A DNA stretch of 64,000 nt from Megalonaias nervosa (Eukaryota > Mollusca > Bivalvia > Unionida > Unionidae): contig JAECUM010017308.1 of NCBI GenBank assembly GCA_016617855.1, positions 1 to 64,000 on the forward strand, given 5' to 3'. Made by a program: the position numbers and the translations under genes. Numbering within the stretch: the stretch's first letter is position 1; each line of letters begins with the position of its first letter. This document shows positions 1 through 64,000 of this stretch, piece by piece. Under the pieces are notes generated by a model. The model was given only the letters and a program-made list of their open reading frames with translations, was not told the origin of the DNA and searched no databases.

Positions 1-34
<34 letters not shown>

Positions 35-1241
35 TCTGAGATTATGTTGAACCTTGATTCAGCTAAGACGCGAATTTCATCGTGCTTTTTCAGTTCTGTA
101 TAAAGTCACCGTCTGGAAAAACTCCCAGTCAACGATAGCAAGAAAGAGAGCTCCGCCTTTACAAACGTGAGCATGGCCAGCGGCAACTCATTCACATACA
201 CGCTGCAGCCATCAGTGTGGCGTCAACACCATCCACCATATTTATTGTGCGCTTGTACATAGAGCACGCCGCTGTTCTTTCTCGCTATGAAAGTTTAATT
301 GCTAAAGAGGTGTGGTCCATTCTTTGCACTGTTGCCGACAATGAAGCTTAACAAAATGTAATATTTATTAACATTATTACATGTGGATAAATACGGTCAT
401 CACTAATATGTCAACCAGCACCCTGGCCATGAGTGTACCATGCCTTCTATTCGCAGGTTTAGTGGTTGTTTGAGTTTTAATGGCAGTTTACTTCATGCGA
501 CAGAACACCTTTTTCGAATATGACGCAGGTTTTGTTAGCTTGTTTGTTTTTCTTTTCTTTTCTTTATCTGGTGAGTGGAGTGATAGAGGCTGTTACATAT
601 CCTAAAGGAAAAAAGTTGACGAGACTATAATCAAAGGCGTTCGATGTACGTTTGGGTTTTGTTTCTGCTGCAGTTGAAGGCCAACTAGCCACAGCTGACC
701 ATGGATTGCCTCCTCATGCTCTGGGGCGGGGGAGTCCCGATGCTCAAGGCATATCTGCTTTATATCCTTGCTCCCTCCCAATGTGAACAGGTAGGTTTCA
801 CCCCAAGATAGTAGAGATACTCTTCAAATAATTGTATGCATGTTTATTCGATGTCAGGCGCTTGTTTTGCGAGCGGCTGCAATACTCCGTCATCGTCAGC
901 TAAAGCGGGATCATCTGCATTTGTAGTTGACACCAATTATTTGTTTTCCTAGTCTATCTGTGGCTGTTTCACCATGACTTACTAATGCTTGCTAAGACTA
1001 TTGTTTTAAGCTACTTGAGTTCTAATTACCAGCCACGTTACTGGCGAAGAGATGCCAAAGACTGCCAGTGTAGTGGAAAATCTCGTTGGCCGTTGGCTGT
1101 GCGTTGTTGTTAAGATTCTCAGACTTAATGGTGTCTCTGGCGGAAAACGTTGCTGTTTGTAATTTTTTCATGTGAGATGTTAGCCGGAACGGTAGTGCTG
1201 TGTTATGTGCCATTAGGACCTCGCTTATACGGATTCCAATC
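1..1241. other. Host flank left of the Polinton, no gene
   Basis: The window opens in an (AT)n tract at 1-32. The rest, up to the target-site duplication, is ordinary AT-rich sequence with short scattered open frames only. I see no splice-bordered coding exon, no protein similarity and no RNA gene here. Confidence 0.6.
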
Positions 1242-1246
1242 GATGC
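1242..1246. repeat. Left target-site duplication GATGC
   Basis: GATGC directly precedes the first base of the left terminal inverted repeat. The same five bases directly follow the right one at 17675-17679. Retrovirus-like DDE integrases leave staggered-cut duplications of about 4-6 bp; Polintons are usually reported with 6 bp, so 5 bp is slightly short but exact. Confidence 0.75.
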
Positions 1247-1430
1247 AGCAGCAGGGAGGGTGAACCCTACAACTTTGCAGAGACCTTATTTTTGAAATTT
1301 AAGGGTTCCTACGAAGGCTAAAAAAAAAGTTTTTGCCTTAACAGTAAAAACTTCTCTAATTGACCAGATTTTTTCTGATTTTTTCACGTGCTGGTCACTA
1401 CGCGTATGTCGTTCACCCTCCCTGCTGCTA
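1247..1430 (+). repeat. Left terminal inverted repeat of the Polinton (184 bp)
   Basis: It matches the reverse complement of 17491-17674 with one difference, near the inner edge (CCCTCCCTG here, CCCTCTCTG in the right copy). The 19 bases AGCAGCAGGGAGGGTGAAC open the repeat at 1247, and their reverse complement ends it at 1411-1429. Each terminal repeat is therefore itself bounded by a short inverted repeat. It includes a nine-A run at 1320-1328. The first ORF starts 33 bp inside. Confidence 0.95.
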
Positions 1431-1463
1431 TAAATTAAACAGCCATTATAGATATTATCAATA

Positions 1464-1676
1464 ATGAGTATTGAAGAACCACACTCAGCTAAATTAGCTC
1501 GGGTGCGACTAAAGGCAATTAAAAAATATCTACCTGTTCGTGATTCTGTTAAGCAACAACTACAATCGCGTCAGGAATCTCAAGTTGAATTTGAGGAGGA
1601 TACAAAACGATTATTTAAACCTATCACTAAGACCACTAAGGGTATTCTACCTGTGTTAGAAAAACTGCCGAGGTAA
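1464..1676 (+). CDS. Small basic protein, possibly the N-terminal part of the next ORF
   Basis: The first ORF inside the left terminal repeat gives 70 residues, basic and predicted helical, with no motif I recognise. The ATG sits in a CAATAATG context shared by several genes of the element. It ends at TAA just after an A5 run (1660-1664). The next ORF's frame is open from 1640, through the end of this one, and on through its own first ATG at 1751. The two may therefore be halves of one gene split by a one-base change in the A run, or joined by frameshifting. The position beside the capsid genes suggests a virion-associated role, but this is only inference. Confidence 0.5.
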   Translation: MSIEEPHSAKLARVRLKAIKKYLPVRDSVKQQLQSRQESQVEFEEDTKRLFKPITKTTKGILPVLEKLPR

Positions 1677-1750
1677 CTGGAAAAACAGCTGAAACAACTC
1701 AGAAAACGAGAAAGCTTCTTGAAGAACTTCCAGAAAAAATAGCTGCTGCG

Positions 1751-2626
1751 ATGCCAGTCCCGGAAATACCTGAGGATGAAGATCAACCTGAAGGTGCTGA
1801 AGCAGAAGATGATGAAGCAGAAGGTGTTGAACAAAAGAGTCGTGCAATAAGTACTGCTGAATTGATAAATAAATTTGATGAAAAAATTATTAATACAATT
1901 AATACCATTGACCTACAACAATTAGCTAAATTTGCTTTGAATAGTTTTAGTCAAAGAGGTAAATTAATGAAACCTGAACACGCAAAAGACATTAAATCCA
2001 GTAAACAATGGCAAAAATATTTATATCGTATACGTATGAATGTTGAACAAGCTAGAGATAATGATCCATTATATCAGTATTATGATAAGGAAATTGATAA
2101 ATTAATTCAATCAAGAAGAGAGGAGAAAGAACAAAGTAAAAAACCTCCAAAACAACAACAACAACAAAAATCACCAGTATTACAACAATTACAAGAACTA
2201 AAACAAGAGCTAGAACAAAAACAACAACAACGACGAGAACAACAACAAAAAGAAGAATTTGCAACATTACCACCATCACCACAACGAGCACAACAACTAC
2301 AACAAGAGCTACAACAACGAGAACAAGAACGACAAGAAACAATGAGACGATTGAGATCACCACGACAAACTGAGGAAGAATATCAAGATCCTGGCGCAAC
2401 TGGAAGTGGTCTAGGAAGTGGTCTTATTACTTGTCCCAATAATGTCCTTGCTGATGTCGATCGACTAGAAATTCTCATTGGAGGAAAACGAGCTGGTAAT
2501 AATTCATCAGAAATCATTAATGAAGCAGCTGATATTTGCAAACGATTATTTACAGGCGGTATCATGGATATTAATGTATATCGGTCTCTCATTAATGAAA
2601 TCGCCGATGACTACCATAGTGATTAG
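1751..2626 (+). CDS. Gln-rich coiled-coil protein, virion-associated candidate
   Basis: This is a 291-residue protein in three parts: an acidic N-terminus (many Glu and Asp in residues 1-35), a helical region, and a long Gln/Glu/Arg-rich stretch (about residues 134-215) written mostly in CAA codons and likely to form a coiled coil. A more ordinary C-terminal region has a GSGLGSGL stretch. The frame is open upstream of this ATG back to 1640, overlapping the preceding ORF, so the true N-terminus may lie in that ORF across a frameshift. I do not recognise the family. Its place before the minor and major capsid genes suggests a structural or scaffolding role. The open frame opposite it at 2052-2399 is a by-product of the CAA repeats. 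Confidence 0.6.
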   Translation: MPVPEIPEDEDQPEGAEAEDDEAEGVEQKSRAISTAELINKFDEKIINTINTIDLQQLAKFALNSFSQRGKLMKPEHAKDIKSSKQWQKYLYRIRMNVEQARDNDPLYQYYDKEIDKLIQSRREEKEQSKKPPKQQQQQKSPVLQQLQELKQELEQKQQQRREQQQKEEFATLPPSPQRAQQLQQELQQREQERQETMRRLRSPRQTEEEYQDPGATGSGLGSGLITCPNNVLADVDRLEILIGGKRAGNNSSEIINEAADICKRLFTGGIMDINVYRSLINEIADDYHSD

Positions 2627-2659
2627 ATACAATTAGTGATAAAGTCATTTAATAATAAG

Positions 2660-3154
2660 ATGATCATACACAATACTCGTGGACCTACCATGGTCAGGGT
2701 AATAAACTCTCGATTACCAGTATACAAAACGACCTACGGAGATGGATTAGGTGATGTCGTTCAGGGTCTGTTTAGAAGAATAGCCCCAAAAGCAATACCG
2801 ATTACAAAGCAACTAGGAATGAAAGCTATTGATGTTGTTCATGAAAAAGGTATAAGCGCTGTTGGTAATATTGCTAGCAAAGCATTCTCAGCAATCAAAG
2901 ATAGACTATCACGATTAATACGCAGACCACAAGCGACCCGACCTCAACCTGTGAAATTGGCTAGCACTGAAGTGATGCCCGCAAGTGTAAGTAAAATAAT
3001 AAATCAAGCCGCTAATCAAAAACTAGCGGAGTTGGCTGATGTACCAATGTCGGAAAAGGAAAAAAATATAACCGCTAGTCTGATAGCAGGAAGTGGTCTC
3101 ACTTCCGAAGTGGTCTTCGTGTTAGACGAAGACGATAATAATAAAGATGTTTAA
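2660..3154 (+). CDS. Putative minor virion protein upstream of the capsid gene
   Basis: From the ATG at 2660 this is about 164 residues; a second ATG at 2690 has a better start context (CCATGG) and would give about 154. The frame also runs back to a GTG at 2636, which is not a likely eukaryotic start. After a basic N-terminus come YGDGLGD and an amphipathic stretch ending in an Arg-rich patch (RLSRLIRRP). Its stop overlaps the next gene's start by 8 bp (3147-3154). Basic, amphipathic small proteins beside the capsid gene in adenovirus-like elements are often minor capsid or membrane-active proteins, but no family was recognised here. Confidence 0.6.
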   Translation: MIIHNTRGPTMVRVINSRLPVYKTTYGDGLGDVVQGLFRRIAPKAIPITKQLGMKAIDVVHEKGISAVGNIASKAFSAIKDRLSRLIRRPQATRPQPVKLASTEVMPASVSKIINQAANQKLAELADVPMSEKEKNITASLIAGSGLTSEVVFVLDEDDNNKDV

Positions 3155-4574
3155 GCGCGTATCTGACCCCGCGTTTGACATGGATGCACCAGTTCTCAAA
3201 GATGAGTCTGTGCGCGATTATCAGTATTATTCTTATGACGCTCGAATTCCAGATCAGCGTGGACGAATTGAACTACAGGTTCAAGATACAAGCAGATATT
3301 TCTTACCCGCTGAAGCATTTATTGAAGTCGAAGGTGAAATTATAAAGACAGATAATACCGAGTACGCCGCTGAGGATAGAACTGGTTTTGTTAATAATGG
3401 TATTATGGCGTTATTTGACAGCGCTACGTACATGATTGACGGAAAAAATATTGAATCAATTCAGAAAGACGTTGACGTTGCAACAACAATACTTGGCCTT
3501 GCAAGATACAGCGATGATTATTCAAGATCAGCTGGTCCATCAATGATGTTCTCAAAAGATACTTCTGACCACCCTGACAATAGAAATTATAATTCAGTAC
3601 AAACACCACGGAATACTGCAGTCGATCCACAACCAGCTGGAATGATAGACCGGCCTGCTGCTGATTTTTCGTTATTGCAAAGTATTAATCCAGAATTCAA
3701 CTTAGGATTTACAGCACGTCGAGCAATGTTAAAGGGTAATAGGAAAACATTTTCTTGTGTGATTCCACTGTCACATATCTTTGGATTCTGCAGACACGTA
3801 CGAAAGGTTATTTTTGGAGCCAAACACACAGTTGTACTTGTGCGAAAAAGCGATGATAATGATGCAATGTGGCACGTTGAGGGAGTTAATGATGCTGTAA
3901 CTGCGGCACTTCATGGTAAAGTTATACTGACCAAACTTTCGCTGTGGATGCCAGTGATGACTCCAACAATATCTGAAGAAGATCAGTTACTATCTTTTAT
4001 GAGTCAAGGTGGTAAATCAACGTTATCATGGTTAACGATGACCACAGATACTACTCAAAGTGCAATTAATGGTCTATTCACATGGCAAATAGCTTCTCAG
4101 CAAGGTGTTTCTGCACCGCGACATATATTTATTGCACTTCAAAATGTTGCACGAGTAAATAATCAGACACAAAGTATAATGATATTTGACAAACTTGGTG
4201 TTTCTGAGGTTTCATTAAGGATTAATGGACATCAAGAACCATCTGAGGATATATTACTGAATTTCGATCAAAATCATGTAGCACGTGCATATCATCGTCT
4301 TATGTCGTTCATGGGACGTGATCAAAATATTGATACTGGTTTACAAATATCTCAGTTAGATTTTACAACGCTGTATCCGATTTATTACTTTTCACTAGAA
4401 CATTTAGATTTAACCAGACAATCTGTTGTAGATATTCATTTTCGAGCTCGTGTGACTCGAGGAGTTATTGTCAATTACAGAGCAATCGCCGTTATACTCA
4501 GCGATAAATCGATGTTACTCGAAGGTGTTGGTGGACGAATGAGAGTTATTGATGCTCCAGTAGAAAATATATAA
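3147..4574 (+). CDS. Major capsid protein, double jelly-roll type (hexon-like)
   Basis: This 475-residue protein would form the main shell subunit of a Polinton/adintovirus virion. The size, central position and neighbours (protease, penton-like protein, ATPase) fit. Motif-like features include an N-terminal YQYYSYDARIP segment, a beta-rich pattern throughout, a mid-protein run PVMTPTISEEDQLL, and a C-terminal YPIYYFSLEHLD segment resembling the conserved 'YP-I-F-L' end of Polinton capsid proteins as I recall them. The frame is intact from start to stop. It overlaps the preceding gene by 8 bp. The double jelly-roll fold is inferred from family context, not shown; structure prediction would settle it. 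Confidence 0.82.
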   Translation: MFKRVSDPAFDMDAPVLKDESVRDYQYYSYDARIPDQRGRIELQVQDTSRYFLPAEAFIEVEGEIIKTDNTEYAAEDRTGFVNNGIMALFDSATYMIDGKNIESIQKDVDVATTILGLARYSDDYSRSAGPSMMFSKDTSDHPDNRNYNSVQTPRNTAVDPQPAGMIDRPAADFSLLQSINPEFNLGFTARRAMLKGNRKTFSCVIPLSHIFGFCRHVRKVIFGAKHTVVLVRKSDDNDAMWHVEGVNDAVTAALHGKVILTKLSLWMPVMTPTISEEDQLLSFMSQGGKSTLSWLTMTTDTTQSAINGLFTWQIASQQGVSAPRHIFIALQNVARVNNQTQSIMIFDKLGVSEVSLRINGHQEPSEDILLNFDQNHVARAYHRLMSFMGRDQNIDTGLQISQLDFTTLYPIYYFSLEHLDLTRQSVVDIHFRARVTRGVIVNYRAIAVILSDKSMLLEGVGGRMRVIDAPVENI

Positions 4575-4617
4575 AATATTTTCTAAACATGTAATTAGAT
4601 CGTTCATAATATTAATA

Positions 4618-5097
4618 ATGTCATATCATCACGTTAGTGTGAGTCTGACTCCTGGTCAGATTAAAAAGCTACAATCAGCATCAAAAAATAACTGTGGAAT
4701 AAAAATATCGCTAAAGCGAGAACAGATGACCGGTGCAAATAAACTATCGTTGACCGAGCGTCAGTTCAAAAACTTCAATGACGCTAAAAAATCAAATAAA
4801 GGCGTCAAACTTAATCTTTCTGCGGGCGCCATCAAAGACGTTGCTAAATCGGGTGGTATATTTCCACTTCTCGCAGCTATACCAGCTTTAATAGCAGCTG
4901 CAGCCCCAGCTGTTGCAAAAGCAGCTGCGCTAGGTGCTGTTGGAACAGCTGCTGGAATGGCGTTAAAGAAAGCAACCGGACAAGGAATCAAGAAAAAGGG
5001 AAACGGTCTAAGACTACCAGGAACCCCGTATTCGGGGTACGGAAAGGGTCTAAGACTTCCCGGACAGTTTACTAATATCACCTATGTCCAATTTTGA
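4618..5097 (+). CDS. Hydrophobic pX-like minor virion/core protein
   Basis: This is a 159-residue protein. The N-terminus is a basic region of repeated Leu-Thr/Ser helical units (LTPGQIKKL, LTERQFKNF). A strongly hydrophobic Ala-rich segment follows at about residues 79-118 (IFPLLAAIPALIAAAAPAV), long enough for one or two membrane-spanning helices. The C-terminus is a basic Gly-rich tail with two copies of the phrase GLRLPG. This layout is a familiar small protein next to the protease in adenovirus-like Polintons, often compared with adenovirus pX or pVI. The Gly-containing tail could be cleaved by the neighbouring protease. It overlaps the protease gene by 14 bp, so the two are probably co-expressed. 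The ATG is in a TTAATAATG context. Confidence 0.7.
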   Translation: MSYHHVSVSLTPGQIKKLQSASKNNCGIKISLKREQMTGANKLSLTERQFKNFNDAKKSNKGVKLNLSAGAIKDVAKSGGIFPLLAAIPALIAAAAPAVAKAAALGAVGTAAGMALKKATGQGIKKKGNGLRLPGTPYSGYGKGLRLPGQFTNITYVQF

Positions 5098-5485
5098 TTT
5101 ACTTAATGCTGCTAAGCAACTAAAAATAAAAAACTTCAGAGGTGTTTTTATGCGCGATCAATTACCAAAAAAACCAAACAATATTGAAACCGGTATCATT
5201 AATCTCGATAAAAACTCTGGCCCAGGCACGCACTGGGTCGGATATGCAATTGATCCACGTGGAATTATTTATTTCGATTCGTATGGATTAGCACCACCAA
5301 AAGAATTTTTAGAGTACGTTACCGGCGATATTCCAATCTGGTATTCAACGCTACCAACACAAAAATTAACTGATCCTCCAATATGCGGTCGTGAAACCCT
5401 CGCTGTGCTTGATGCTGTATCAAAATCAACAGCACCACCTCATAAAGTCGTGCACGCGTTCACTACACTACGTCATAACACTTAA
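5084..5485 (+). CDS. Adenain-like cysteine protease (virion maturation)
   Basis: A 133-residue cysteine protease of the adenain/Ulp1 fold that would cleave virion precursor proteins during maturation. Visible catalytic elements, in the family order: His50 in GTHWVGY, Asp65 in IIYFDSYGL, a candidate oxyanion Gln93, and the nucleophile Cys101 in PPICGRETLAVLD. It is shorter than adenovirus protease (about 200 residues) but in the usual range for Polinton proteases. The start overlaps the pX-like gene by 14 bp. The usual aromatic residue after the Cys-Gly is replaced by Arg-Glu. The frame is intact. Confidence 0.88.
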   Translation: MSNFDLLNAAKQLKIKNFRGVFMRDQLPKKPNNIETGIINLDKNSGPGTHWVGYAIDPRGIIYFDSYGLAPPKEFLEYVTGDIPIWYSTLPTQKLTDPPICGRETLAVLDAVSKSTAPPHKVVHAFTTLRHNT

Positions 5486-5504
5486 ACAGATATCAGTAAA
5501 TATA

Positions 5505-6620
5505 ATGGTAGATATTTACGGAAGATCTACTCGCAAAGATCAGAAGAAGGTCGATTTATCTAAATATGCAACTCTTGATCAGCTCAGAAATGAAATCGAT
5601 GATTTATTAAATATCACAAGTGTGGATCAAAATGAAGTCGTCGTTTTTCAGGACAAACAAGGACGATTAAAAACGAGTAACATACAACTACTAGATGTAC
5701 TTGTACGAATTCCCAACGCGGTTGTTAATAATATCGTTACTTTTACTGATCAAGGTAAAATATAGGATTCCGGTAAATCGGTTAACGATTATGTTAAGAA
5801 AACTGGTGATGTATTTACCGGTGACATTATTATGTCAGGAAGAAAAATTACATATCTTGGAGATCCAATCGCAAATACAGACGCAGCAACAAAAAAATAC
5901 GTCGATGATCAAGAATCCAAGTACGTGTCAGTGCGCGGTGGTATAATGCGTGCATTTCTCGACATGAATAATAATGGTATTAATAATCTCAGAACACCAG
6001 AAACAGATTTTGACGCTGCAACGAAGAAATACGTCGGCGATAAGGAAATTCCAATAACGACTTCGTTAACGACAATCAATGATGGAATTGCTGCATTTAG
6101 AACTGATTATATTAATCATGTACAAACATTTCTAAATTTTCGTAGAAATGTAAACAGATCTATTAATGACTTTTTTGGAACTCCACCAGTCGTTGACATA
6201 AAACTTACCGACATTAAGATGAAAATCAACGATATTGTTAGTGGAATTCCTAATATCGTTGAAAAAACAAATCTAGTAATAAAGTTACTTGCTGGAATGC
6301 CTCACAAGCAGATCTTCAACGTAGTATACACAGTAGCATCAGGATTAGGAGTATGGACACTGCAAGATAATAATCTCAAACACACCGCAGAAGTCACTGG
6401 CGTATACAGGCTGTCTATATTTAGCATAGCAAAATTCAGTATATTTACTACATTTCCATGGCGTCATTCAATCGATACTTTTTCTGGAGTTGTATCCGTC
6501 ATAATAAATAAAGATGCGGAAGAAACATTTCTGCTGGAGGCATCTGATAAAAATTTAACCAGAGCACTATACTGGTGGTGTTTGGAATTTGTGTGTGAAA
6601 CTCCTCAATTAGTTATCTAG
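5505..6620 (+). pseudogene. Fibre-like attachment protein gene interrupted by an amber codon
   Basis: One reading frame runs from the ATG at 5505 to TAG at 6618, broken only by a TAG at 5763-5765 (codon 87). The first part is a 86-residue head. The second part has repeats of the type found in phage and viral tail fibres: TGDIIMSGRKITYLGDP followed by DAATKKYVDD, then a second round with DAATKKYVGD, then a long predicted trimeric region and a beta-rich C-terminal domain with Trp and Cys residues. Such proteins usually form trimeric spikes that contact the host cell. A related gene occurs at the right edge of the window. The amber codon could be decay, a sequencing error, or readthrough; nothing downstream of it suggests loss of frame. 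Confidence 0.8.
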
Positions 6621-6629
6621 ATAAGTATA

Positions 6630-7103
6630 ATGAATCAAGAGTCATTTATCGATGTTCAACGTCACAGATACACTCAAGTATGTGAGTGTCAAACCAAACT
6701 AAAAAATATCATCGACGATTACACGATAAAGGTAAAAAAATATCGGCGACGTATGGTTGTTATTGATATAATGGTATACTCGGTTTCTGCTGTTATTGCT
6801 GGAACTGGATTATTACTATCAACAATAACGATGACAGCGCCTGCAGTTGTAACAATTATAGTTTCAACGGCAACAACATGCGCAGGTATTTTCAGTATTA
6901 TCGCTAAGAAAATATCTACGTGTACAAATGATAAACTAAACGAGTACATAATGAAATTGCACACAGCAACATCATCTTATTCTAAACTATCATCTTATCT
7001 TTCGGCGTATCTCAGCGATGGTAAAATATCCGATGAGGAGTTCGCAACGATAATGGAAATTTATCATGAGGCATTCAAAGTGGATGATAAAGTGGAGGGT
7101 TGA
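6630..7103 (+). CDS. Small membrane protein with two hydrophobic helices
   Basis: This is a 157-residue protein. An N-terminal helical region has Lys/Arg-rich segments (VKKYRRRM). A long hydrophobic stretch follows, residues about 44-92, rich in Ile, Val, Thr and Gly (GTGLLLSTITM and TIIVSTATTCAGIF), enough for two membrane helices with a short turn. A polar helical C-terminus ends in an acidic segment. It starts 9 bp after the fibre gene and 35 bp before the penton-like gene. The decayed element at the right edge has a hydrophobic ORF of similar design in the same place (62340-62797, minus). This is a recurring but uncharacterised Polinton gene as I recall; a virion or host membrane role is inferred. 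Confidence 0.65.
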   Translation: MNQESFIDVQRHRYTQVCECQTKLKNIIDDYTIKVKKYRRRMVVIDIMVYSVSAVIAGTGLLLSTITMTAPAVVTIIVSTATTCAGIFSIIAKKISTCTNDKLNEYIMKLHTATSSYSKLSSYLSAYLSDGKISDEEFATIMEIYHEAFKVDDKVEG

Positions 7104-7138
7104 ATTTCTGCTCTATTAAATACGGAGTATTTTAAATA

Positions 7139-8599
7139 ATGTCATCGTTAGAATTACTTCAGCAGATCGTAGCTAATACAACGCCGTCAAAAACTACTAT
7201 GATATCATTAAGTTCAACCAATCCTGAATTTAGCGTTAACTTTCCAACCGCAATTCCAGCAAAGGAAATAGCGCTAGCACAATTACGAGTTTATCATAGC
7301 TGGCCTAATATTAGGTCAAAACCGTTTGGTGGACAACCAGCAAATAATTCACTGGTATTTGCGAATAAAAATAAACCTGATGGACGTCCTGATTGGCAAG
7401 TTGTTGGAATTACAACGGGTAGTTATCAAATAGACGAGATTAATGATGAGTTCCAACGCAGAATTATATCTATCACAGGGAAAGAATCTAAAATAGCGAT
7501 TACTGCTTACGAACCAACACTATCAGCGGTGATTGAAATAAATTCTCCTCATTACCTCGTAGATATTTATCAGAGTTCGATTAGATCTGTGTTAGGATGG
7601 CCTGAAGTCGCACCTATTTATAACGGGATTTCAGAACCAACTAAAAATGAATTTAAAACGAGTGAAGAAAAATTCATTAAAAATCCAGAATATCGAAATA
7701 AAGATCCATGGAACTTAATAGTATTTAAATGTGATCCAAACAACGATATATATTACTTTACCGATCTTGACGGTAAGAGGATCCCCAAGATGGCTGGATC
7801 AGCATTTACGGTTATCAGGACGCCAGGGGCGCGGGATCGAGATATTGTTAATGAAATATTTTTTAAAAGATTTATAGATGCTCTTAAGCCTGAATACGAT
7901 AAAATATTTAATGATTTAAGAAGTTTACTTATTTCATTATCACAACATTATGACGATGTTGTAAAAAATCAAGTAATCGAAACAATAAAACATTTAAATG
8001 GGATGTTACTCGATTTATACATCGCCAGTCGAAGTATTATGGGTGTTATAATTGATATTAAAATTCCTTTCGCAAGTCCAGAACGTAAGCAATTATTTCT
8101 TGATCATTATAAAATAACAGAAAAAGATTTACAAACATTTATTATAGCAGATTTAAATAATGCTAAAATGAAGAAATCACTTGATGATCTTATTGAAGAA
8201 TATTATCCCGGAGTAATTGATTCATGGAAAAAAATAGCCCCACCACCGGTTATACTAAAACACAATAACAACCCTTTTGGTGCCGGACGTCATATATCGC
8301 CAGGCATTGTAAACATAACATCAGTTATTGCAGTCAATCTGGTATGCGATGTTATTGAAGGTAGCTATCAGGTAGATCTTTCTAAGTCTAACCAGGCCCA
8401 GCAAGGGTACATATTATACAGTTTTAGCCCATTAGCCCCACCAGGTTGGTTAATTGTATCAGAGCCAATTAACCCCGTGTACCTGCGAGTTCATAATCCG
8501 TTATTATCAAGGATACACTTTAAACTTACAGACCAAAGCAATCGCATTCTGGACACAAGAAATGAAGAACTAAATATAAATCTGTATGTGAAATCATAA
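7139..8599 (+). CDS. Penton-like minor capsid protein
   Basis: A 486-residue protein with an intact frame and the size and position of the Polinton minor capsid (penton, single jelly-roll) protein. The N-terminal half contains strand-rich text with PTAIPAKEIALAQLRVYHSWPNI and VLGWPEV. The middle is helical. The C-terminal quarter (VNITSVIAVNLVCDVIEGSY, then ILYSFSPLAPPG, and finally IHFKLTDQSNRILDTRNEELNINLYVK) matches the ending I remember for these proteins: an I/V-rich strand, a PPG turn, and 'LTDQ..R.LD.R.EE..I.L'. It would occupy the fivefold vertices and hold the fibre. It starts in the AAATAATG context seen at several genes here. The assignment is by pattern recall only. Confidence 0.72.
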   Translation: MSSLELLQQIVANTTPSKTTMISLSSTNPEFSVNFPTAIPAKEIALAQLRVYHSWPNIRSKPFGGQPANNSLVFANKNKPDGRPDWQVVGITTGSYQIDEINDEFQRRIISITGKESKIAITAYEPTLSAVIEINSPHYLVDIYQSSIRSVLGWPEVAPIYNGISEPTKNEFKTSEEKFIKNPEYRNKDPWNLIVFKCDPNNDIYYFTDLDGKRIPKMAGSAFTVIRTPGARDRDIVNEIFFKRFIDALKPEYDKIFNDLRSLLISLSQHYDDVVKNQVIETIKHLNGMLLDLYIASRSIMGVIIDIKIPFASPERKQLFLDHYKITEKDLQTFIIADLNNAKMKKSLDDLIEEYYPGVIDSWKKIAPPPVILKHNNNPFGAGRHISPGIVNITSVIAVNLVCDVIEGSYQVDLSKSNQAQQGYILYSFSPLAPPGWLIVSEPINPVYLRVHNPLLSRIHFKLTDQSNRILDTRNEELNINLYVKS

Positions 8600-9121
8600 T
8601 GCGTTATCATAACAAAAAAAAAATATCCGGATGCATAGTGTTTGTCTATGATACAATACAATACATCATAGCATATACTTGTCAATATAACCTTGCCTGC
8701 GGTCTCATTCAATGCTAATCGGCAACTTCCCTATGTGGCAACCAGTAACTGACAAAATAATAATACTGTATTCTTTGTTTACATAAAATCCGCGCACAGA
8801 TTTCTCATATTGCACAATCGAAATCTATTGTCTAAAAGGCTGCGTAATTAGCTCTGTTATTGATTATTCCATAACGGCTATGTATCTGTGACCGATTACT
8901 GCGTAAAGTTATTTTAAGAACATCCGCTATGACTAAATCAATATCCTTGGTAACGGCTTACGCACAGTGTTAATGCAGAATTATATATATTTTTTGGAAA
9001 TTAGAAATATAAAATCCCATTTTACACAGAAAACTGTGGTTTTTGTTAAGAACACTGTAGTTTTTAGGAAATAGGCTATTGGTAAACACATACTAACTTT
9101 TTCAGTATGTATTTATAACAA

Positions 9122-9190
9122 GGTCCGATAGCTCAATTGATAGCGCGTAGAAACTCTCATCCGGAGGGTCATGGTTCGAAACCCGAGAAA
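9122..9190 (+). other. tRNA-like sequence (SINE head or tRNA fossil)
   Basis: It contains an A-box-like TAGCTCAATTGATAGCGCG and a B-box-like GGTTCGAAACC at the right spacing, with CTC-TCATCCG-GAG between them as a possible anticodon arm. The acceptor strands do not pair well and the D arm is imperfect, so a working tRNA is unlikely. It is probably the head of a tRNA-derived SINE that landed in the element. Confidence 0.4.
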
Positions 9191-9427
9191 GACATATGTC
9201 TGCGGGAGGCGATTTTAGGCCAAGATTTATAATCTATTGGGGGCTCCAGCCCCCTACCCCCGTCTTCAGAGTACACCAATCCACTACGTCAACACGTGGT
9301 GGATTCACTTTTGTGAATCACCCATTGGTTGATCATTATGGGTTGGTGTGCTGGCGTGAAGACGGCATTTCATCATATCATCATCATCATCATCATATCA
9401 TCATCATATCATCTCATCAAAAATATA

Positions 9428-9874
9428 CAGCGGGGGGTGATATGAGGTCGTGACCTTGTGACTTCACTAAAGGGGTACCCCACACAAGGGCCATTCCAAA
9501 AGACACAATCGCAAAACTAAAAATAAACCTAATGAGATTCCAGGTCACAAAGACCAATCAGCCTTTGAGTTCCTAGAGTTTCGGTTACGGATATCTAGGA
9601 ATTCTTGTTAGGCAATAAACAGAATCTGATTGGTCACTAAAATAAGACCTACACGTGTATAAACAACCCTCTGAGTTCCTAGAGTTTCGGTTACGGATAT
9701 TTAGGAATTCTTTCGGGGGTAAACAAATAACACGTACAGACAGCCCTCTGAGCCTCTAAAGTTTCGGTTTCGGATATTTAGGGGTTCTCTTGGGGGTAAA
9801 TGTCAAAACAAAGAACCTCATTAGGTTTATCTGATACAACTATGGAATGGTAGATCGAATGTCACCCCGCGCTG
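9428..9874. mobile_element. MITE-like DNA transposon nested in the Polinton
   Basis: The ends read CAGCGGGGGGTGA and, in inverse orientation, CAGCGCGGGGTGA. They are flanked by TATA on both sides (9424-9427 and 9875-9878), a likely 4-bp target duplication. Further matching inverted blocks lie inside (CCATTCCA with TGGAATGG; ATAAACCTAATGAG with CTCATTAGGTTTAT). The middle carries three direct repeats of about 55 bp, each a hairpin. No coding capacity. Confidence 0.65.
9560..9803. repeat. Three hairpin repeats inside the MITE
   Basis: Copies lie near 9567-9605, 9672-9713 and 9750-9791. Each has a stem such as TTCCTAGA with TCTAGGAA around a loop containing TTTCGGTTACGG. In copy 2 one base of the stem changes to a G-T pair; in copy 3 both arms change (CCTCTAAA with TTTAGGGG) and pairing is kept. 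Conserved pairing with changed bases suggests the folded form matters, or mattered. Confidence 0.6.
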
Positions 9875-9918
9875 TATATTTTTGTTTATTTTTATATTAA
9901 ATATACACTTATTATATA

Positions 9919-10353
9919 ATGAATTTTGAAAATATCAATGTCATTGTTTCTGCGATTAAAAAATTACAACATAACGGTATCAATGTATCTGACAATCTTA
10001 ATGCTGAAAAGATTCTATGTGATTTTGACTCATTACAACAACGAAAGAACGAGAACAGATTCACGCTATCCGCTGATTATAAATTTATGAAAATTATCCA
10101 ACAAGGAATGTTAAAGTCACTGGCAACTGTCACTGATGATCAAGTAAAGTTGTTTGTGCCTCTCTCAAATGCTATTGACAAAATCAAGCTAGAATTATCT
10201 CATGGATACGAACAGAAAAAGATCATGAACTATCGTATAAGACAGTTAAGAGAGCATTGTGAAAATACGAGTGAAAATACGAGTGAAAATGACAGCGATA
10301 ATGATGGACCATTGACTGTGACAATAGCTAAACAAAATCCTTGGGAAAATTAA
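9919..10353 (+). CDS. Unknown protein with acidic repeat tail
   Basis: This 144-residue predicted mostly helical protein ends in an Asn/Ser/Glu/Asp-rich tail with a short duplication (ENTSENTSEN) and the C-terminal phrase NPWEN. The ATG is in a TATAATG context like other genes of the element. I do not recognise it. It stands alone between two repeat-rich non-coding blocks, rightward like the virion genes. The acidic tail could bind basic partners, but no function is assigned. Confidence 0.55.
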   Translation: MNFENINVIVSAIKKLQHNGINVSDNLNAEKILCDFDSLQQRKNENRFTLSADYKFMKIIQQGMLKSLATVTDDQVKLFVPLSNAIDKIKLELSHGYEQKKIMNYRIRQLREHCENTSENTSENDSDNDGPLTVTIAKQNPWEN

Positions 10354-10972
10354 CATTCTGCTTAGTATAATGCAACCTACACACGTGGATATATTGTATC
10401 CCAATCATTATGTTTCAGCAGGTATCAAGTACAATATTACCCGTTGTGTAAAGTTTTTCGTTGAGTTTGCTAGTTTTCGTTGGGTCAAAACCCCAGGAAG
10501 GTTAACGGGAATTAACATTAGGTTTTAAATTTATCGATGAAAAACTGGTTTTTTCCAGTTCTTTTGCTCGTATTGTGTAGTTTTTTGCTAGCGAATTACG
10601 ATAAAAATCCGGAAAAAACCAGTTTTTGATCGATAAATCAAAAACCTAATGTTAATTCCCGTTAACCTTCCTGGGGGTTTCACCCTCAGAATTTGTCAAA
10701 ATCTGACTGATTTTCACTGATTTTTGGTCATTTTTCATGCAAAAAACGAGATTTTCGAACAAAAAACGCGGTTTTCAGAACAAAATCAACGAAATAAAAA
10801 CTTTATAAAAAATAATTAAATCTGATTAAGTAAAGAATGTTTTGTGCCATCGAATACAGTTTATGTAACCCACTTCTGGAGAACTATCTTAAGATCTTAT
10901 AATATTTTCTGAATGCAGATTGCAAGCTAAATAATATCATGTACTATTGCTTGTAAAAGATACTGAAAAGTT
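10354..10972. other. Non-coding block with a large palindrome
   Basis: No gene seen. The centre is the palindrome at 10489-10680. To its right, 10690-10800 has short AT-rich direct repeats (AAAAAACGAGATTTTCGAAC and AAAAAACGCGGTTTTCAGAAC). The leftward homing endonuclease gene ends at 10973. Confidence 0.6.
10489..10680. repeat. 192-bp palindrome (long hairpin)
   Basis: The left arm, 10489-10558, and right arm, 10608-10680, pair almost throughout, including AACGGGAATTAACATTAGG with its exact complement CCTAATGTTAATTCCCGTT. The loop is about 50 bp. It could be a foldback transposon remnant, or a structure used in replication or transcript ending between the converging genes at 9919 and 11503. 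Confidence 0.7.
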
Positions 10973-11503
10973 TTATGCTTGCCTCAGTCTCGCTTGATCA
11001 TCTGATACCAAGTACTGGAAAATAATATTCTGCCCAAATTTGAAAGAAAAAGTAGATCTTGTAACCCCGTCTGCCACGTATTTCACTGAGCTAGATGCTA
11101 TATTAAAATATTTACTAGCGGAATAAATTGACTTGAACATAATTTCTTCTCCAGATTCTGCATTCACTGATTTAACAGGTTTTACAGTATATCTTGCGCG
11201 ACCTGTTTTCCCAAACTTACAGTTTTCACTTTGCGTGATAATACGTAGATTTCCAAGTGAATTGTCAAGTTTATTGCCGTTGATGTGGTCAACCACATAC
11301 CCATCTTTGATCAATCCAAAATAACACTCGATCACAAATCTATGTGATAAATAATGTTTATTTCCTTTGGTATTAAACGCAAGATAACCAGTATTGGTAA
11401 CACTACCGACTGGTTTTTTCAACCTGCAATTCCTGATGATGCCATCGCGTGATGCTTCATAATTGGTAAGGATTGGATGTGACACAAACTCATTTTGTTC
11501 CAT
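10973..11503 (-). CDS. HNH homing endonuclease with NUMOD-type DNA-binding tail
   Basis: A 176-residue protein. The N-terminus (about residues 9-50) resembles the NUMOD4 module of GIY-YIG and HNH homing enzymes (YEASRDGIIRNCRLKKPVG). The middle is an HNH_3 nuclease: LSHRFVIECYFG, then DHINGNKLDNSLGNLRII with the HNH His-Asn-Asn. The C-terminus has a NUMOD1-like helix-turn-helix: VKSVNAESGEEIMFKSIYSA followed by ASKYFNIASSSVKYVADG. Enzymes of this kind cut a specific DNA site and spread their own gene. It is leftward, against the neighbouring virion genes, and 13 bp downstream of the Cys-rich gene. It is common in phage and giant viruses, so it is probably a selfish gene carried by the element. 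Confidence 0.85.
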   Translation of the reverse strand: MEQNEFVSHPILTNYEASRDGIIRNCRLKKPVGSVTNTGYLAFNTKGNKHYLSHRFVIECYFGLIKDGYVVDHINGNKLDNSLGNLRIITQSENCKFGKTGRARYTVKPVKSVNAESGEEIMFKSIYSASKYFNIASSSVKYVADGVTRSTFSFKFGQNIIFQYLVSDDQARLRQA

Positions 11504-11516
11504 TTATATATAATAT

Positions 11517-11822
11517 TTATTTGTCTAAATCATTGTTTTTTGAAAATCTAGCGAGATAATCTTCTTCGGTCTTTATAGGAGAATCAGCGTTATATTTTTT
11601 ATCGTAATATCGTTTCAGCTCTCTGTACTTTTTACCACCGCATTGCGCACACAGCTGAGTCTTTCCTCGCACTCCAGCACTACACACAATACACGGTTTT
11701 GGTCCTAAACTCCCGTTCCTGACGCATTGCATATGATAACTACAGTATTCATTCACGCATGTTCTGTTACACGGAGACGTATAACCGATTTTTAGCCAGT
11801 GGCATTGATTTGGTTGAATCAT
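11517..11822 (-). CDS. Small Cys-rich zinc-binding protein
   Basis: From the ATG at 11822 (complement) this is about 101 residues; an upstream in-frame ATG at 11843 adds seven. It has many paired Cys and His residues: CNRTCVNEYCSYHMQC, then PCIVCSAGVRGKTQLCAQCGG followed by KKYRELKRYYDKKY. These could bind two or three zinc ions. The charged C-terminus is helical. It precedes the homing endonuclease in the same direction and is divergent from the polymerase-like gene. I recall similar Cys-rich small proteins in Polintons, but know of no function; nucleic-acid binding is a guess from the zinc-finger style. Confidence 0.65.
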   Translation of the reverse strand: MIQPNQCHWLKIGYTSPCNRTCVNEYCSYHMQCVRNGSLGPKPCIVCSAGVRGKTQLCAQCGGKKYRELKRYYDKKYNADSPIKTEEDYLARFSKNNDLDK

Positions 11823-11872
11823 ATACAAAAGCTTAATGTTCAATTAAATATATATTTTGCCCTAATTATAAT

Positions 11873-11950
11873 ATGGAAGAATTAATGATTGAACCCTACG
11901 CAACCAGATTCGATCTTGACAGACTACCCGAGTATAGATTTAGTATTTAG
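11873..11950 (+). CDS. 25-codon ORF directly upstream of the polymerase-like gene
   Basis: An ATG at 11873 opens a frame of 25 codons that ends in TAG at 11948-11950, immediately before the ATG at 11951, and is in the same frame as the large gene. It is either a short upstream ORF affecting translation, or the original N-terminus cut off by an amber codon. Nothing in the peptide is recognisable. Confidence 0.3.
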   Translation: MEELMIEPYATRFDLDRLPEYRFSI

Positions 11951-14900
11951 ATGCAAGATCTAGCTTTAACGAATGCGGATATAACTAAACGTATCCGTGA
12001 AGCCAAAAAGGAATTTCATGACGATGGTGCGGTTCATGCATGGTCAACATTCAGAGTTGGAAATGTTTCTAATACGATGAATGACAAACGAGGAAGAGTA
12101 ATCATTAACCACCTTGATAATCAAAAATATTTTATTTTAATAAAATTTATTGTAAATACGGAAGAAGATACTTGGATTATTCGTGACAAGCGCGATCCCG
12201 TCCGCGTGCAGTCAGGAAATAATATCTTCTTGAGTAATAAATCTAAACCAGGAATACTAACTGGTATAGATAAACCGTATTATGAGCGATCGTACCCTGT
12301 AACTGCGGTTGTCTATGGAATATTTCCGCTGAATAATAAACCTAATGTTGGGGATCTCAAACCGATGAAATTGTCATCCTTGACTTCGTCAAGAATAAAT
12401 TGCGTAGCTGAGCGAGTTACAGAACGCTTTACAAACGCGATACGTGGTAATGGTTTAACTGATTTAAGACTTAAAAAAATAAATGCATGGGCAGAGTCGG
12501 TTAAAGATACCGGAGCGTCTATCAGCGACGTTGCTGAGCTAGAGAAGAAATTAAGATTTCCAATAGCAGTAAAAACATTAACCGGAGAGATTTTGTACAA
12601 ACCGAAATATATAAAAAATGGAGCTCCGATAGATATTATTGATCATAACGCGCACGCATGGACTGCTGCAGTAACAATATTTCCACGAGATAGAACGGTT
12701 AAATTTTATGACGGTGATATCTTTGATTTTATTAAAAATATTAGTAAAACCGATCCTGTTTCTGTTTGGTTATTTCAGAGTTCGGAATATGATCATTACG
12801 ATCAATTTGTACGACCTAACGGTGATATTTATCGTACAGAATCTCTCCATGAGGAAATGGAACATCTTGCACAACGCCTTTGGCGTGAATATACCTCTGA
12901 TGATCTCATAGTTAGACAATTATTGAATAACTGTTTTACTGTTCCGTCAGTCGCTGCTCATTTCGCTCAGGAGAAAAATTCATGGAAAACGACACGATCG
13001 GAATTTCTTGAAGATGTCAAGAAAAGTTGTATAGAATATGGTCACGGTGGATTATGGAACACCAAATACGATTACAACGATGTTATCTCGGTTGATATGG
13101 TAGCATGTTATCCTGGGAGTTTTCTTGGATATGGAGCATGTTCTAAATACTTTAAGAGATTCGGACACCCTACACATGACATGACCAGGGTTGCGATAAA
13201 CGGACCCTTACCAGATTTTGACTTAACAGGATTTGCTCACGTAGAATCATTCGAGTTTAGAGAAGATCTCCATGCGATTACTTATATTTGGTTCGGAAAA
13301 CATTTTTCAGAGCGACGTTGGGTTCCGATAGTACTATTGCGATATATGCTTGATGCTGGATTTTTAATACCGTTGAGAGTAACTGGAGTGATTATATCGT
13401 ATAGTTCACAGAAGCAAGTTTGGTTACCAGAACCGGACAGATTTAATATCGATGATACCAGGAAAGAATTCCCTGATATTGATGAAGATCATGTCATTAA
13501 AATAAGTAAATGCAGGAACGAGTACGATGAAAAACTTGCTAAAGATCTTGGTAGAAAGATAATCGGTAAGTTTACACAAGGAGGATCACATGATTATAAA
13601 CGAGCGTGTACAAGATTGATTATGGACGATGCTGAACTAGATTTTATAATCGCTGATACAACGGAGAAAAACACATTTATAAACCGATGTAATGCTTATT
13701 TATCAGATGGAACAAAACTAGGTACTATTGTGAGCTATCTTGATGGCGACTCACCACAGTTTACTCATTTAAGATCTTCGATGTTAGCTTTTGTTTCGAT
13801 AAATTTATTGTCGATGATAAATAGATTTCCTCGTTACGCTGTTAGAGTTGCTACGGATTCATTTTATGTACACAAAAAATATAAAGATTTATTAAAACTC
13901 GGTAATGGTGAATGGGGCACATGGAGGATAAAACAAGAAAATATACTTAGTTATTCTGAATCTGCCGATGTTGAAATTGCGGAGACATATTACAAAAATA
14001 ATAATCAAATATCAAAATCATCTGCACCATCTGTGTACGATCCTGTATCTAGACATAAGACCGTTTATCTTAATGGGTGTGGTGGTTCAGGTAAAACAAC
14101 TCGTGCGATTAATTTATTTATGAATAATAACTCAGATATAATTGTTTTGACACCTACACATAAACTTGCTAGAGAAATAAAGCAACGAAAAGTAAAATCA
14201 TGTACATACCATAGTTTCTTTAGATGGTGCGGAGATACGTGGACCCCATCGCGGATGGGTGAAAAATATATACCTAGGTATATTATATGGGACGAGATAT
14301 GCACGGTGTCGTTAGAAACACTAAAAACATTTCTTGATTGGTTGTTATTGAAGAATACTGCTGTGATTATGTGTGGCGATCATGGTCAACCACCACCCTT
14401 TGTTGGACAGTCTCCACATGAATGGTTGAAAACATTTGTAGATTATTACGAAGAAATAAATGATGACCATAGAGCTATTGATGAACCGCTGAAAGAACTT
14501 AAAAGATTAATCAGACTTCAGCCAGATCAAATACAATGCGAGATTCTGCGTAAAGTAATTGCAGAAACTTCTATGAATGATTTTTGGACTTTATGGAGAC
14601 CTGCTGATTTGATAGTCGCCAGTAGAAAAATAGTTCGTGATGAACTACAAAAGAAATTATTTACGTTACATAAAGAAAAGTTTCCGGATCTACATGTACC
14701 TTTGTGTTATCGCCCAGCAGATACTCGACGACAAAATATTGAAGTTGAAATACCAGGTGCCTTGGTTCCACCGAGGGTACAGAATCTTGTCTTGAATGAT
14801 ATCGTGTTGGTTGCTGTTGATGTTGTTGAGAGCGCGTTGAACATGGATAAATCGCCATGGACGTTAGGATACGCTATAACAATTCACTCGTCGCAGGGAT

Positions 14901-15322
14901 TAACTATAACTGATACTAGAATCTGGATTGTAGATGATCGTATTGAATGGTCAAATTTAGTCTATCTCGCCGTATCTCGAGTCAGGAGAATATCGCAACT
15001 GCGTAGGGTTATTGTAGATTACGTAATAACTGAAGAAATCACTAACAATGTCGATATCAATAAAAAATTAGTCAGCTATAAGCAGTTTGACAAAAAAAAT
15101 AAGCGTGATTTTGATCTTGATGCTGAATTTATTATAACACTAAGACAACAACAGAACAATCATTGCGCAAGTTGCAACTGTAATATGTCATGGCAGTGTT
15201 TTAATCCAAGACAATTTACCGTAGACAGAATTAATAGCGATCTCGGTCATACACGTGATAATGTGATGCTGACCTGTCTTGAGTGTAATCGACGTCGAGG
15301 TTCTGGACGTTTACAAAATTGA
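11951..15322 (+). CDS. PolB-like DNA polymerase / SF1 helicase / HNH nuclease fusion
   Basis: A 1123-residue intact protein, the likely replication enzyme. Residues about 1-370 are of unknown fold; I see no clear exonuclease motifs. A family-B-like palm follows: motif A with Asp382 (VDMVACYPG), a weak motif B (GKFTQGG, from 539), and motif C ATDSF with Asp636 (the first Asp of the usual DTDS is Ala). Next is an SF1 helicase: Walker A GCGGSGKTT (709-717), motif II WDE (Asp781), GDHGQPPPF, then HSSQG and YLAVSRV near the end. The last 70 residues are an HNH-type zinc nuclease (CASCNC from 1072, TVDRIN, GHTRDNVMLTCLECNRRRG). It stands where Polintons usually carry a protein-primed PolB. The 3' end overlaps the integrase tail by 12 bp. 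Polymerase activity is inferred; the helicase call is strong. Confidence 0.85.
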   Translation: MQDLALTNADITKRIREAKKEFHDDGAVHAWSTFRVGNVSNTMNDKRGRVIINHLDNQKYFILIKFIVNTEEDTWIIRDKRDPVRVQSGNNIFLSNKSKPGILTGIDKPYYERSYPVTAVVYGIFPLNNKPNVGDLKPMKLSSLTSSRINCVAERVTERFTNAIRGNGLTDLRLKKINAWAESVKDTGASISDVAELEKKLRFPIAVKTLTGEILYKPKYIKNGAPIDIIDHNAHAWTAAVTIFPRDRTVKFYDGDIFDFIKNISKTDPVSVWLFQSSEYDHYDQFVRPNGDIYRTESLHEEMEHLAQRLWREYTSDDLIVRQLLNNCFTVPSVAAHFAQEKNSWKTTRSEFLEDVKKSCIEYGHGGLWNTKYDYNDVISVDMVACYPGSFLGYGACSKYFKRFGHPTHDMTRVAINGPLPDFDLTGFAHVESFEFREDLHAITYIWFGKHFSERRWVPIVLLRYMLDAGFLIPLRVTGVIISYSSQKQVWLPEPDRFNIDDTRKEFPDIDEDHVIKISKCRNEYDEKLAKDLGRKIIGKFTQGGSHDYKRACTRLIMDDAELDFIIADTTEKNTFINRCNAYLSDGTKLGTIVSYLDGDSPQFTHLRSSMLAFVSINLLSMINRFPRYAVRVATDSFYVHKKYKDLLKLGNGEWGTWRIKQENILSYSESADVEIAETYYKNNNQISKSSAPSVYDPVSRHKTVYLNGCGGSGKTTRAINLFMNNNSDIIVLTPTHKLAREIKQRKVKSCTYHSFFRWCGDTWTPSRMGEKYIPRYIIWDEICTVSLETLKTFLDWLLLKNTAVIMCGDHGQPPPFVGQSPHEWLKTFVDYYEEINDDHRAIDEPLKELKRLIRLQPDQIQCEILRKVIAETSMNDFWTLWRPADLIVASRKIVRDELQKKLFTLHKEKFPDLHVPLCYRPADTRRQNIEVEIPGALVPPRVQNLVLNDIVLVAVDVVESALNMDKSPWTLGYAITIHSSQGLTITDTRIWIVDDRIEWSNLVYLAVSRVRRISQLRRVIVDYVITEEITNNVDINKKLVSYKQFDKKNKRDFDLDAEFIITLRQQQNNHCASCNCNMSWQCFNPRQFTVDRINSDLGHTRDNVMLTCLECNRRRGSGRLQN

Positions 15323-16283
15323 GCTTGGTGGTAATTGCGTATCCTCAGGAATTACTTGCAATTGTTCACGTACAAATCCACGTTGAGGGGCTGTAGAATC
15401 TAGTCTGTAGATTGGAGGTCTACCAGTGGATCTCACCACGCTAGAAATTTTATGTGTAGTCACGCTCCAGATAGGATCGGTTGCTCTTTTTTTTACCACC
15501 TTCAAGTTCGCCAGGTTCATATAAATATCTTACAGTTACATTACCTAATACTGGTTGAGAGAAAGATTCACGTCGTTGTATTGGTATATATATTTTTTTG
15601 ATCGCATTAGAAGGTTTCATGGAAGTTGCACGTGTAATTTCATTATTCAACGCAGTTATCACACTCGGTAATCTTGCAACCCATTCACGAGATCTATCCT
15701 TAAAGTCAGTAGATATTTCCTTTGCATATTGGTATCCAAATAACCACTCAGCAAGTGTTCTATTAAATCGTTCAACGATTGCCTGATCACGATGAATTTC
15801 AGTATGTCCTCGTCTGATTTTAACGTTATGTTTCTTCATCAACGATGATACTACTCCAAGAAATTCTTTACCAGGATCAACTTGTAATAACCGTGGCCAT
15901 CGTAGACCACCACTTTGATAAATGCGCTCAAACGCAGATGCAACTTCAGATGCTGTCTTTGTTGATAATGGCTCCGCTTCTTTGTATCTACTCGCAACAT
16001 CAACGACAGTTAACGCATATCTATACGTGTATTGACGTCTACGTGTTTTAATGGTATCGTGTGGTAAAAATAAAATATCTGCTTGATGAACTTCATTAGG
16101 AACGCTAACATCAAAATGCGCGTACTGAATTCTTTTAGGTGGACTCAGGAAGATTTGCCATATTGCCTGTCGTGCTAACCATGATGCAGCAACATTACGT
16201 GAAACTTTTGCTGCTTCGGCGAGTTTACTAATCGCTGCTTTACCTCTCCAATACCCTCTCGGGGAATAATAAACAGATTCCAT
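15311..16283 (-). pseudogene. Retrovirus-like DDE integrase, frameshifted near the C-terminus
   Basis: The main frame (15450-16283) encodes 277 residues. A helix-turn-helix-like N-terminus (AEAAKVSRNVAASWLARQA) precedes an rve core with the catalytic triad Asp69 (HQADILFLP), Asp136 (QVDPGKEFLG) and Glu171 (DQAIVERFNR); the Asp-Glu spacing is 35, as in retroviral integrases. It would insert the element into host DNA. The usual chromo-like C-terminal domain continues in another frame (to 15311, with RATDPIWS and RGFVREQLQ). The break is at an A8 run (15487-15494, plus strand T8). The change is of +1 type, so not a canonical -1 slip; one extra base or a sequencing error fits. It lies 16 bp downstream of the PLA2 gene in the same direction. 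Confidence 0.88.
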
Positions 16284-16299
16284 TATGATAGTTATATAA

Positions 16300-16806
16300 T
16301 TAATTACCAGCCCCTAGCACTAGTTTACCTTTCATAGCAGTTTTTACTAGAAAGCTAGCGAGAGATTCTCTGAGAGATTTATTAGGTATAGAATTTAATG
16401 CGTGAATCAATTTCACATCTGCGAGATGTCGTTGTTGCAAATCTGGACTTTTATACGCGACATCATGAACGTGACACGCTTGATCAATCTTATTTACTGG
16501 ATACTCTCCGGGTTTTGGTTGATCTCGTTCGTCAAGTCGGATATCGAGACGAGTTCCAGGACCACAATAATTATATCCGGGTAAATGTTTCTCACCGGGG
16601 TATTTAGTCCATGGAGTTCCTGGTAATTTTCCTAACGAAGCAGCAATATCCCCCCCCCCACCTGTCTTTGATGAAATAAATTTATATTTCTTGGTGCCAC
16701 ATTTCACACACTTACCTGTAAGTGCGCGTCTTTTATTTTTTGTTGTTATTGTCGTTAATTCAGCAGTATGTGTAGGTGCTCTGCATCGAACACAATATAG
16801 ACTCAT
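16300..16806 (-). CDS. Zinc-ribbon plus phospholipase A2 protein
   Basis: From the ATG at 16806 (complement) this is 168 residues; the frame is open further upstream, but that would run into the ATPase gene. Residues 3-41 form a small zinc ribbon (YCVRC and GKCVKCGTKKY), like the DUF5679 domain of large DNA viruses. Residues about 75-125 are a PLA2 domain: calcium loop YCGPG (80-84) and active site CHVHDVAYK with His114-Asp115. PLA2 domains of this compact kind occur in parvovirus VP1 and have been reported in adintovirus-like elements, where they are thought to act on membranes during entry. The start is 12 bp from the oppositely oriented ATPase start. A C8 run (plus strand CCCCCCCC) encodes a Gly run between the domains. 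Confidence 0.85.
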   Translation of the reverse strand: MSLYCVRCRAPTHTAELTTITTKNKRRALTGKCVKCGTKKYKFISSKTGGGGDIAASLGKLPGTPWTKYPGEKHLPGYNYCGPGTRLDIRLDERDQPKPGEYPVNKIDQACHVHDVAYKSPDLQQRHLADVKLIHALNSIPNKSLRESLASFLVKTAMKGKLVLGAGN

Positions 16807-16818
16807 ATTATTTATTAT
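16807..16818. promoter_or_regulatory. Divergent start region of the PLA2 and ATPase genes
   Basis: Only 12 AT-only bases separate the two opposite start codons. Any promoters must lie within each other's coding sequences or in this tiny AT tract, which suggests virus-like compact promoters. No known box is identified. Confidence 0.3.
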
Positions 16819-17484
16819 ATGGATATAATTGACTTTTCTGCGACAAGAAAACAAGAGCCAGTAAAGCACCATCCAGCGTTACCAAATTCTATCAGAATGA
16901 TTATAATAGGTCCGTCCGGAAGTGGAAAAACGCAATTATTACTTAATCTAATAATGAGATGGCTGAAGTGGGATAAATTATATTTGATAGCGCCATCTGT
17001 AGATGATCAGCGATGTTACGAAGTACTTAAAGATTTTAATGAAAACGCAAAATTGTTGCATGAAGACAGTGAAGTCATAGACTTTATTACTGATATTGAT
17101 GAAGCGCCATCTGTAGATGATCTGGATGGATTCATTAATAACCTCGTGGTATACGATGATGTCATGCTGGACAAACAATCCAATCCAGCTCGGATATTTT
17201 CACGAGGCCGTCACAAAAACACAGACGTGATTTATGTTACACAGCGTTATACACAAATTCCAAAAGTGATCAGGGATAACTGTAACATTTTAGTTGTGTT
17301 CAACGGAGTTGATAATCATACGCTGCAAAATATTTATTATACTTGGTGTTCTGGGGACATGGATATGAACAAATTTAAAAATTTCTTTTCAAAAGCACAA
17401 GCTGCTCCCTTTGGTTTTGTAACAATAAATTTACATGATCCGAGGTCAAGATATCGTAACGGACTTGATACAATTTTTGGATAA
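16819..17484 (+). CDS. Packaging ATPase (A32/FtsK-HerA type)
   Basis: A 221-residue intact ATPase that would pump DNA into the capsid. Walker A is IIIGPSGSGKTQ (Gly-Lys-Thr near residues 37-39). Walker B is LVVYDDVM. A further conserved segment RGRHKNTDVIYVTQ has the Arg and Gln typical of A32-like and Polinton ATPases. The length is in the usual Polinton range (about 220-240). The stop is 6 bp before the right terminal repeat, so it is the last gene of the element, diverging from the PLA2 gene. Confidence 0.92.
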   Translation: MDIIDFSATRKQEPVKHHPALPNSIRMIIIGPSGSGKTQLLLNLIMRWLKWDKLYLIAPSVDDQRCYEVLKDFNENAKLLHEDSEVIDFITDIDEAPSVDDLDGFINNLVVYDDVMLDKQSNPARIFSRGRHKNTDVIYVTQRYTQIPKVIRDNCNILVVFNGVDNHTLQNIYYTWCSGDMDMNKFKNFFSKAQAAPFGFVTINLHDPRSRYRNGLDTIFG

Positions 17485-17490
17485 AAACCA

Positions 17491-17674
17491 TAGCAGCAGA
17501 GAGGGTGAACGACATACGCGTAGTGACCAGCACGTGAAAAAATCAGAAAAAATCTGGTCAATTAGAGAAGTTTTTACTGTTAAGGCAAAAACTTTTTTTT
17601 TAGCCTTCGTAGGAACCCTTAAATTTCAAAAATAAGGTCTCTGCAAAGTTGTAGGGTTCACCCTCCCTGCTGCT
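17491..17674 (-). repeat. Right terminal inverted repeat of the Polinton (184 bp)
   Basis: Reverse complement of 1247-1430 with one difference. It begins TAGCAGCAGAGAGGG at the inner edge and ends CCCTCCCTGCTGCT at the outer edge, followed by the GATGC duplication. Confidence 0.95.
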
Positions 17675-17679
17675 GATGC
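17675..17679. repeat. Right target-site duplication GATGC
   Basis: Identical to 1242-1246 and directly adjacent to the right terminal repeat. This gives an exact right boundary for the insertion. Confidence 0.75.
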
Positions 17680-19582
17680 TAACGATCCATTACCTACTCC
17701 CACTGAGATTAATAAAAGCTGGCGAACATGGACAGTGGTAGTGAAACTCACCAATCCGCTGTTTTCTGTTATCGTTATGTCTCTTGCTGCATGGATGCCA
17801 CCCAATCTGATTAAAACCAGATGTATAAAATGCTTTGTGGAGATATGATGAATGCTAATAAGAAGTCGTATTCTGCTGATCTTACGGTTTATCAATCAAT
17901 CACGGCATTCACATTTCTAAGCGACAGGTCATTCGGAACATATATTTAATAATGATAACTCCCAACACAAACTGTTACGCTTTATCTGATAGCTTACTAA
18001 TAATACGCTGACTGGCAATTGCAAAGGTCACCAAAACATTAACTTTTATCTATTTCTGTCAGATCTCCACATAGAACTGTGGAGATCCACCACACCTTGC
18101 ACGTATCAAAATCAGCCCACATTCCAGCTTTCTAATTCATTGCAGTACATCCGTTTTAAGTCTGAAATATGCAGATCAATATCTGTACTGTGCTAAATTT
18201 TATTTGGTATCCTAACTAACCTTGACCACACTTTTATCCCAGGCTGGTCTGGTAAAGAGAAAGTGCATAGTCTCTCTTCATATCGAGATTGTTGCTTTCA
18301 TGCTGAACTCATTTAACATTTGTATGACCTATAAAATACTACTTTGGTTTATGACATGGGGTAACCTTTCTGTGTCTTTTATCTTCTGCAAAGCATTTCT
18401 GAATATTTTGTTATTTTCTGCTCCACAATTATAGCATTTTATCAACTCTGTGTAATGGAGTAGGCATGTTTCAGTATCATCATGTTAGTGTGTTATTATT
18501 AAGGATTAGGAACATTCTGGGAGAGTAATAAGGAAATTGATCCAAAAGTTTGTGATCTAGGAATATGGGGAGGTTTTATGCAGTAGTATGGAACATGGTC
18601 CAGCAATAGTACTGATTTTTGTGTTGTTTTATGTACTAGCAAAGAAAGCACTCTAGCAGTGATGGCGACTTGGTGCTGTCTTATTCAGTAGTAAGGAAAC
18701 TGGTCCAGCAATCAGTAGGTGGTGTATGGGAGAGCTGGAATTATTCATTCAATTAGTCTTTGTTTTATTTGTTGTGCGTAGGTATAACCCACACCAAAAA
18801 TGTATTGTTGTAAACTGCACTTGGGACCCAGCTCTCTCTCTCTCTCTCGCTCTCGTCAGTCATCAGCTGCTGTATCTTCTATCACTATGTATCTTTTCTA
18901 AAATATTTCAATCGTTATTTTGTGTTTGCTTTGTTAGGGTGCCAACAGTGTTGACTTTATTTTATTTGTTATATCCCCACACGAGTTGCTTGATGATACA
19001 TTTTTTATGTTACTGCGCTATTTTATTTATTTTTTTTCTGTTGGGAAATGATCATAAACAAGCAAATGCTTGCTCTAGTTAACTCATATTTCTTCCTCAC
19101 CTTGAAAATTTAGTAATCTTACTGATCATCACAGTGAATATTTCCAGGAACTACTTGCTTTAATTTTTTGACAAACAGTTCAACTCATAAAAGGGTGTTT
19201 CGGTACAATGCCTTGAATTGTAAACGCACGGAACGCGTAATTTAAGGGTACAACTTATAGTTTTCACACCTCATTTGTCCTTCATCCACAATTATCAAAT
19301 TCCAGCACCTCCAGTTCTAAATTCCAGCACTAATTCCGCCCTAAACATTGCATGCATTTCATTGACTGTGTTGTTTGGTTACCATCAGATGAGTCGTTCA
19401 AATTTTTCAGCTTTTGACCTGTGCATAATCCGTGCTTTCGGACTTTTCCATCTCATTTTACATATTTTGATATTTATGGTGGCGTAGCTGAAGTCCTTCT
19501 GAGAAAACTCTGCACCCAACATAAAAACATAAAGGGCCAAAGGGCCAAAATGGAGGGAGAGAGTACAATGCAGCTCTGACTA

Positions 19583-20218
19583 TTTAAAGGAGTTTGATTC
19601 GGATCATGGCTGATTCGGACCATGTGAAATGTTATGAATTTCCGTCATATTGTCAAATTCACGATTTACTTCAATACAATATCATATCTCTATATATTCA
19701 GAAAATATTTATGACCCTATGTTTTCTTTGTTACAAATATGGAAAAGCCATTTTGGATTATATAAGAAAAATAGTAAACGTAACAGCTCATATTTATTAT
19801 GCCCTGATTTCGGTTATAAATTTATGACAATAATTTACATTCACGTTGTGGAAATGCTAGTATCTCTTCACCTAAGAATTATTATATGTGAATACAAATT
19901 GGAAATCAGCATTCTACATTCACTATTTTTGCAAAAATATGGTTAACTACTCAGACAAAATAGAAATATGTGTTTCATTGTATTTCCTTATTCACATGGT
20001 CTATACCAGCCTGGCATTTTGGATTCCAATCAGCACAGGCACTTGATTCCAGGGTAAACTAATGTGTACACTCACCAAGTGTTAATTGGTGAGTGTACAC
20101 AGTAGTTTACCCTGGAATCAAGTATTAATTGGTGAGTGTACACATTAGTTTACCCTGGAATCGAGTGCCTGTGTTAATTTGATTCGAATTAGAAATGGTC
20201 CGAATTAGCATTCTTTAA
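19583..20218. mobile_element. MITE-like element with subterminal inverted repeats
   Basis: The left end has TTAAAGGAGTTTGATTCGG and GATTCGGACCAT. The right end, read inversely, has TTTAAAGAATGCTAATTCGG and GGACCAT. Inside is a near-perfect palindrome (20032-20173). No coding frame of note. Boundaries are approximate. Confidence 0.45.
20032..20173. repeat. Palindrome with a triplicated arm
   Basis: The arm (key segment GGTAAACTAATGTGTACACT) lies at 20032-20077, then in inverse at 20088-20122 and again in inverse at 20130-20173. The outer pair extends through GCACAGGCACT with AGTGCCTGTG, one base differing. The middle copy is a partial duplicate of the right arm. Confidence 0.75.
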
Positions 20219-20254
20219 AAAAAAAAAAAAAATCAGCTCTTTTCCTGTTCCTCA

Positions 20255-20256
<2 letters not shown>

Positions 20257-20294
<38 letters not shown>
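20257..20294. repeat. (TTA)n microsatellite
   Basis: About twelve TTA/ATT units, preceded 30 bp upstream by an A-run. Other simple repeats in the window: (TA)n 21722-21757, 22473-22515 and 25369-25431, (AAT)n 30814-30848, (ATT)n 41169-41214, GTAG/GTAT 48868-48920. Confidence 0.9.
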
Positions 20295-20858
20295 GATACC
20301 GTCAGTCAGTTCATAATTCCTGTGAAACGTAATTGGTTCGGCTTTAAGACTTAGATATTTATTAATACTTTCAATTCCGACCTGTTCAAGACCGACTTGC
20401 ACGTCAGCGTCCGTATTAACCGCGAAGTCTTCCGGTAAACTGTTATGCCCAACAGTGTTACAAACATCCGTAACAAACACACACTCATCTGGTGGCGAGA
20501 AACGGATGTCTATTTGCAGCACAAATTCTACATTGTTCAAATACGAGTTCCATCTCCTTTGAACGATTAGTGTTTATGCACAAGTGGTGAGTGCAAAAAT
20601 AAAGAAAATGTTTACAGATCTGTCAAACGGATCGATCTATTCTTAAAATATATCAGTATGATGAGATCGACGTCTTACATGGCAATACCAATGTAATGGC
20701 AGCCTATTTTAATTTTAATGGCAACAAAAATTATAGGCAGCAAAGTCCAAATAATCATCTGACACAAGTGTTATCACAAATATAATACCCCACCCACTAC
20801 CCAGGTATTAAGGTATCAATATGCATCTGTCTATTCATCATTCATGGTAATGATCACA

Positions 20859-21024
20859 GGCTTATTACAAAGAAAATTAGGAGTATCCGTCAGTGAATTT
20901 AGAGCTGGGGGTGAAATGGGATTCCAACCTGTAGCAAGTGTTATATTGTTACATGTTGGACCCTCCCCCACCCCCCAGCTATTAGTATTTTGATGGATAC
21001 TCCTAATTTTCTTTGTAACGAGCC
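20859..21024. mobile_element. 166-bp MITE with 34-bp terminal inverted repeats
   Basis: The left arm 20859-20892 (GGCTTATTACAAAGAAAATT then AGGAGTATCCGTCA) pairs with the right arm 20991-21024, with three mismatches. The 98-bp centre includes a C-rich stretch. No coding capacity. Confidence 0.75.
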
Positions 21025-21718
21025 CCAGTGGCCAAGATTCGGAACCAATGTCTTTCTTGTATATCCCTCTTGATATATGGGTGATTTCGAGTGTTGTTAT
21101 GCCAGATGCCTTTTATGCCAGAGTCTTGCAAGCCATAAGTCATTCATCTTGTGTCGGGATAGAATAATCAGGGTGCATAGGGACAACAGAAAATTAATGC
21201 CGGGAAAATGAAAGTCCATTTGGGCAGCTGAAAGTATTATGAAGAAAAAATATATGTTAAAAATCCTAATGGAATTTATTTATTTTCCAGCAACAAATGT
21301 GATCATTAAGTTGTTCGTTTGGGTGCCTACAGAAAGATGCCTGAATTGCCTTCATATCATTTGGTATTCGAGTACTGTCAGTAAGATGCCATATCAATCC
21401 TCATTTGCTGGGTACTAATTATCTGAGTAAGTAATCATCTCATACTATGTCCCTCTCAGTTACCAATAAAGAAATGAGACTTCAAGTGAATATTTATCTT
21501 TTAATTTAATGATTATTAGATTATCCTTTTGCTCTTCACTTACTGACTTAAGTGTCAAGTATAGATTGCTAACGTTGTAAACTTGCAAACACTGCCTGAG
21601 AGTTTTTACTTTCAGTTTGCAGCACTATATTGTTACAGACTGAACATGAGCATAAATGATGTTTAACTATTGAACCTGTCCTTTTCAGACTGTTCAGTAC
21701 TGAAATCTGTATAAACCA

Positions 21719-21759
<41 letters not shown>

Positions 21760-22470
21760 GTTAAATTAATGATCAGTGTATCACTTATCTGACACTTTTT
21801 CCATATTGATACAAGAGGTGAAGAATCTATACAAAATGATACCCTATATGAGTTACATTAATCTTCAGCAGTCATGAATTATTTCATTCTTTAAATTGAA
21901 AATTTGTCTGAGACAGCCATAGCAGGAACATACCATTATTTCTGTCAGTAAAAAAAATAAAGAACTACTCATCTTTTGACAAATTAACAAACACAAGGTG
22001 GCCAACTTGCATGGTTTAAAATATGCCTCCCATGTCCTAACCCCATTAATTCCATGCTGAATTTTTCATCCTGTCAGCATGCTCAGCCACTGATAACAAA
22101 TGTCAGCAAAAAGAAGACGTCCCAGATCTGTTCCCTTGTATGATTTAAGTACTGATCGTTTAATAACCACATTACCTGAAGCTTCTCTGTTGCTTCGTGT
22201 CTGGTCTACTTGCATCGAATTTAAGGGCTATACTTTTGGTATGTCATGCAGAGAAATGTATCACACCTGATTGTGTCTGGTGTTTTTGTTGGTTTTGTTT
22301 TTCAAATCCAGAGCAAAACAATAACCACCAATCAGAACTAATTATTCACTGTGTCACACACCAGAAGTATTGGCATCCTAACTAGGTCAGTTCAGATATA
22401 AAGCAATATAAAATTTTGTGAAGTGTTTAAATAGTATGTGGGGAAAAAATTTGTAATGTTACTTTTATGT

Positions 22471-22517
<47 letters not shown>

Positions 22518-25368
22518 CACCTACTGAACATGCCAATGTGAGAAAAGAAAAAATATTGACAGAATTGGCAAGTGGACATAATCCAAACCACACAGGTTAG
22601 AGTCACCTTGTTAATTTGTAGAAGGGTGGTTTGGTTGGCAACAGTTTCTTTTTTCACTGGCAGAATGAGTGTTTGTGGTCACAGCAGTTGTTTTGCATCT
22701 GCAAGAACTACAGTATGAAGGATTTAGTCATTAGTCAAATCTGCTCACATACTTGGACTTGTTGATAAGATTTCCTTGCATGAGGAAATTGCAGTTTCTT
22801 CTTTTCTTTAAGATAGCACTAAATTGCCTTCCAAATTTAAGTGAAGACATGTACCTGAACAAATGGAGCAGTCTTAAATGGCCTAAAAGTTTGAATGAAA
22901 ATCACTGACATGTAACAGGTAGTTTGTTTGGAAGTACTTTTTTAATCTTTTCAAGGATGAGAATGCAGCACTCAAAAATAATTTTTTTAGACACAGGCCC
23001 AGGCCTAGTGACTAACAAAAAATCACAATCACTGTCTCAAATTCCTTAAACCCTAACTCCAATTTCCATATGTCCAAAATTGACCTATTTAGTTTTACTA
23101 TTATTTGTCACACAGCATTGCAGTTGCTACAGTTCAAATATGAAAAGATAAAAGCAAATTCATATTAAACAGACTTTTGTATTTATTCAGATCTCAGAAT
23201 ATTTCACATATGGGTAAAGCAATATTTTCCTCCATGTTCTGACATCAGCCATTGTCTAATTGCTCTATTGATGTCCTCCGTACTCACTGGATCAGCTCAT
23301 TAGCATCTGAAGTGTGTCTTGCTTTCTACAGTTTTGCTTTATACTTTTGTTTTCATTCTTGGCGCTGCTTAATATGTTTAACCAGTGTTGCATGACATTA
23401 GTGTAAACATGAGCAAGGGACAACTCAATTACGATTCATTAAATTTTAACTTGAAACATCTTGAATGATGCCATAACAATTAAACAAGACCATTTAAAAT
23501 CAAACCAAAATATTTAAATATTTCTGCCACAATCATTGTTTTGTCAGTTTTCCCTTTTTATGTCATGTCTGCCAAAGGACAGACAGTTTTTAATCAAAGA
23601 CTTGAAAGCCATCATGGAACACATTTGGTTCTTTTTATTACTTATAATAACTCAGAAAATATCCAGCCTTTGATCTAAACTCTCCAGATTACATCAGTAA
23701 AGTAATCATTACTCAGACATGCATCATTGTACTGATTGCAGTGACTGCTGGTCCATTCTGGTACCCACTAGACTGGTTCAGGTTGGTTTCTGTAATGCAT
23801 ATAAATGCAGAAATTGGTATTTTGTCCTACCTTCAGTAGACTCATATGTATGCTAAAGTCAAGTGAGCACTAGTTATTAGTAACCCAGGCAATCAGTTCC
23901 CCATTCATAGGTTACATGCCTCGACTTGTACACAAAGTTTACAGCTTTCAATGGAAGTATGGTCAGTAGATGATCTTCAGATGGCTAAGGGGCCCACATG
24001 GAGATTATTATTAGTAATTTCCTACTCTTTTAAAATCTTGAAAATAAATTTCTGCATTTCATCTGTGCAATTGAAATTTTCTCATGCAGATTTTTACAAG
24101 CCTGATGTGCACCTCACTTAGAATACAGGAGGGGTCTGATCTGAAATTAGAGGGGTCCTGGGCATCGGGCTATCAGATGTTTTGACCAATTGAATGGCAT
24201 ATGAACAGATGATTAGCATATGTATATATGTAATCTGCTTAATAGAAATACAACAATTATGTCAACACATATAAAATAACACCACCCCACCACTGATAGA
24301 ATTTTTAAAGATGAAAGACCATCATAATATGTCATATCATAGACTGTATTGGAATCATATCAATACATGACAGAGGTGTATCATTTCACCTGTATATCTA
24401 AGTATCTTTATGTTTAAAAAAATTACTGATCTTTAGAGATTAAGTATATTTCATGTTTTGTTTAAATTTTATAAAGTATTTTAAATGAACTGGTATTATT
24501 TGCCCATGACCAGTGCATGACTAAAACACTTTCATAGATGCTTGCATTGAATAGAATGATTATAATGGTTTGTGTGATTGAAATGGGTTTCTATCAAATG
24601 AAAGATTGATTCATCATTCATTTACTGAATATTTCTTCTCAGAATACACCATGTAATACAACCAAATATCCATCTTTTTTCAGTATTAATCAATGTGATA
24701 CAGTGTGAAGATTTGTTAATCCGGTTCTTGACAAGTTGGATTCAGGTAATTGACACTGGCTTGTTGTTATAACAACTGCCCAGATTAAAGCATTTCAGAA
24801 TGCAGTACTGTGAGTGTGGATACATGTACTGACTCAAATTTTGTCAAGAAAGAAGCACATATAAATGTTTACTGCAAAATAGTTGCCAAGTTGGACATGC
24901 TTTTATTGAAGTGAAAGTGCTTGGCAGCTACTCCAAGGTGTCCGAACAGTTGATTTTTCTAGTGTTGTGCAATTTTTTTTACCCTAATCAATCAAAGACA
25001 TTGTATTTACAGGGCTCTTAGGGGCCCAAGGATCAAGGTCAAATACATGTGAAATTCTTAAAGGATGCACTGATTCTCTCTTTAGAGCATCCTCATGATG
25101 CACCTCATTTTCCCAGAATACTCCCTCTTGTCATAGTTTGGTCAGCCATGTCCAGTCTGCAGAATAGTTAAAGGCTAGACTTAAGTCTACATGCAGACAT
25201 AATTGTGTGACAAATTAATGGTTAATCCTTATCATTGTAGTTATCTTGCAAAAAGGACTGTTCTGCTTAAGGCTACCCTGATGTAATTAAAGAAACCTTG
25301 TAATACTATGTAAGCACCTGGGATTGATTGGCAAATAAATGATAACCTGTTTGCATAGAATGAATATA

Positions 25369-25374
25369 GATATA

Positions 25375-25431
<57 letters not shown>
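25369..25431. repeat. (TA)n microsatellite
   Basis: A 63-bp run of alternating T and A, the longest such run in the host part, lying about 500 bp before the first zinc-finger exon. Confidence 0.9.
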
Positions 25432-25433
<2 letters not shown>

Positions 25434-25925
25434 GACAGTGTGATGCCAGGTGTTTATATGTCTCAATTTAACATTCTATTTACTGAAAAATATTTTATTT
25501 TTAGTGTGATATTATAAATGTATAAGAATTCAAACCTGATCGTATTAAAATGATGAGAATGTGCTTTTTCATTTTCTTTTTTATCCTTTTGAAAGTTAGG
25601 GACTCCCAAGTTCATGCCTGGGACTCTCAGAAATGAGCTAGGGACTGCAAAGTTCCATGAGTGAAGAGTCCAGGACTCTTCATCCTGAAACTCAGTTGAA
25701 AGCCCAGAAATAATCAAATGTCATTCAGTTAAAGGAAATGCTGTTTGACCAAATCAGGATAACACTAATACACAGACTGGCCTGTGAGATTCTTTATAAA
25801 AATCATTTCTTAGTCAGTTAAAGCATGCAACATTATTTGGACATAAGTATTTTGGGACAATAAATAAACTATCCATAATTTTTTATGTATGAATTCTGTT
25901 AGTTTTCTAAATATGTTCATTTCAG

Positions 25926-26063
25926 TGCTCGTAGAATATAAGATGGATTCCTACTTGATCCTGTTGTACGTAACATTGGAACAGGAGAATGCAATCCAGT
26001 CTTTGTTCAAACAGAGGGAATGGCTATACAACAGGATGAAATTCACAAAGACTGATAATAAAG
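25926..26063 (+). CDS. Internal or 5' coding exon of zinc-finger gene copy 1
   Basis: A 138-bp exon bounded by ATTTCAG before it and the donor GGTACC after it (GT at 26064). It encodes a short helical segment including MDSYLILLYVTLEQENAI and FKQREWLYNRMKF. The copy at 46502-46639 is highly similar in DNA and protein and has the same splice positions, good evidence for a real exon. It ends in phase 1, matching the phase of the terminal exon at 28734. The ATG inside it could be the start codon, or an upstream exon may exist. No known domain recognised. Confidence 0.7.
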
Positions 26064-28733
26064 GTACCTCAAATCTATCTTCTTTATGGCTTACTTTTCA
26101 CTCAAATAGGACTGCTACAAGGTAAATAACAGAATATTCTTTAGCTTGGAAGCTAAAAGTTTCTATATCTCTTTAACTATGGTAAATATTGCATGCAACA
26201 AGCTTAATATAGTACACATGTTCTTTTGATAAACCATCCTGCAGTGGTGAACGATTAATCTGCCCACACTAGGTACACCTTGGACCTGGCATCGTGGTCA
26301 CTGATTTTTATTTATGATCCATTTTACACTTATTATATATTTTCTGATTATATTGTTGTAACAAGATAACCGGGTTGGGGTTGGATTTATAATGAAACAC
26401 TAATGATGGCTGATACAAATACAATGTTTATCGTGCATGTATAAGATCCAGTTATTGGACAAATTAACACAATAACACAAGTAAATGACCTTACATATTA
26501 CAAGGACAGCGGTTAATGATTCACAGTAATTTCACACAACGAAAAGAATGATGTGTTTTACTCAAATAGTAAAAATTAAGTCCTTTGCTCATATAGTAAA
26601 AATGATGTTTTCACAGAAATAATGAAAAATGATGTACTTTACTCAAATAGTAAAGTGATGTAAAAATGGGACAGGTATCATACAATATAGCTTTACAGTC
26701 CCAAAACACTGGATATAACAAACCGCCAAATTAGCCCACGGCTGAAAGAATACCTGTATGGAGTTACACAAAACACTCTGTCACTAGAATACTTGGCTAC
26801 CAGTCACACTGGTTAATCAAGCAGTCAGCTTTACAGGTGATCACAGACCACCATTCAATCACTTGGTCAGTCAGGCAATCAGCACCCACCAATCAGTCAG
26901 CAACGTCCGATCACCTGCTACTCAACCAGCAAAACACTGTTCAATCAGCTCTAAGGCTGATATTCAACTAGCTCTATTATCAGCTCTATGGCTGCTATGG
27001 TCAGCTTTACAGCTGCTATGGTCAATTGTATGGTCAGCTCTACAGCTGCTACCCCGTCAACTCTGATCACTGTGGTCAGTGCTACAGCTGCTATGGTCAG
27101 CTTTATGGTTAGCTCTACAGCTGCTACCCCGTCAATTCTGATCAGCTGAAAATAAATCTAACCATGTACTAAGAATGACACAGGCATATACGATAACACA
27201 TAATGACGTTATATACGGTAAGCTATGTAAATTACATTATCAGCACAACATTACAAAGCAATAAACAGGTTCAGAAGTGAACCTACCTGTGTCTGATAAG
27301 AATCCTATGGTAATAAACGGTTCTTAATGAAATGCAACTTTATTGCGAATATAGCTCTCCTGTTAAGTCACATACAAGAATAGAAAATATTTGCATTATA
27401 CTACGCAAGCCAGAGCTACACAGAAAATATACAAAAATAAATGCGATAGTACAATAGTTATAACCTCTAATAATACATAAGAAATTAATAAATAACTCAC
27501 ATACCTCTACAGCTGGAGATCTGCAAGTCCTTAAGTAGACTGCTCACTGACAAGATGTTTCCGTAGTGTAATGTTTTCGTCTACAGTGAGGTATTTATGC
27601 ACATACGATGTGCGCTTGATGAATATCGGTTTTTCACATCAAAAGCACTTCACACATGCAGCATAGGATGAACTGAACTCACTGTTTCGAAATATTGTAC
27701 AATATACATAAATCACCCTCGGGCATCGTTGTACACAAAAAACAAAACCTGAGTACATGCGTTTAATAAGTAACACAGGGATTTATTCAATTCTGTGACA
27801 ATTGTTTTATTGTATTTTCAGCCAGATTTTAAATTCTTTTTCATTTTTAAGATTCAAAATAAATAATTATAAACATTACTGATTCTTTTATAATAAATGC
27901 CACTAATGTTAAATGATAGCATGTATGTAGAAATACTGGGTATGATACATCCTGGTTACAAGACATCCTGCTTACAAGACGTCCTGTTTACAAAATTATG
28001 TGCTAGTCTTCCACCCCCCCACCCCCACCCACAAATTATAGTTCATTAACTAACAATATATTATCATTTAATACATGATAAAAAAAGATTTATCTTTGAG
28101 CTAATAGAATCATTTTATCAGCCTAGCTCAATGGGTCCTTGTGTCATTTCTGTAACATAATGACAATTAAATGATGAAGTAGCTTGTGCTCCAACATGGA
28201 GATAACATTTTTACTGTCAGTTAGAATCACAGAATTTTTCCAAGGGGTGTGGGTTGTTTAAGTTTAAATTTAAAAGGCTTAGTTTGTTTTACTCTTTACA
28301 GAATGGGCACAGTTAAACAATTTTTTTCATCAAAATGTATTTTATTCTTGTAAATCATTTCCAAAGATTTACAACGGAATCATACAAAGATATTATTGTT
28401 ATTATTATTATTATTATCATATATCTTTGCACAGTCAAATAATACATGGAGACAGGAAATAGCCAGTCCATTTCAATAACAATAGCACACAAATGTTATC
28501 ATTTAGAAAAAGATATAAACAACAATATGGTCTACATAATGCTGTATCATCTGTTGGTCCGAAAACAATATGGCCAAACATGCATTGCCTTGTGGGTAAA
28601 TGACATCCTATAATATTTACAGAATACACGGGCTTGCTGAACAGTGCTATGCACTTCTGTTTGTGAGGGAATTTGTGAACTAATAATTGTCATTTATTCC
28701 ATTAATGGTTTACATGAGGCATTTTTGTTTCAG
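26064..28733. other. Intron of zinc-finger gene copy 1, repeat-bearing
   Basis: About 2.7 kb between the two exons. It contains short repeats of TTACTCAAATAGTAAA (26550-26660), a Gln-codon-like CAGCTG-rich repeat region (26936-27150) with two copies of a roughly 70-bp block ending GCTGCTACCCCGTCAA, and a C-rich run (28010-28030). No other exon seen. The repeat-rich part 26250-27780 may be an unrecognised mobile element. Confidence 0.5.
26936..27150. repeat. CAGCTG-rich repeat cluster
   Basis: Repeated units such as GTCAGCTCTACAGCTGCTAT, with a longer duplicated block (CAGCTCTACAGCTGCTACCC followed by CGTCAA and TCTGATCA). The unit is itself partly palindromic around CAGCTG. Confidence 0.6.
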
Positions 28734-30696
28734 ACGGAAGTGATTTTGCTAGTCCTTGGAAAAGACCAGATTTGTCTGACAATGGATCCCTAGAAAGCAT
28801 GACAGAATCATCTTTCTTTAACCAAAATTCACCAACTAACAACAAAATAATTCCAAAATATACAAGCTATATCCAACAAAGAAGCAATTCAGAATACAAA
28901 GACCAAAGTGACAATGGTGCGAATGGATCGGATTTTACACATCTGTCACGGAAAATCTTTTCAAAAAACCAGGGTGATGAAGTAGATCATGATGAATTTC
29001 CTTTTTCAACTTCCTTACAAACAGCCTTCCATGGCACTCACTCAGATGAATTTTATGAAGCTAGAGTTGACAATTCTGCTTTTTATGATGGGTCACATGC
29101 ACAAACTTCCTTTAACTGTGACAAAATTCAGGACAAAAGTGTGGAGGAAGATCATGACCAGTTATGTTTTGAAATACAGATAAAACAAGAAGAAGAAGAT
29201 GACATTGATTCATGCCAACCTGAACCACATGCTGATGGTAGTCTTCCAGGTATTTCTTCCGAACAACCACAGATGAATGTTGCCCCTGTTATGTTCTTAA
29301 GCCCAGCTTCAATTAAGGTGGCCAATAATTTTCTGAATGACTCTGCTTCACATGTTTCCAGTCACAGAGAAAAATTACGGAGAATTTCTAAGAAAAAGGG
29401 TAGAGTTTCAGACCAAAATAATGGGGATAAGGGAACATCAAAAATTCAAGCCAGTGGTAAAACTTTCAAGCAACAGAGAAAGAATTCTTCATTGAGTCAA
29501 GTAACAGAAACAGGAAGAAGAAAGGAAAAATTCTTTAAAAAGAAAATGAAAGGCAAGGCTTCAAAACCTTATTTAGCAGATCACAATAAAGAGTGTGAAA
29601 AGATTATCTTAGAAAAGGCTCATCATCAAAAACATTTATTAGAAATTGCTGAAGAAAAACAACAGATGGAGTTAGAGCAAAATGTTACGAGCCATACAGC
29701 TACAGGAAACCCAGAAAAAATTGAATCAGATAGTAACAAAGACTGTAAAATCATGACCTTGGAAAATTCTTCTGGATCTAATGAAAGTATTGCAGAAACT
29801 TCTGAAGAAAAAATAGTGTGGATTTAGAGTACAATAAAACAGGGCATACAGTTACAGAAAATAGAAAAAATGCTCCAGCTCTTGCAGAGTCTGGTACCAC
29901 TGCTACAAGTATTGGAAAGTCTAAAATGGAAAAAGGGCGCATTTTTTGTGAGGACTGCAAGGAAAGTTTCAAGTTGCCAGGAAAGTTTAAAAGGCATAAG
30001 AGAGATGGCAAATGTGTGTTTCATTGTGAATTTTGTGGGAAAAGATACATTTCTAAGGATTATGCATCATTTATGGTACATAAAAGATATCACATGGATG
30101 ATCGTCCTTACAAGTGCCAACTATGTCCTAAAGCATATAAGTTTGAATACCAATTGAAGGTACACTTCAGAAGTCATGCAGGAGAACGGCCCTGGGTGTG
30201 TGAAATTTGTGGAGCACGGTTCTTGGCCACTTTTAATTTAAAACAGCACAAGCTAAACATGCACTCAGATGAAACTCATGTTTGTGACATATGTGGTGCT
30301 TCATTACGTAACAAAGGCTACCTTGAGTGGCACAAAAAGTTTGTTCATTCGTCTGAGCGACCTTTTCCTTGTCCAACATGTGGACAGCATTTTAAGACAA
30401 AAAAGACTCTAAAGGATCATAAACTTGTGCACGAGAAAACTCTTGACTTTATATGCGACATATGTAGCAAAGGGTTTAAAACAAAAACTAGATTAAATTA
30501 TCATGTTAGACGTCATCAAAATGATAGGAGATATCAATGCGAGACTTGTGGCAAAAGATTTTACTGTACAAAAACTCTTGGAAACCACCAAATGATTCAT
30601 TCGGGTGAAAAGCCATTCAGATGCTCAGTTTGTGATTATAGATGTACCATTAAAAGTAATTTAGGCAAACACATGAAGGTTCACACAAGTAAATGA
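28734..30696 (+). pseudogene. Terminal exon of C2H2 zinc-finger gene copy 1, frameshifted
   Basis: A GTTTCAG acceptor opens the exon in phase 1. The frame reads through an acidic, Ser/Lys-rich linker to a stop at 29825-29827. The zinc-finger part then continues in another frame (29818-30696). Alignment by eye with copy 2 shows one base fewer around 29803-29818, next to an A6 run. The fingers are a Cys-rich first unit ([11 protein letters not shown]), then eight C2H2 units with linkers such as HAGERPW and HSGEKPF, ending HMKVHTSK. This would be a nuclear DNA-binding regulator. It may be a pseudogene, or the break may be a sequencing error in the homopolymer, since both halves remain well conserved. 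Confidence 0.7.
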
Positions 30697-30807
30697 AGCT
30701 GACCAGATTTCTACCATGTAAGGCACATATATGTATATGTAATTTATTTCCCTTGAGTACAGACGTTTTGAAGATTAGATGTTTATGTTTTTTAAACTGA
30801 ATATGTC

Positions 30808-30813
30808 AATAAA
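30808..30813 (+). other. Possible polyadenylation signal AATAAA
   Basis: AATAAA lies 112 bp after the stop codon of zinc-finger copy 1, at the start of an (AAT)n repeat. Its place fits a 3' end signal, but it may be a chance product of the repeat. Confidence 0.35.
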
Positions 30814-31362
30814 AATAATAATAATAATAATAATGTAATAATAATAATGGTAGTGAATGTAGACAACAGGTTAATGTCTGTGTTTAAAGATTTAATTATG
30901 GCTGATATGAAGGAACTATGTATTTAAATTTCACTGCTATGTGTTCACTAACATATGCCTGAGTTTGCTTTATACATTTTACCCAATTTTACTGCATCTT
31001 TTCAGAATTTTAGGAAGAAATACAAGGTTAAATTTTGCATTTGAGGTTTGTTCAAAGGTCATTGTCACACTGTAAAAACCAGATCATGGCATCTGTTTCA
31101 TTCTCAGGGTGTCTGATGTCAAGTTTACATTGCCTTTCGCTATTTGATTTTTTGCTCAGCTTCAGTTGTTGTTTCAAGAAGTACTGATACATATGTCTAG
31201 ATGATTCACACATGTCGTTTAATATGATCGGTCAGCAGTTTAGATTATCTCACTGGGAAAAAACTATCCTGTTTGTTAAATAGCATATACTGGGTCTTAT
31301 TTAATACTTTATTTAAACCAAATTTTGCTTATTCTTTTGCAGTTTATGGGGAAAACTTTGAC

Positions 31363-31470
31363 ATTAAAGTCTGTGTTTAAGGTTTACTTTGTGTGCACTA
31401 CAGGTTAAAGCCTGTGTTTAAGGTTTACTTTGTGTGGACTACAGGTTAAAGTCTTGTGTTTAAGGCTTTT
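31363..31470. repeat. Short tandem repeat, about 44 bp x 2.5
   Basis: The unit contains TTAAAGTCTGTGTTTAAGG and TTTACTTTGTGTGCACTACA. Three starts are seen with small differences. Confidence 0.7.
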
Positions 31471-33489
31471 TTCTTTTTCTTGTAGGAAGGAACTATGCTT
31501 TTGAATTTATGTCTTTTGCATAGCAAGGATGTTTGCAGGACAGTGACTGTAATTAATACCTTTTATACTCGTTTTTATTTCAGTTTATTGGGAAAAGTTT
31601 AATGTTTGCTCTAAGGTTTACTATATGTATAACAGCTGGCTAAGTTTGTGTTTGAAGTTTTTTTTATATACCATATACAGCTGATGTTACCTTAGCTTTA
31701 TTTAGTCTCTGGTTACATTGTGGGGCTGTGGAGCTTGTAAAATCTACACCAGTAGTATCAAGTTAAGGTAACCTCACCTAATATAGTGCTCCATTAAAAA
31801 ATGAATTGAGGAGTGCCCCACCCAGCCGCTCAAAATACCCACCCTTCTGTCCCTTTAGTGTGCCCTTCTGCCATCTTAAAAAATAACATTAGCATCTTAA
31901 TATCCTTATTAGCATTATGATAATTTCCATATTTTTGCAAGTTGCAATATTTGCTTAATTGATTGCAATCCACCTTATAATTCGATTGAACCAAGTGGAA
32001 GATCTGTATTAACTATCAGGTCAAAGGTGTCACTATAAGTGGTCCAGCTGGGAAGTGTACATCTCATTAAAATTTGCAAACCCCAAAGATAACATATTTA
32101 TTCTTTCATTTGCATTAATTAATAAGCATCTGGACTTTCATGAAAACATAAAATGCAGCTTTAAACCTGACCATTTCACAATGGTCATAAGAGGGAACAG
32201 CATCTTTGATATAACCATGCTGAGTGGGAAACATTGACTTTTCCAGTTGAAAAATCATAAAAGTTGCAAAGCACAACCATTCCATTATGTCTTTTTGAAA
32301 TAATGGCTCATCATTAAATGTCAGATCATTTTGAGATTTTACAAGGGTCCACATAAAATTAATCCTTAAGATAGTTATTTAACTCAAGAAGATATAATGG
32401 AACAATATACACTATTCCAATTAAGGTGTTCATTTGGCTTAGAATTTTCAACTAACAGTATGCCTAAATTTAGGAAACCATAAGGGTGAGGATGAAACTT
32501 ATGCACCTCTCTTATGCACCTCTGGTAATTGTAATGTGTACAATGTAGAAAGTACATAGTGGGAATGGTGTGTTCAGTGCACACAGCTTGAAGGTTATCA
32601 TGTCTTTAAACATGAATGACCTTTCAGTCATGATATTAACACTGTCTATATTTGGCCTAGGTCTGTTACTTCAGAGGAAGCCACTCAGCTGTTCATCTGT
32701 TGAACCATCTCTCTGTCTTTACTTGGTTCAGTTTTACATCACTTTAGGTCAGTATTTCAGGTAATTTCACTTACAGGATCTTTTAGTTTAGCATGTGAAT
32801 CCAGCTTTCTGAAAATATACCTTTATGGCAAAAGTAGTTGAGTTCAGTGTGTGGATCAAACTTGAAGAAAACAAAAACTTTCTTTTCAAAATTATGTCAC
32901 TATGATATACATTTAACACTTAAATGGCTTTTTGCCTTGGATATTTAGTGAGTGTGTCACACAACTTGAAGTGTACAGTCATAAAGTATTATCTTTGAGG
33001 CCATTTTGTTGGTACTAAATCATCTCAAAACATGGTTAGTGTGACCTACATTTCTTCTTTCAAAATGCTTTAGCTATGATTTGAGATCAGCTTCTCAAGC
33101 ATTTCTGTAGGACTATGTACTTGTGTGGATACTGTGGAGTATATGACTCCATCATTCCAAAAGTAGGTCAGTGTGATCTATATTTGTGCTTTATTGTCTT
33201 CACTCATGGTTATTTGTTTAAGAGCAATGTCTTGTGCACTGTTGACTCTACAGTTTACACATTTAGCGGGTAGTAATCAAAGTGAATAGTAATCACCTAG
33301 ATTCCTAGTTAGAGAGTGCCCCATGAATTGTGCTCCAAAAGGCAAGCTATGCTGTCATCAGGGTTTAATGGTGTAGGGTTTGAAATTAGTGGTTGTCATG
33401 CCAGCCCATAGCTAGTAGATTTCCTGTCAGACTAGTAGTTTGCATAATTTCAATAGTCCAGTTGCTTGCAAATCTCAACATGCATCTGA

Positions 33490-33885
33490 CATTGTTTTGT
33501 GGGAAGGACTAGTAATGATTGTCTTGTGGGAAGGACTAATAAAGATTGTCTTTTGGGAAGGACTAGTAAAGATTGTCTTGAGGGAAGGACTAGTAAATAT
33601 TGTCTTGTGGGAAGAGTAGTGAAGATTGTCTTGTGGGAAGGGCTTGTGAAGATTGTCTTGTGGGAGGGACTAGTAAATATTGTCTTATGGGAAGGACTAG
33701 TAAATATTGTCTTGTGGGAAGGGCTAGTGAAGATTGTCTTGTGGGAATGTCTTGTGAAGCTTGTCTTGTGGGCAGGACTAGTAAAGATTGTCTTGTGGGA
33801 AGGACAAGTAAATATTGCCTTGTGGGAAGGGCTAGTGAAGATTGTTCTGTGGGAAGGGCTAGTGAAGATTGTCTTTTCTATTAAA
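33490..33885. repeat. 27-bp minisatellite (about 14 units)
   Basis: The unit is close to ATTGTCTTGTGGGAAGGACT followed by AGTAAAG, with small substitutions and one or two partial units. Because 27 is a multiple of three, long open frames appear on both strands (nine-residue repeats such as LWEGLVKIV); these are by-products, not genes. Confidence 0.85.
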
Positions 33886-35081
33886 ACTATGTGAACAGCT
33901 GCAAATAAGTAAGTGAAATAAATGTAATACAAGCCATGGAATCAAATATGCTACTCAACATTGTTGACATTCATCGCATATGGCAGACTCAAGTTCTAAG
34001 ACTTTTGTCAGTGCTAGGAACAAGGCTTTTGTTGCAAATGTTGGCACTTTTAATAAGTTCTGTTATGTGAAATAATTTTTGTGCAGTTTAAGGTAAGTAT
34101 ATATTATTAAGCTAGCCATACTAAGAGAATAATAAATAAATGCTGTAGTGGATACATCCTTTAAAGGTTGTTGTGGTCTCACCGTTTTTGAACACCTAGA
34201 GCTTCTGATGTCATCATTGATGGTCTCACCGTCAGTTCATTGTGGAATCTTTCTCTTCAAGCCCATAACTCTAAAGCTTTTAGTAGGAATATTAATAAAA
34301 CTTGCTTTGCTTAATGTTGAGTGAGTGGGAATTGTTGAGGGATGTAAAGGTTCACTCTGGGTCTTACTTATTTGAATACAATATGAATTAATGCATATTT
34401 GCTATGAATCATAATGATTCATTCTTTTATCCTTGGAGTTATCTTTGGAATATTGATCAAGTTAAAAGTTTACTTTCTTTTTCTATCCAATATTACCCTG
34501 GATCTTGACCCTATGTCGGTTTTTACAATTTGTGGCATGGCCCCAGGATCATAACTTGGATACCATAGAGATACCCACTCTCTAGCCATATACACTTTTA
34601 TTACATGAATTTGGCCAAGTCATATATGCAACCAACATTGGCCCCTGTGTATCTTCCTACTTCTTGGCAACTGGCCCCGGGGTCATAACTATTTATAGCC
34701 AATTCTAAAAGTATATATACACATATATTTGAAATGAAAATGGGAATTCACATGTAGTAACCAACAGAAAGGTGATAGTCTTTGGTGTAAAAGGGTGAGA
34801 CTCAGGATCCATGGAATCCATGTTCTTTATATGCAATAACTACTGTATATACTTGCATCATTCTGCAAAAAGCATACACCTTGATCTGCCAGTGCATTAC
34901 TCAGTGGTAGATCAATACATTGTTTGCAGTTGGATCTAGCTTGTATGCAAATATATGGTGACCTATGATATCATAATGATGTCAAATTGTGGTTATCAGT
35001 TACAAAGATTTGATTTTAAATAGATTGGTTTCATTTAAATGCTTTCTGGTGCTGTTGTCATTGCTAGATTTCGGAGATAAA

Positions 35082-35330
35082 TTGTTGTTGTTGTAGGGTT
35101 TAACACCATTTTTCAGCACAAAATAGTCTACACATGGCAGCCAGTATTAATGGTGGAGGAATAACCCGGGAAAACCCCGGAAAGAGCCACCAACCGACAA
35201 GAAGCTACTGGCAAGCTTTCTCACATACCCACATTGGCCGAACCCGTGACTCGAACCCACACAGACAGAGGTGAGATGGCAGTCATCCATAACAGTGAGC
35301 GCTTTAGACCACTCTGCCACTCAGGGCCCC
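35082..35330 (-). mobile_element. tRNA-Leu-like SINE, copy 1
   Basis: Reading the minus strand, it begins GGGGCCCTGAGTGGCAGAG (a tRNA-Leu-like acceptor and D arm), has a B-box-like GGTTCGAGTC, a body with GGTTTTCCCGGGTTATTCC, and ends in repeated CAA units. Flanking GGAGATAAATT and GGAGAGAAATAATT are likely target-site duplications. Two other copies lie at 46887-47142 and 60973-61225. Confidence 0.8.
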
Positions 35331-38300
35331 TGGAGAGAAATAATTGAGCTATAAGACATAACTCTGAACAGATAAAATATCTAGAGGTGGTGTGCAACAT
35401 GGGCAGTTAGGGTACAGCAGACAAAACAAGCTTCTGGCTACATGTTTAATTGCTACCTTTTGCTAATTGATAAACAATGTGACCCTCTTAATAATCAAAC
35501 AAGTGGACTTCACAGATTAGACTTCCTGAAGTCCTTTTTTCACTCCGTGACTGGTGTCCTTCTAGTACATCAATCTGTGTTTCCTAAGCTGTCAGTAATG
35601 ATTTGTCTAGAAGTTAATATATCAACATGCAAGTGTGAACTAAATCTCTGATTACACTTTCAATCCTTGCAACAGAATATAAATGGGAATATAAATGCAC
35701 TTAGAGGTCTGGCAAAGATTATGAGAGTTGAGGTATAACAACAAAACAGTATTTCCTATAAAACTACATATAAGCTTCAACATCAAAAGTCTTTACTGTA
35801 TGCTATTACATTTAATTTACTTAAATACATACATGCTGTTTGCACAGTATAACTAATGGGCCAGTGGTCAGCAATGTGAATCTAAAAGTCCTGTTTCATT
35901 CAATGGATGAAAATTGTAATGAACTGGTATAAATTCTAGCAAATGATGATGGCACTTTTAGCTAGATTGGATTTTAAAAGAGACTGCATGAACATAGAGA
36001 TTTCAGTAATAGTAGGAGATTTCAGTAATAGTAGGGCCAAGTTAGAGAAGAAATGTCCAGAAACACAAATCAACAGCAGAATCATAAACTGAAATGTCAG
36101 TAGAACTCTTTGTCTCATTCTACCCAATGTTTTTTTTAGTTGGGCTGACCCTATCTACCAGTTATGTGTTAGCCACATATTTTAATTGTAATAATCTATC
36201 TACTTCAAATTTCCTTATTTCATTAAGTTTTAGAATTTAGTGCATGGAGTGTATTTAATGTTTCTGAAAAATGTAAACCAATATGGGACATAAGTTACCC
36301 TTCAGTAATTTAGTGATTTTATTTTCCTTGTTCTTGCTTAGATCATAGTTTTGTTTTGACAGTGTTTTAGAAAAGGCAGATTTGTGATTTTTAAAAGTTG
36401 TGACTGAAAAGGGTTTTCAAAACCAAATGAAAACATTGTACAGTCAGCAGTATTCAAAGCAGCTAGTCCCTATTGGTTAATCAGATGGTCAGTTGTAGAC
36501 AGAATATGACACCTCCATCCCCCAAGGTTTCTTGCCAGGTTTTCTGTACCTACTCCAACCCTCTAATCTCTGTGCTTTCTTCCCTCCAAACACTGTACCT
36601 TCATTGAAGTGCTGGTCACTGGTTGCTGTTGTGAATAAAGTCCAGTGATCAGTTTTAGCTTCTTGCAGCTGCTAACCATGGGCTCAGATGGGGGAATAGG
36701 TTGGCTGTTTTCTGTGTAGAAGTAATCAATATATGGCAGGTAGTTCCCATCCTTCCTTACATGCTGCAGCTCAGTCTTAGGGTAGGCTGACCTTACACTA
36801 TACTGGACCAATCCAAGGCAACTGCAAGCAGTCCCCACTCCTCCTCATCTGCAAGAGTTGGGCTCTCATGATGTTCTCTTTCTGACAGTGGGTAGCAGAC
36901 TTTGTGAATGGAGTGTGTGAACGTGAATCCCCACTGATAATCAACACTGCCGTCTTATGAATCAAACCAGTGGACTTCACAGAAGACATCCTGATATATC
37001 CTGTTTCTTTCAATACCTTGGTTCCTTCTAAGTGAGAAATGCACCTTTACTTTCTCAATAATGATTTGTCCTGAAGTTAATTTATTAGCATGTATGAAAG
37101 TGATGACTACATATCCAATCACACTTACTGGTTCACTCCTTTTTAATCTTTGCAACAAAATATAACTGAAATAAATGCAACTCGAGTTATGTAGAAGTCT
37201 GCCAAAGATTATCAAAGTTCAGGTATAAAAATTATATTTCCAATAAAAGTACCTATAAGCTGCTGTTGCTAATTACAGGCAATAAATCTGTTTAATTGTC
37301 TCTAATATCATCAGCAGTTTCAACTTCTAAAGTCTATGCCAAGTACTGTAAACAGCCATATAATTACTATACATGTACATAAACCCTTACCAGGCCAAAG
37401 CTCAGCTTGAGAAACAAAGGAATCTTTATGTCCAAAGCATACCACTCATAGATGAATGTGCTGTAAAAACACTGTTTGTATGTTTTAGCCTACAGAAACA
37501 TCAAATATCTCAAAATGTGAATTCCAGTCAATATAACTTGTAAAAAGACTAGGAAAAAAAAGAAACAGTTAAATTACATTATCTCATCAGAACATAAACC
37601 TTGTGTCAGAGACAGTGTTCTTCCTCAACCATTGATATGCTGATAAATGGTATTTAACCCAAAATAATAAAAACAACAGCAACAACATATGGCTTTTGGC
37701 TAAACACCATCGGTCTAACATTTTAGACGATGCATGCAATCTCATTTCAATTTAAATGGAACTATTCATAAAATAATATCTGGCTTACACAGTATTTTGT
37801 TATTTTGTATTCCAATGTATTACCTTTAACCCTTGGCCACAATGTAACTCACCTGGCCAAAAGCCATGGAGACTGAGGGTAAGTGATTATATGCATCTCT
37901 CTTAGTAAAACCCCCTTACAGAAAAAGAAGTCCATATTGTCTTATATTCCACATTTTGCTGGAATAGATTAAGTTTATGCATTTGGCTCATTACCATGCA
38001 GGTTTTTGGCATCAATATGCATTCAGTACTATACCATGAATTATGAAACTTGGTGGTATGGATGCATCTTGATAAATACTATAAATGGTTCATATTTATC
38101 CTCAAAAACCTTGAAAGTACTGGATTTTGGCTTTTTGAATTTAAGGCCTTGAAATCCTTGAAGGTTAGAGTTTAGTTTTAAAGTCCTTGAAAATATATCA
38201 TTTGAGCTTCCATCTAAAATTATTTTGGACCATTTTCGTCAAACAGTGGAATATAATAATGGCATTGTTGGTTCATAAATGATCATTTGTCTTGCTGATG

Positions 38301-38639
38301 ATATCTGGTGATTCAGCTTTTGAGGTTTGTATTCGTTATCATTCCATATGATATCTTCACCTGTGCTGTCTATATGTGAGGTCCTGAAACTTTATTATTG
38401 AGAAGCTGGAAAGTGTTTAAAAAGCCCTTGAGTGGAACCTTGACTATACATTTGTCACAAAAGTAGGTCACAGTGACCTATATTTCACACTTCACTAACT
38501 TGGATACAGTTTTGTGTTTTACCCGTTAATGCACAAATCATTAAACTTGATTCTATACATATATGGGTTTTTTTATTTTGGAAATTTTTAATGGCATGTT
38601 TAATACCTTATTTCCTATATCATGGCAAGGTAATGGGAG

Positions 38640-38765
38640 CTAGCTAAGTGCCTTTCCAAAGGACATGCCAAGGTAGCTATTCCAGGATGACCTAGGTGGA
38701 TATCAAACCCACAACCCATGGATTAGCAGTCCAACACACTACCAACTGAGCTACAATCATTATGG
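38640..38765 (-). mobile_element. tRNA-headed SINE fragment
   Basis: On the minus strand it has TGTAGCTCAGTTGGTAGTGT (A-box region), GGACTGCTAATCCATGGG (anticodon-arm region) and GTGGGTTTGATATCC (B-box region), followed by a body CACCTAGGTCATCCTGG. A tRNA-derived SINE distinct from the Leu-type family; extent beyond the body is uncertain. Confidence 0.6.
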
Positions 38766-39389
38766 CTCTACATTTGTGTTAGTGCCACTCCCATAAAAAA
38801 AAGGTCACCATACCCAAAATTTCATTTTTTACTGCCTTATGTAAAGGTTTTGCATTTAACTGGTGACCAATATCTTTCTTGCATGCCATTCACATGCTGT
38901 CTAGAATTATGATGCTTAATGAAGGAGTGCATATTCATGAGCACCACTGTCTGATTTCAATACAATGCAGCAGGTCCTTATGGTCCATATTTTATGCTTC
39001 ACTTGGGTTAAATTTTGTCGTTAGTGTCAGGCACTGTTCATGCTAGAACCATAAAATTGATGAGAATATACAGCTCTAATAGTACCACACTCGTACAAAT
39101 AAAGAAGCTTGTCATGACCTGTATTTGATCTTTTGCTGGCTTTGGTCAAGTCTTTGTTTCAGTCAGTGGCCTAGCTAGGATATCTGGGCTCCTATGCAAA
39201 GCTTACTGATGGGCCCCTGCAATGTTAATAGCAATTTTGTGGGTCAAAACTTACGGTATTTGATAGGTGATATATTGCCTGTTCCCAGCTTCTTTCATTA
39301 GTGTAAAAAAATTAATTTGTTTGGAAAGGGCTCATGGGCCACCTGTATTTGTGGGTCCCTATGCTTTGCATACCCTTGCTATATGGTAG

Positions 39390-39720
39390 GCCGATAAATC
39401 AGCCCTTCCCCCATGATGATATTGATTTTCGGGTGAAGGGTTCTTTCAGTGATATGTACATTATATTTCCGGAGAAATTGTTATGTTTGGTGACTTGTAA
39501 ATCCACATGGAATAGCACAACCATCTGTCCTGTGGCCATTTTGAATTTCGCGCTTCATATGGTTGTTACCAATTACCAGTATGTGTCTAAAGTGTACGCA
39601 TGTTTGTTCCGGGAAGATTTGCATGCAGCAAAATTACACATTTTAATGAACAGGCGGAATCAGACCCACATATTGTCCATCAGTATTAACACAGATTTGG
39701 GGGGTTGATTTATCAGACTA
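39390..39720. mobile_element. MITE-like element flanked by 12-bp direct repeats
   Basis: The left end has CCGATAAATCAGCCCTTCCC and the right end GGGGGGTTGATTTATCAGA, which pair. The flanks GCTATATGGTAG at 39378-39389 and 39721-39732 are identical. A 124-codon frame seen here (39334-39708) lies almost wholly inside the element and is not supported as a gene. Confidence 0.6.
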
Positions 39721-41168
39721 GCTATATGGTAGCTATGCCCCAGCTTTCAGCTTATGACTGAAATGAGTTTTTGGTATACTACATGCATACTGTTCTACCT
39801 AGAATCATAAAACCTGGTGAGCGAATGCATCTTGGTAAGTTCTTCATCCTTTTGCAAAAAAAGTTTTATTTGATCTATATTGCATACATCAATGACTTTG
39901 TTGAAACTTTGTGTTCATTTTTTGGGAGTTCATGTTCAGATCATGAATGTTGATAATTGATATCCTTACAACAAGAGAAGGTCACTGTGACCTAGATATT
40001 TTATGCTTCATTTACACAAGTATTTGTATTTAGTTAATGACCACATTGATTTTTTCAATGCTATATACATCCTAACCTATAAACAAGGCCCTGTTGATAT
40101 GTGTAGTTGGAAGTAACATTTATTAAATGACAAACTTTCCATAATAATGAATGTACAACAGGTTAACTACATATGCATGTGAATAAGTGTCGGAATTAGA
40201 CAGTGGACAACATGCTACATGCTTTTCATGTAAAGCCTCAACTCTCATGAAGGTTACTACTGATGCATTCTGTACTGACTGCCACTCCAAGGATGCTCAA
40301 AGCCCCTGATTTAACCCAGTAAAATTGGAATCTGGGAGTGGACAATGATAATACCGTAGGTTCAGAAGCAGATTTTAGGAATACTGATTTTAAAATAATA
40401 ATCTTGTTTTTTATCAGCTCGATTTGAAGTATTTTTTCATTGATGGTTTGATTTTCAAACTCTTATGTAAAATTTGTACTGAAAAATTTGTCTTTCCTTG
40501 ACAATGTAAATAGTTAATTGAAAAAGTTGATTATTTCTTTACAGAAAAGAATTCTTAATAAAGAAAATAGTTTTTATATTAGAAATGTAACAATTTTGTA
40601 AAGATTGGTAGTTGTTTTGTAACAGAGAGGACTTGTCAGAAGTATTTTTTTTAATGGAAACATTAATTTTGACAAGCTCAGCCAGTAAAGACACTTTTGT
40701 GAATAAAAGCAATCACTTTCATGAAGGTTTCTTCAGTATTGGTTGCTCAAATTTTCATTATACATTTGCAGTGATGCATATGTGAAATATATTTTCTTAT
40801 GAAACAATATCTTATATTTGAGAAGAAGAAAAGCTAGAAAAGAATTGTTTCAGAGACCAAAAATGTGTCTTATAATCCCCAACCATGACAATGAATGTCA
40901 TTCTATGACAGCAGTAAATCAATCTCCATTCATAACATTAATGTTGTGACTTGTTTTTACAGGAAAAGCTTTGTGAAAAAGGTGATTGTTTCACTTAAAG
41001 GTTTTTTTTTTCATTAAAAGTCACTTTTATTTGTCAGGTTACATTTTTCATACAGAAACTCTCTCCTTTCAAAGTCCAAGTTTCAGTAAAGTGTATCTGC
41101 CCATCCATTTTTTTAAATTCATTATTTTGATCACTTCAGTGGACAATCGCATTACGGAGCTATTAAAA

Positions 41169-41214
<46 letters not shown>
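41169..41214. repeat. (ATT)n microsatellite
   Basis: About fifteen ATT units in an AT-rich host region; no gene nearby. Confidence 0.9.
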
Positions 41215-41215
<1 letters not shown>

Positions 41216-44200
41216 CTTTAATTAGCATTCTTTTGATATTTATTATGAAACTCAGTTTATTTTCTTGGCTTCAGGACTTTCTGAAATTAAGAAATATTTA
41301 ATCCTCACAAATCATGGGGAAAATCTACAAGACTCCATTTTAAAAAAGAAAATGGACACAGAAGGAGTGTAGCAAATTTTTTATGCAGTATTTATTCAGG
41401 AAAGCATTTTCATGTATAATTTATATCAATATAATTTATATGGGGAATCAGTAGAAAGTTGGAAGCTTGTTGAAAACTGTCTCTCCTGTTATTGAGAAAT
41501 TTTTAACAATAATCGTCTACCGATTTAAAGTAGATAAATCATATATAACAGTATACTTGATCATTTGTAGCATATGTAATTGTTTCAAAGCTCATTTAAT
41601 GGTTAAAAAAAGATGGAATACTCTTGTGTCGTTGTGACCTTTGTGTTAACTTGAAAATCGTTTAGCGATTTTTTTTTTATTTTTTTTTTATCAGTGCCTG
41701 GCGAAGATATATTTATTGAATAATCTGAGCGCCAGTCCAAGTCCGCATTCGTTAACGTCCGCATTTTTATCACCAACATTTCCGGATACTCTTTAAAGTT
41801 AAAGGCCTGAAACTTGCAATATAGGAACGAAAATGACGAAGAAAATGATGAAGAAATAAATGTGTACACAGTGTTCATGAACTAAGCATTTACAAATTGT
41901 CATCTGATTTGAACGTTTTTTATTTTGTGCACATGGGTAAGTAGACTAGTAGAGCTTGGAATTAGGTAACTGAATAAGCCAATAACATAAAAGTTTATGC
42001 AATGGATGTAATTTCGATCGATGCATTAATGTTAGCAAGCCGTTAGCCAAAAAGGAAAGAGCCAGCTGTAAGTCACCCTTGTTACAGGTAGCAGACACAA
42101 GCTTAACGTTGCAAGAGCAGTAGCCTGAAGAGAAACAAAAATTATAATGAGTGACAGAAGTTACTCAGATTATTCCTTTGACCCGTTCTGAACCGGACCT
42201 AGGACCGCAATAACAGACGTCCTTCTTGATATACTTGTGTTGCTTGAGTGTGACTTACTGCTTCAAGCACAAACGGAGTTATGTAGCATGTTCTAGGGAT
42301 AACAGGCCAAATTTAAAATTTCATCTCAGGTTAATAAATGTATTTTTGAGAAGGTCAGAGCATCAAAAATAACAAAGTACAAATAAAATATAATCCATTA
42401 CATGGTTTTTTGCTCATAGCAAGTGCAAACAACATATTTTATTACTTGTAAAAAAATTCTCCAAAAACAGAGCATTTTTTTATACAGTGTATATATTGTA
42501 TACAAATCCAGTAATGGAATGCTTTTTGGTGTTAATTAATGAAATAGTCACTAGAGGATATAACCAGACTGTTCTTGAAGTATTATTTACAAATGTATGT
42601 GGTATGTAAAAGGAGTTTTGGGGAAATGTGCCTTGGCTAATACAGAATTTGCAGCTTTAATTACTCAGAATTTACAGTGATGAGTGTCTGAAAGCCAAAT
42701 TATGTGAAAAGCTTTTCTTTATTCACGTTTTATTCATGTGAAAGTGAAAAACAAAAGGGATTGGTAACATCCACCTCCTTACTTTTAAAAAAAAAGATCT
42801 ATAATGACATTGTAACAAGACAGTCCAGGTATTTATTCCTTATAAATGCCTACCTGTATGAGAATGTTTTCAGACCAATTCATCTACAAATATTGTATTT
42901 TTGAATGCAGGTGTACATAAAATATTTTTTCTCTAATATTTCCTATGAAAAGTTAAATATAGTACTGTATATACTTTTTATTTTTATTTTTTTATTTTGT
43001 TGTTGCTTTATTGCACAGTTGGATTGTGCAGGTATTTTTTGTCATAACAATATGAATTTATTTCTTAAACAGTATAAAATAATAATAAAATCACAGACAA
43101 ATGAAGATGTTTATGCAGGAGGTATGGATGCTACAACAACCTGAGCTGTGAGCAGCCTTAAAATCTTTAAAAGTTATTTTTTTTTTTAATTATGGGGAAG
43201 GGGTCTTATTCTTCTAACAGAAAACAATCATATCTCATCTGTGAAGACACAAGCACAAATTTATATTAATCTTTACTACTACATTAATTTCATATCCAAA
43301 GGTATCAAGCAGGTTTGATACTATTTTGTAGCAGTAATAATAAAAACAAACTGCTTGGTTATGGATAGCAGTAGCAACAATATTTATAATCAGCGAGTAT
43401 ATAGTTGCTACCAAAGGAATCTGACGTTTTTGCAGTATAGTACCTTACAATAAATCACCTTATATGTACTATAAATATATGTATATTTAGTGATAAGGTG
43501 ATTTCATGTTGTCACAGATTTTGTTGTACTTTGTTGATAAAACATCGGACTTTTGTGGTTGCTACCTCTACCTGCTGCTTAAGGGAGAGTACTGACATGC
43601 ATTTCTGGTTAAAGATGAGACGGGGGGGTGATGTTATAATACAGCTGTATTCCCACGAAACGAAGATAAGTACCATAAAGTTCTTGACTCATTCTACATT
43701 TAGACATATAAATTAAACCTCTCCCGCATGAAACCCTCCCTGATCCACATTTTGTGGGTTTTTCAGGAAAATTTTTCTCTGAGTCGTATCAAATTCTTAC
43801 CAATAATATATAGTTTCAAACAAAAGCCAAAGTTTCCTTTGTGCAGGTTATGATGTAATATTTTCCAGCTACTCATGAAATTATCCAATCAAATTTAAAA
43901 GAATGGGAGCCCCGTAACAAGGGGTACCCTCTCTGTACAAAAATAGTAAAATGGTGGCACTCAGCCCAACTGAAGCGCCCCCTAGTTACGTTGTTATCGC
44001 TACATGTTCCTCTGTACAGATGGGGGTACTATTGGCCAAGAATATCTCATGTACTTGGCAGCTCATATTAACACTTTTCCACGTTTAAGAGTTTAATGTT
44101 TTTTCTGAGTTTATCGTGGTATAAACTGTCATTTGCAAACTTGTACAGTTTTGGCAACTGAAACAATGTTAAGCTGTTTTAGATGCAATTATTTATAATT

Positions 44201-46501
44201 TTATTTATTTTATTGTTATTTTGTTGTTTTTAAAAGCTATTTTCTATCAGTTTTTAGAGCCTGTTTAAGCATTTGAATTCTTTTGGAGGGCATTAGTTAT
44301 GTAGCTATTTATAGAATAGAGGATTCTCCATCTGCAACGTAATAGCTAAATCAGTATCAAAAAAAAAAATTCTACCAGTGGTAGGCAGTCCAAGGTTTTG
44401 AACATTCCACAGCATGGTCTTAATCTTTTATCTAAATTAGCATATGTGATCTGAGTAGAAGTTTAATATTCAAAGCAAAGGATGTGTTGTTTTGTTTGAC
44501 ATACGAATGACTCTTGGATTTTATGCTATCATGAGCTCATTGTGACTTGGCCAAATCATTATTGTCCAGACATGTTAGTAACCAATTTTCGCATCTTTAA
44601 ATCTATTTTTTTGTTGATTAGACCCTAGCAGTTTAGGTTTCCTAAAGGGCTACTTACAAATGAAATTTAGACTATCGGTAACTGGTTATTGTGATGGAGG
44701 TCCAATAGTCAAACAGTGCAAGACATCAAGACTGACAGTTATGATCAGGGGTGTAGTGAATCTCCCACTTACCCTAGTCCTACAATGTAAAACGTATCAC
44801 GTTATTTATGTGAGGGTGATTCGTCTTACATTGAATAACTACCACTCACCCCACATCATAACTATCAAGGTCAGCATCTTACATTGAAGGATTGTGAATC
44901 CAATTATTATAATGTTAGTCTTTGAACCCCCTCCTCCCAATCCCTATATCCATTTACCTATAGTTTTAAATTCATTTGTAATGAGCTGTGGTGAAAGTGC
45001 TATAGCCAACTTTTCTTTTTCAAATCTAGTCAAAGAAAGAATTGTTTGTATTCAGAAAAACAGCAAAGATGTGTTATTTGATTCTGTCCAATCAATTCAG
45101 TTTTCTAAATAAAATATAAACCCACCATTTTTAGTTTGTTTTAATTGCATGCATTTTCATGCCTTCCAATTCAGTGTTTACGTTGGTTATTTTGCATGTG
45201 TCTCTATCTATAGAAGTTAATATAAGGTAGTTCTCCTTACAGTTTAGACAAAATAAACGCAATTGGGTCTTTTCACATGATTATGTTCTGACCAGTGGAA
45301 ATCTATCCTTCATTTATCAACTGATGCAGCTGCAATTAAAGTTTAATTACTTTGGTCCAACTAGACTTTTTATGATATCTTTATCTTATAGGAATAAAAG
45401 CCAGACACAAGCATGTGGATGTGTTTTCAGGGTATGATGACATACATTTCAGTTGGCTCAGACGGATGGTAGAAATGCGCAGAAATGGACAATGAAGGGA
45501 AATAGTATGAGGAAGGTTTGCAAGGATGGGATTTTGGTAGTAAAAGATCATTAATGATTTTTGAGTTTGCGTTAATACCCGAGACATGCTCAGTAACTGA
45601 ACATTTCGACTTTCTACATGCGCTATTTAGTATGCTTCTCTATTTTAAAATTTTAAAAAATATTTATGGGAAGAAAAAAGTGAGAATTATGCAGAAACTG
45701 GCAGTTGGGAATCCTAATTAAAATCTGTGAATTTTGTAGGAAATCGGGGCAATTATCACCTGTATGATCATACAGTTACTATAATTAGTAGAATAAAATA
45801 TCTTTTGATTTTAAATTTGAGATATGGGTGGCAGGGCTTCAGACACACCCTAGATTTGGCTAAGGATTTGGACAGATTGGATATGATGGTTTTTGTCTTG
45901 CACTTGCAGGTTTAATGATGAGGAAAACTTGCTGTGAGAGGTCAGTATAAGTTTTAGTGTTGGATATTGGAAGAAATTTCATGATCAGCAATCAGTTTCT
46001 GATAACCTATTAGTGACTGATTAGTAATTGATTGATTTAGCCACCTGATGTCTTGCAAAAACCAGGGCTGTTTTTAAACCAATATTTTGAAGTTTGAAAT
46101 AATGGAAATGTTGCAGAAATGAATTGTGACCAAAGTCAGTTTCAAAATCATAGTCAGTTGGTCATTCCAGTGAAAGGGAGTGATGCTGAAGTAAATAAAT
46201 TCAATAGAACAGAACTCATACAGTGATTGCCCTTGAAGCATCTGTAGCAAAATCACTTCATGGTCAAAACAAAAAACATCTTTTGGATGTAAGTAAGAAA
46301 AAAGTTTCTATAACAAAAGCTTGCCATTCTCTGGTCCTAGACTTTAAATTTTCAACTTTGGTTTTCAGTTTCAATATATTGGACTGTCATTATTTTGGAG
46401 AAATGTAGCTCTGGGCTTCCATCTTCAAAATATTACAGCAAATTCTGTGTACTGTGGATATCCATTTGCCTGGTGTTGATTTCTAAATATATTAATTTCA
46501 G

Positions 46502-46639
46502 TGCATGTGGAATACAAGATGGAATCCTACTTGATCCTGCTGTATGTAACATTGGAGCAAGAGAATGCAATCCAAGCTTTGTTCAAGCAGCGGGACTGGT
46601 TATACAGCAGGATGAAGTTTACAAAGAATGATAATAATG
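46502..46639 (+). CDS. Internal or 5' coding exon of zinc-finger gene copy 2
   Basis: The counterpart of 25926-26063: same length, ATTTCAG before it and GTAAAT donor after it. It encodes a helical segment with MESYLILLYVTLEQENAI and FKQRDWLYSRMKF. It ends in phase 1 and joins in frame to the exon at 49385. Most base differences from copy 1 keep the residue or are conservative, which suggests selection on the protein. Confidence 0.75.
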
Positions 46640-46886
46640 GTAAATGGAATGAGGCACCTTGTAAAAGTGAATATTTTTAAATACTTTTTCTATTAAATTT
46701 TCAGTAAGAAAGGGACCTATGAAGGGTAATACATATTCATTTGCTGGGAAGCTAAAGTTTTACTGTAGTTTTACTTATTCAGTTAAAAAATGCTCACTTG
46801 TGGAAATGTGATATTTAATTAGAAATGTAATTGGCCTTTTAAGATAATTTAAAAACAAAGTATTTGGATGTAGGAACCCTGAAAAA

Positions 46887-47142
46887 GTTGTTGTTGTTGT
46901 TGTTGTAGGGTTTAACGCCATTTTTGAGCACAAGATAGGCTATACATGGCGGCCAGCATAAATGGTGGACGAAGAACCTGGAAAAACCCCGGAAAGAACC
47001 ACCGACCCACGAGAACATACTGGAAAGCTTTCTCACGTACCCACATTGGCCGAGCCCAAGACTTGAACCCACGCAGATAGAGGTGAGACAGCAGTGATCT
47101 GTAACGGTGAGCACTTTTGACCACTCGGCCACTCGGGGCCCC
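46887..47142 (-). mobile_element. tRNA-Leu-like SINE, copy 2
   Basis: Same family and orientation as 35082-35330. It ends in a longer CAA repeat (GTT on the plus strand, 46888-46906). CCCTGAAAAAG to the left and CCCTGAAAATG to the right are a likely target-site duplication. Confidence 0.82.
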
Positions 47143-48867
47143 TCCCTGAAAATGTTACTGTCTGAAAGATTATTTACTAAACAGAGGTGACTTTCAGGCA
47201 GATTTGCTGTATTTTGAATTTTAGGTTGCTTAAATTATACAGTAGAACCTGTCTGGAAAGACAACCCTGTCTCAAAAGACAACCCACTCTTAAATTATAC
47301 AGTAGAACTTGTCTGGAAAGATAACCCATTCTGCCAAAAGCATGGTCACTCAAGACAAGTAGTATCTAATGATAAAATCACAATGCTATTTAATCAGTCA
47401 ATCCATGCATTAAGAATATGGTTTATCATGGCTGATCAAATTTTTTTCTCAACCTCTTGTCCAGGACAAGTGGTTTCAGAAAATTTGCTTGTCCCACCTG
47501 CATTTTCACTTGTCCCAAAATTTAAATCTCTTGCCTTGGTTCAACAAGATGTCTGTATTTTAATGAACATGAAAAACAACCAAAGAAACAATGTACAGCA
47601 TATTTATTTCTTCAAAGGGCTTACATGTTTGTTTTTGTTGTTGTCAGGGTATTTTGTATACACTGTTTCTTGCTAACATGTGTGGTAGCATCATTACTTC
47701 CATCAGCAACAGGAGAATTTTCTGGAAGACCTTCCCAAACTTCTCTCAAGACTCGATAAATTGACAGAATAAAATCCCTTGCCTTGGGTCTGTTCTTATA
47801 ATTAGTACCAAGTTTAAGACCACTCTTCTCTTGCAGTGAATGCAGCATTTCAGTATAAATAAAGGTTTTCCATACTGGGGTAGGGTGTAGGCTGTCATTT
47901 GTATTTGTTTTGCATTTCATACTCATTCAGTTTTAAAATGGCCTTACTATTAGAGTGTTAGCAATTCTAAATTCAGGGATTTTCTACACATACTGGCTAA
48001 TGTCAAGCATATAATGTGTTGCTCAGGCTTTTTGAGGTCCAAAATTGTCATGAGACTTGCTTGATTAAATCGTAAATTTGTCAGCTCCACCAACAAATAC
48101 ACAGGCTGGATTTTCAACCTGTGTCATTTGGGGATATTGTTTGCAATAACTGCAAAACATCTTTCCATCAGGATCATTGAATTCAAGCTTTGGATAACTA
48201 TCAACACAATGTGGCTGAAAATTTGTTTGTGTCATATTTGACATTTTTTGTTGCCAGAGTCTGGCTTATGTCACTTTGGAGGATTAGTTACCTCAGATTA
48301 AATGACAGCCTTACATTTTATCCATTCACTTTCATGTGAATTTCTCTTCTTTGAGTCTTCCTGATATCATCCTTGCAAAAATAATTTAATCAACTCTTTT
48401 TATCCAAGGAGAGATCACCTCATTTGAAAACTGCTTCTACTGATGTGATTATAGCATACATTTTTTGTTATCCAGATGCAAACACTGACTGCTTCTTTTG
48501 TGTAATTTTTTAATCTTCAGACACAATACCACATGTTGAAGTCGATCCTCAGTATAATCAGTTTAAAACCTTAAAGACTCATTACTGTTATTTAATTAAT
48601 TCATAAAATAAATGGACACTTACGCTGATAAAGTGCCTTTCATTAATTTCATTGCACTGACTCGGATGATTGATATCTAAGTGGGTTGAGTATATCTTGG
48701 GCAAATGCTGTATAACAAGGTTGTTTAAAGCACTGCTAATTAATTATGTTTGATTTGTTTGTTTGCAGAGTTTTGAATTGGCTGATAAATTTGGTTGATA
48801 AGCCCAATATGCAATCAAGCAGTAATAGAACTAGCACACACAGTTATTATATATACTCGCTTATTAG

Positions 48868-48920
48868 TATGTATGTTTGTCTGTAGGTAGGTAGGTAGGT
48901 GTGTATGTATGTATGTATAT
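48868..48920. repeat. GTAG/GTAT microsatellite
   Basis: Imperfect four-base units (GTAG then GTAT) inside the copy-2 intron. Confidence 0.8.
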
Positions 48921-49384
48921 ACTAGATATTACTAGATGTATACTGAAGGTGCACAACAGTTTTATAATTTCATCTACCTCCATGGAGGGGGGGGGCTAAG
49001 GGAGGAGGAATGGTTTTTACATGAAAGTGCTTGTAAGTCTTACTTGCCTGCAGATCAGAGTGTCAAAACATTGCAGATGGAGTCTTGAATGACTCTCTGA
49101 GTCATGTCCTGTTTCAGAAACAGCAGGGATTATCCCCACCCAAAAACAGTGTTCACATATATTCTAAATGGGCACGAAAATATGAATTTAGATATGGAAC
49201 CAATATTGACCACAGAGAGGATCGATGCTGACTAGAAAGTTGGATCCAGGGCTTCAGATTTAAGGGTTAGGACAAAACATGGGAATGTGTGGATGTATGT
49301 ATTTTACTCCAATTTTAAAATGGTTTTATTATGTAGTAAAATCTTTCTTTCTGTAATTTATATGAGGTATATATATATTTTCAG

Positions 49385-51399
49385 AAGCTGGGAGTGATTT
49401 AGCAAGTCCCAGAAACAGATTCGACTCTTCCCACAGTGGATCCTTGGAAAGCAGTATGGAGTTATCTTCATTTAGCCAGGCTTTAGGAAGTAATTGCAAA
49501 AGAACTGCAAAAGACACGTGCTGTATATACTGGAGAGGCAGCTTAGAATCAGAAGACGAAAGTGCCAGTGATAGAAATGAATCAAATTTTAAAAATATCA
49601 CAAAGAAAATATTCTCAATAAATAAAGGTGATGATGAAGTAGCTAATGTGTTTCATGTTTCATCATCTTTACAGAAAGTTATATGTAGCAACCAGTCAAA
49701 AGAATTCGATGAAGTTAGAATTGATAATTCCACTTTTCCTGAGGGAGAGTCAAATTTTAAATGTCATCAGTTTGATAAAAGTTCGAGTCCCCTAAGGTCA
49801 CATGCACAAGATTCCTGTAACTGTGACAGAATCGATGACAAATATGTGGAGGATGATCATGACCAGTTATCTTATGAAATCCAGGTAAAACATGAAGGTG
49901 ATGACCTCGACTCAACCAAACCTGAAATACATGCTTATGGTAGTCTTCAGGGTATTTCTTCTGAACAGCCACAGGTGAATGTTGCCCCTGATATGTTCCT
50001 AACCCCAACTTCAGTAACGGTAGCCCAATATTTTGATAAATTTCAGAGAGACTCTGCTTTCAGTCGAAAAGAAGCATTGCGGAGGGTTTATCAGAAGAAG
50101 AGTAGAGTTTTAGAACAAAATAATGAGGACAGAAGGACATTAGAAAACCAAGGCAAGGGAGAAATGTTCAAACGCCAGATAACAAGTCCTCCAGTAAGTA
50201 AAGAGACCGAGGTAGGAAGAAAAAAGGGGAAAGGCTTCACAAGGAAAATGAAGGGCATGGTTTCAAAACATTGTTTATCAGATTGCAACAATAAGTGTGA
50301 AAAAATGATCTTAGAAAACTCTGACCATAAAAAACATTTAAAAGAAATTTCTCAGGATAGAACAGAGATGGAGTTAGAGCAGAATTTAATGAGTCATACG
50401 AATACAGGGAATTCAGGAAAAACTGAATCAGATAGCAACAAACTTGTTGAAAGCATGACTTTGGAAAACTCTTCAGAGCATAATGAAAGTTTTTCAGAAA
50501 TTTCTGAAGAAAGAACAATGCTGGGTTTAGAAGAGATTCAAACTGGCCATACAATTACAGACAGCTTGAAAAATTCTGCAGTGCTTACAGAATCCAATTC
50601 CAATATTGCAAATAATGGAAAATCTAAAATGGAAAAAGGGCGCATTTTTTGTGAGGACTGCAAGGAAAGTTTCAAGTTGGCAGGAAAATTCAGAAGGCAT
50701 AAGAGAGATGGCAAGTGTGTGTTTCATTGTGAATTTTGTGGGAAAAGATACATTTCTAAAGATTATGCATCATTTATGGTGCATAGAAGGTATCACATGG
50801 ACAATCGTCCTTACAAGTGTGAGATATGTAACAAAGCATACAAGTTTGAGTACAAATTGAAAGTTCATATCCGAAATCACACTGGAGAACGGCCCTGGGT
50901 GTGTGAAGTTTGTGGTGCTCGGTTCATGGCACCTTTTAATTTGAAACAACACAAGCTTGCAATACACTCTGATGAAATACACATATGTGACATATGTGGT
51001 GTCAAACTTTGTAACAAAGGCTACCTAGATTGGCACAAAAAATTTGTTCATTCCACTGAGCGACCCTTTACTTGTCCCACATGTGGAAAAAGTTTTAAGT
51101 CAAAACAGAATCTCAAGAATCATAAAGTTGTGCATGATGAAGCTCTTGCCTTTGTATGTGACATATGTAGCAAAGGGTTCAAAACAAAAACTAGATTAAA
51201 CTATCATGTGAGGCGTCATCAAAATGACAGAAGATATCAATGTGAGACTTGTGGTAAAGGGTTTTACTGTACAAAATCGCTGCGTGAGCATCAAATGATT
51301 CATTCAGGGGTTAAACCCTATAAATGCCAAACATGTGAGTACAGATGTACTCAGAAAGGTAATTTAGACAAACACATGAAGATTCATTTAAGTAAGTGA
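49385..51399 (+). CDS. Terminal exon of C2H2 zinc-finger gene copy 2 (intact)
   Basis: A TTTTCAG acceptor opens the exon; with phase 1 from the exon at 46502-46639 the frame is open to TGA at 51397. Over 600 residues: an N-terminal segment ([11 protein letters not shown]), a long acidic Ser/Glu/Lys-rich linker without known domain, then nine zinc-finger units at about 50640-51396. The first is Cys2-His-Cys-like ([18 protein letters not shown]); the others are C2H2, e.g. [19 protein letters not shown] and [19 protein letters not shown]. Linkers HTGERPW and HSGVKPY are of the Kruppel type. A sequence-specific nuclear DNA-binding protein is expected. No KRAB, BTB or SCAN domain is visible. Its paralogue is at 28734-30696. 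Confidence 0.85.
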
Positions 51400-53622
51400 C
51401 AATTACAGATCTTAGGTAGGAATCATGAGTAGTAGTCTCAAAATATCTTGTCATCCTGCCTGGGTAATATAATCTTCATGATTAGAATAAGGGTAACTAG
51501 GGGTAAAACATTCTGCTTGTACACTGGCATTTATGAGCGATAGCTGAGGACAGGCAAGTCAGTTTTTCTATATGCTTGTCTACTTAGACATCTGGCATTT
51601 TAAGAGAGATTCAATATTATGTACAGTGTAGGATGATCAAAAATTGATGTAGGCAAGTCACTTGCCATGCAGGACAAATAGAGAACTGAAAGTGTTTCAA
51701 GCTCTGTGGGACAAATAAGTTTTCAAGACTTGCAACTATATTGTGTATTTATATACCTTATTACTCTTATGATGTGCTTTTCAGTCAGAAGTCAATGTCA
51801 GGATTTGAGGTTAAGTGTGAAAGTTTAAGGGACACATTTGGGTATGCGAAGAGTTTCTTCTTTCTGGTGTGGATGTATGAAATTCATTGTCATATGCAAA
51901 ACTTGTATGTTTACCTCCAGACTTGAGAAATCCATTTGCCTACCAAGTGATGGATGATCAGGGACAAGCCTATCATTTACTAAAATAAAATTACAGCCAC
52001 ATCAGCACATCAAGATGAGTTGCAGCTTAAAAGATAATGGAAGCCAAAGCTTCACAGTATCATATTTTCTTCAGAAAATCTGTATGACCTTTTTCCATGA
52101 TAACAGCATTACGTAGAATTTATAGAAATAAGACAAATCATTTGCAAACTCTAATGGTGTGCACTTGTTTTTCTTGTTATGTTACTAGCACTTTGGTATG
52201 AATACAAGGGCCATTTAAGGATAAAAGAGCAGAGAGTTGGAACGTACTGAGGAGGTGTGTAATCCAGACTGTTTTAAGTGTTTCATGTTAGTGGTGTTAC
52301 AGTTGATTAAAATAATCAAAAAGTGGTAGGAATAGCCAAAAGACCAAGCATTATGTTATGACTTTCAATAAATGATTTTAGATGATTCAAGGTTTCTTTG
52401 CCAGAAAATTGTTTACTTTCACCTTAAATTGATTTTAATATTTTATGTGCATCACCACCCAACATGTATTATATCAATAATGCATCCTTTCAGACACACA
52501 TTCTTATTAGTTATTGATCACCAGTATCAGCCATTTGGAGTTTTTAAAAGATAACCAGGTGATTGTCCTGTGAATTCAGGGGCACAAAGCAATCTTTCAT
52601 GTGTGCAAAGATGACATTTTCCATGAAAAGTATGGAAAACATCTCTGACCAATTAAAAAATTAGATATTTGATTCGTTCATTAGAACCAGTCATCACTTT
52701 TTAAATTTCATTTGATTCCCAGTACTATTTTATGTTGACAAGATCAATTAGAATTTCATTGTTGGTTTTTGAAACGAAGGTTCTCAATGCAACACCCTTA
52801 CCTTTGTTCTGAAATGACTCTAATCTGCAATAATTGTTCCGTGGAACATTGTGTATTGCCTTTTATGTAGATGCCAATTTTTGGAATTAACTTTGAATTT
52901 TTTCCCCATGATACTTACTCTATGATGATACTTTAGGAGTATGGGCACAGTACAATGCAAATCCAGCCGTCCCCAAGTCAACTTTCAGCTATAAAAAAGC
53001 CAAAAGTTGTTTCCCCACATAGGTGGCAGTCATACAATAGTATCTCGGCTTGGCTATAGGGATGGTGACAAAATCCCACCTATACTTAGCTACTTCTGGA
53101 GCAGAAAGCATGCTCTGCCAGTAGGATACAATGGGGGAAGATTTGAAAAAGTATATTCCGTCCATATTTTATAAATGGGTATTATCGGAGAAAAATGTTT
53201 TGTTACAAAAATATATAACTTTCTTCTCAAATCTGTTATCCAGTCACAATACCTTAGGAGAATAGGTAAGAGGTGGAGGGAGTTAACCCTTTACATAAAT
53301 AGGGACCATAACCAGATGCAGCTAACTGAGGACCCCCATCCTGGCGAATTTGGTGGAACAGTTGTGCTCAAATGATATGCTCATGGTGATTGCCCTTACC
53401 TCATTGGGTAAAATGCCACATTAACTTGATTTGATCTTGGGCAAGTTCTCTAAAATCAAAACAAATAACCAATAGTATCTAGAATAATTAAGCCTGAATG
53501 GAGATATCAACCTTTCCATCTTTCAAAAATGTAAATAAGATCTCCCTCGTTGCACTGACTCAGTTCATGTCATGTACCACTTCAGGGTCCTCAGTGGGTC
53601 CTTTAGATGACTTTAAGGTGAA

Positions 53623-53934
53623 CAGTCTGATTAAAATCAGGTCTCCACTGTCTGTGTGAAGATCAGACAGTGACTGCTTAGAGGTCATGTTCTGGTGACC
53701 AATGTTATTACCAGAATCAATAATTTTATCAGCCAATCAGATGAAGTCTTCTTTGCATTTGGGAAACTGAGCAGCAATAGCTGAAGAGCATCAATGTGTA
53801 TTGATTTGATTCACTTTCAAATTTCTGAAAGCTGCATTTCCATTGGCTAACTCAAAGGTCACCAGAACATGACCCCTAAGCTATCACTTTCAGATCTTTA
53901 CCCAGGACAGTAGAGACCTGATTTTAATCAGTTT
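53623..53934. mobile_element. MITE-like foldback with about 78-bp arms
   Basis: The left arm 53623-53700 (CTGATTAAAATCAGGTCTC to GGTCATGTTCTGGTGACC) pairs with the right arm 53857-53934, with scattered mismatches. The spacer of about 156 bp has no coding frame. Exact ends and target duplication not resolved. Confidence 0.7.
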
Positions 53935-55099
53935 GCCTAGGTGAAGGGCCTGACTACAACAGAGGTTCACAACAAATGACTAATTGCAGTGAAAACAAGC
54001 GATCATGAATGAAATCAAAGAATCACAACAGAAATGTCTATTGGATCAACAGACAAGTTATGTATTTCACTGATCTTGCCAGTTGTAGGAAATGGGAAGC
54101 AGTATTTATAAGAGAGATAGACCAAAAATGTTCTACAAAGTGGTTACAATGGGACTTTGTTAGAACCCATAGTAGATTCGATATGGGACTCAAAAGCCAA
54201 TGCCTTTTTGGTTGTGATAGGTTAGAGCTTCCCAGAAGGTCAGAGAGGTCTTTCTTGTGTTATATCCACACCCCTCTGTGATGCTGAAATGTGTGAGATT
54301 GTGGAACAGTAACCATTGATAGTGATGGATGCCAACTTCTTTACCTCAGAACGCCACTGGAAAAAGGGAGCTAACTGGGTAACTATACTTGGAATGAAAT
54401 GTTTTGCTCCTACCATAATGAGAAAATTATCTGCTTCCCCCTTGTGCTTTCAAAGTGGCAATCATTCTAGCCAAAGTGATCCTTTCCATAACTTCAGAGA
54501 AATCTTGACCTGAGATCTTGTTTGCAGGTTTCATATGTCTGTATTCAGATGAATTCCTGCCATCAGGGTTGATGGAGCAGGTGAAAAAAGACCTCAGTTT
54601 TCCTTGGGGGGTTTCTTTTGCCAGGTTTAACAAGTCATTTAACCATGATTTTCTTACCTGGGGGGAGCAATCAGAATAAGGCAGCACTCCAGTTCCACCT
54701 TTCTCGGGTTCTTTGGGATCAGAGGTGTTGAGGGTAAAGTGTATGCTTCCATATCATTTCAATCTATGAAAAAAGCATTGATTGACCAGGCTTTTTGATC
54801 TGGGACTAGAGATAACAACTATTGTGAGTTCTACATTCCATGTTGTTACAGGCGAGTACAGATTCATGGAATAGTACATAGAGACAGTCGATCCAGTAAA
54901 AAAGGCACTGAGAAAGGGAAATGATACATTGATCGATCAATAGTAGGAACAAAATGTTGAAGGTGTCCCAAGACTTAAAGTACATGAAAAAATTGCAGTA
55001 ATTTTGTGTCCCAACATTTGTAGGTCATAAAAGATTACTTTTAAAAATAATTTAGGGTCTCCCAAGACTTAGAGTGTCCCGAGACTTACAGTCATTACA

Positions 55100-55390
55100 G
55101 TAGGCATAATGGTATATACAGTGTACACAAGCAGAATGATATATATTCCATACAAGCATAATGGTATACATTCGATACAAACATAATGGTATACATTATA
55201 TTCAGTCATAATGATATTAATTTTATATATTAAGCATAATGGTATATGCTTTTCATACAAGCATAATGGTATTCATTACATTCAGTCGTAATGGTATACG
55301 TTGCATACAAGCATAATGGTGTACATTCCATACAAGAATGCTGGTATAGATTTCCTACAAGCATAATGCTACACATTATACACTGTTATG
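55100..55390. repeat. Minisatellite of about 25-27 bp units
   Basis: Units are close to CATAATGGTATACATTCCAT followed by ACAAG, about ten copies with much variation (TTCAGTCATAATG types alternate with ATACAAGCATAATG types). Confidence 0.75.
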
Positions 55391-55468
55391 TATATTTAAA
55401 TTGTGTGCTTAATTGTTGTCCATGATTGTAAGTTAGATAATGTAAACAGGATGTTTACATGGCTAATT

Positions 55469-55786
55469 GACCGCTCCGGTGACCTAAGTGATCAGAGCAT
55501 CTACCTCGGATGCGGGAGGTCACGGGTTCAAACTCCAGCCAAGTCATACCAAAGACTTATAAAAATGGTATTAGCAGCTGCCGCGCTTGGTGCTCAGCAT
55601 TAAGAGGTTAGTGCTAGGACTTGGCTGCCAAGTGTCAGGAAAATGTGACTGGGTGGGGCATGATGCTACATGTCTGCGGCATGATACCCTAGTGATAGAC
55701 ATCACTATAAACAGCCACACTTAAGACATCATAGTGATGTGACTGAAAAATTGTTAAAGCTATGTTAAAATCCAAGTCACACACAT
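55469..55786 (+). mobile_element. Bivalve-type tRNA-derived SINE, full length
   Basis: The tRNA-like head has a B box GGGTTCAAACTCC. The central body includes AAGTCATACCAAAGACTTAT and CTCAGCATTAAGAGG and GTGACTGGGTGGGGCATGAT, which I recall from a widespread bivalve SINE family. It is flanked by ACATGGCTAATT at 55457-55468 and 55787-55798, a 12-bp target-site duplication, so both ends are exact. This is the best clue to the host group. Confidence 0.8.
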
Positions 55787-56144
55787 ACATGGCTAATTAT
55801 TGTCCTTTGATTGTATGTTATAAATATCGGTTGGCTATGAACTTAGAATATTCTAGAAACAGATTTGTTTACAATTTGATTAGAATTTTCCATTAGAATG
55901 ACTCACCTGTAGGTCTAATAAGAATATGTATAAATATGGACTTGGTAAACAAATAATTCAGTCCATTCTTAAGACCAAGCTGTGGGAATCCTTTACAATT
56001 GTGTTGATTCGAGAGGAATTATTTATTAAAATTTTCATTGGAATTACAAAGTGCTCACTGACTTTGGATTAACACGTTCGTTTGGAATTATTGTGAACTC
56101 ATTCAAAGACATTCTTGGTTGCATAAGTATGTTACCAGCAAGCA

Positions 56145-56835
56145 TTCATGATGTCATCTAATGTCAAGAACTTTGTTTCAAACCCTACCCAGCATGGGTT
56201 ACAGTCTATGAAAAGGGACAAGTTGCTTGAGCTTGTCAAGCATTATGACCATTTGAAGCAAACGCATCTTTAACAAATCATTAAATAAAGAATATTTTGA
56301 TTTAGCAATTGACAAGAAAGGAAATTTTTTATATTAGTGCTTTGGGTTTCATTGGTAATTCTGTCTCAGGTTTTGATAGGAAATTAGAGGAATTACAGCT
56401 ACAGACCAGATGGAATTAAGAAAGCTTCAGCTTCTGAAGGAAATGATGGAAATGCAGATTCAGAGAGATGAAAAGGTGAGGGAAATACAAATATGGGGGG
56501 GGGAGGATGCAGATGCAGAGAAAAGAAAGGGAAATGCAATATAGATTAAAATATTAGAACTGGAAGGCAGATCACTCACCCCCACCCCCACCCCCCATCC
56601 CCCCTTTACACACAATTTCAGGTTTTGATTTCACCAAAAATAAAATCACCTTTTCTGGAAAAAGAAGTAGATAAATACTTTTTTCACTTTGAGGAAATTG
56701 CTAAAAACTTTAAAATAGTAAAGAGAGCAGTGGACTTCGTTGTTACAAAGTGTACTTATTGGTAGAGCTTGTGAAGTCTTCATTTCACTGTCACTACGAT
56801 AAAGTGCAGCCTTGTTAATGTTCCTCTCCATTATG
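56145..56835 (+). pseudogene. Gag remnant of the retroelement
   Basis: In broken frames the text resembles metazoan gypsy Gag: an N-terminal segment starting near ATGATGTCATCTAATGTCAA, a helical KLLELVKHYD-like part, and a later EKEVDKYFFHFEEIAKNF segment near 56660-56715, a Gag phrase I recognise. A G-rich run at 56495 and a CCCCCACCCCCACCCCCCAT-type run at 56580-56600 interrupt it. Not translatable as it stands. Confidence 0.6.
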
Positions 56836-56840
56836 CCAGT

Positions 56841-57323
56841 TTGGCATTAGACTTAGAATCTGGACCCGTGACTGTTAGAGCAATGACTTTTTCACATATA
56901 GAGGGTATTCTTTTACAACTAGGCAATGACCTAGCTGGAGAAATGGTCGTGGTTAATCCACTAGTTACTGACAAGGCTTATATGGATCTAAATGTTGATC
57001 CTATTGAAGGTGATATCCCCGATTTGTATCCAGTTTGTGCAGATACCAACACTACGGCAATGAGAGGTCTTGAGAATGATGTTGATCAGGAAGTTATTCC
57101 TTTTGATGACACATGTATGGGGCAGTCTTTTGTTGAGGTCACCTTTGTTCCTGGTTTTGATCAGTCAAAAGGTATTGATAACGGTGATCCTCTTTTTGCT
57201 ACACATTCTCTGTTTCTAATCAGGGTGACTAAAGATAATCATTCATTGTTGAACTGGAACAAAATCTTGAGATCTGTTTGTTTCAGGGGGCTATTAGTGA
57301 AACAGAAGCCACGCATGGCCTAG
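56841..57323 (+). pseudogene. Protease-linker region of the retroelement
   Basis: An open stretch of about 160 codons has GPVTVRAMTFSHIEGILLQL, GNDLAGEMVVVNPLVTDKAY and DPIEGDIPDLYPVCA. These resemble the region after the aspartic protease in a common metazoan gypsy group. The frame then gives way to the integrase frame at about 57260-57280. Confidence 0.6.
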
Positions 57324-58520
57324 TTTGTTATTGCGTGAAAAATGGAGTCCTTGTGAGAAAATGGAGACCATCTGAGGTACCCGCCGGTGACGAGTGGTCG
57401 ATGAGCAATCAAGTTGTTCCGAGGTCATATAGACAGGAAATTCTAAGTCTATTCCATGGACGTCTACTTGCTAGTCATTTAGGAGTCAATACGACCTATC
57501 ACAAGATCTTTAATAATTTTTATGGGCCGAAAATTAAAAGTGATGTTTGCAAATACTCTAGATCGTGTCACACTTGTCACATAGTAAGAAAACCCAATCA
57601 GTAGATACCTAAGGCTTATCTGCAACCTATTCCTGCATCTCACTAACCATTTAACGAAATAATGGTAGACCGTTTACGGTTCCTTACCTAAGACCAATTC
57701 AGGCAACCAATACATGTTGACCATAATGTTTGCGTCCACAAGATTCCTAGAGGCAATTCCTTTGAGTACTATTAAAACTAAAACTCTAGTTAAAGCTTTG
57801 AAGTTAGTTTTGTTTTGTTTGTTTTTGTGTTTGTTTGAATACTTTTTTGGCCTTCTTAAATCTGTCCAATCTGATAAAGCAGCATATTTTATTTCTGGAA
57901 TTTTCCAGCAAGTTTTGCATGAATTAGGCATCCAACAATTTAAGTCTTCTGCCTATCACCCTAAAGGAAATGGGCTTTATTAAGATTTCATCAAACATTG
58001 AGATATATGATTCTGTCATATTGCTTTGATAAAAGAAAAGATTGGGACGAAGGTGTTCATTTACTGTTGGTTGTGTTAGGGTATCGGTTCAAGAATCATT
58101 GGGTTTTAGTCTATTTGAACTAGTTTTTGGATATAATGTCTGTGAACCATTGAAGTTATTAATAAAAACATCTTTCAAATGAAGATGATTAATCTCTTTG
58201 GCGATGTCTCTGATTTCAAATATAAGTTGTCAAAGGCTCGTGAAGTAGCAAGAACTAATCGTCACTCTAGTCAGTAAACAATGAAGTTAAGGTATAACAG
58301 AAATATACAGGAAATGAGTTTTCAGTCTGGTGATGAAGTCTTTGTTTTCTTGCCCATACCTCATAATCCTCTTCGGGATAAATTTTATGATCTTTTACAA
58401 TTAAAAAGAAAATCGGTGACTTAAATTATATCATTAACACTCCTGGGAGGCTGAAACAGAAACAACGTTGTCATAGAAATATGTTAAAAAGTATTTTGAT
58501 ATAGTAGAGATTTGTAAGTA
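57278..58520 (+). pseudogene. Integrase remnant of the retroelement
   Basis: The zinc-binding domain is visible at 57278-57604: HGRLLASHLGVNTTYHKI with a later CHTCHIVRKPNQ. The rve core is partly open at 57714-57983 (STRFLEAIPL, VQSDKAAYF, SSAYHP) with an inserted T-rich stretch near 57805-57845. The C-terminal part near 58270-58500 is in further frames. The reader should treat it as a fossil. Confidence 0.7.
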
Positions 58521-59629
58521 TGAATACATCCCTGACCCGGGATTATACTTAATACAAATAAATAAATAAATAAAGCTTCCTGTGTTACTTTTATAAGTCG
58601 TGTAAGATGGTTTTTAAATAAACATTTCAGAATTGAAATACATATTTATTTTCAGTCTTAATGAATTAATGTGATGGTGGCGTAATTCTCTCGACACACA
58701 TACTCTGACAGAAAAAAATACAACTAACCAAGATTATTCAGGATGACACGCACCAAGTTTTCATATATAAAGTCATGTTGGTGTAGTATTGCTGATTGCT
58801 TTAAAAAAATAAGCAGGTTTAGTGCATGGTTTCTTTACCTGTCGTTCTGTAAATTAACGAAATATTTATCTGATTAGGAAGGTTGTGTTACGTTTCATTG
58901 ACGGATAGGATCACGGGTAAGGTAACAACAGCGGTCCTCGGCAAACTAGATCCTGATGATTTATCTTTCAGATTACAAACATGAAAGCTATCACCGAAAA
59001 AAAAAACACGAAGAAAATATATTAGGACATAGAAAATTACTATGATATTGGTTTCGATTTGTTGAAATGTCGATATTAATAAGATTGGGCGTAAAAAGAT
59101 GAAGAAGACGCTGATATCCATCCAAGCGTTTTGAGACCATGTTTTGCTGTCTGACCCACAAGATTTTCATCTTTAGTAATGCCATTTTGGGGCACTTTGT
59201 TATGATAGAACTATGTCAAGATTTGGTAAATGTGTGGCGCTTCCTTTAAATTTGCCCTCAAGGCCAATAGGTGAAATTTATTAAGCACAAGTCCAACTTG
59301 TTTCGCCAGGAATACATGTATCAAGGAAATACATTAATAAAGCTTAAGTTTCCATTTATCATTTTTATCGTTTTGACTGGCATTATCAGTCTAGAGTTGC
59401 TTTTACATTGGTAGACACTTTAAAGATTGTAGTATTTTCATCTTGAAGTTAAAAAATTAATGATGACCAGTATTATATCTGAGATTGAGTAATATAAATA
59501 AAATAAAACCAAGGGTTGCAAGAACAAATTTTCACATGATTTTGATTATGTATGCTGTATGAAACAAAAATGGATTAAAAAGATAGCATTTATTCAGATA
59601 AGTTTGTCATTTTATTAATGAGAAGTCTG
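58521..59629. other. Host DNA without recognisable features
   Basis: A short AAAT microsatellite at 58555-58573 follows the retroelement. The rest is AT-rich, and no exon, RNA gene or mobile element was recognised. Confidence 0.5.
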
Positions 59630-60365
59630 TTTGGTGCAACTGTATGCAGTATTTGATGTAACACCTGTACTGAGTAAACTGTATACAGTATTTGATGTAG
59701 CACCTGTTCAGAGGAAACTGCATCCACATGTACTGAGTACGATGTGTACTGTATTTGATATAACACCTGTACTAAGCAATCTGTATACTGTATTTGATAC
59801 CTGTTCGGAGTAAACTGCATACAGTGTTTGATGTAACACCTGTACTAAGTAAACAGCATACTACATTTGATGTAGCACCTGTACTAAGGAAACTGTATAC
59901 TGTATTTGATGTAGCACCTGTTCAGTGTAGACTGTATACAGTGTTTGATGTAACACCTGTACTGAGAACACTCCATACTATATTTGATGTAGCACCTGTA
60001 CTAAGAAAACTGTATACTGTATTTGATGTAACACCTGTTCAGTGTAGACTGTATACAGTGTTTGATGTAACACCTGTACTGAGTACATTGCATACTATAT
60101 TTGATGTAGCACCTGTACTAAGGCATATACTGTATTTGATGTAGCACCTGTTCAGTGTAAACTGTATACCGTGTTTGATGTAACACCTGTACTGAGTAAA
60201 CTGCATACTATATTTGATGTAGCACCTGTACTAAGGAAACTGTATGCTGTATTTGATGTAGCACCTGTTCAGTGTAAACTGCATACAGTATTTGATGTAA
60301 CAACTCTACTGAGTACACTGTGTACTGTATTTGATGTAATACCTGTATTGAGTAAACTGCATACC
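59630..60365. repeat. 39-bp minisatellite (about 18 units)
   Basis: The unit is close to TATTTGATGTAGCACCTGTA followed by CTAAGGAAACTGTATACTG. Two unit types alternate (GTAACACCTGTACTGAG and GTAGCACCTGTTCAGTG), suggesting a higher-order 78- or 117-bp period. Because 39 is a multiple of three, frames stay open on both strands (13-residue repeats such as YTVFDVAPVLRKL). The units vary at synonymous and non-synonymous sites alike, so coding is not supported. Confidence 0.88.
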
Positions 60366-60972
60366 AATTTAATCTTACATGCTTAATCTGACATTCAATA
60401 CAGCTGTTCAAACCTTACTTCTGTATCACACTCCTAGATTCGATATATTTAAGTGTCTTCTTTGACGTCCATGATTTGTTTGGTTTTTTTTAGATGCAGT
60501 GAATGAAACATTTATAAATCCCAATTCGGTTTGAATTTCATTCATACAGTAAAACTACCAATGCTTAGAAATCGTAAAAAGGTGCATGTCATAAATACAA
60601 AACCACATTAAAGTTTTGATTTGATTTGGAAGAAATCATTAATTTCGTATGACTTAACGAATATTTCTCGGCCTTATAACAACGACATATACCTACCTCA
60701 TTCCACCAACTCCGGATAAAACATGCATGCAGTTTTGTCCATGTATTGTGAGCTGTCAATTGAAGGTTCATTCTTTCTCGCGGTTTGATTGCATCCATTA
60801 AATAACTTGTAAGATTCGTTTCGTTAGGCCGATTAATTTGTAATTTGGTGGTAAGTTTCAAGAAAATCACGATGTGTTAGGCAGAATTTAGCAATTTCCT
60901 CAATCCCACTACGCATGTTCAGATGAGGGCATATGCACTTAACAATCTATAATGTGTTTGGTAAGGTATGTG
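60366..60972. other. Host DNA without recognisable features
   Basis: Nothing beyond short chance open frames. GGTAAGGTATG at its end is the left target-site duplication of the next SINE. Confidence 0.5.
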
Positions 60973-61225
60973 GTTGTTGTTGTTGTTGTGGGGCTTAACG
61001 CCATTTTTCAGCACACGATAGGCTATACATGGCGGCCAGTATTAATGGTGGAGGAAGAAACCGGGAAATCCCAGGAAAGATCCACCGACCCACGAGAAGC
61101 TACTGGCAAGCTTTCTCACATATCCACATTCGCCGAATCCTAGACTCGAACCCACGCAGACAGAGGTGAGATGGCAGTGATCCGTAACGGAGAGCGCTTT
61201 AGACTACTCGGCCACTCGGGGCCCC
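60973..61225 (-). mobile_element. tRNA-Leu-like SINE, copy 3
   Basis: Same family and orientation as the copies at 35082 and 46887. TGGTAAGGTATGTGG precedes it and TGGTAAGGTATGCGG follows it, a clear target-site duplication. The B-box region on the minus strand reads GGTTCGAGTC. Confidence 0.85.
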
Positions 61226-62199
61226 TGGTAAGGTATGCGGTAAGGCATAAATAAGTATTATGTTGAATACGTTATTGGAACATAACCTGTTTCCCCGTCC
61301 TCCACAAAAAGTAATATAATCTGTCACCTCATCATTAGCACATTTTTAATTTAATTATGTTTCAGCAGTATGTGTAAACAAAAAACAATTTTAAACTATG
61401 CTTATAAGTGTTCGAACAACAACCCCTGTACCAGCTAGGAAAACTGCCTTAATAATGTGGATAACTAAAACAAAACTGCCTTAAAAATGCAGAAAAAGCC
61501 AAGCAACAGATACTGCTTTGCCAGTCTGTCAGTGGCGTGATGCAAGAGACTACATTAGACGCGCTTAATTACTTTGAGAACAAGAAGCGGACAGGTGCTG
61601 GGGATATTTCCTGTCATTAGATGAATAGAGAGGAAGGTTATATATTCATAACCTTTATTCTTAGCTCAGGTAAATACAAATTTCATGATTGCCTTAGTAC
61701 ATGACTTATTCTGAAGCACCTGCAACCAAGTACACTATCCACAATAGCCAAGAGGCTGGACCATCAAAACACGTAACAGAGAAGGAAATGAAGGAAATTC
61801 AGGAAGCCCTTCAAGAAATCAACTAGGAAAGACAACAAACAACAACCAAAACCTACTATGAAAGACCCGAGTATGAACAAGTAGCACAAGCAGCGAAAGG
61901 CAAGCACTCAGTAGTAGATGTATATGAGGTTTTATGCCAAAGAGGTTTTTAGGCCAGAAACCCTCACCCCCTCAAAAATAAATATATTCTGACATTTTTT
62001 CACCACCTCAGAGACCCCTCTCTCTCAAAAAACCACCTTTCTACAAATTTTTATCTCAGAAAATGATGAAATTTTGAAACCCAAAGGGGATTCTAGACCA
62101 GAACCCTCACCCCCCTAAATTTTGGAGAGATGAGGTTAGTGAGATGACCCAATGACATTTATTGACAACATGGTTGATAACGATATTTCTAAAGCTGTA
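61226..62199. other. Unassigned stretch before the second Polinton fragment
   Basis: A frame from 61701 runs 41 codons to TAG and then about 38 more open codons. It has a protein-like composition (EKEMKEIQEALQEIN; YYERPEYEQVAQAAKGKHS) but no recognised family. A repeated phrase, TAGGCCAGAAACCCTCACCCC at 61949-61970 and TAGACCAGAACCCTCACCCC at 62095-62114, is also present. Confidence 0.35.
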
Positions 62200-62339
62200 C
62201 ATAATTAAACATCTACTACTGTTGTAACCCATATTTTATGATAATCTTTTTCATATCTGCTGACTCTCATTGGCAGAATATCTGTTAACATACTGTCAAT
62301 AATACGAAACTCGTATTAAATCGTCCATATCATATTTTA

Positions 62340-62797
62340 TACCACGCAAATAAGATCGTTTCTGATCAAGTAATTTTTTATAGGTGATACTTGCTGTTTT
62401 ACAAACGTTTTTTTAAGTTGCAAGTCGAGGTTCAATTTTTTTACACGCTGTTGCAAGAGAAACACCAACACCGGATATTATTAACAAAAACGGATTTAAT
62501 GATGGTCCACTTGAAATTATACCAGAGCTTGTCATTAGCAGTGGTAAATATGATATCACTCGAAGTATTCTGTTATAGCATTTGTAACATTTTTTCACAC
62601 ACCAAAGTTTTTTTATGATAATATCTGTAATATTGTATTAGAGCGTCCACATCTTGTTTTGGAATTTTATCTGAAATATGATTAGAATCAACTATACTTT
62701 TTTCATTATATAATATTTGTTTACAGATTTTATACAATATTAAAAACTCTAGTGCCAGCCCCTGTGTTTGATTTATTATACTTAATGACGTTGTCAT
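62340..62797 (-). pseudogene. Decayed membrane-protein gene of the second Polinton
   Basis: The start codon at 62797 lies a few bases after the end of the fibre-like gene, as in the complete element. The first frame gives 74 residues. Another frame carries a hydrophobic stretch (SSGPSLNPFLLIISGVGVSL) typical of this gene type. A third carries a polar helical tail. At least two frameshifts separate them, so it is not translatable as read. The hydrophobic centre and the position match the gene at 6630-7103. Confidence 0.6.
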
Positions 62798-62804
62798 TTA
62801 ATTA

Positions 62805-63957
62805 AGTAATTAATTGAGGAATTTCAGCTACGAATTCCAGACACCACCAATAACGTCTCGGGGGCATTTCCGTTCATGTCAACGTAAATGTTTCTTTGGT
62901 GTTCTTATTTAGCATTACCAGTAGAGGATTATAATGTACATTCGGTGATGATGAAGTGGCCGCAGTAATTTCCAAACTGTACATGGACAGCCTGTATAAC
63001 CGAGTTACTTCTGCGGTATGTTCGAGAGTGTTATCGCGCGGTGTCTATGTTGATGATCCTGATGCAACTGTGTACACGATATTGTTAATTTGTTTGTGAG
63101 GAATTTTAACAAGATTAGTTATTTGAATGATATTAGGGATTCCACTAAAAATATCATTTAGTTTTATGTTAATTTCAGCAAGTTTAATATCTATAACCAC
63201 TGGATTACCAAAAAATTCATACACAGATTTGTTAATATTTCTACGAAAATTCAAGAATGTTTGTACGTGATTGGAAAAATCAGTTCTTAATTCGTTAATT
63301 CCATCGTTTATTAGAATATTAATATCGTCGACGTATTTTTCTTTTACAGCGTCAAAATCTAATTCTGGTGTTCTGAGATCATTAATACCATTATTATTCA
63401 TATTGAGAAATGCACGCATTATACCACCGCGCACTAACACATACTTAGATTCTTGATCGTCGACGTATTTTTTTGTTGCTGCGTCTGATTCTGTGGCTGG
63501 GTCTCCAAGGTATATAATTTTATTCTTGTTCATGATAATATTACCTATAACTGTCCCACCGATTTTATCAAGTTTGTTATCATCAACATACTTCAACTGC
63601 AAATAACTTACTGCTTGTGTTTGATTTAAGTTTGCTGGTGGATACCCGGTCTTTAAATTTATAATTTTTTTTTCCTGATATATCTAAGTTACCGCTTAAA
63701 GTTCCACCAGATTTATCTAGTTTATTATTGTCGACTAATTTAAGTTGTGCATAACTAACAGCTTGTGTGTTATTAACATTTATTGGTGGATATGAAGTTT
63801 CTAAATCTAGTACTCGTTGATCTGACATAAACAGGTTTCCTGTCATTGTGTCGCCGGATTTTTTCAGATATCCCGATAAATCAACCTTACCGTCTGTTAA
63901 TGTACTTACAGCTGATGAATCTCCTACTAATGTTCCAAATTTTGTATAATAGCTCAT
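62805..63957 (-). pseudogene. Decayed fibre-like gene of the second Polinton
   Basis: The frame from 63957 gives an N-terminal region with repeats such as SGDTMTGNLFMSDQRVLDLE and SGGTLSGNLDIS, then shifts at an A9 run (near 63661-63669, T9 on the plus strand). The next frame (to 63045) has GNIIMNKNKIIYLGDP, SDAATKKYVDDQESKYV and VRGGIMRAFLNMNNNGIN, which closely parallel the fibre-like gene at 5505-6620. Beyond 63060 the C-terminal part continues in broken frames to about 62805. It has a longer repeated shaft at its N-terminus than the first element. It is probably a receptor-binding spike in life, inactive here. Confidence 0.78.
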
Positions 63958-64000
63958 TATTTATTTATTGTCAGACAATTTTTTTTATATATAACATAAA

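Follow-up and report, generated by a model that had tools for sequence, protein, structure and literature searches.

We think it likely that the 1123-residue fusion protein described here serves a Polinton-type endogenous DNA virus as its replicase and belongs to the pPolB-S1H family, in which a built-in terminal protein would prime, an OTU-type protease would release it, a polymerase palm would copy, a helicase would unwind and an HNH nuclease would cut. The protein is a well-preserved new example and not a new system, since related viruses of single-celled organisms are already known to have the same fused design. At the same time, it extends a replicase known, in the literature compared, from protist PLVs, Tlr1 and transpovirons to an abundant Polinton lineage with open frames and target duplications in an apparently animal genome, and it bears on two published questions: the activity of the palm, and the possible status of the C-terminal nuclease as a homing passenger.

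The element and its fusion gene

The gene lies inside an inserted element in the window, by which we mean the whole stretch of 64,000 nucleotides that was analysed. The element has the following features.

1247..17674: whole element, Polinton-type, 16,428 bp, with inverted ends; termini AGCAGCAGGG...CCCTGCTGCT
1242..1246: left target-site duplication GATGC, 5 bp, read from the flank
1247..1431 (+): left TIR (~185 bp), about 185-186 nt with the right arm, 99% complementary
3147..4574 (+): double jelly-roll major capsid protein (PF21738, 1.4e-17)
5084..5485 (+): probable adenain-like maturation protease (weak PF00770, 0.016, below cut-off)
10973-11503 (-): HNH_3 endonuclease encoded on its own (weak NUMOD1 match), near the replicase gene
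11951..15322 (+): pPolB-S1H-HNH fusion protein, 1123 aa (single ORF, homologues, alignment, model)
15450..16283 (-): retroviral-type (RVE) integrase (PF00665, 4.6e-8)
16300..16872 (-): DUF5679 zinc ribbon and phospholipase A2-like domain (PF18930, 3.2e-10; PF08398, 8.5e-12)
16819..17484 (+): A32-type packaging ATPase (PF04665, 9.7e-13)
17490..17674 (-): right TIR (~185 bp), about 185-186 nt with the left arm, 99% complementary
17675..17679: right target-site duplication GATGC, 5 bp, read from the flank

Because the inverted ends and the GATGC duplication enclose capsid, probable protease, RVE integrase and A32 ATPase genes, we regard the insertion as a Polinton-type endogenous virus. Relatives of its capsid protein numbered 81 in our search, and annotated ones occur in the freshwater mussels Sinanodonta woodiana (57% identity) and Potamilus streckersoni (60%). 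Taken with replicase relatives in a sea slug and with C2H2 zinc-finger arrays in the window, they make a bivalve or another mollusc the likely host. The phospholipase A2-like domain at 16300-16872 is of the kind found in parvovirus capsid proteins; a frame at 11517-11843 with a weak zinc-ribbon match adjoins the HNH_3 gene just upstream of the replicase; and an intergenic inverted repeat within the element (10482-10685) has 83-bp arms, 90% complementary, around a 38-nt spacer.

The fusion frame (11951-15322, +) starts with ATG and runs for 1123 codons with no internal stop. A preliminary description had read it as one intact frame joining a divergent PolB-like palm, an SF1 helicase and an HNH nuclease, and the frame, the alignment, the models and the PHROGs search bear this out. 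The motifs likewise stand where that description had placed them, with Asp382 in motif A, GKFTQ at 539-543, ATDS at 634-637, the SF1 set (Walker A around Lys715, DE at 781-782, Arg1010 in motif VI) and, at the C-terminus, a zinc HNH with the pattern CxxC...DR...N...CxxCN. The domains follow one another in this order.

12023..12334 (+): residues 25-128, predicted terminal-protein domain of the Y-polymerase little-finger (LF/PAD) type (weak fold likeness)
12293-12295 (+): Tyr115, candidate priming residue, conserved and at the predicted priming place
12329..12760 (+): residues 127-270, predicted vOTU-like cysteine protease (weak fold match)
12401-12403 and 12644-12646 (+): Cys151 and His232, candidate OTU catalytic residues
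12761..13030 (+): residues 271-360, linker, mostly helical (structure models)
13031..14020 (+): residues 361-690, predicted protein-primed PolB-like palm with Asp382, Lys540 and Ala634-Thr-Asp636 (Foldseek, conserved residues)
14021..15040 (+): residues 691-1030, SF1B helicase of Pif1/RecD2 type, Walker A Lys715 (Pfam, PDB profile search, Foldseek)
15080..15301 (+): residues 1044-1117, zinc HNH nuclease, nearest to endonuclease VII families (PHROGs; model)

Since 56 homologues were found at E <= 1e-3 (30-64% identity), the fusion reading is not a matter of chance; those named come from the sea slug Elysia crispata, the arbuscular fungi Diversispora, Rhizophagus, Gigaspora and Racocetra, and a Thiodiazotropha MAG. 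In a 57-row alignment, with gaps set aside, D382 is kept in 52/52 rows, K540 in 56/56, D636 in 54/55, K715 in 53/55, R1010 in 45/45 and C1112 in 44/44, and of the 35 rows running from the OTU cysteine as far as helicase motif VI, 34 have every one of the eight key residues and the last has a gap at one. The same fusion had also been proposed for a search beside capsid genes in other genomes. There the lists of replicase and capsid relatives, compared by eye, shared no source-and-contig pairing, whereas at least six of the 56 replicase hits pair with integrase hits of the same source and identical longest contig (5160, 6193, 6477, 7330, 5073 and 14105 bases), a minimum drawn from the best 120 of 4509 integrase hits, which suggests that replicase and integrase genes lie on one contig elsewhere too. 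Profile scans of viral contigs with the replicase and capsid alignments gave no relative, and a search of genome contigs gave one match, to a 3,152-bp contig, probably a contaminant, in an archaeal MAG. Against phages, tblastn returned 76 records (E <= 1), all of which cover less than 80% of the query, and the best 30 of them all lie over the helicase or the HNH.

Copies, constraint and the C-terminal nuclease

Across the 2.19-Gb genome (54,709 contigs), at least 41 places, the window's own counted, carry a full-length or nearly full-length replicase, and the 40 besides the window's have 93-96% protein identity; the count is a lower bound because only 41 of 33,529 first-look candidates were scored. 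With 41 near-full-length places, 15 of them without an inner stop, this is one gene and not a chance read-through. Selection was measured on an alignment of 28 of the 41 copies, the 15 open ones and 13 with stops. Among the open copies, pairwise omega is 0.22 overall, with 0.23 for the N-terminus, 0.16 for the OTU part, 0.26 for the linker, 0.21 for the palm, 0.22 for the helicase and 0.27 for the HNH, and over all 28 copies it is 0.25, staying below 0.3 in every domain. Counts of simple two-state codon variants have a corresponding structure: singletons (149 nonsynonymous, 58 synonymous and 11 stops) have a per-site ratio of 0.69, closer to neutral, and variants shared by two or three copies (18, 41 and 0; ratio 0.12) or by four or more (33, 67 and 0; ratio 0.13) are constrained. 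We infer a multiplying lineage under selection for the whole protein, in which decay followed insertion. Given the low omega in all domains, the palm probably matters to the element in spite of its altered motif C, and the same can be said, on smaller counts, of the HNH.

In ten of the other copies, looked at in more detail, the capsid protein was matched in the expected region every time (77-98% identity in aligned pieces), partially in three and in two pieces in one. Both element ends were found in nine of the ten, with an exact 5-bp duplication in six of these nine and no exact one in three; a 6-bp duplication is present in none of the window copy and the nine. The usual target duplication of Polintons is 6 bp, in contrast to the 5 bp seen here. 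The spread of the capsid protein between copies (n = 10) exceeds that of the replicase (n = 40), and dS among the open copies is 0.25 over residues 1-140 against 0.07-0.14 in the other segments, as if parts of the element had been exchanged between lineages.

The C-terminal domain (residues 1044-1117) matches an endonuclease VII family in PHROGs (phrog_1035, E 9.7e-10), scores below cut-off with Pfam HNH (0.077) and folds as strand-strand-helix in the structure model. Its core is present in 42 of the 45 rows reaching motif VI, two of the other three being empty over all or most of it and one disrupted. The family match and the constraint make an endonuclease VII-like role at branched intermediates attractive, and we offer, as a tentative suggestion to which we give less than an even chance, that the HNH is a working component, fixed in this clade, of a replisome made of one chain (primer, protease, polymerase, helicase and junction or nicking nuclease), which took over an animal Polinton lineage's genome and was amplified with it. 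We consider it rather unlikely that the HNH is instead a passenger homing endonuclease that spreads only itself, given its broadly kept core, its omega among the open copies, its terminal and not inserted position, and a best family match to endonuclease VII. A passenger would nonetheless fit the free-standing HNH_3 gene nearby, as well as the position of the usual first catalytic His, which here reads Arg1093 (43/44 rows, with His1100 close by in 44/44), so that HNH activity is not assured. It would also fit the variants of this domain across the 28 copies, small in number, where nonsynonymous, synonymous and stop changes count 9, 3 and 2 among singletons, 0, 3 and 0 in two or three copies, and 4, 4 and 0 in four or more. 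Finally, Krupovic et al. (PMC11071308) suggest an origin in intein invasions for C-terminal GIY-YIG and HNH domains of this kind.

Palm, priming and a route of replication

The identity of the SF1 helicase is beyond doubt. In the full protein it alone rises above the Pfam cut-offs (AAA_19, 1.1e-10; AAA_30, 3e-8), and a PDB profile search returned helicases, with weak lower rows such as PacI (E 0.3) on the HNH part; helicases also filled the rows of a PDB structure search with the whole model, which said little on the other parts. The palm is more elusive to profiles. The preliminary description had proposed a profile search by parts, and this recovered the helicase in Pfam and the HNH in PHROGs and no Pfam match, even at E <= 10, for the palm alone or for residues 1-280 alone; PHROGs has no polymerase family in the palm, and NCBIfam, run on the whole protein, returned five helicase or relaxase models and one weak TsaE ATPase model, and no polymerase. 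The structural comparison with PolB that had been proposed alongside it was more productive in one respect, as Foldseek with the whole model gave matches, reported without aligned ranges, to the phi29, mavirus, BadAztec1 and densovirus polymerases, although superposition was poor. From its motifs and these matches, we regard the palm as probably a divergent PolB-like domain.

Residue 634 is Ala in 51/55 rows, and Ala or Thr in 35/35 full rows, so that the first Asp of motif C is missing. The title of Krupovic et al. 2016 terms the polymerase inactivated, and it lists Polintons as carriers of the fusion. Both the missing Asp and the word inactivated would suit a palm that is a dead remnant, in a protein acting only as a helicase with accessory domains while a host polymerase copies the element. 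We nonetheless find this improbable, in view of the conservation of D382, K540 and D636 and the low palm omega among open copies, and of a later prediction by the same authors: PMC11071308 predicts an active palm for Tlr1-like helicases despite the lost Asp, because mavirus, pipolin and other active PolBs also lack it.

Upstream of the palm, the fold of residues 25-128 has a weak likeness to that reported for fused terminal proteins, the model having the expected strand and helix order with the conserved Tyr115 in the expected loop. Residues 127-237 give a weak match to OTU proteases, and Cys151 and His232 are invariant. Foldseek with the N-terminal model gave nothing at E <= 1e-3, the OTU protein A20 (E 0.18) and Y-family polymerases (eta, from E 0.32) appearing amid mostly unrelated rows. 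The spacing from His232 to Asp382 is 126-163 residues in 35 rows, and since the linker at 271-360 is too short and, in the model, mostly helical, there is no 3'-5' exonuclease domain. The terminal protein does not seem lost; it is apparently retained as the N-terminal domain. The earlier proposal of replication without a terminal protein thus sits poorly with a domain of this likeness, weak as it is, a conserved Tyr115 and inverted ends. That an HNH nick starts copying, with polymerase and helicase extending from it, is very improbable for a linear element with inverted ends, matches to protein-primed polymerases, an N-terminal domain of the expected order and conserved OTU-type Cys and His, even though the HNH is real and conserved and the terminal-protein domain is backed by weak fold matches.

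The general route of protein-primed replication can still be sketched. The N-terminal domain would act as a built-in terminal protein, priming at the inverted-repeat ends on a hydroxyl for which Tyr115 is the best candidate, and the neighbouring OTU-like protease would then release it from the remainder. The palm, in which Asp382 and Asp636 would bind the metals and Ala replaces the first Asp of motif C, would copy the strand. The Pif1/RecD2-like helicase would open the duplex and so compensate for the lost exonuclease, as argued for the pPolB-S1H family in PMC11071308. The HNH would cut DNA, perhaps branched intermediates. Overall, the catalytic steps that we infer here, with the priming residue, the role of the protease and the HNH substrate, would mean that a linear genome with inverted ends is copied from a protein primer by a single chain, which primes, frees its primer, polymerises and unwinds.

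Relation to known systems

PMC11071308 describes the pPolB-S1H fusion ("Tlr1-like helicase") in PLVs, Tlr1 and transpovirons, with the domain order TP-vOTU-palm-S1H and a possible C-terminal GIY-YIG or HNH. Judged by domain order and motifs against these published descriptions, our predicted fusion is a member of this family: the palm is followed by a C-terminal SF1 helicase in one protein, motifs A and B are kept (D382, K540), motif C is without its first Asp, there is no exonuclease domain, a nuclease (here HNH) stands at the C-terminus, and the order TP-vOTU-palm-SF1 may be shared, with OTU Cys and His conserved and the TP and OTU folds here weak matches. Because the testable features agree in this way, the candidate that had been put forward as an undescribed system belongs to a described family. 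The other half of that proposal holds, in that the fusion does stand in for the usual Polinton polymerase; a canonical PolB had no Pfam match in 16 of the element's 18 frames of at least 100 aa (all but antisense 2052-2399, 115 aa, and 4761-5081, 106 aa).

The element nevertheless has its own character. Tlr1 and Mama have three globular upstream domains, whereas here there are two and a helical linker, and the TP part is LF/PAD-like, as PMC11071308 reports for TvV-S1. Unlike the known pPolB-S1H carriers, this element is present in many copies, in a genome that is large and apparently that of an animal. It resembles Polinton/Maverick elements and adintoviruses in its inverted ends, RVE integrase, DJR capsid, A32 ATPase and probable protease, and their pPolB in the predicted fusion of TP and vOTU to the palm, and it departs from that pPolB in having no exonuclease domain and in the addition of the SF1 helicase and HNH. 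In the literature compared, we found no animal-genome lineage of pPolB-S1H, though an animal example may stand in Krupovic et al. 2016 or Starrett et al. 2021; nor, in a comparison that extended to work other than the fusion-defining 2016 paper, did we find an HNH conserved through a pPolB-S1H clade with measured constraint or a 5-bp target duplication for pPolB-S1H elements.

Helicase fusions of other kinds are also known. An Oxyrrhis marina PLV (PMC12721341) likewise joins an SF1 helicase and a protein-primed PolB in one protein, in what is reported as an independent fusion, with the helicase N-terminal and the exonuclease kept, unlike the C-terminal helicase and missing exonuclease here. 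Cryptophyte PLVs (PMC12220804) have SF1 helicases with an N-terminal HNH or a C-terminal GIY-YIG, the HNH-helicase form having, in one cluster, an rve integrase gene as its neighbour; they share with our protein an HNH fused to the helicase, which here is C-terminal. Bellas et al. 2023 (PMC10120064) describe elements with no detectable polymerase whose helicases are joined to an unknown domain; a palm that escapes Pfam, as here, could explain these.

Elsewhere in the window, a second, fragmentary relative of the element lies at 62983-63957 (-), with a 76% DNA match over 600 columns, and its frame at 63045-63602 has 67% identity over 171 columns to the protein at 5832-6620. Frames with C2H2 zinc-finger arrays lie outside the element at 29818-30696 and 49444-51399 (+).
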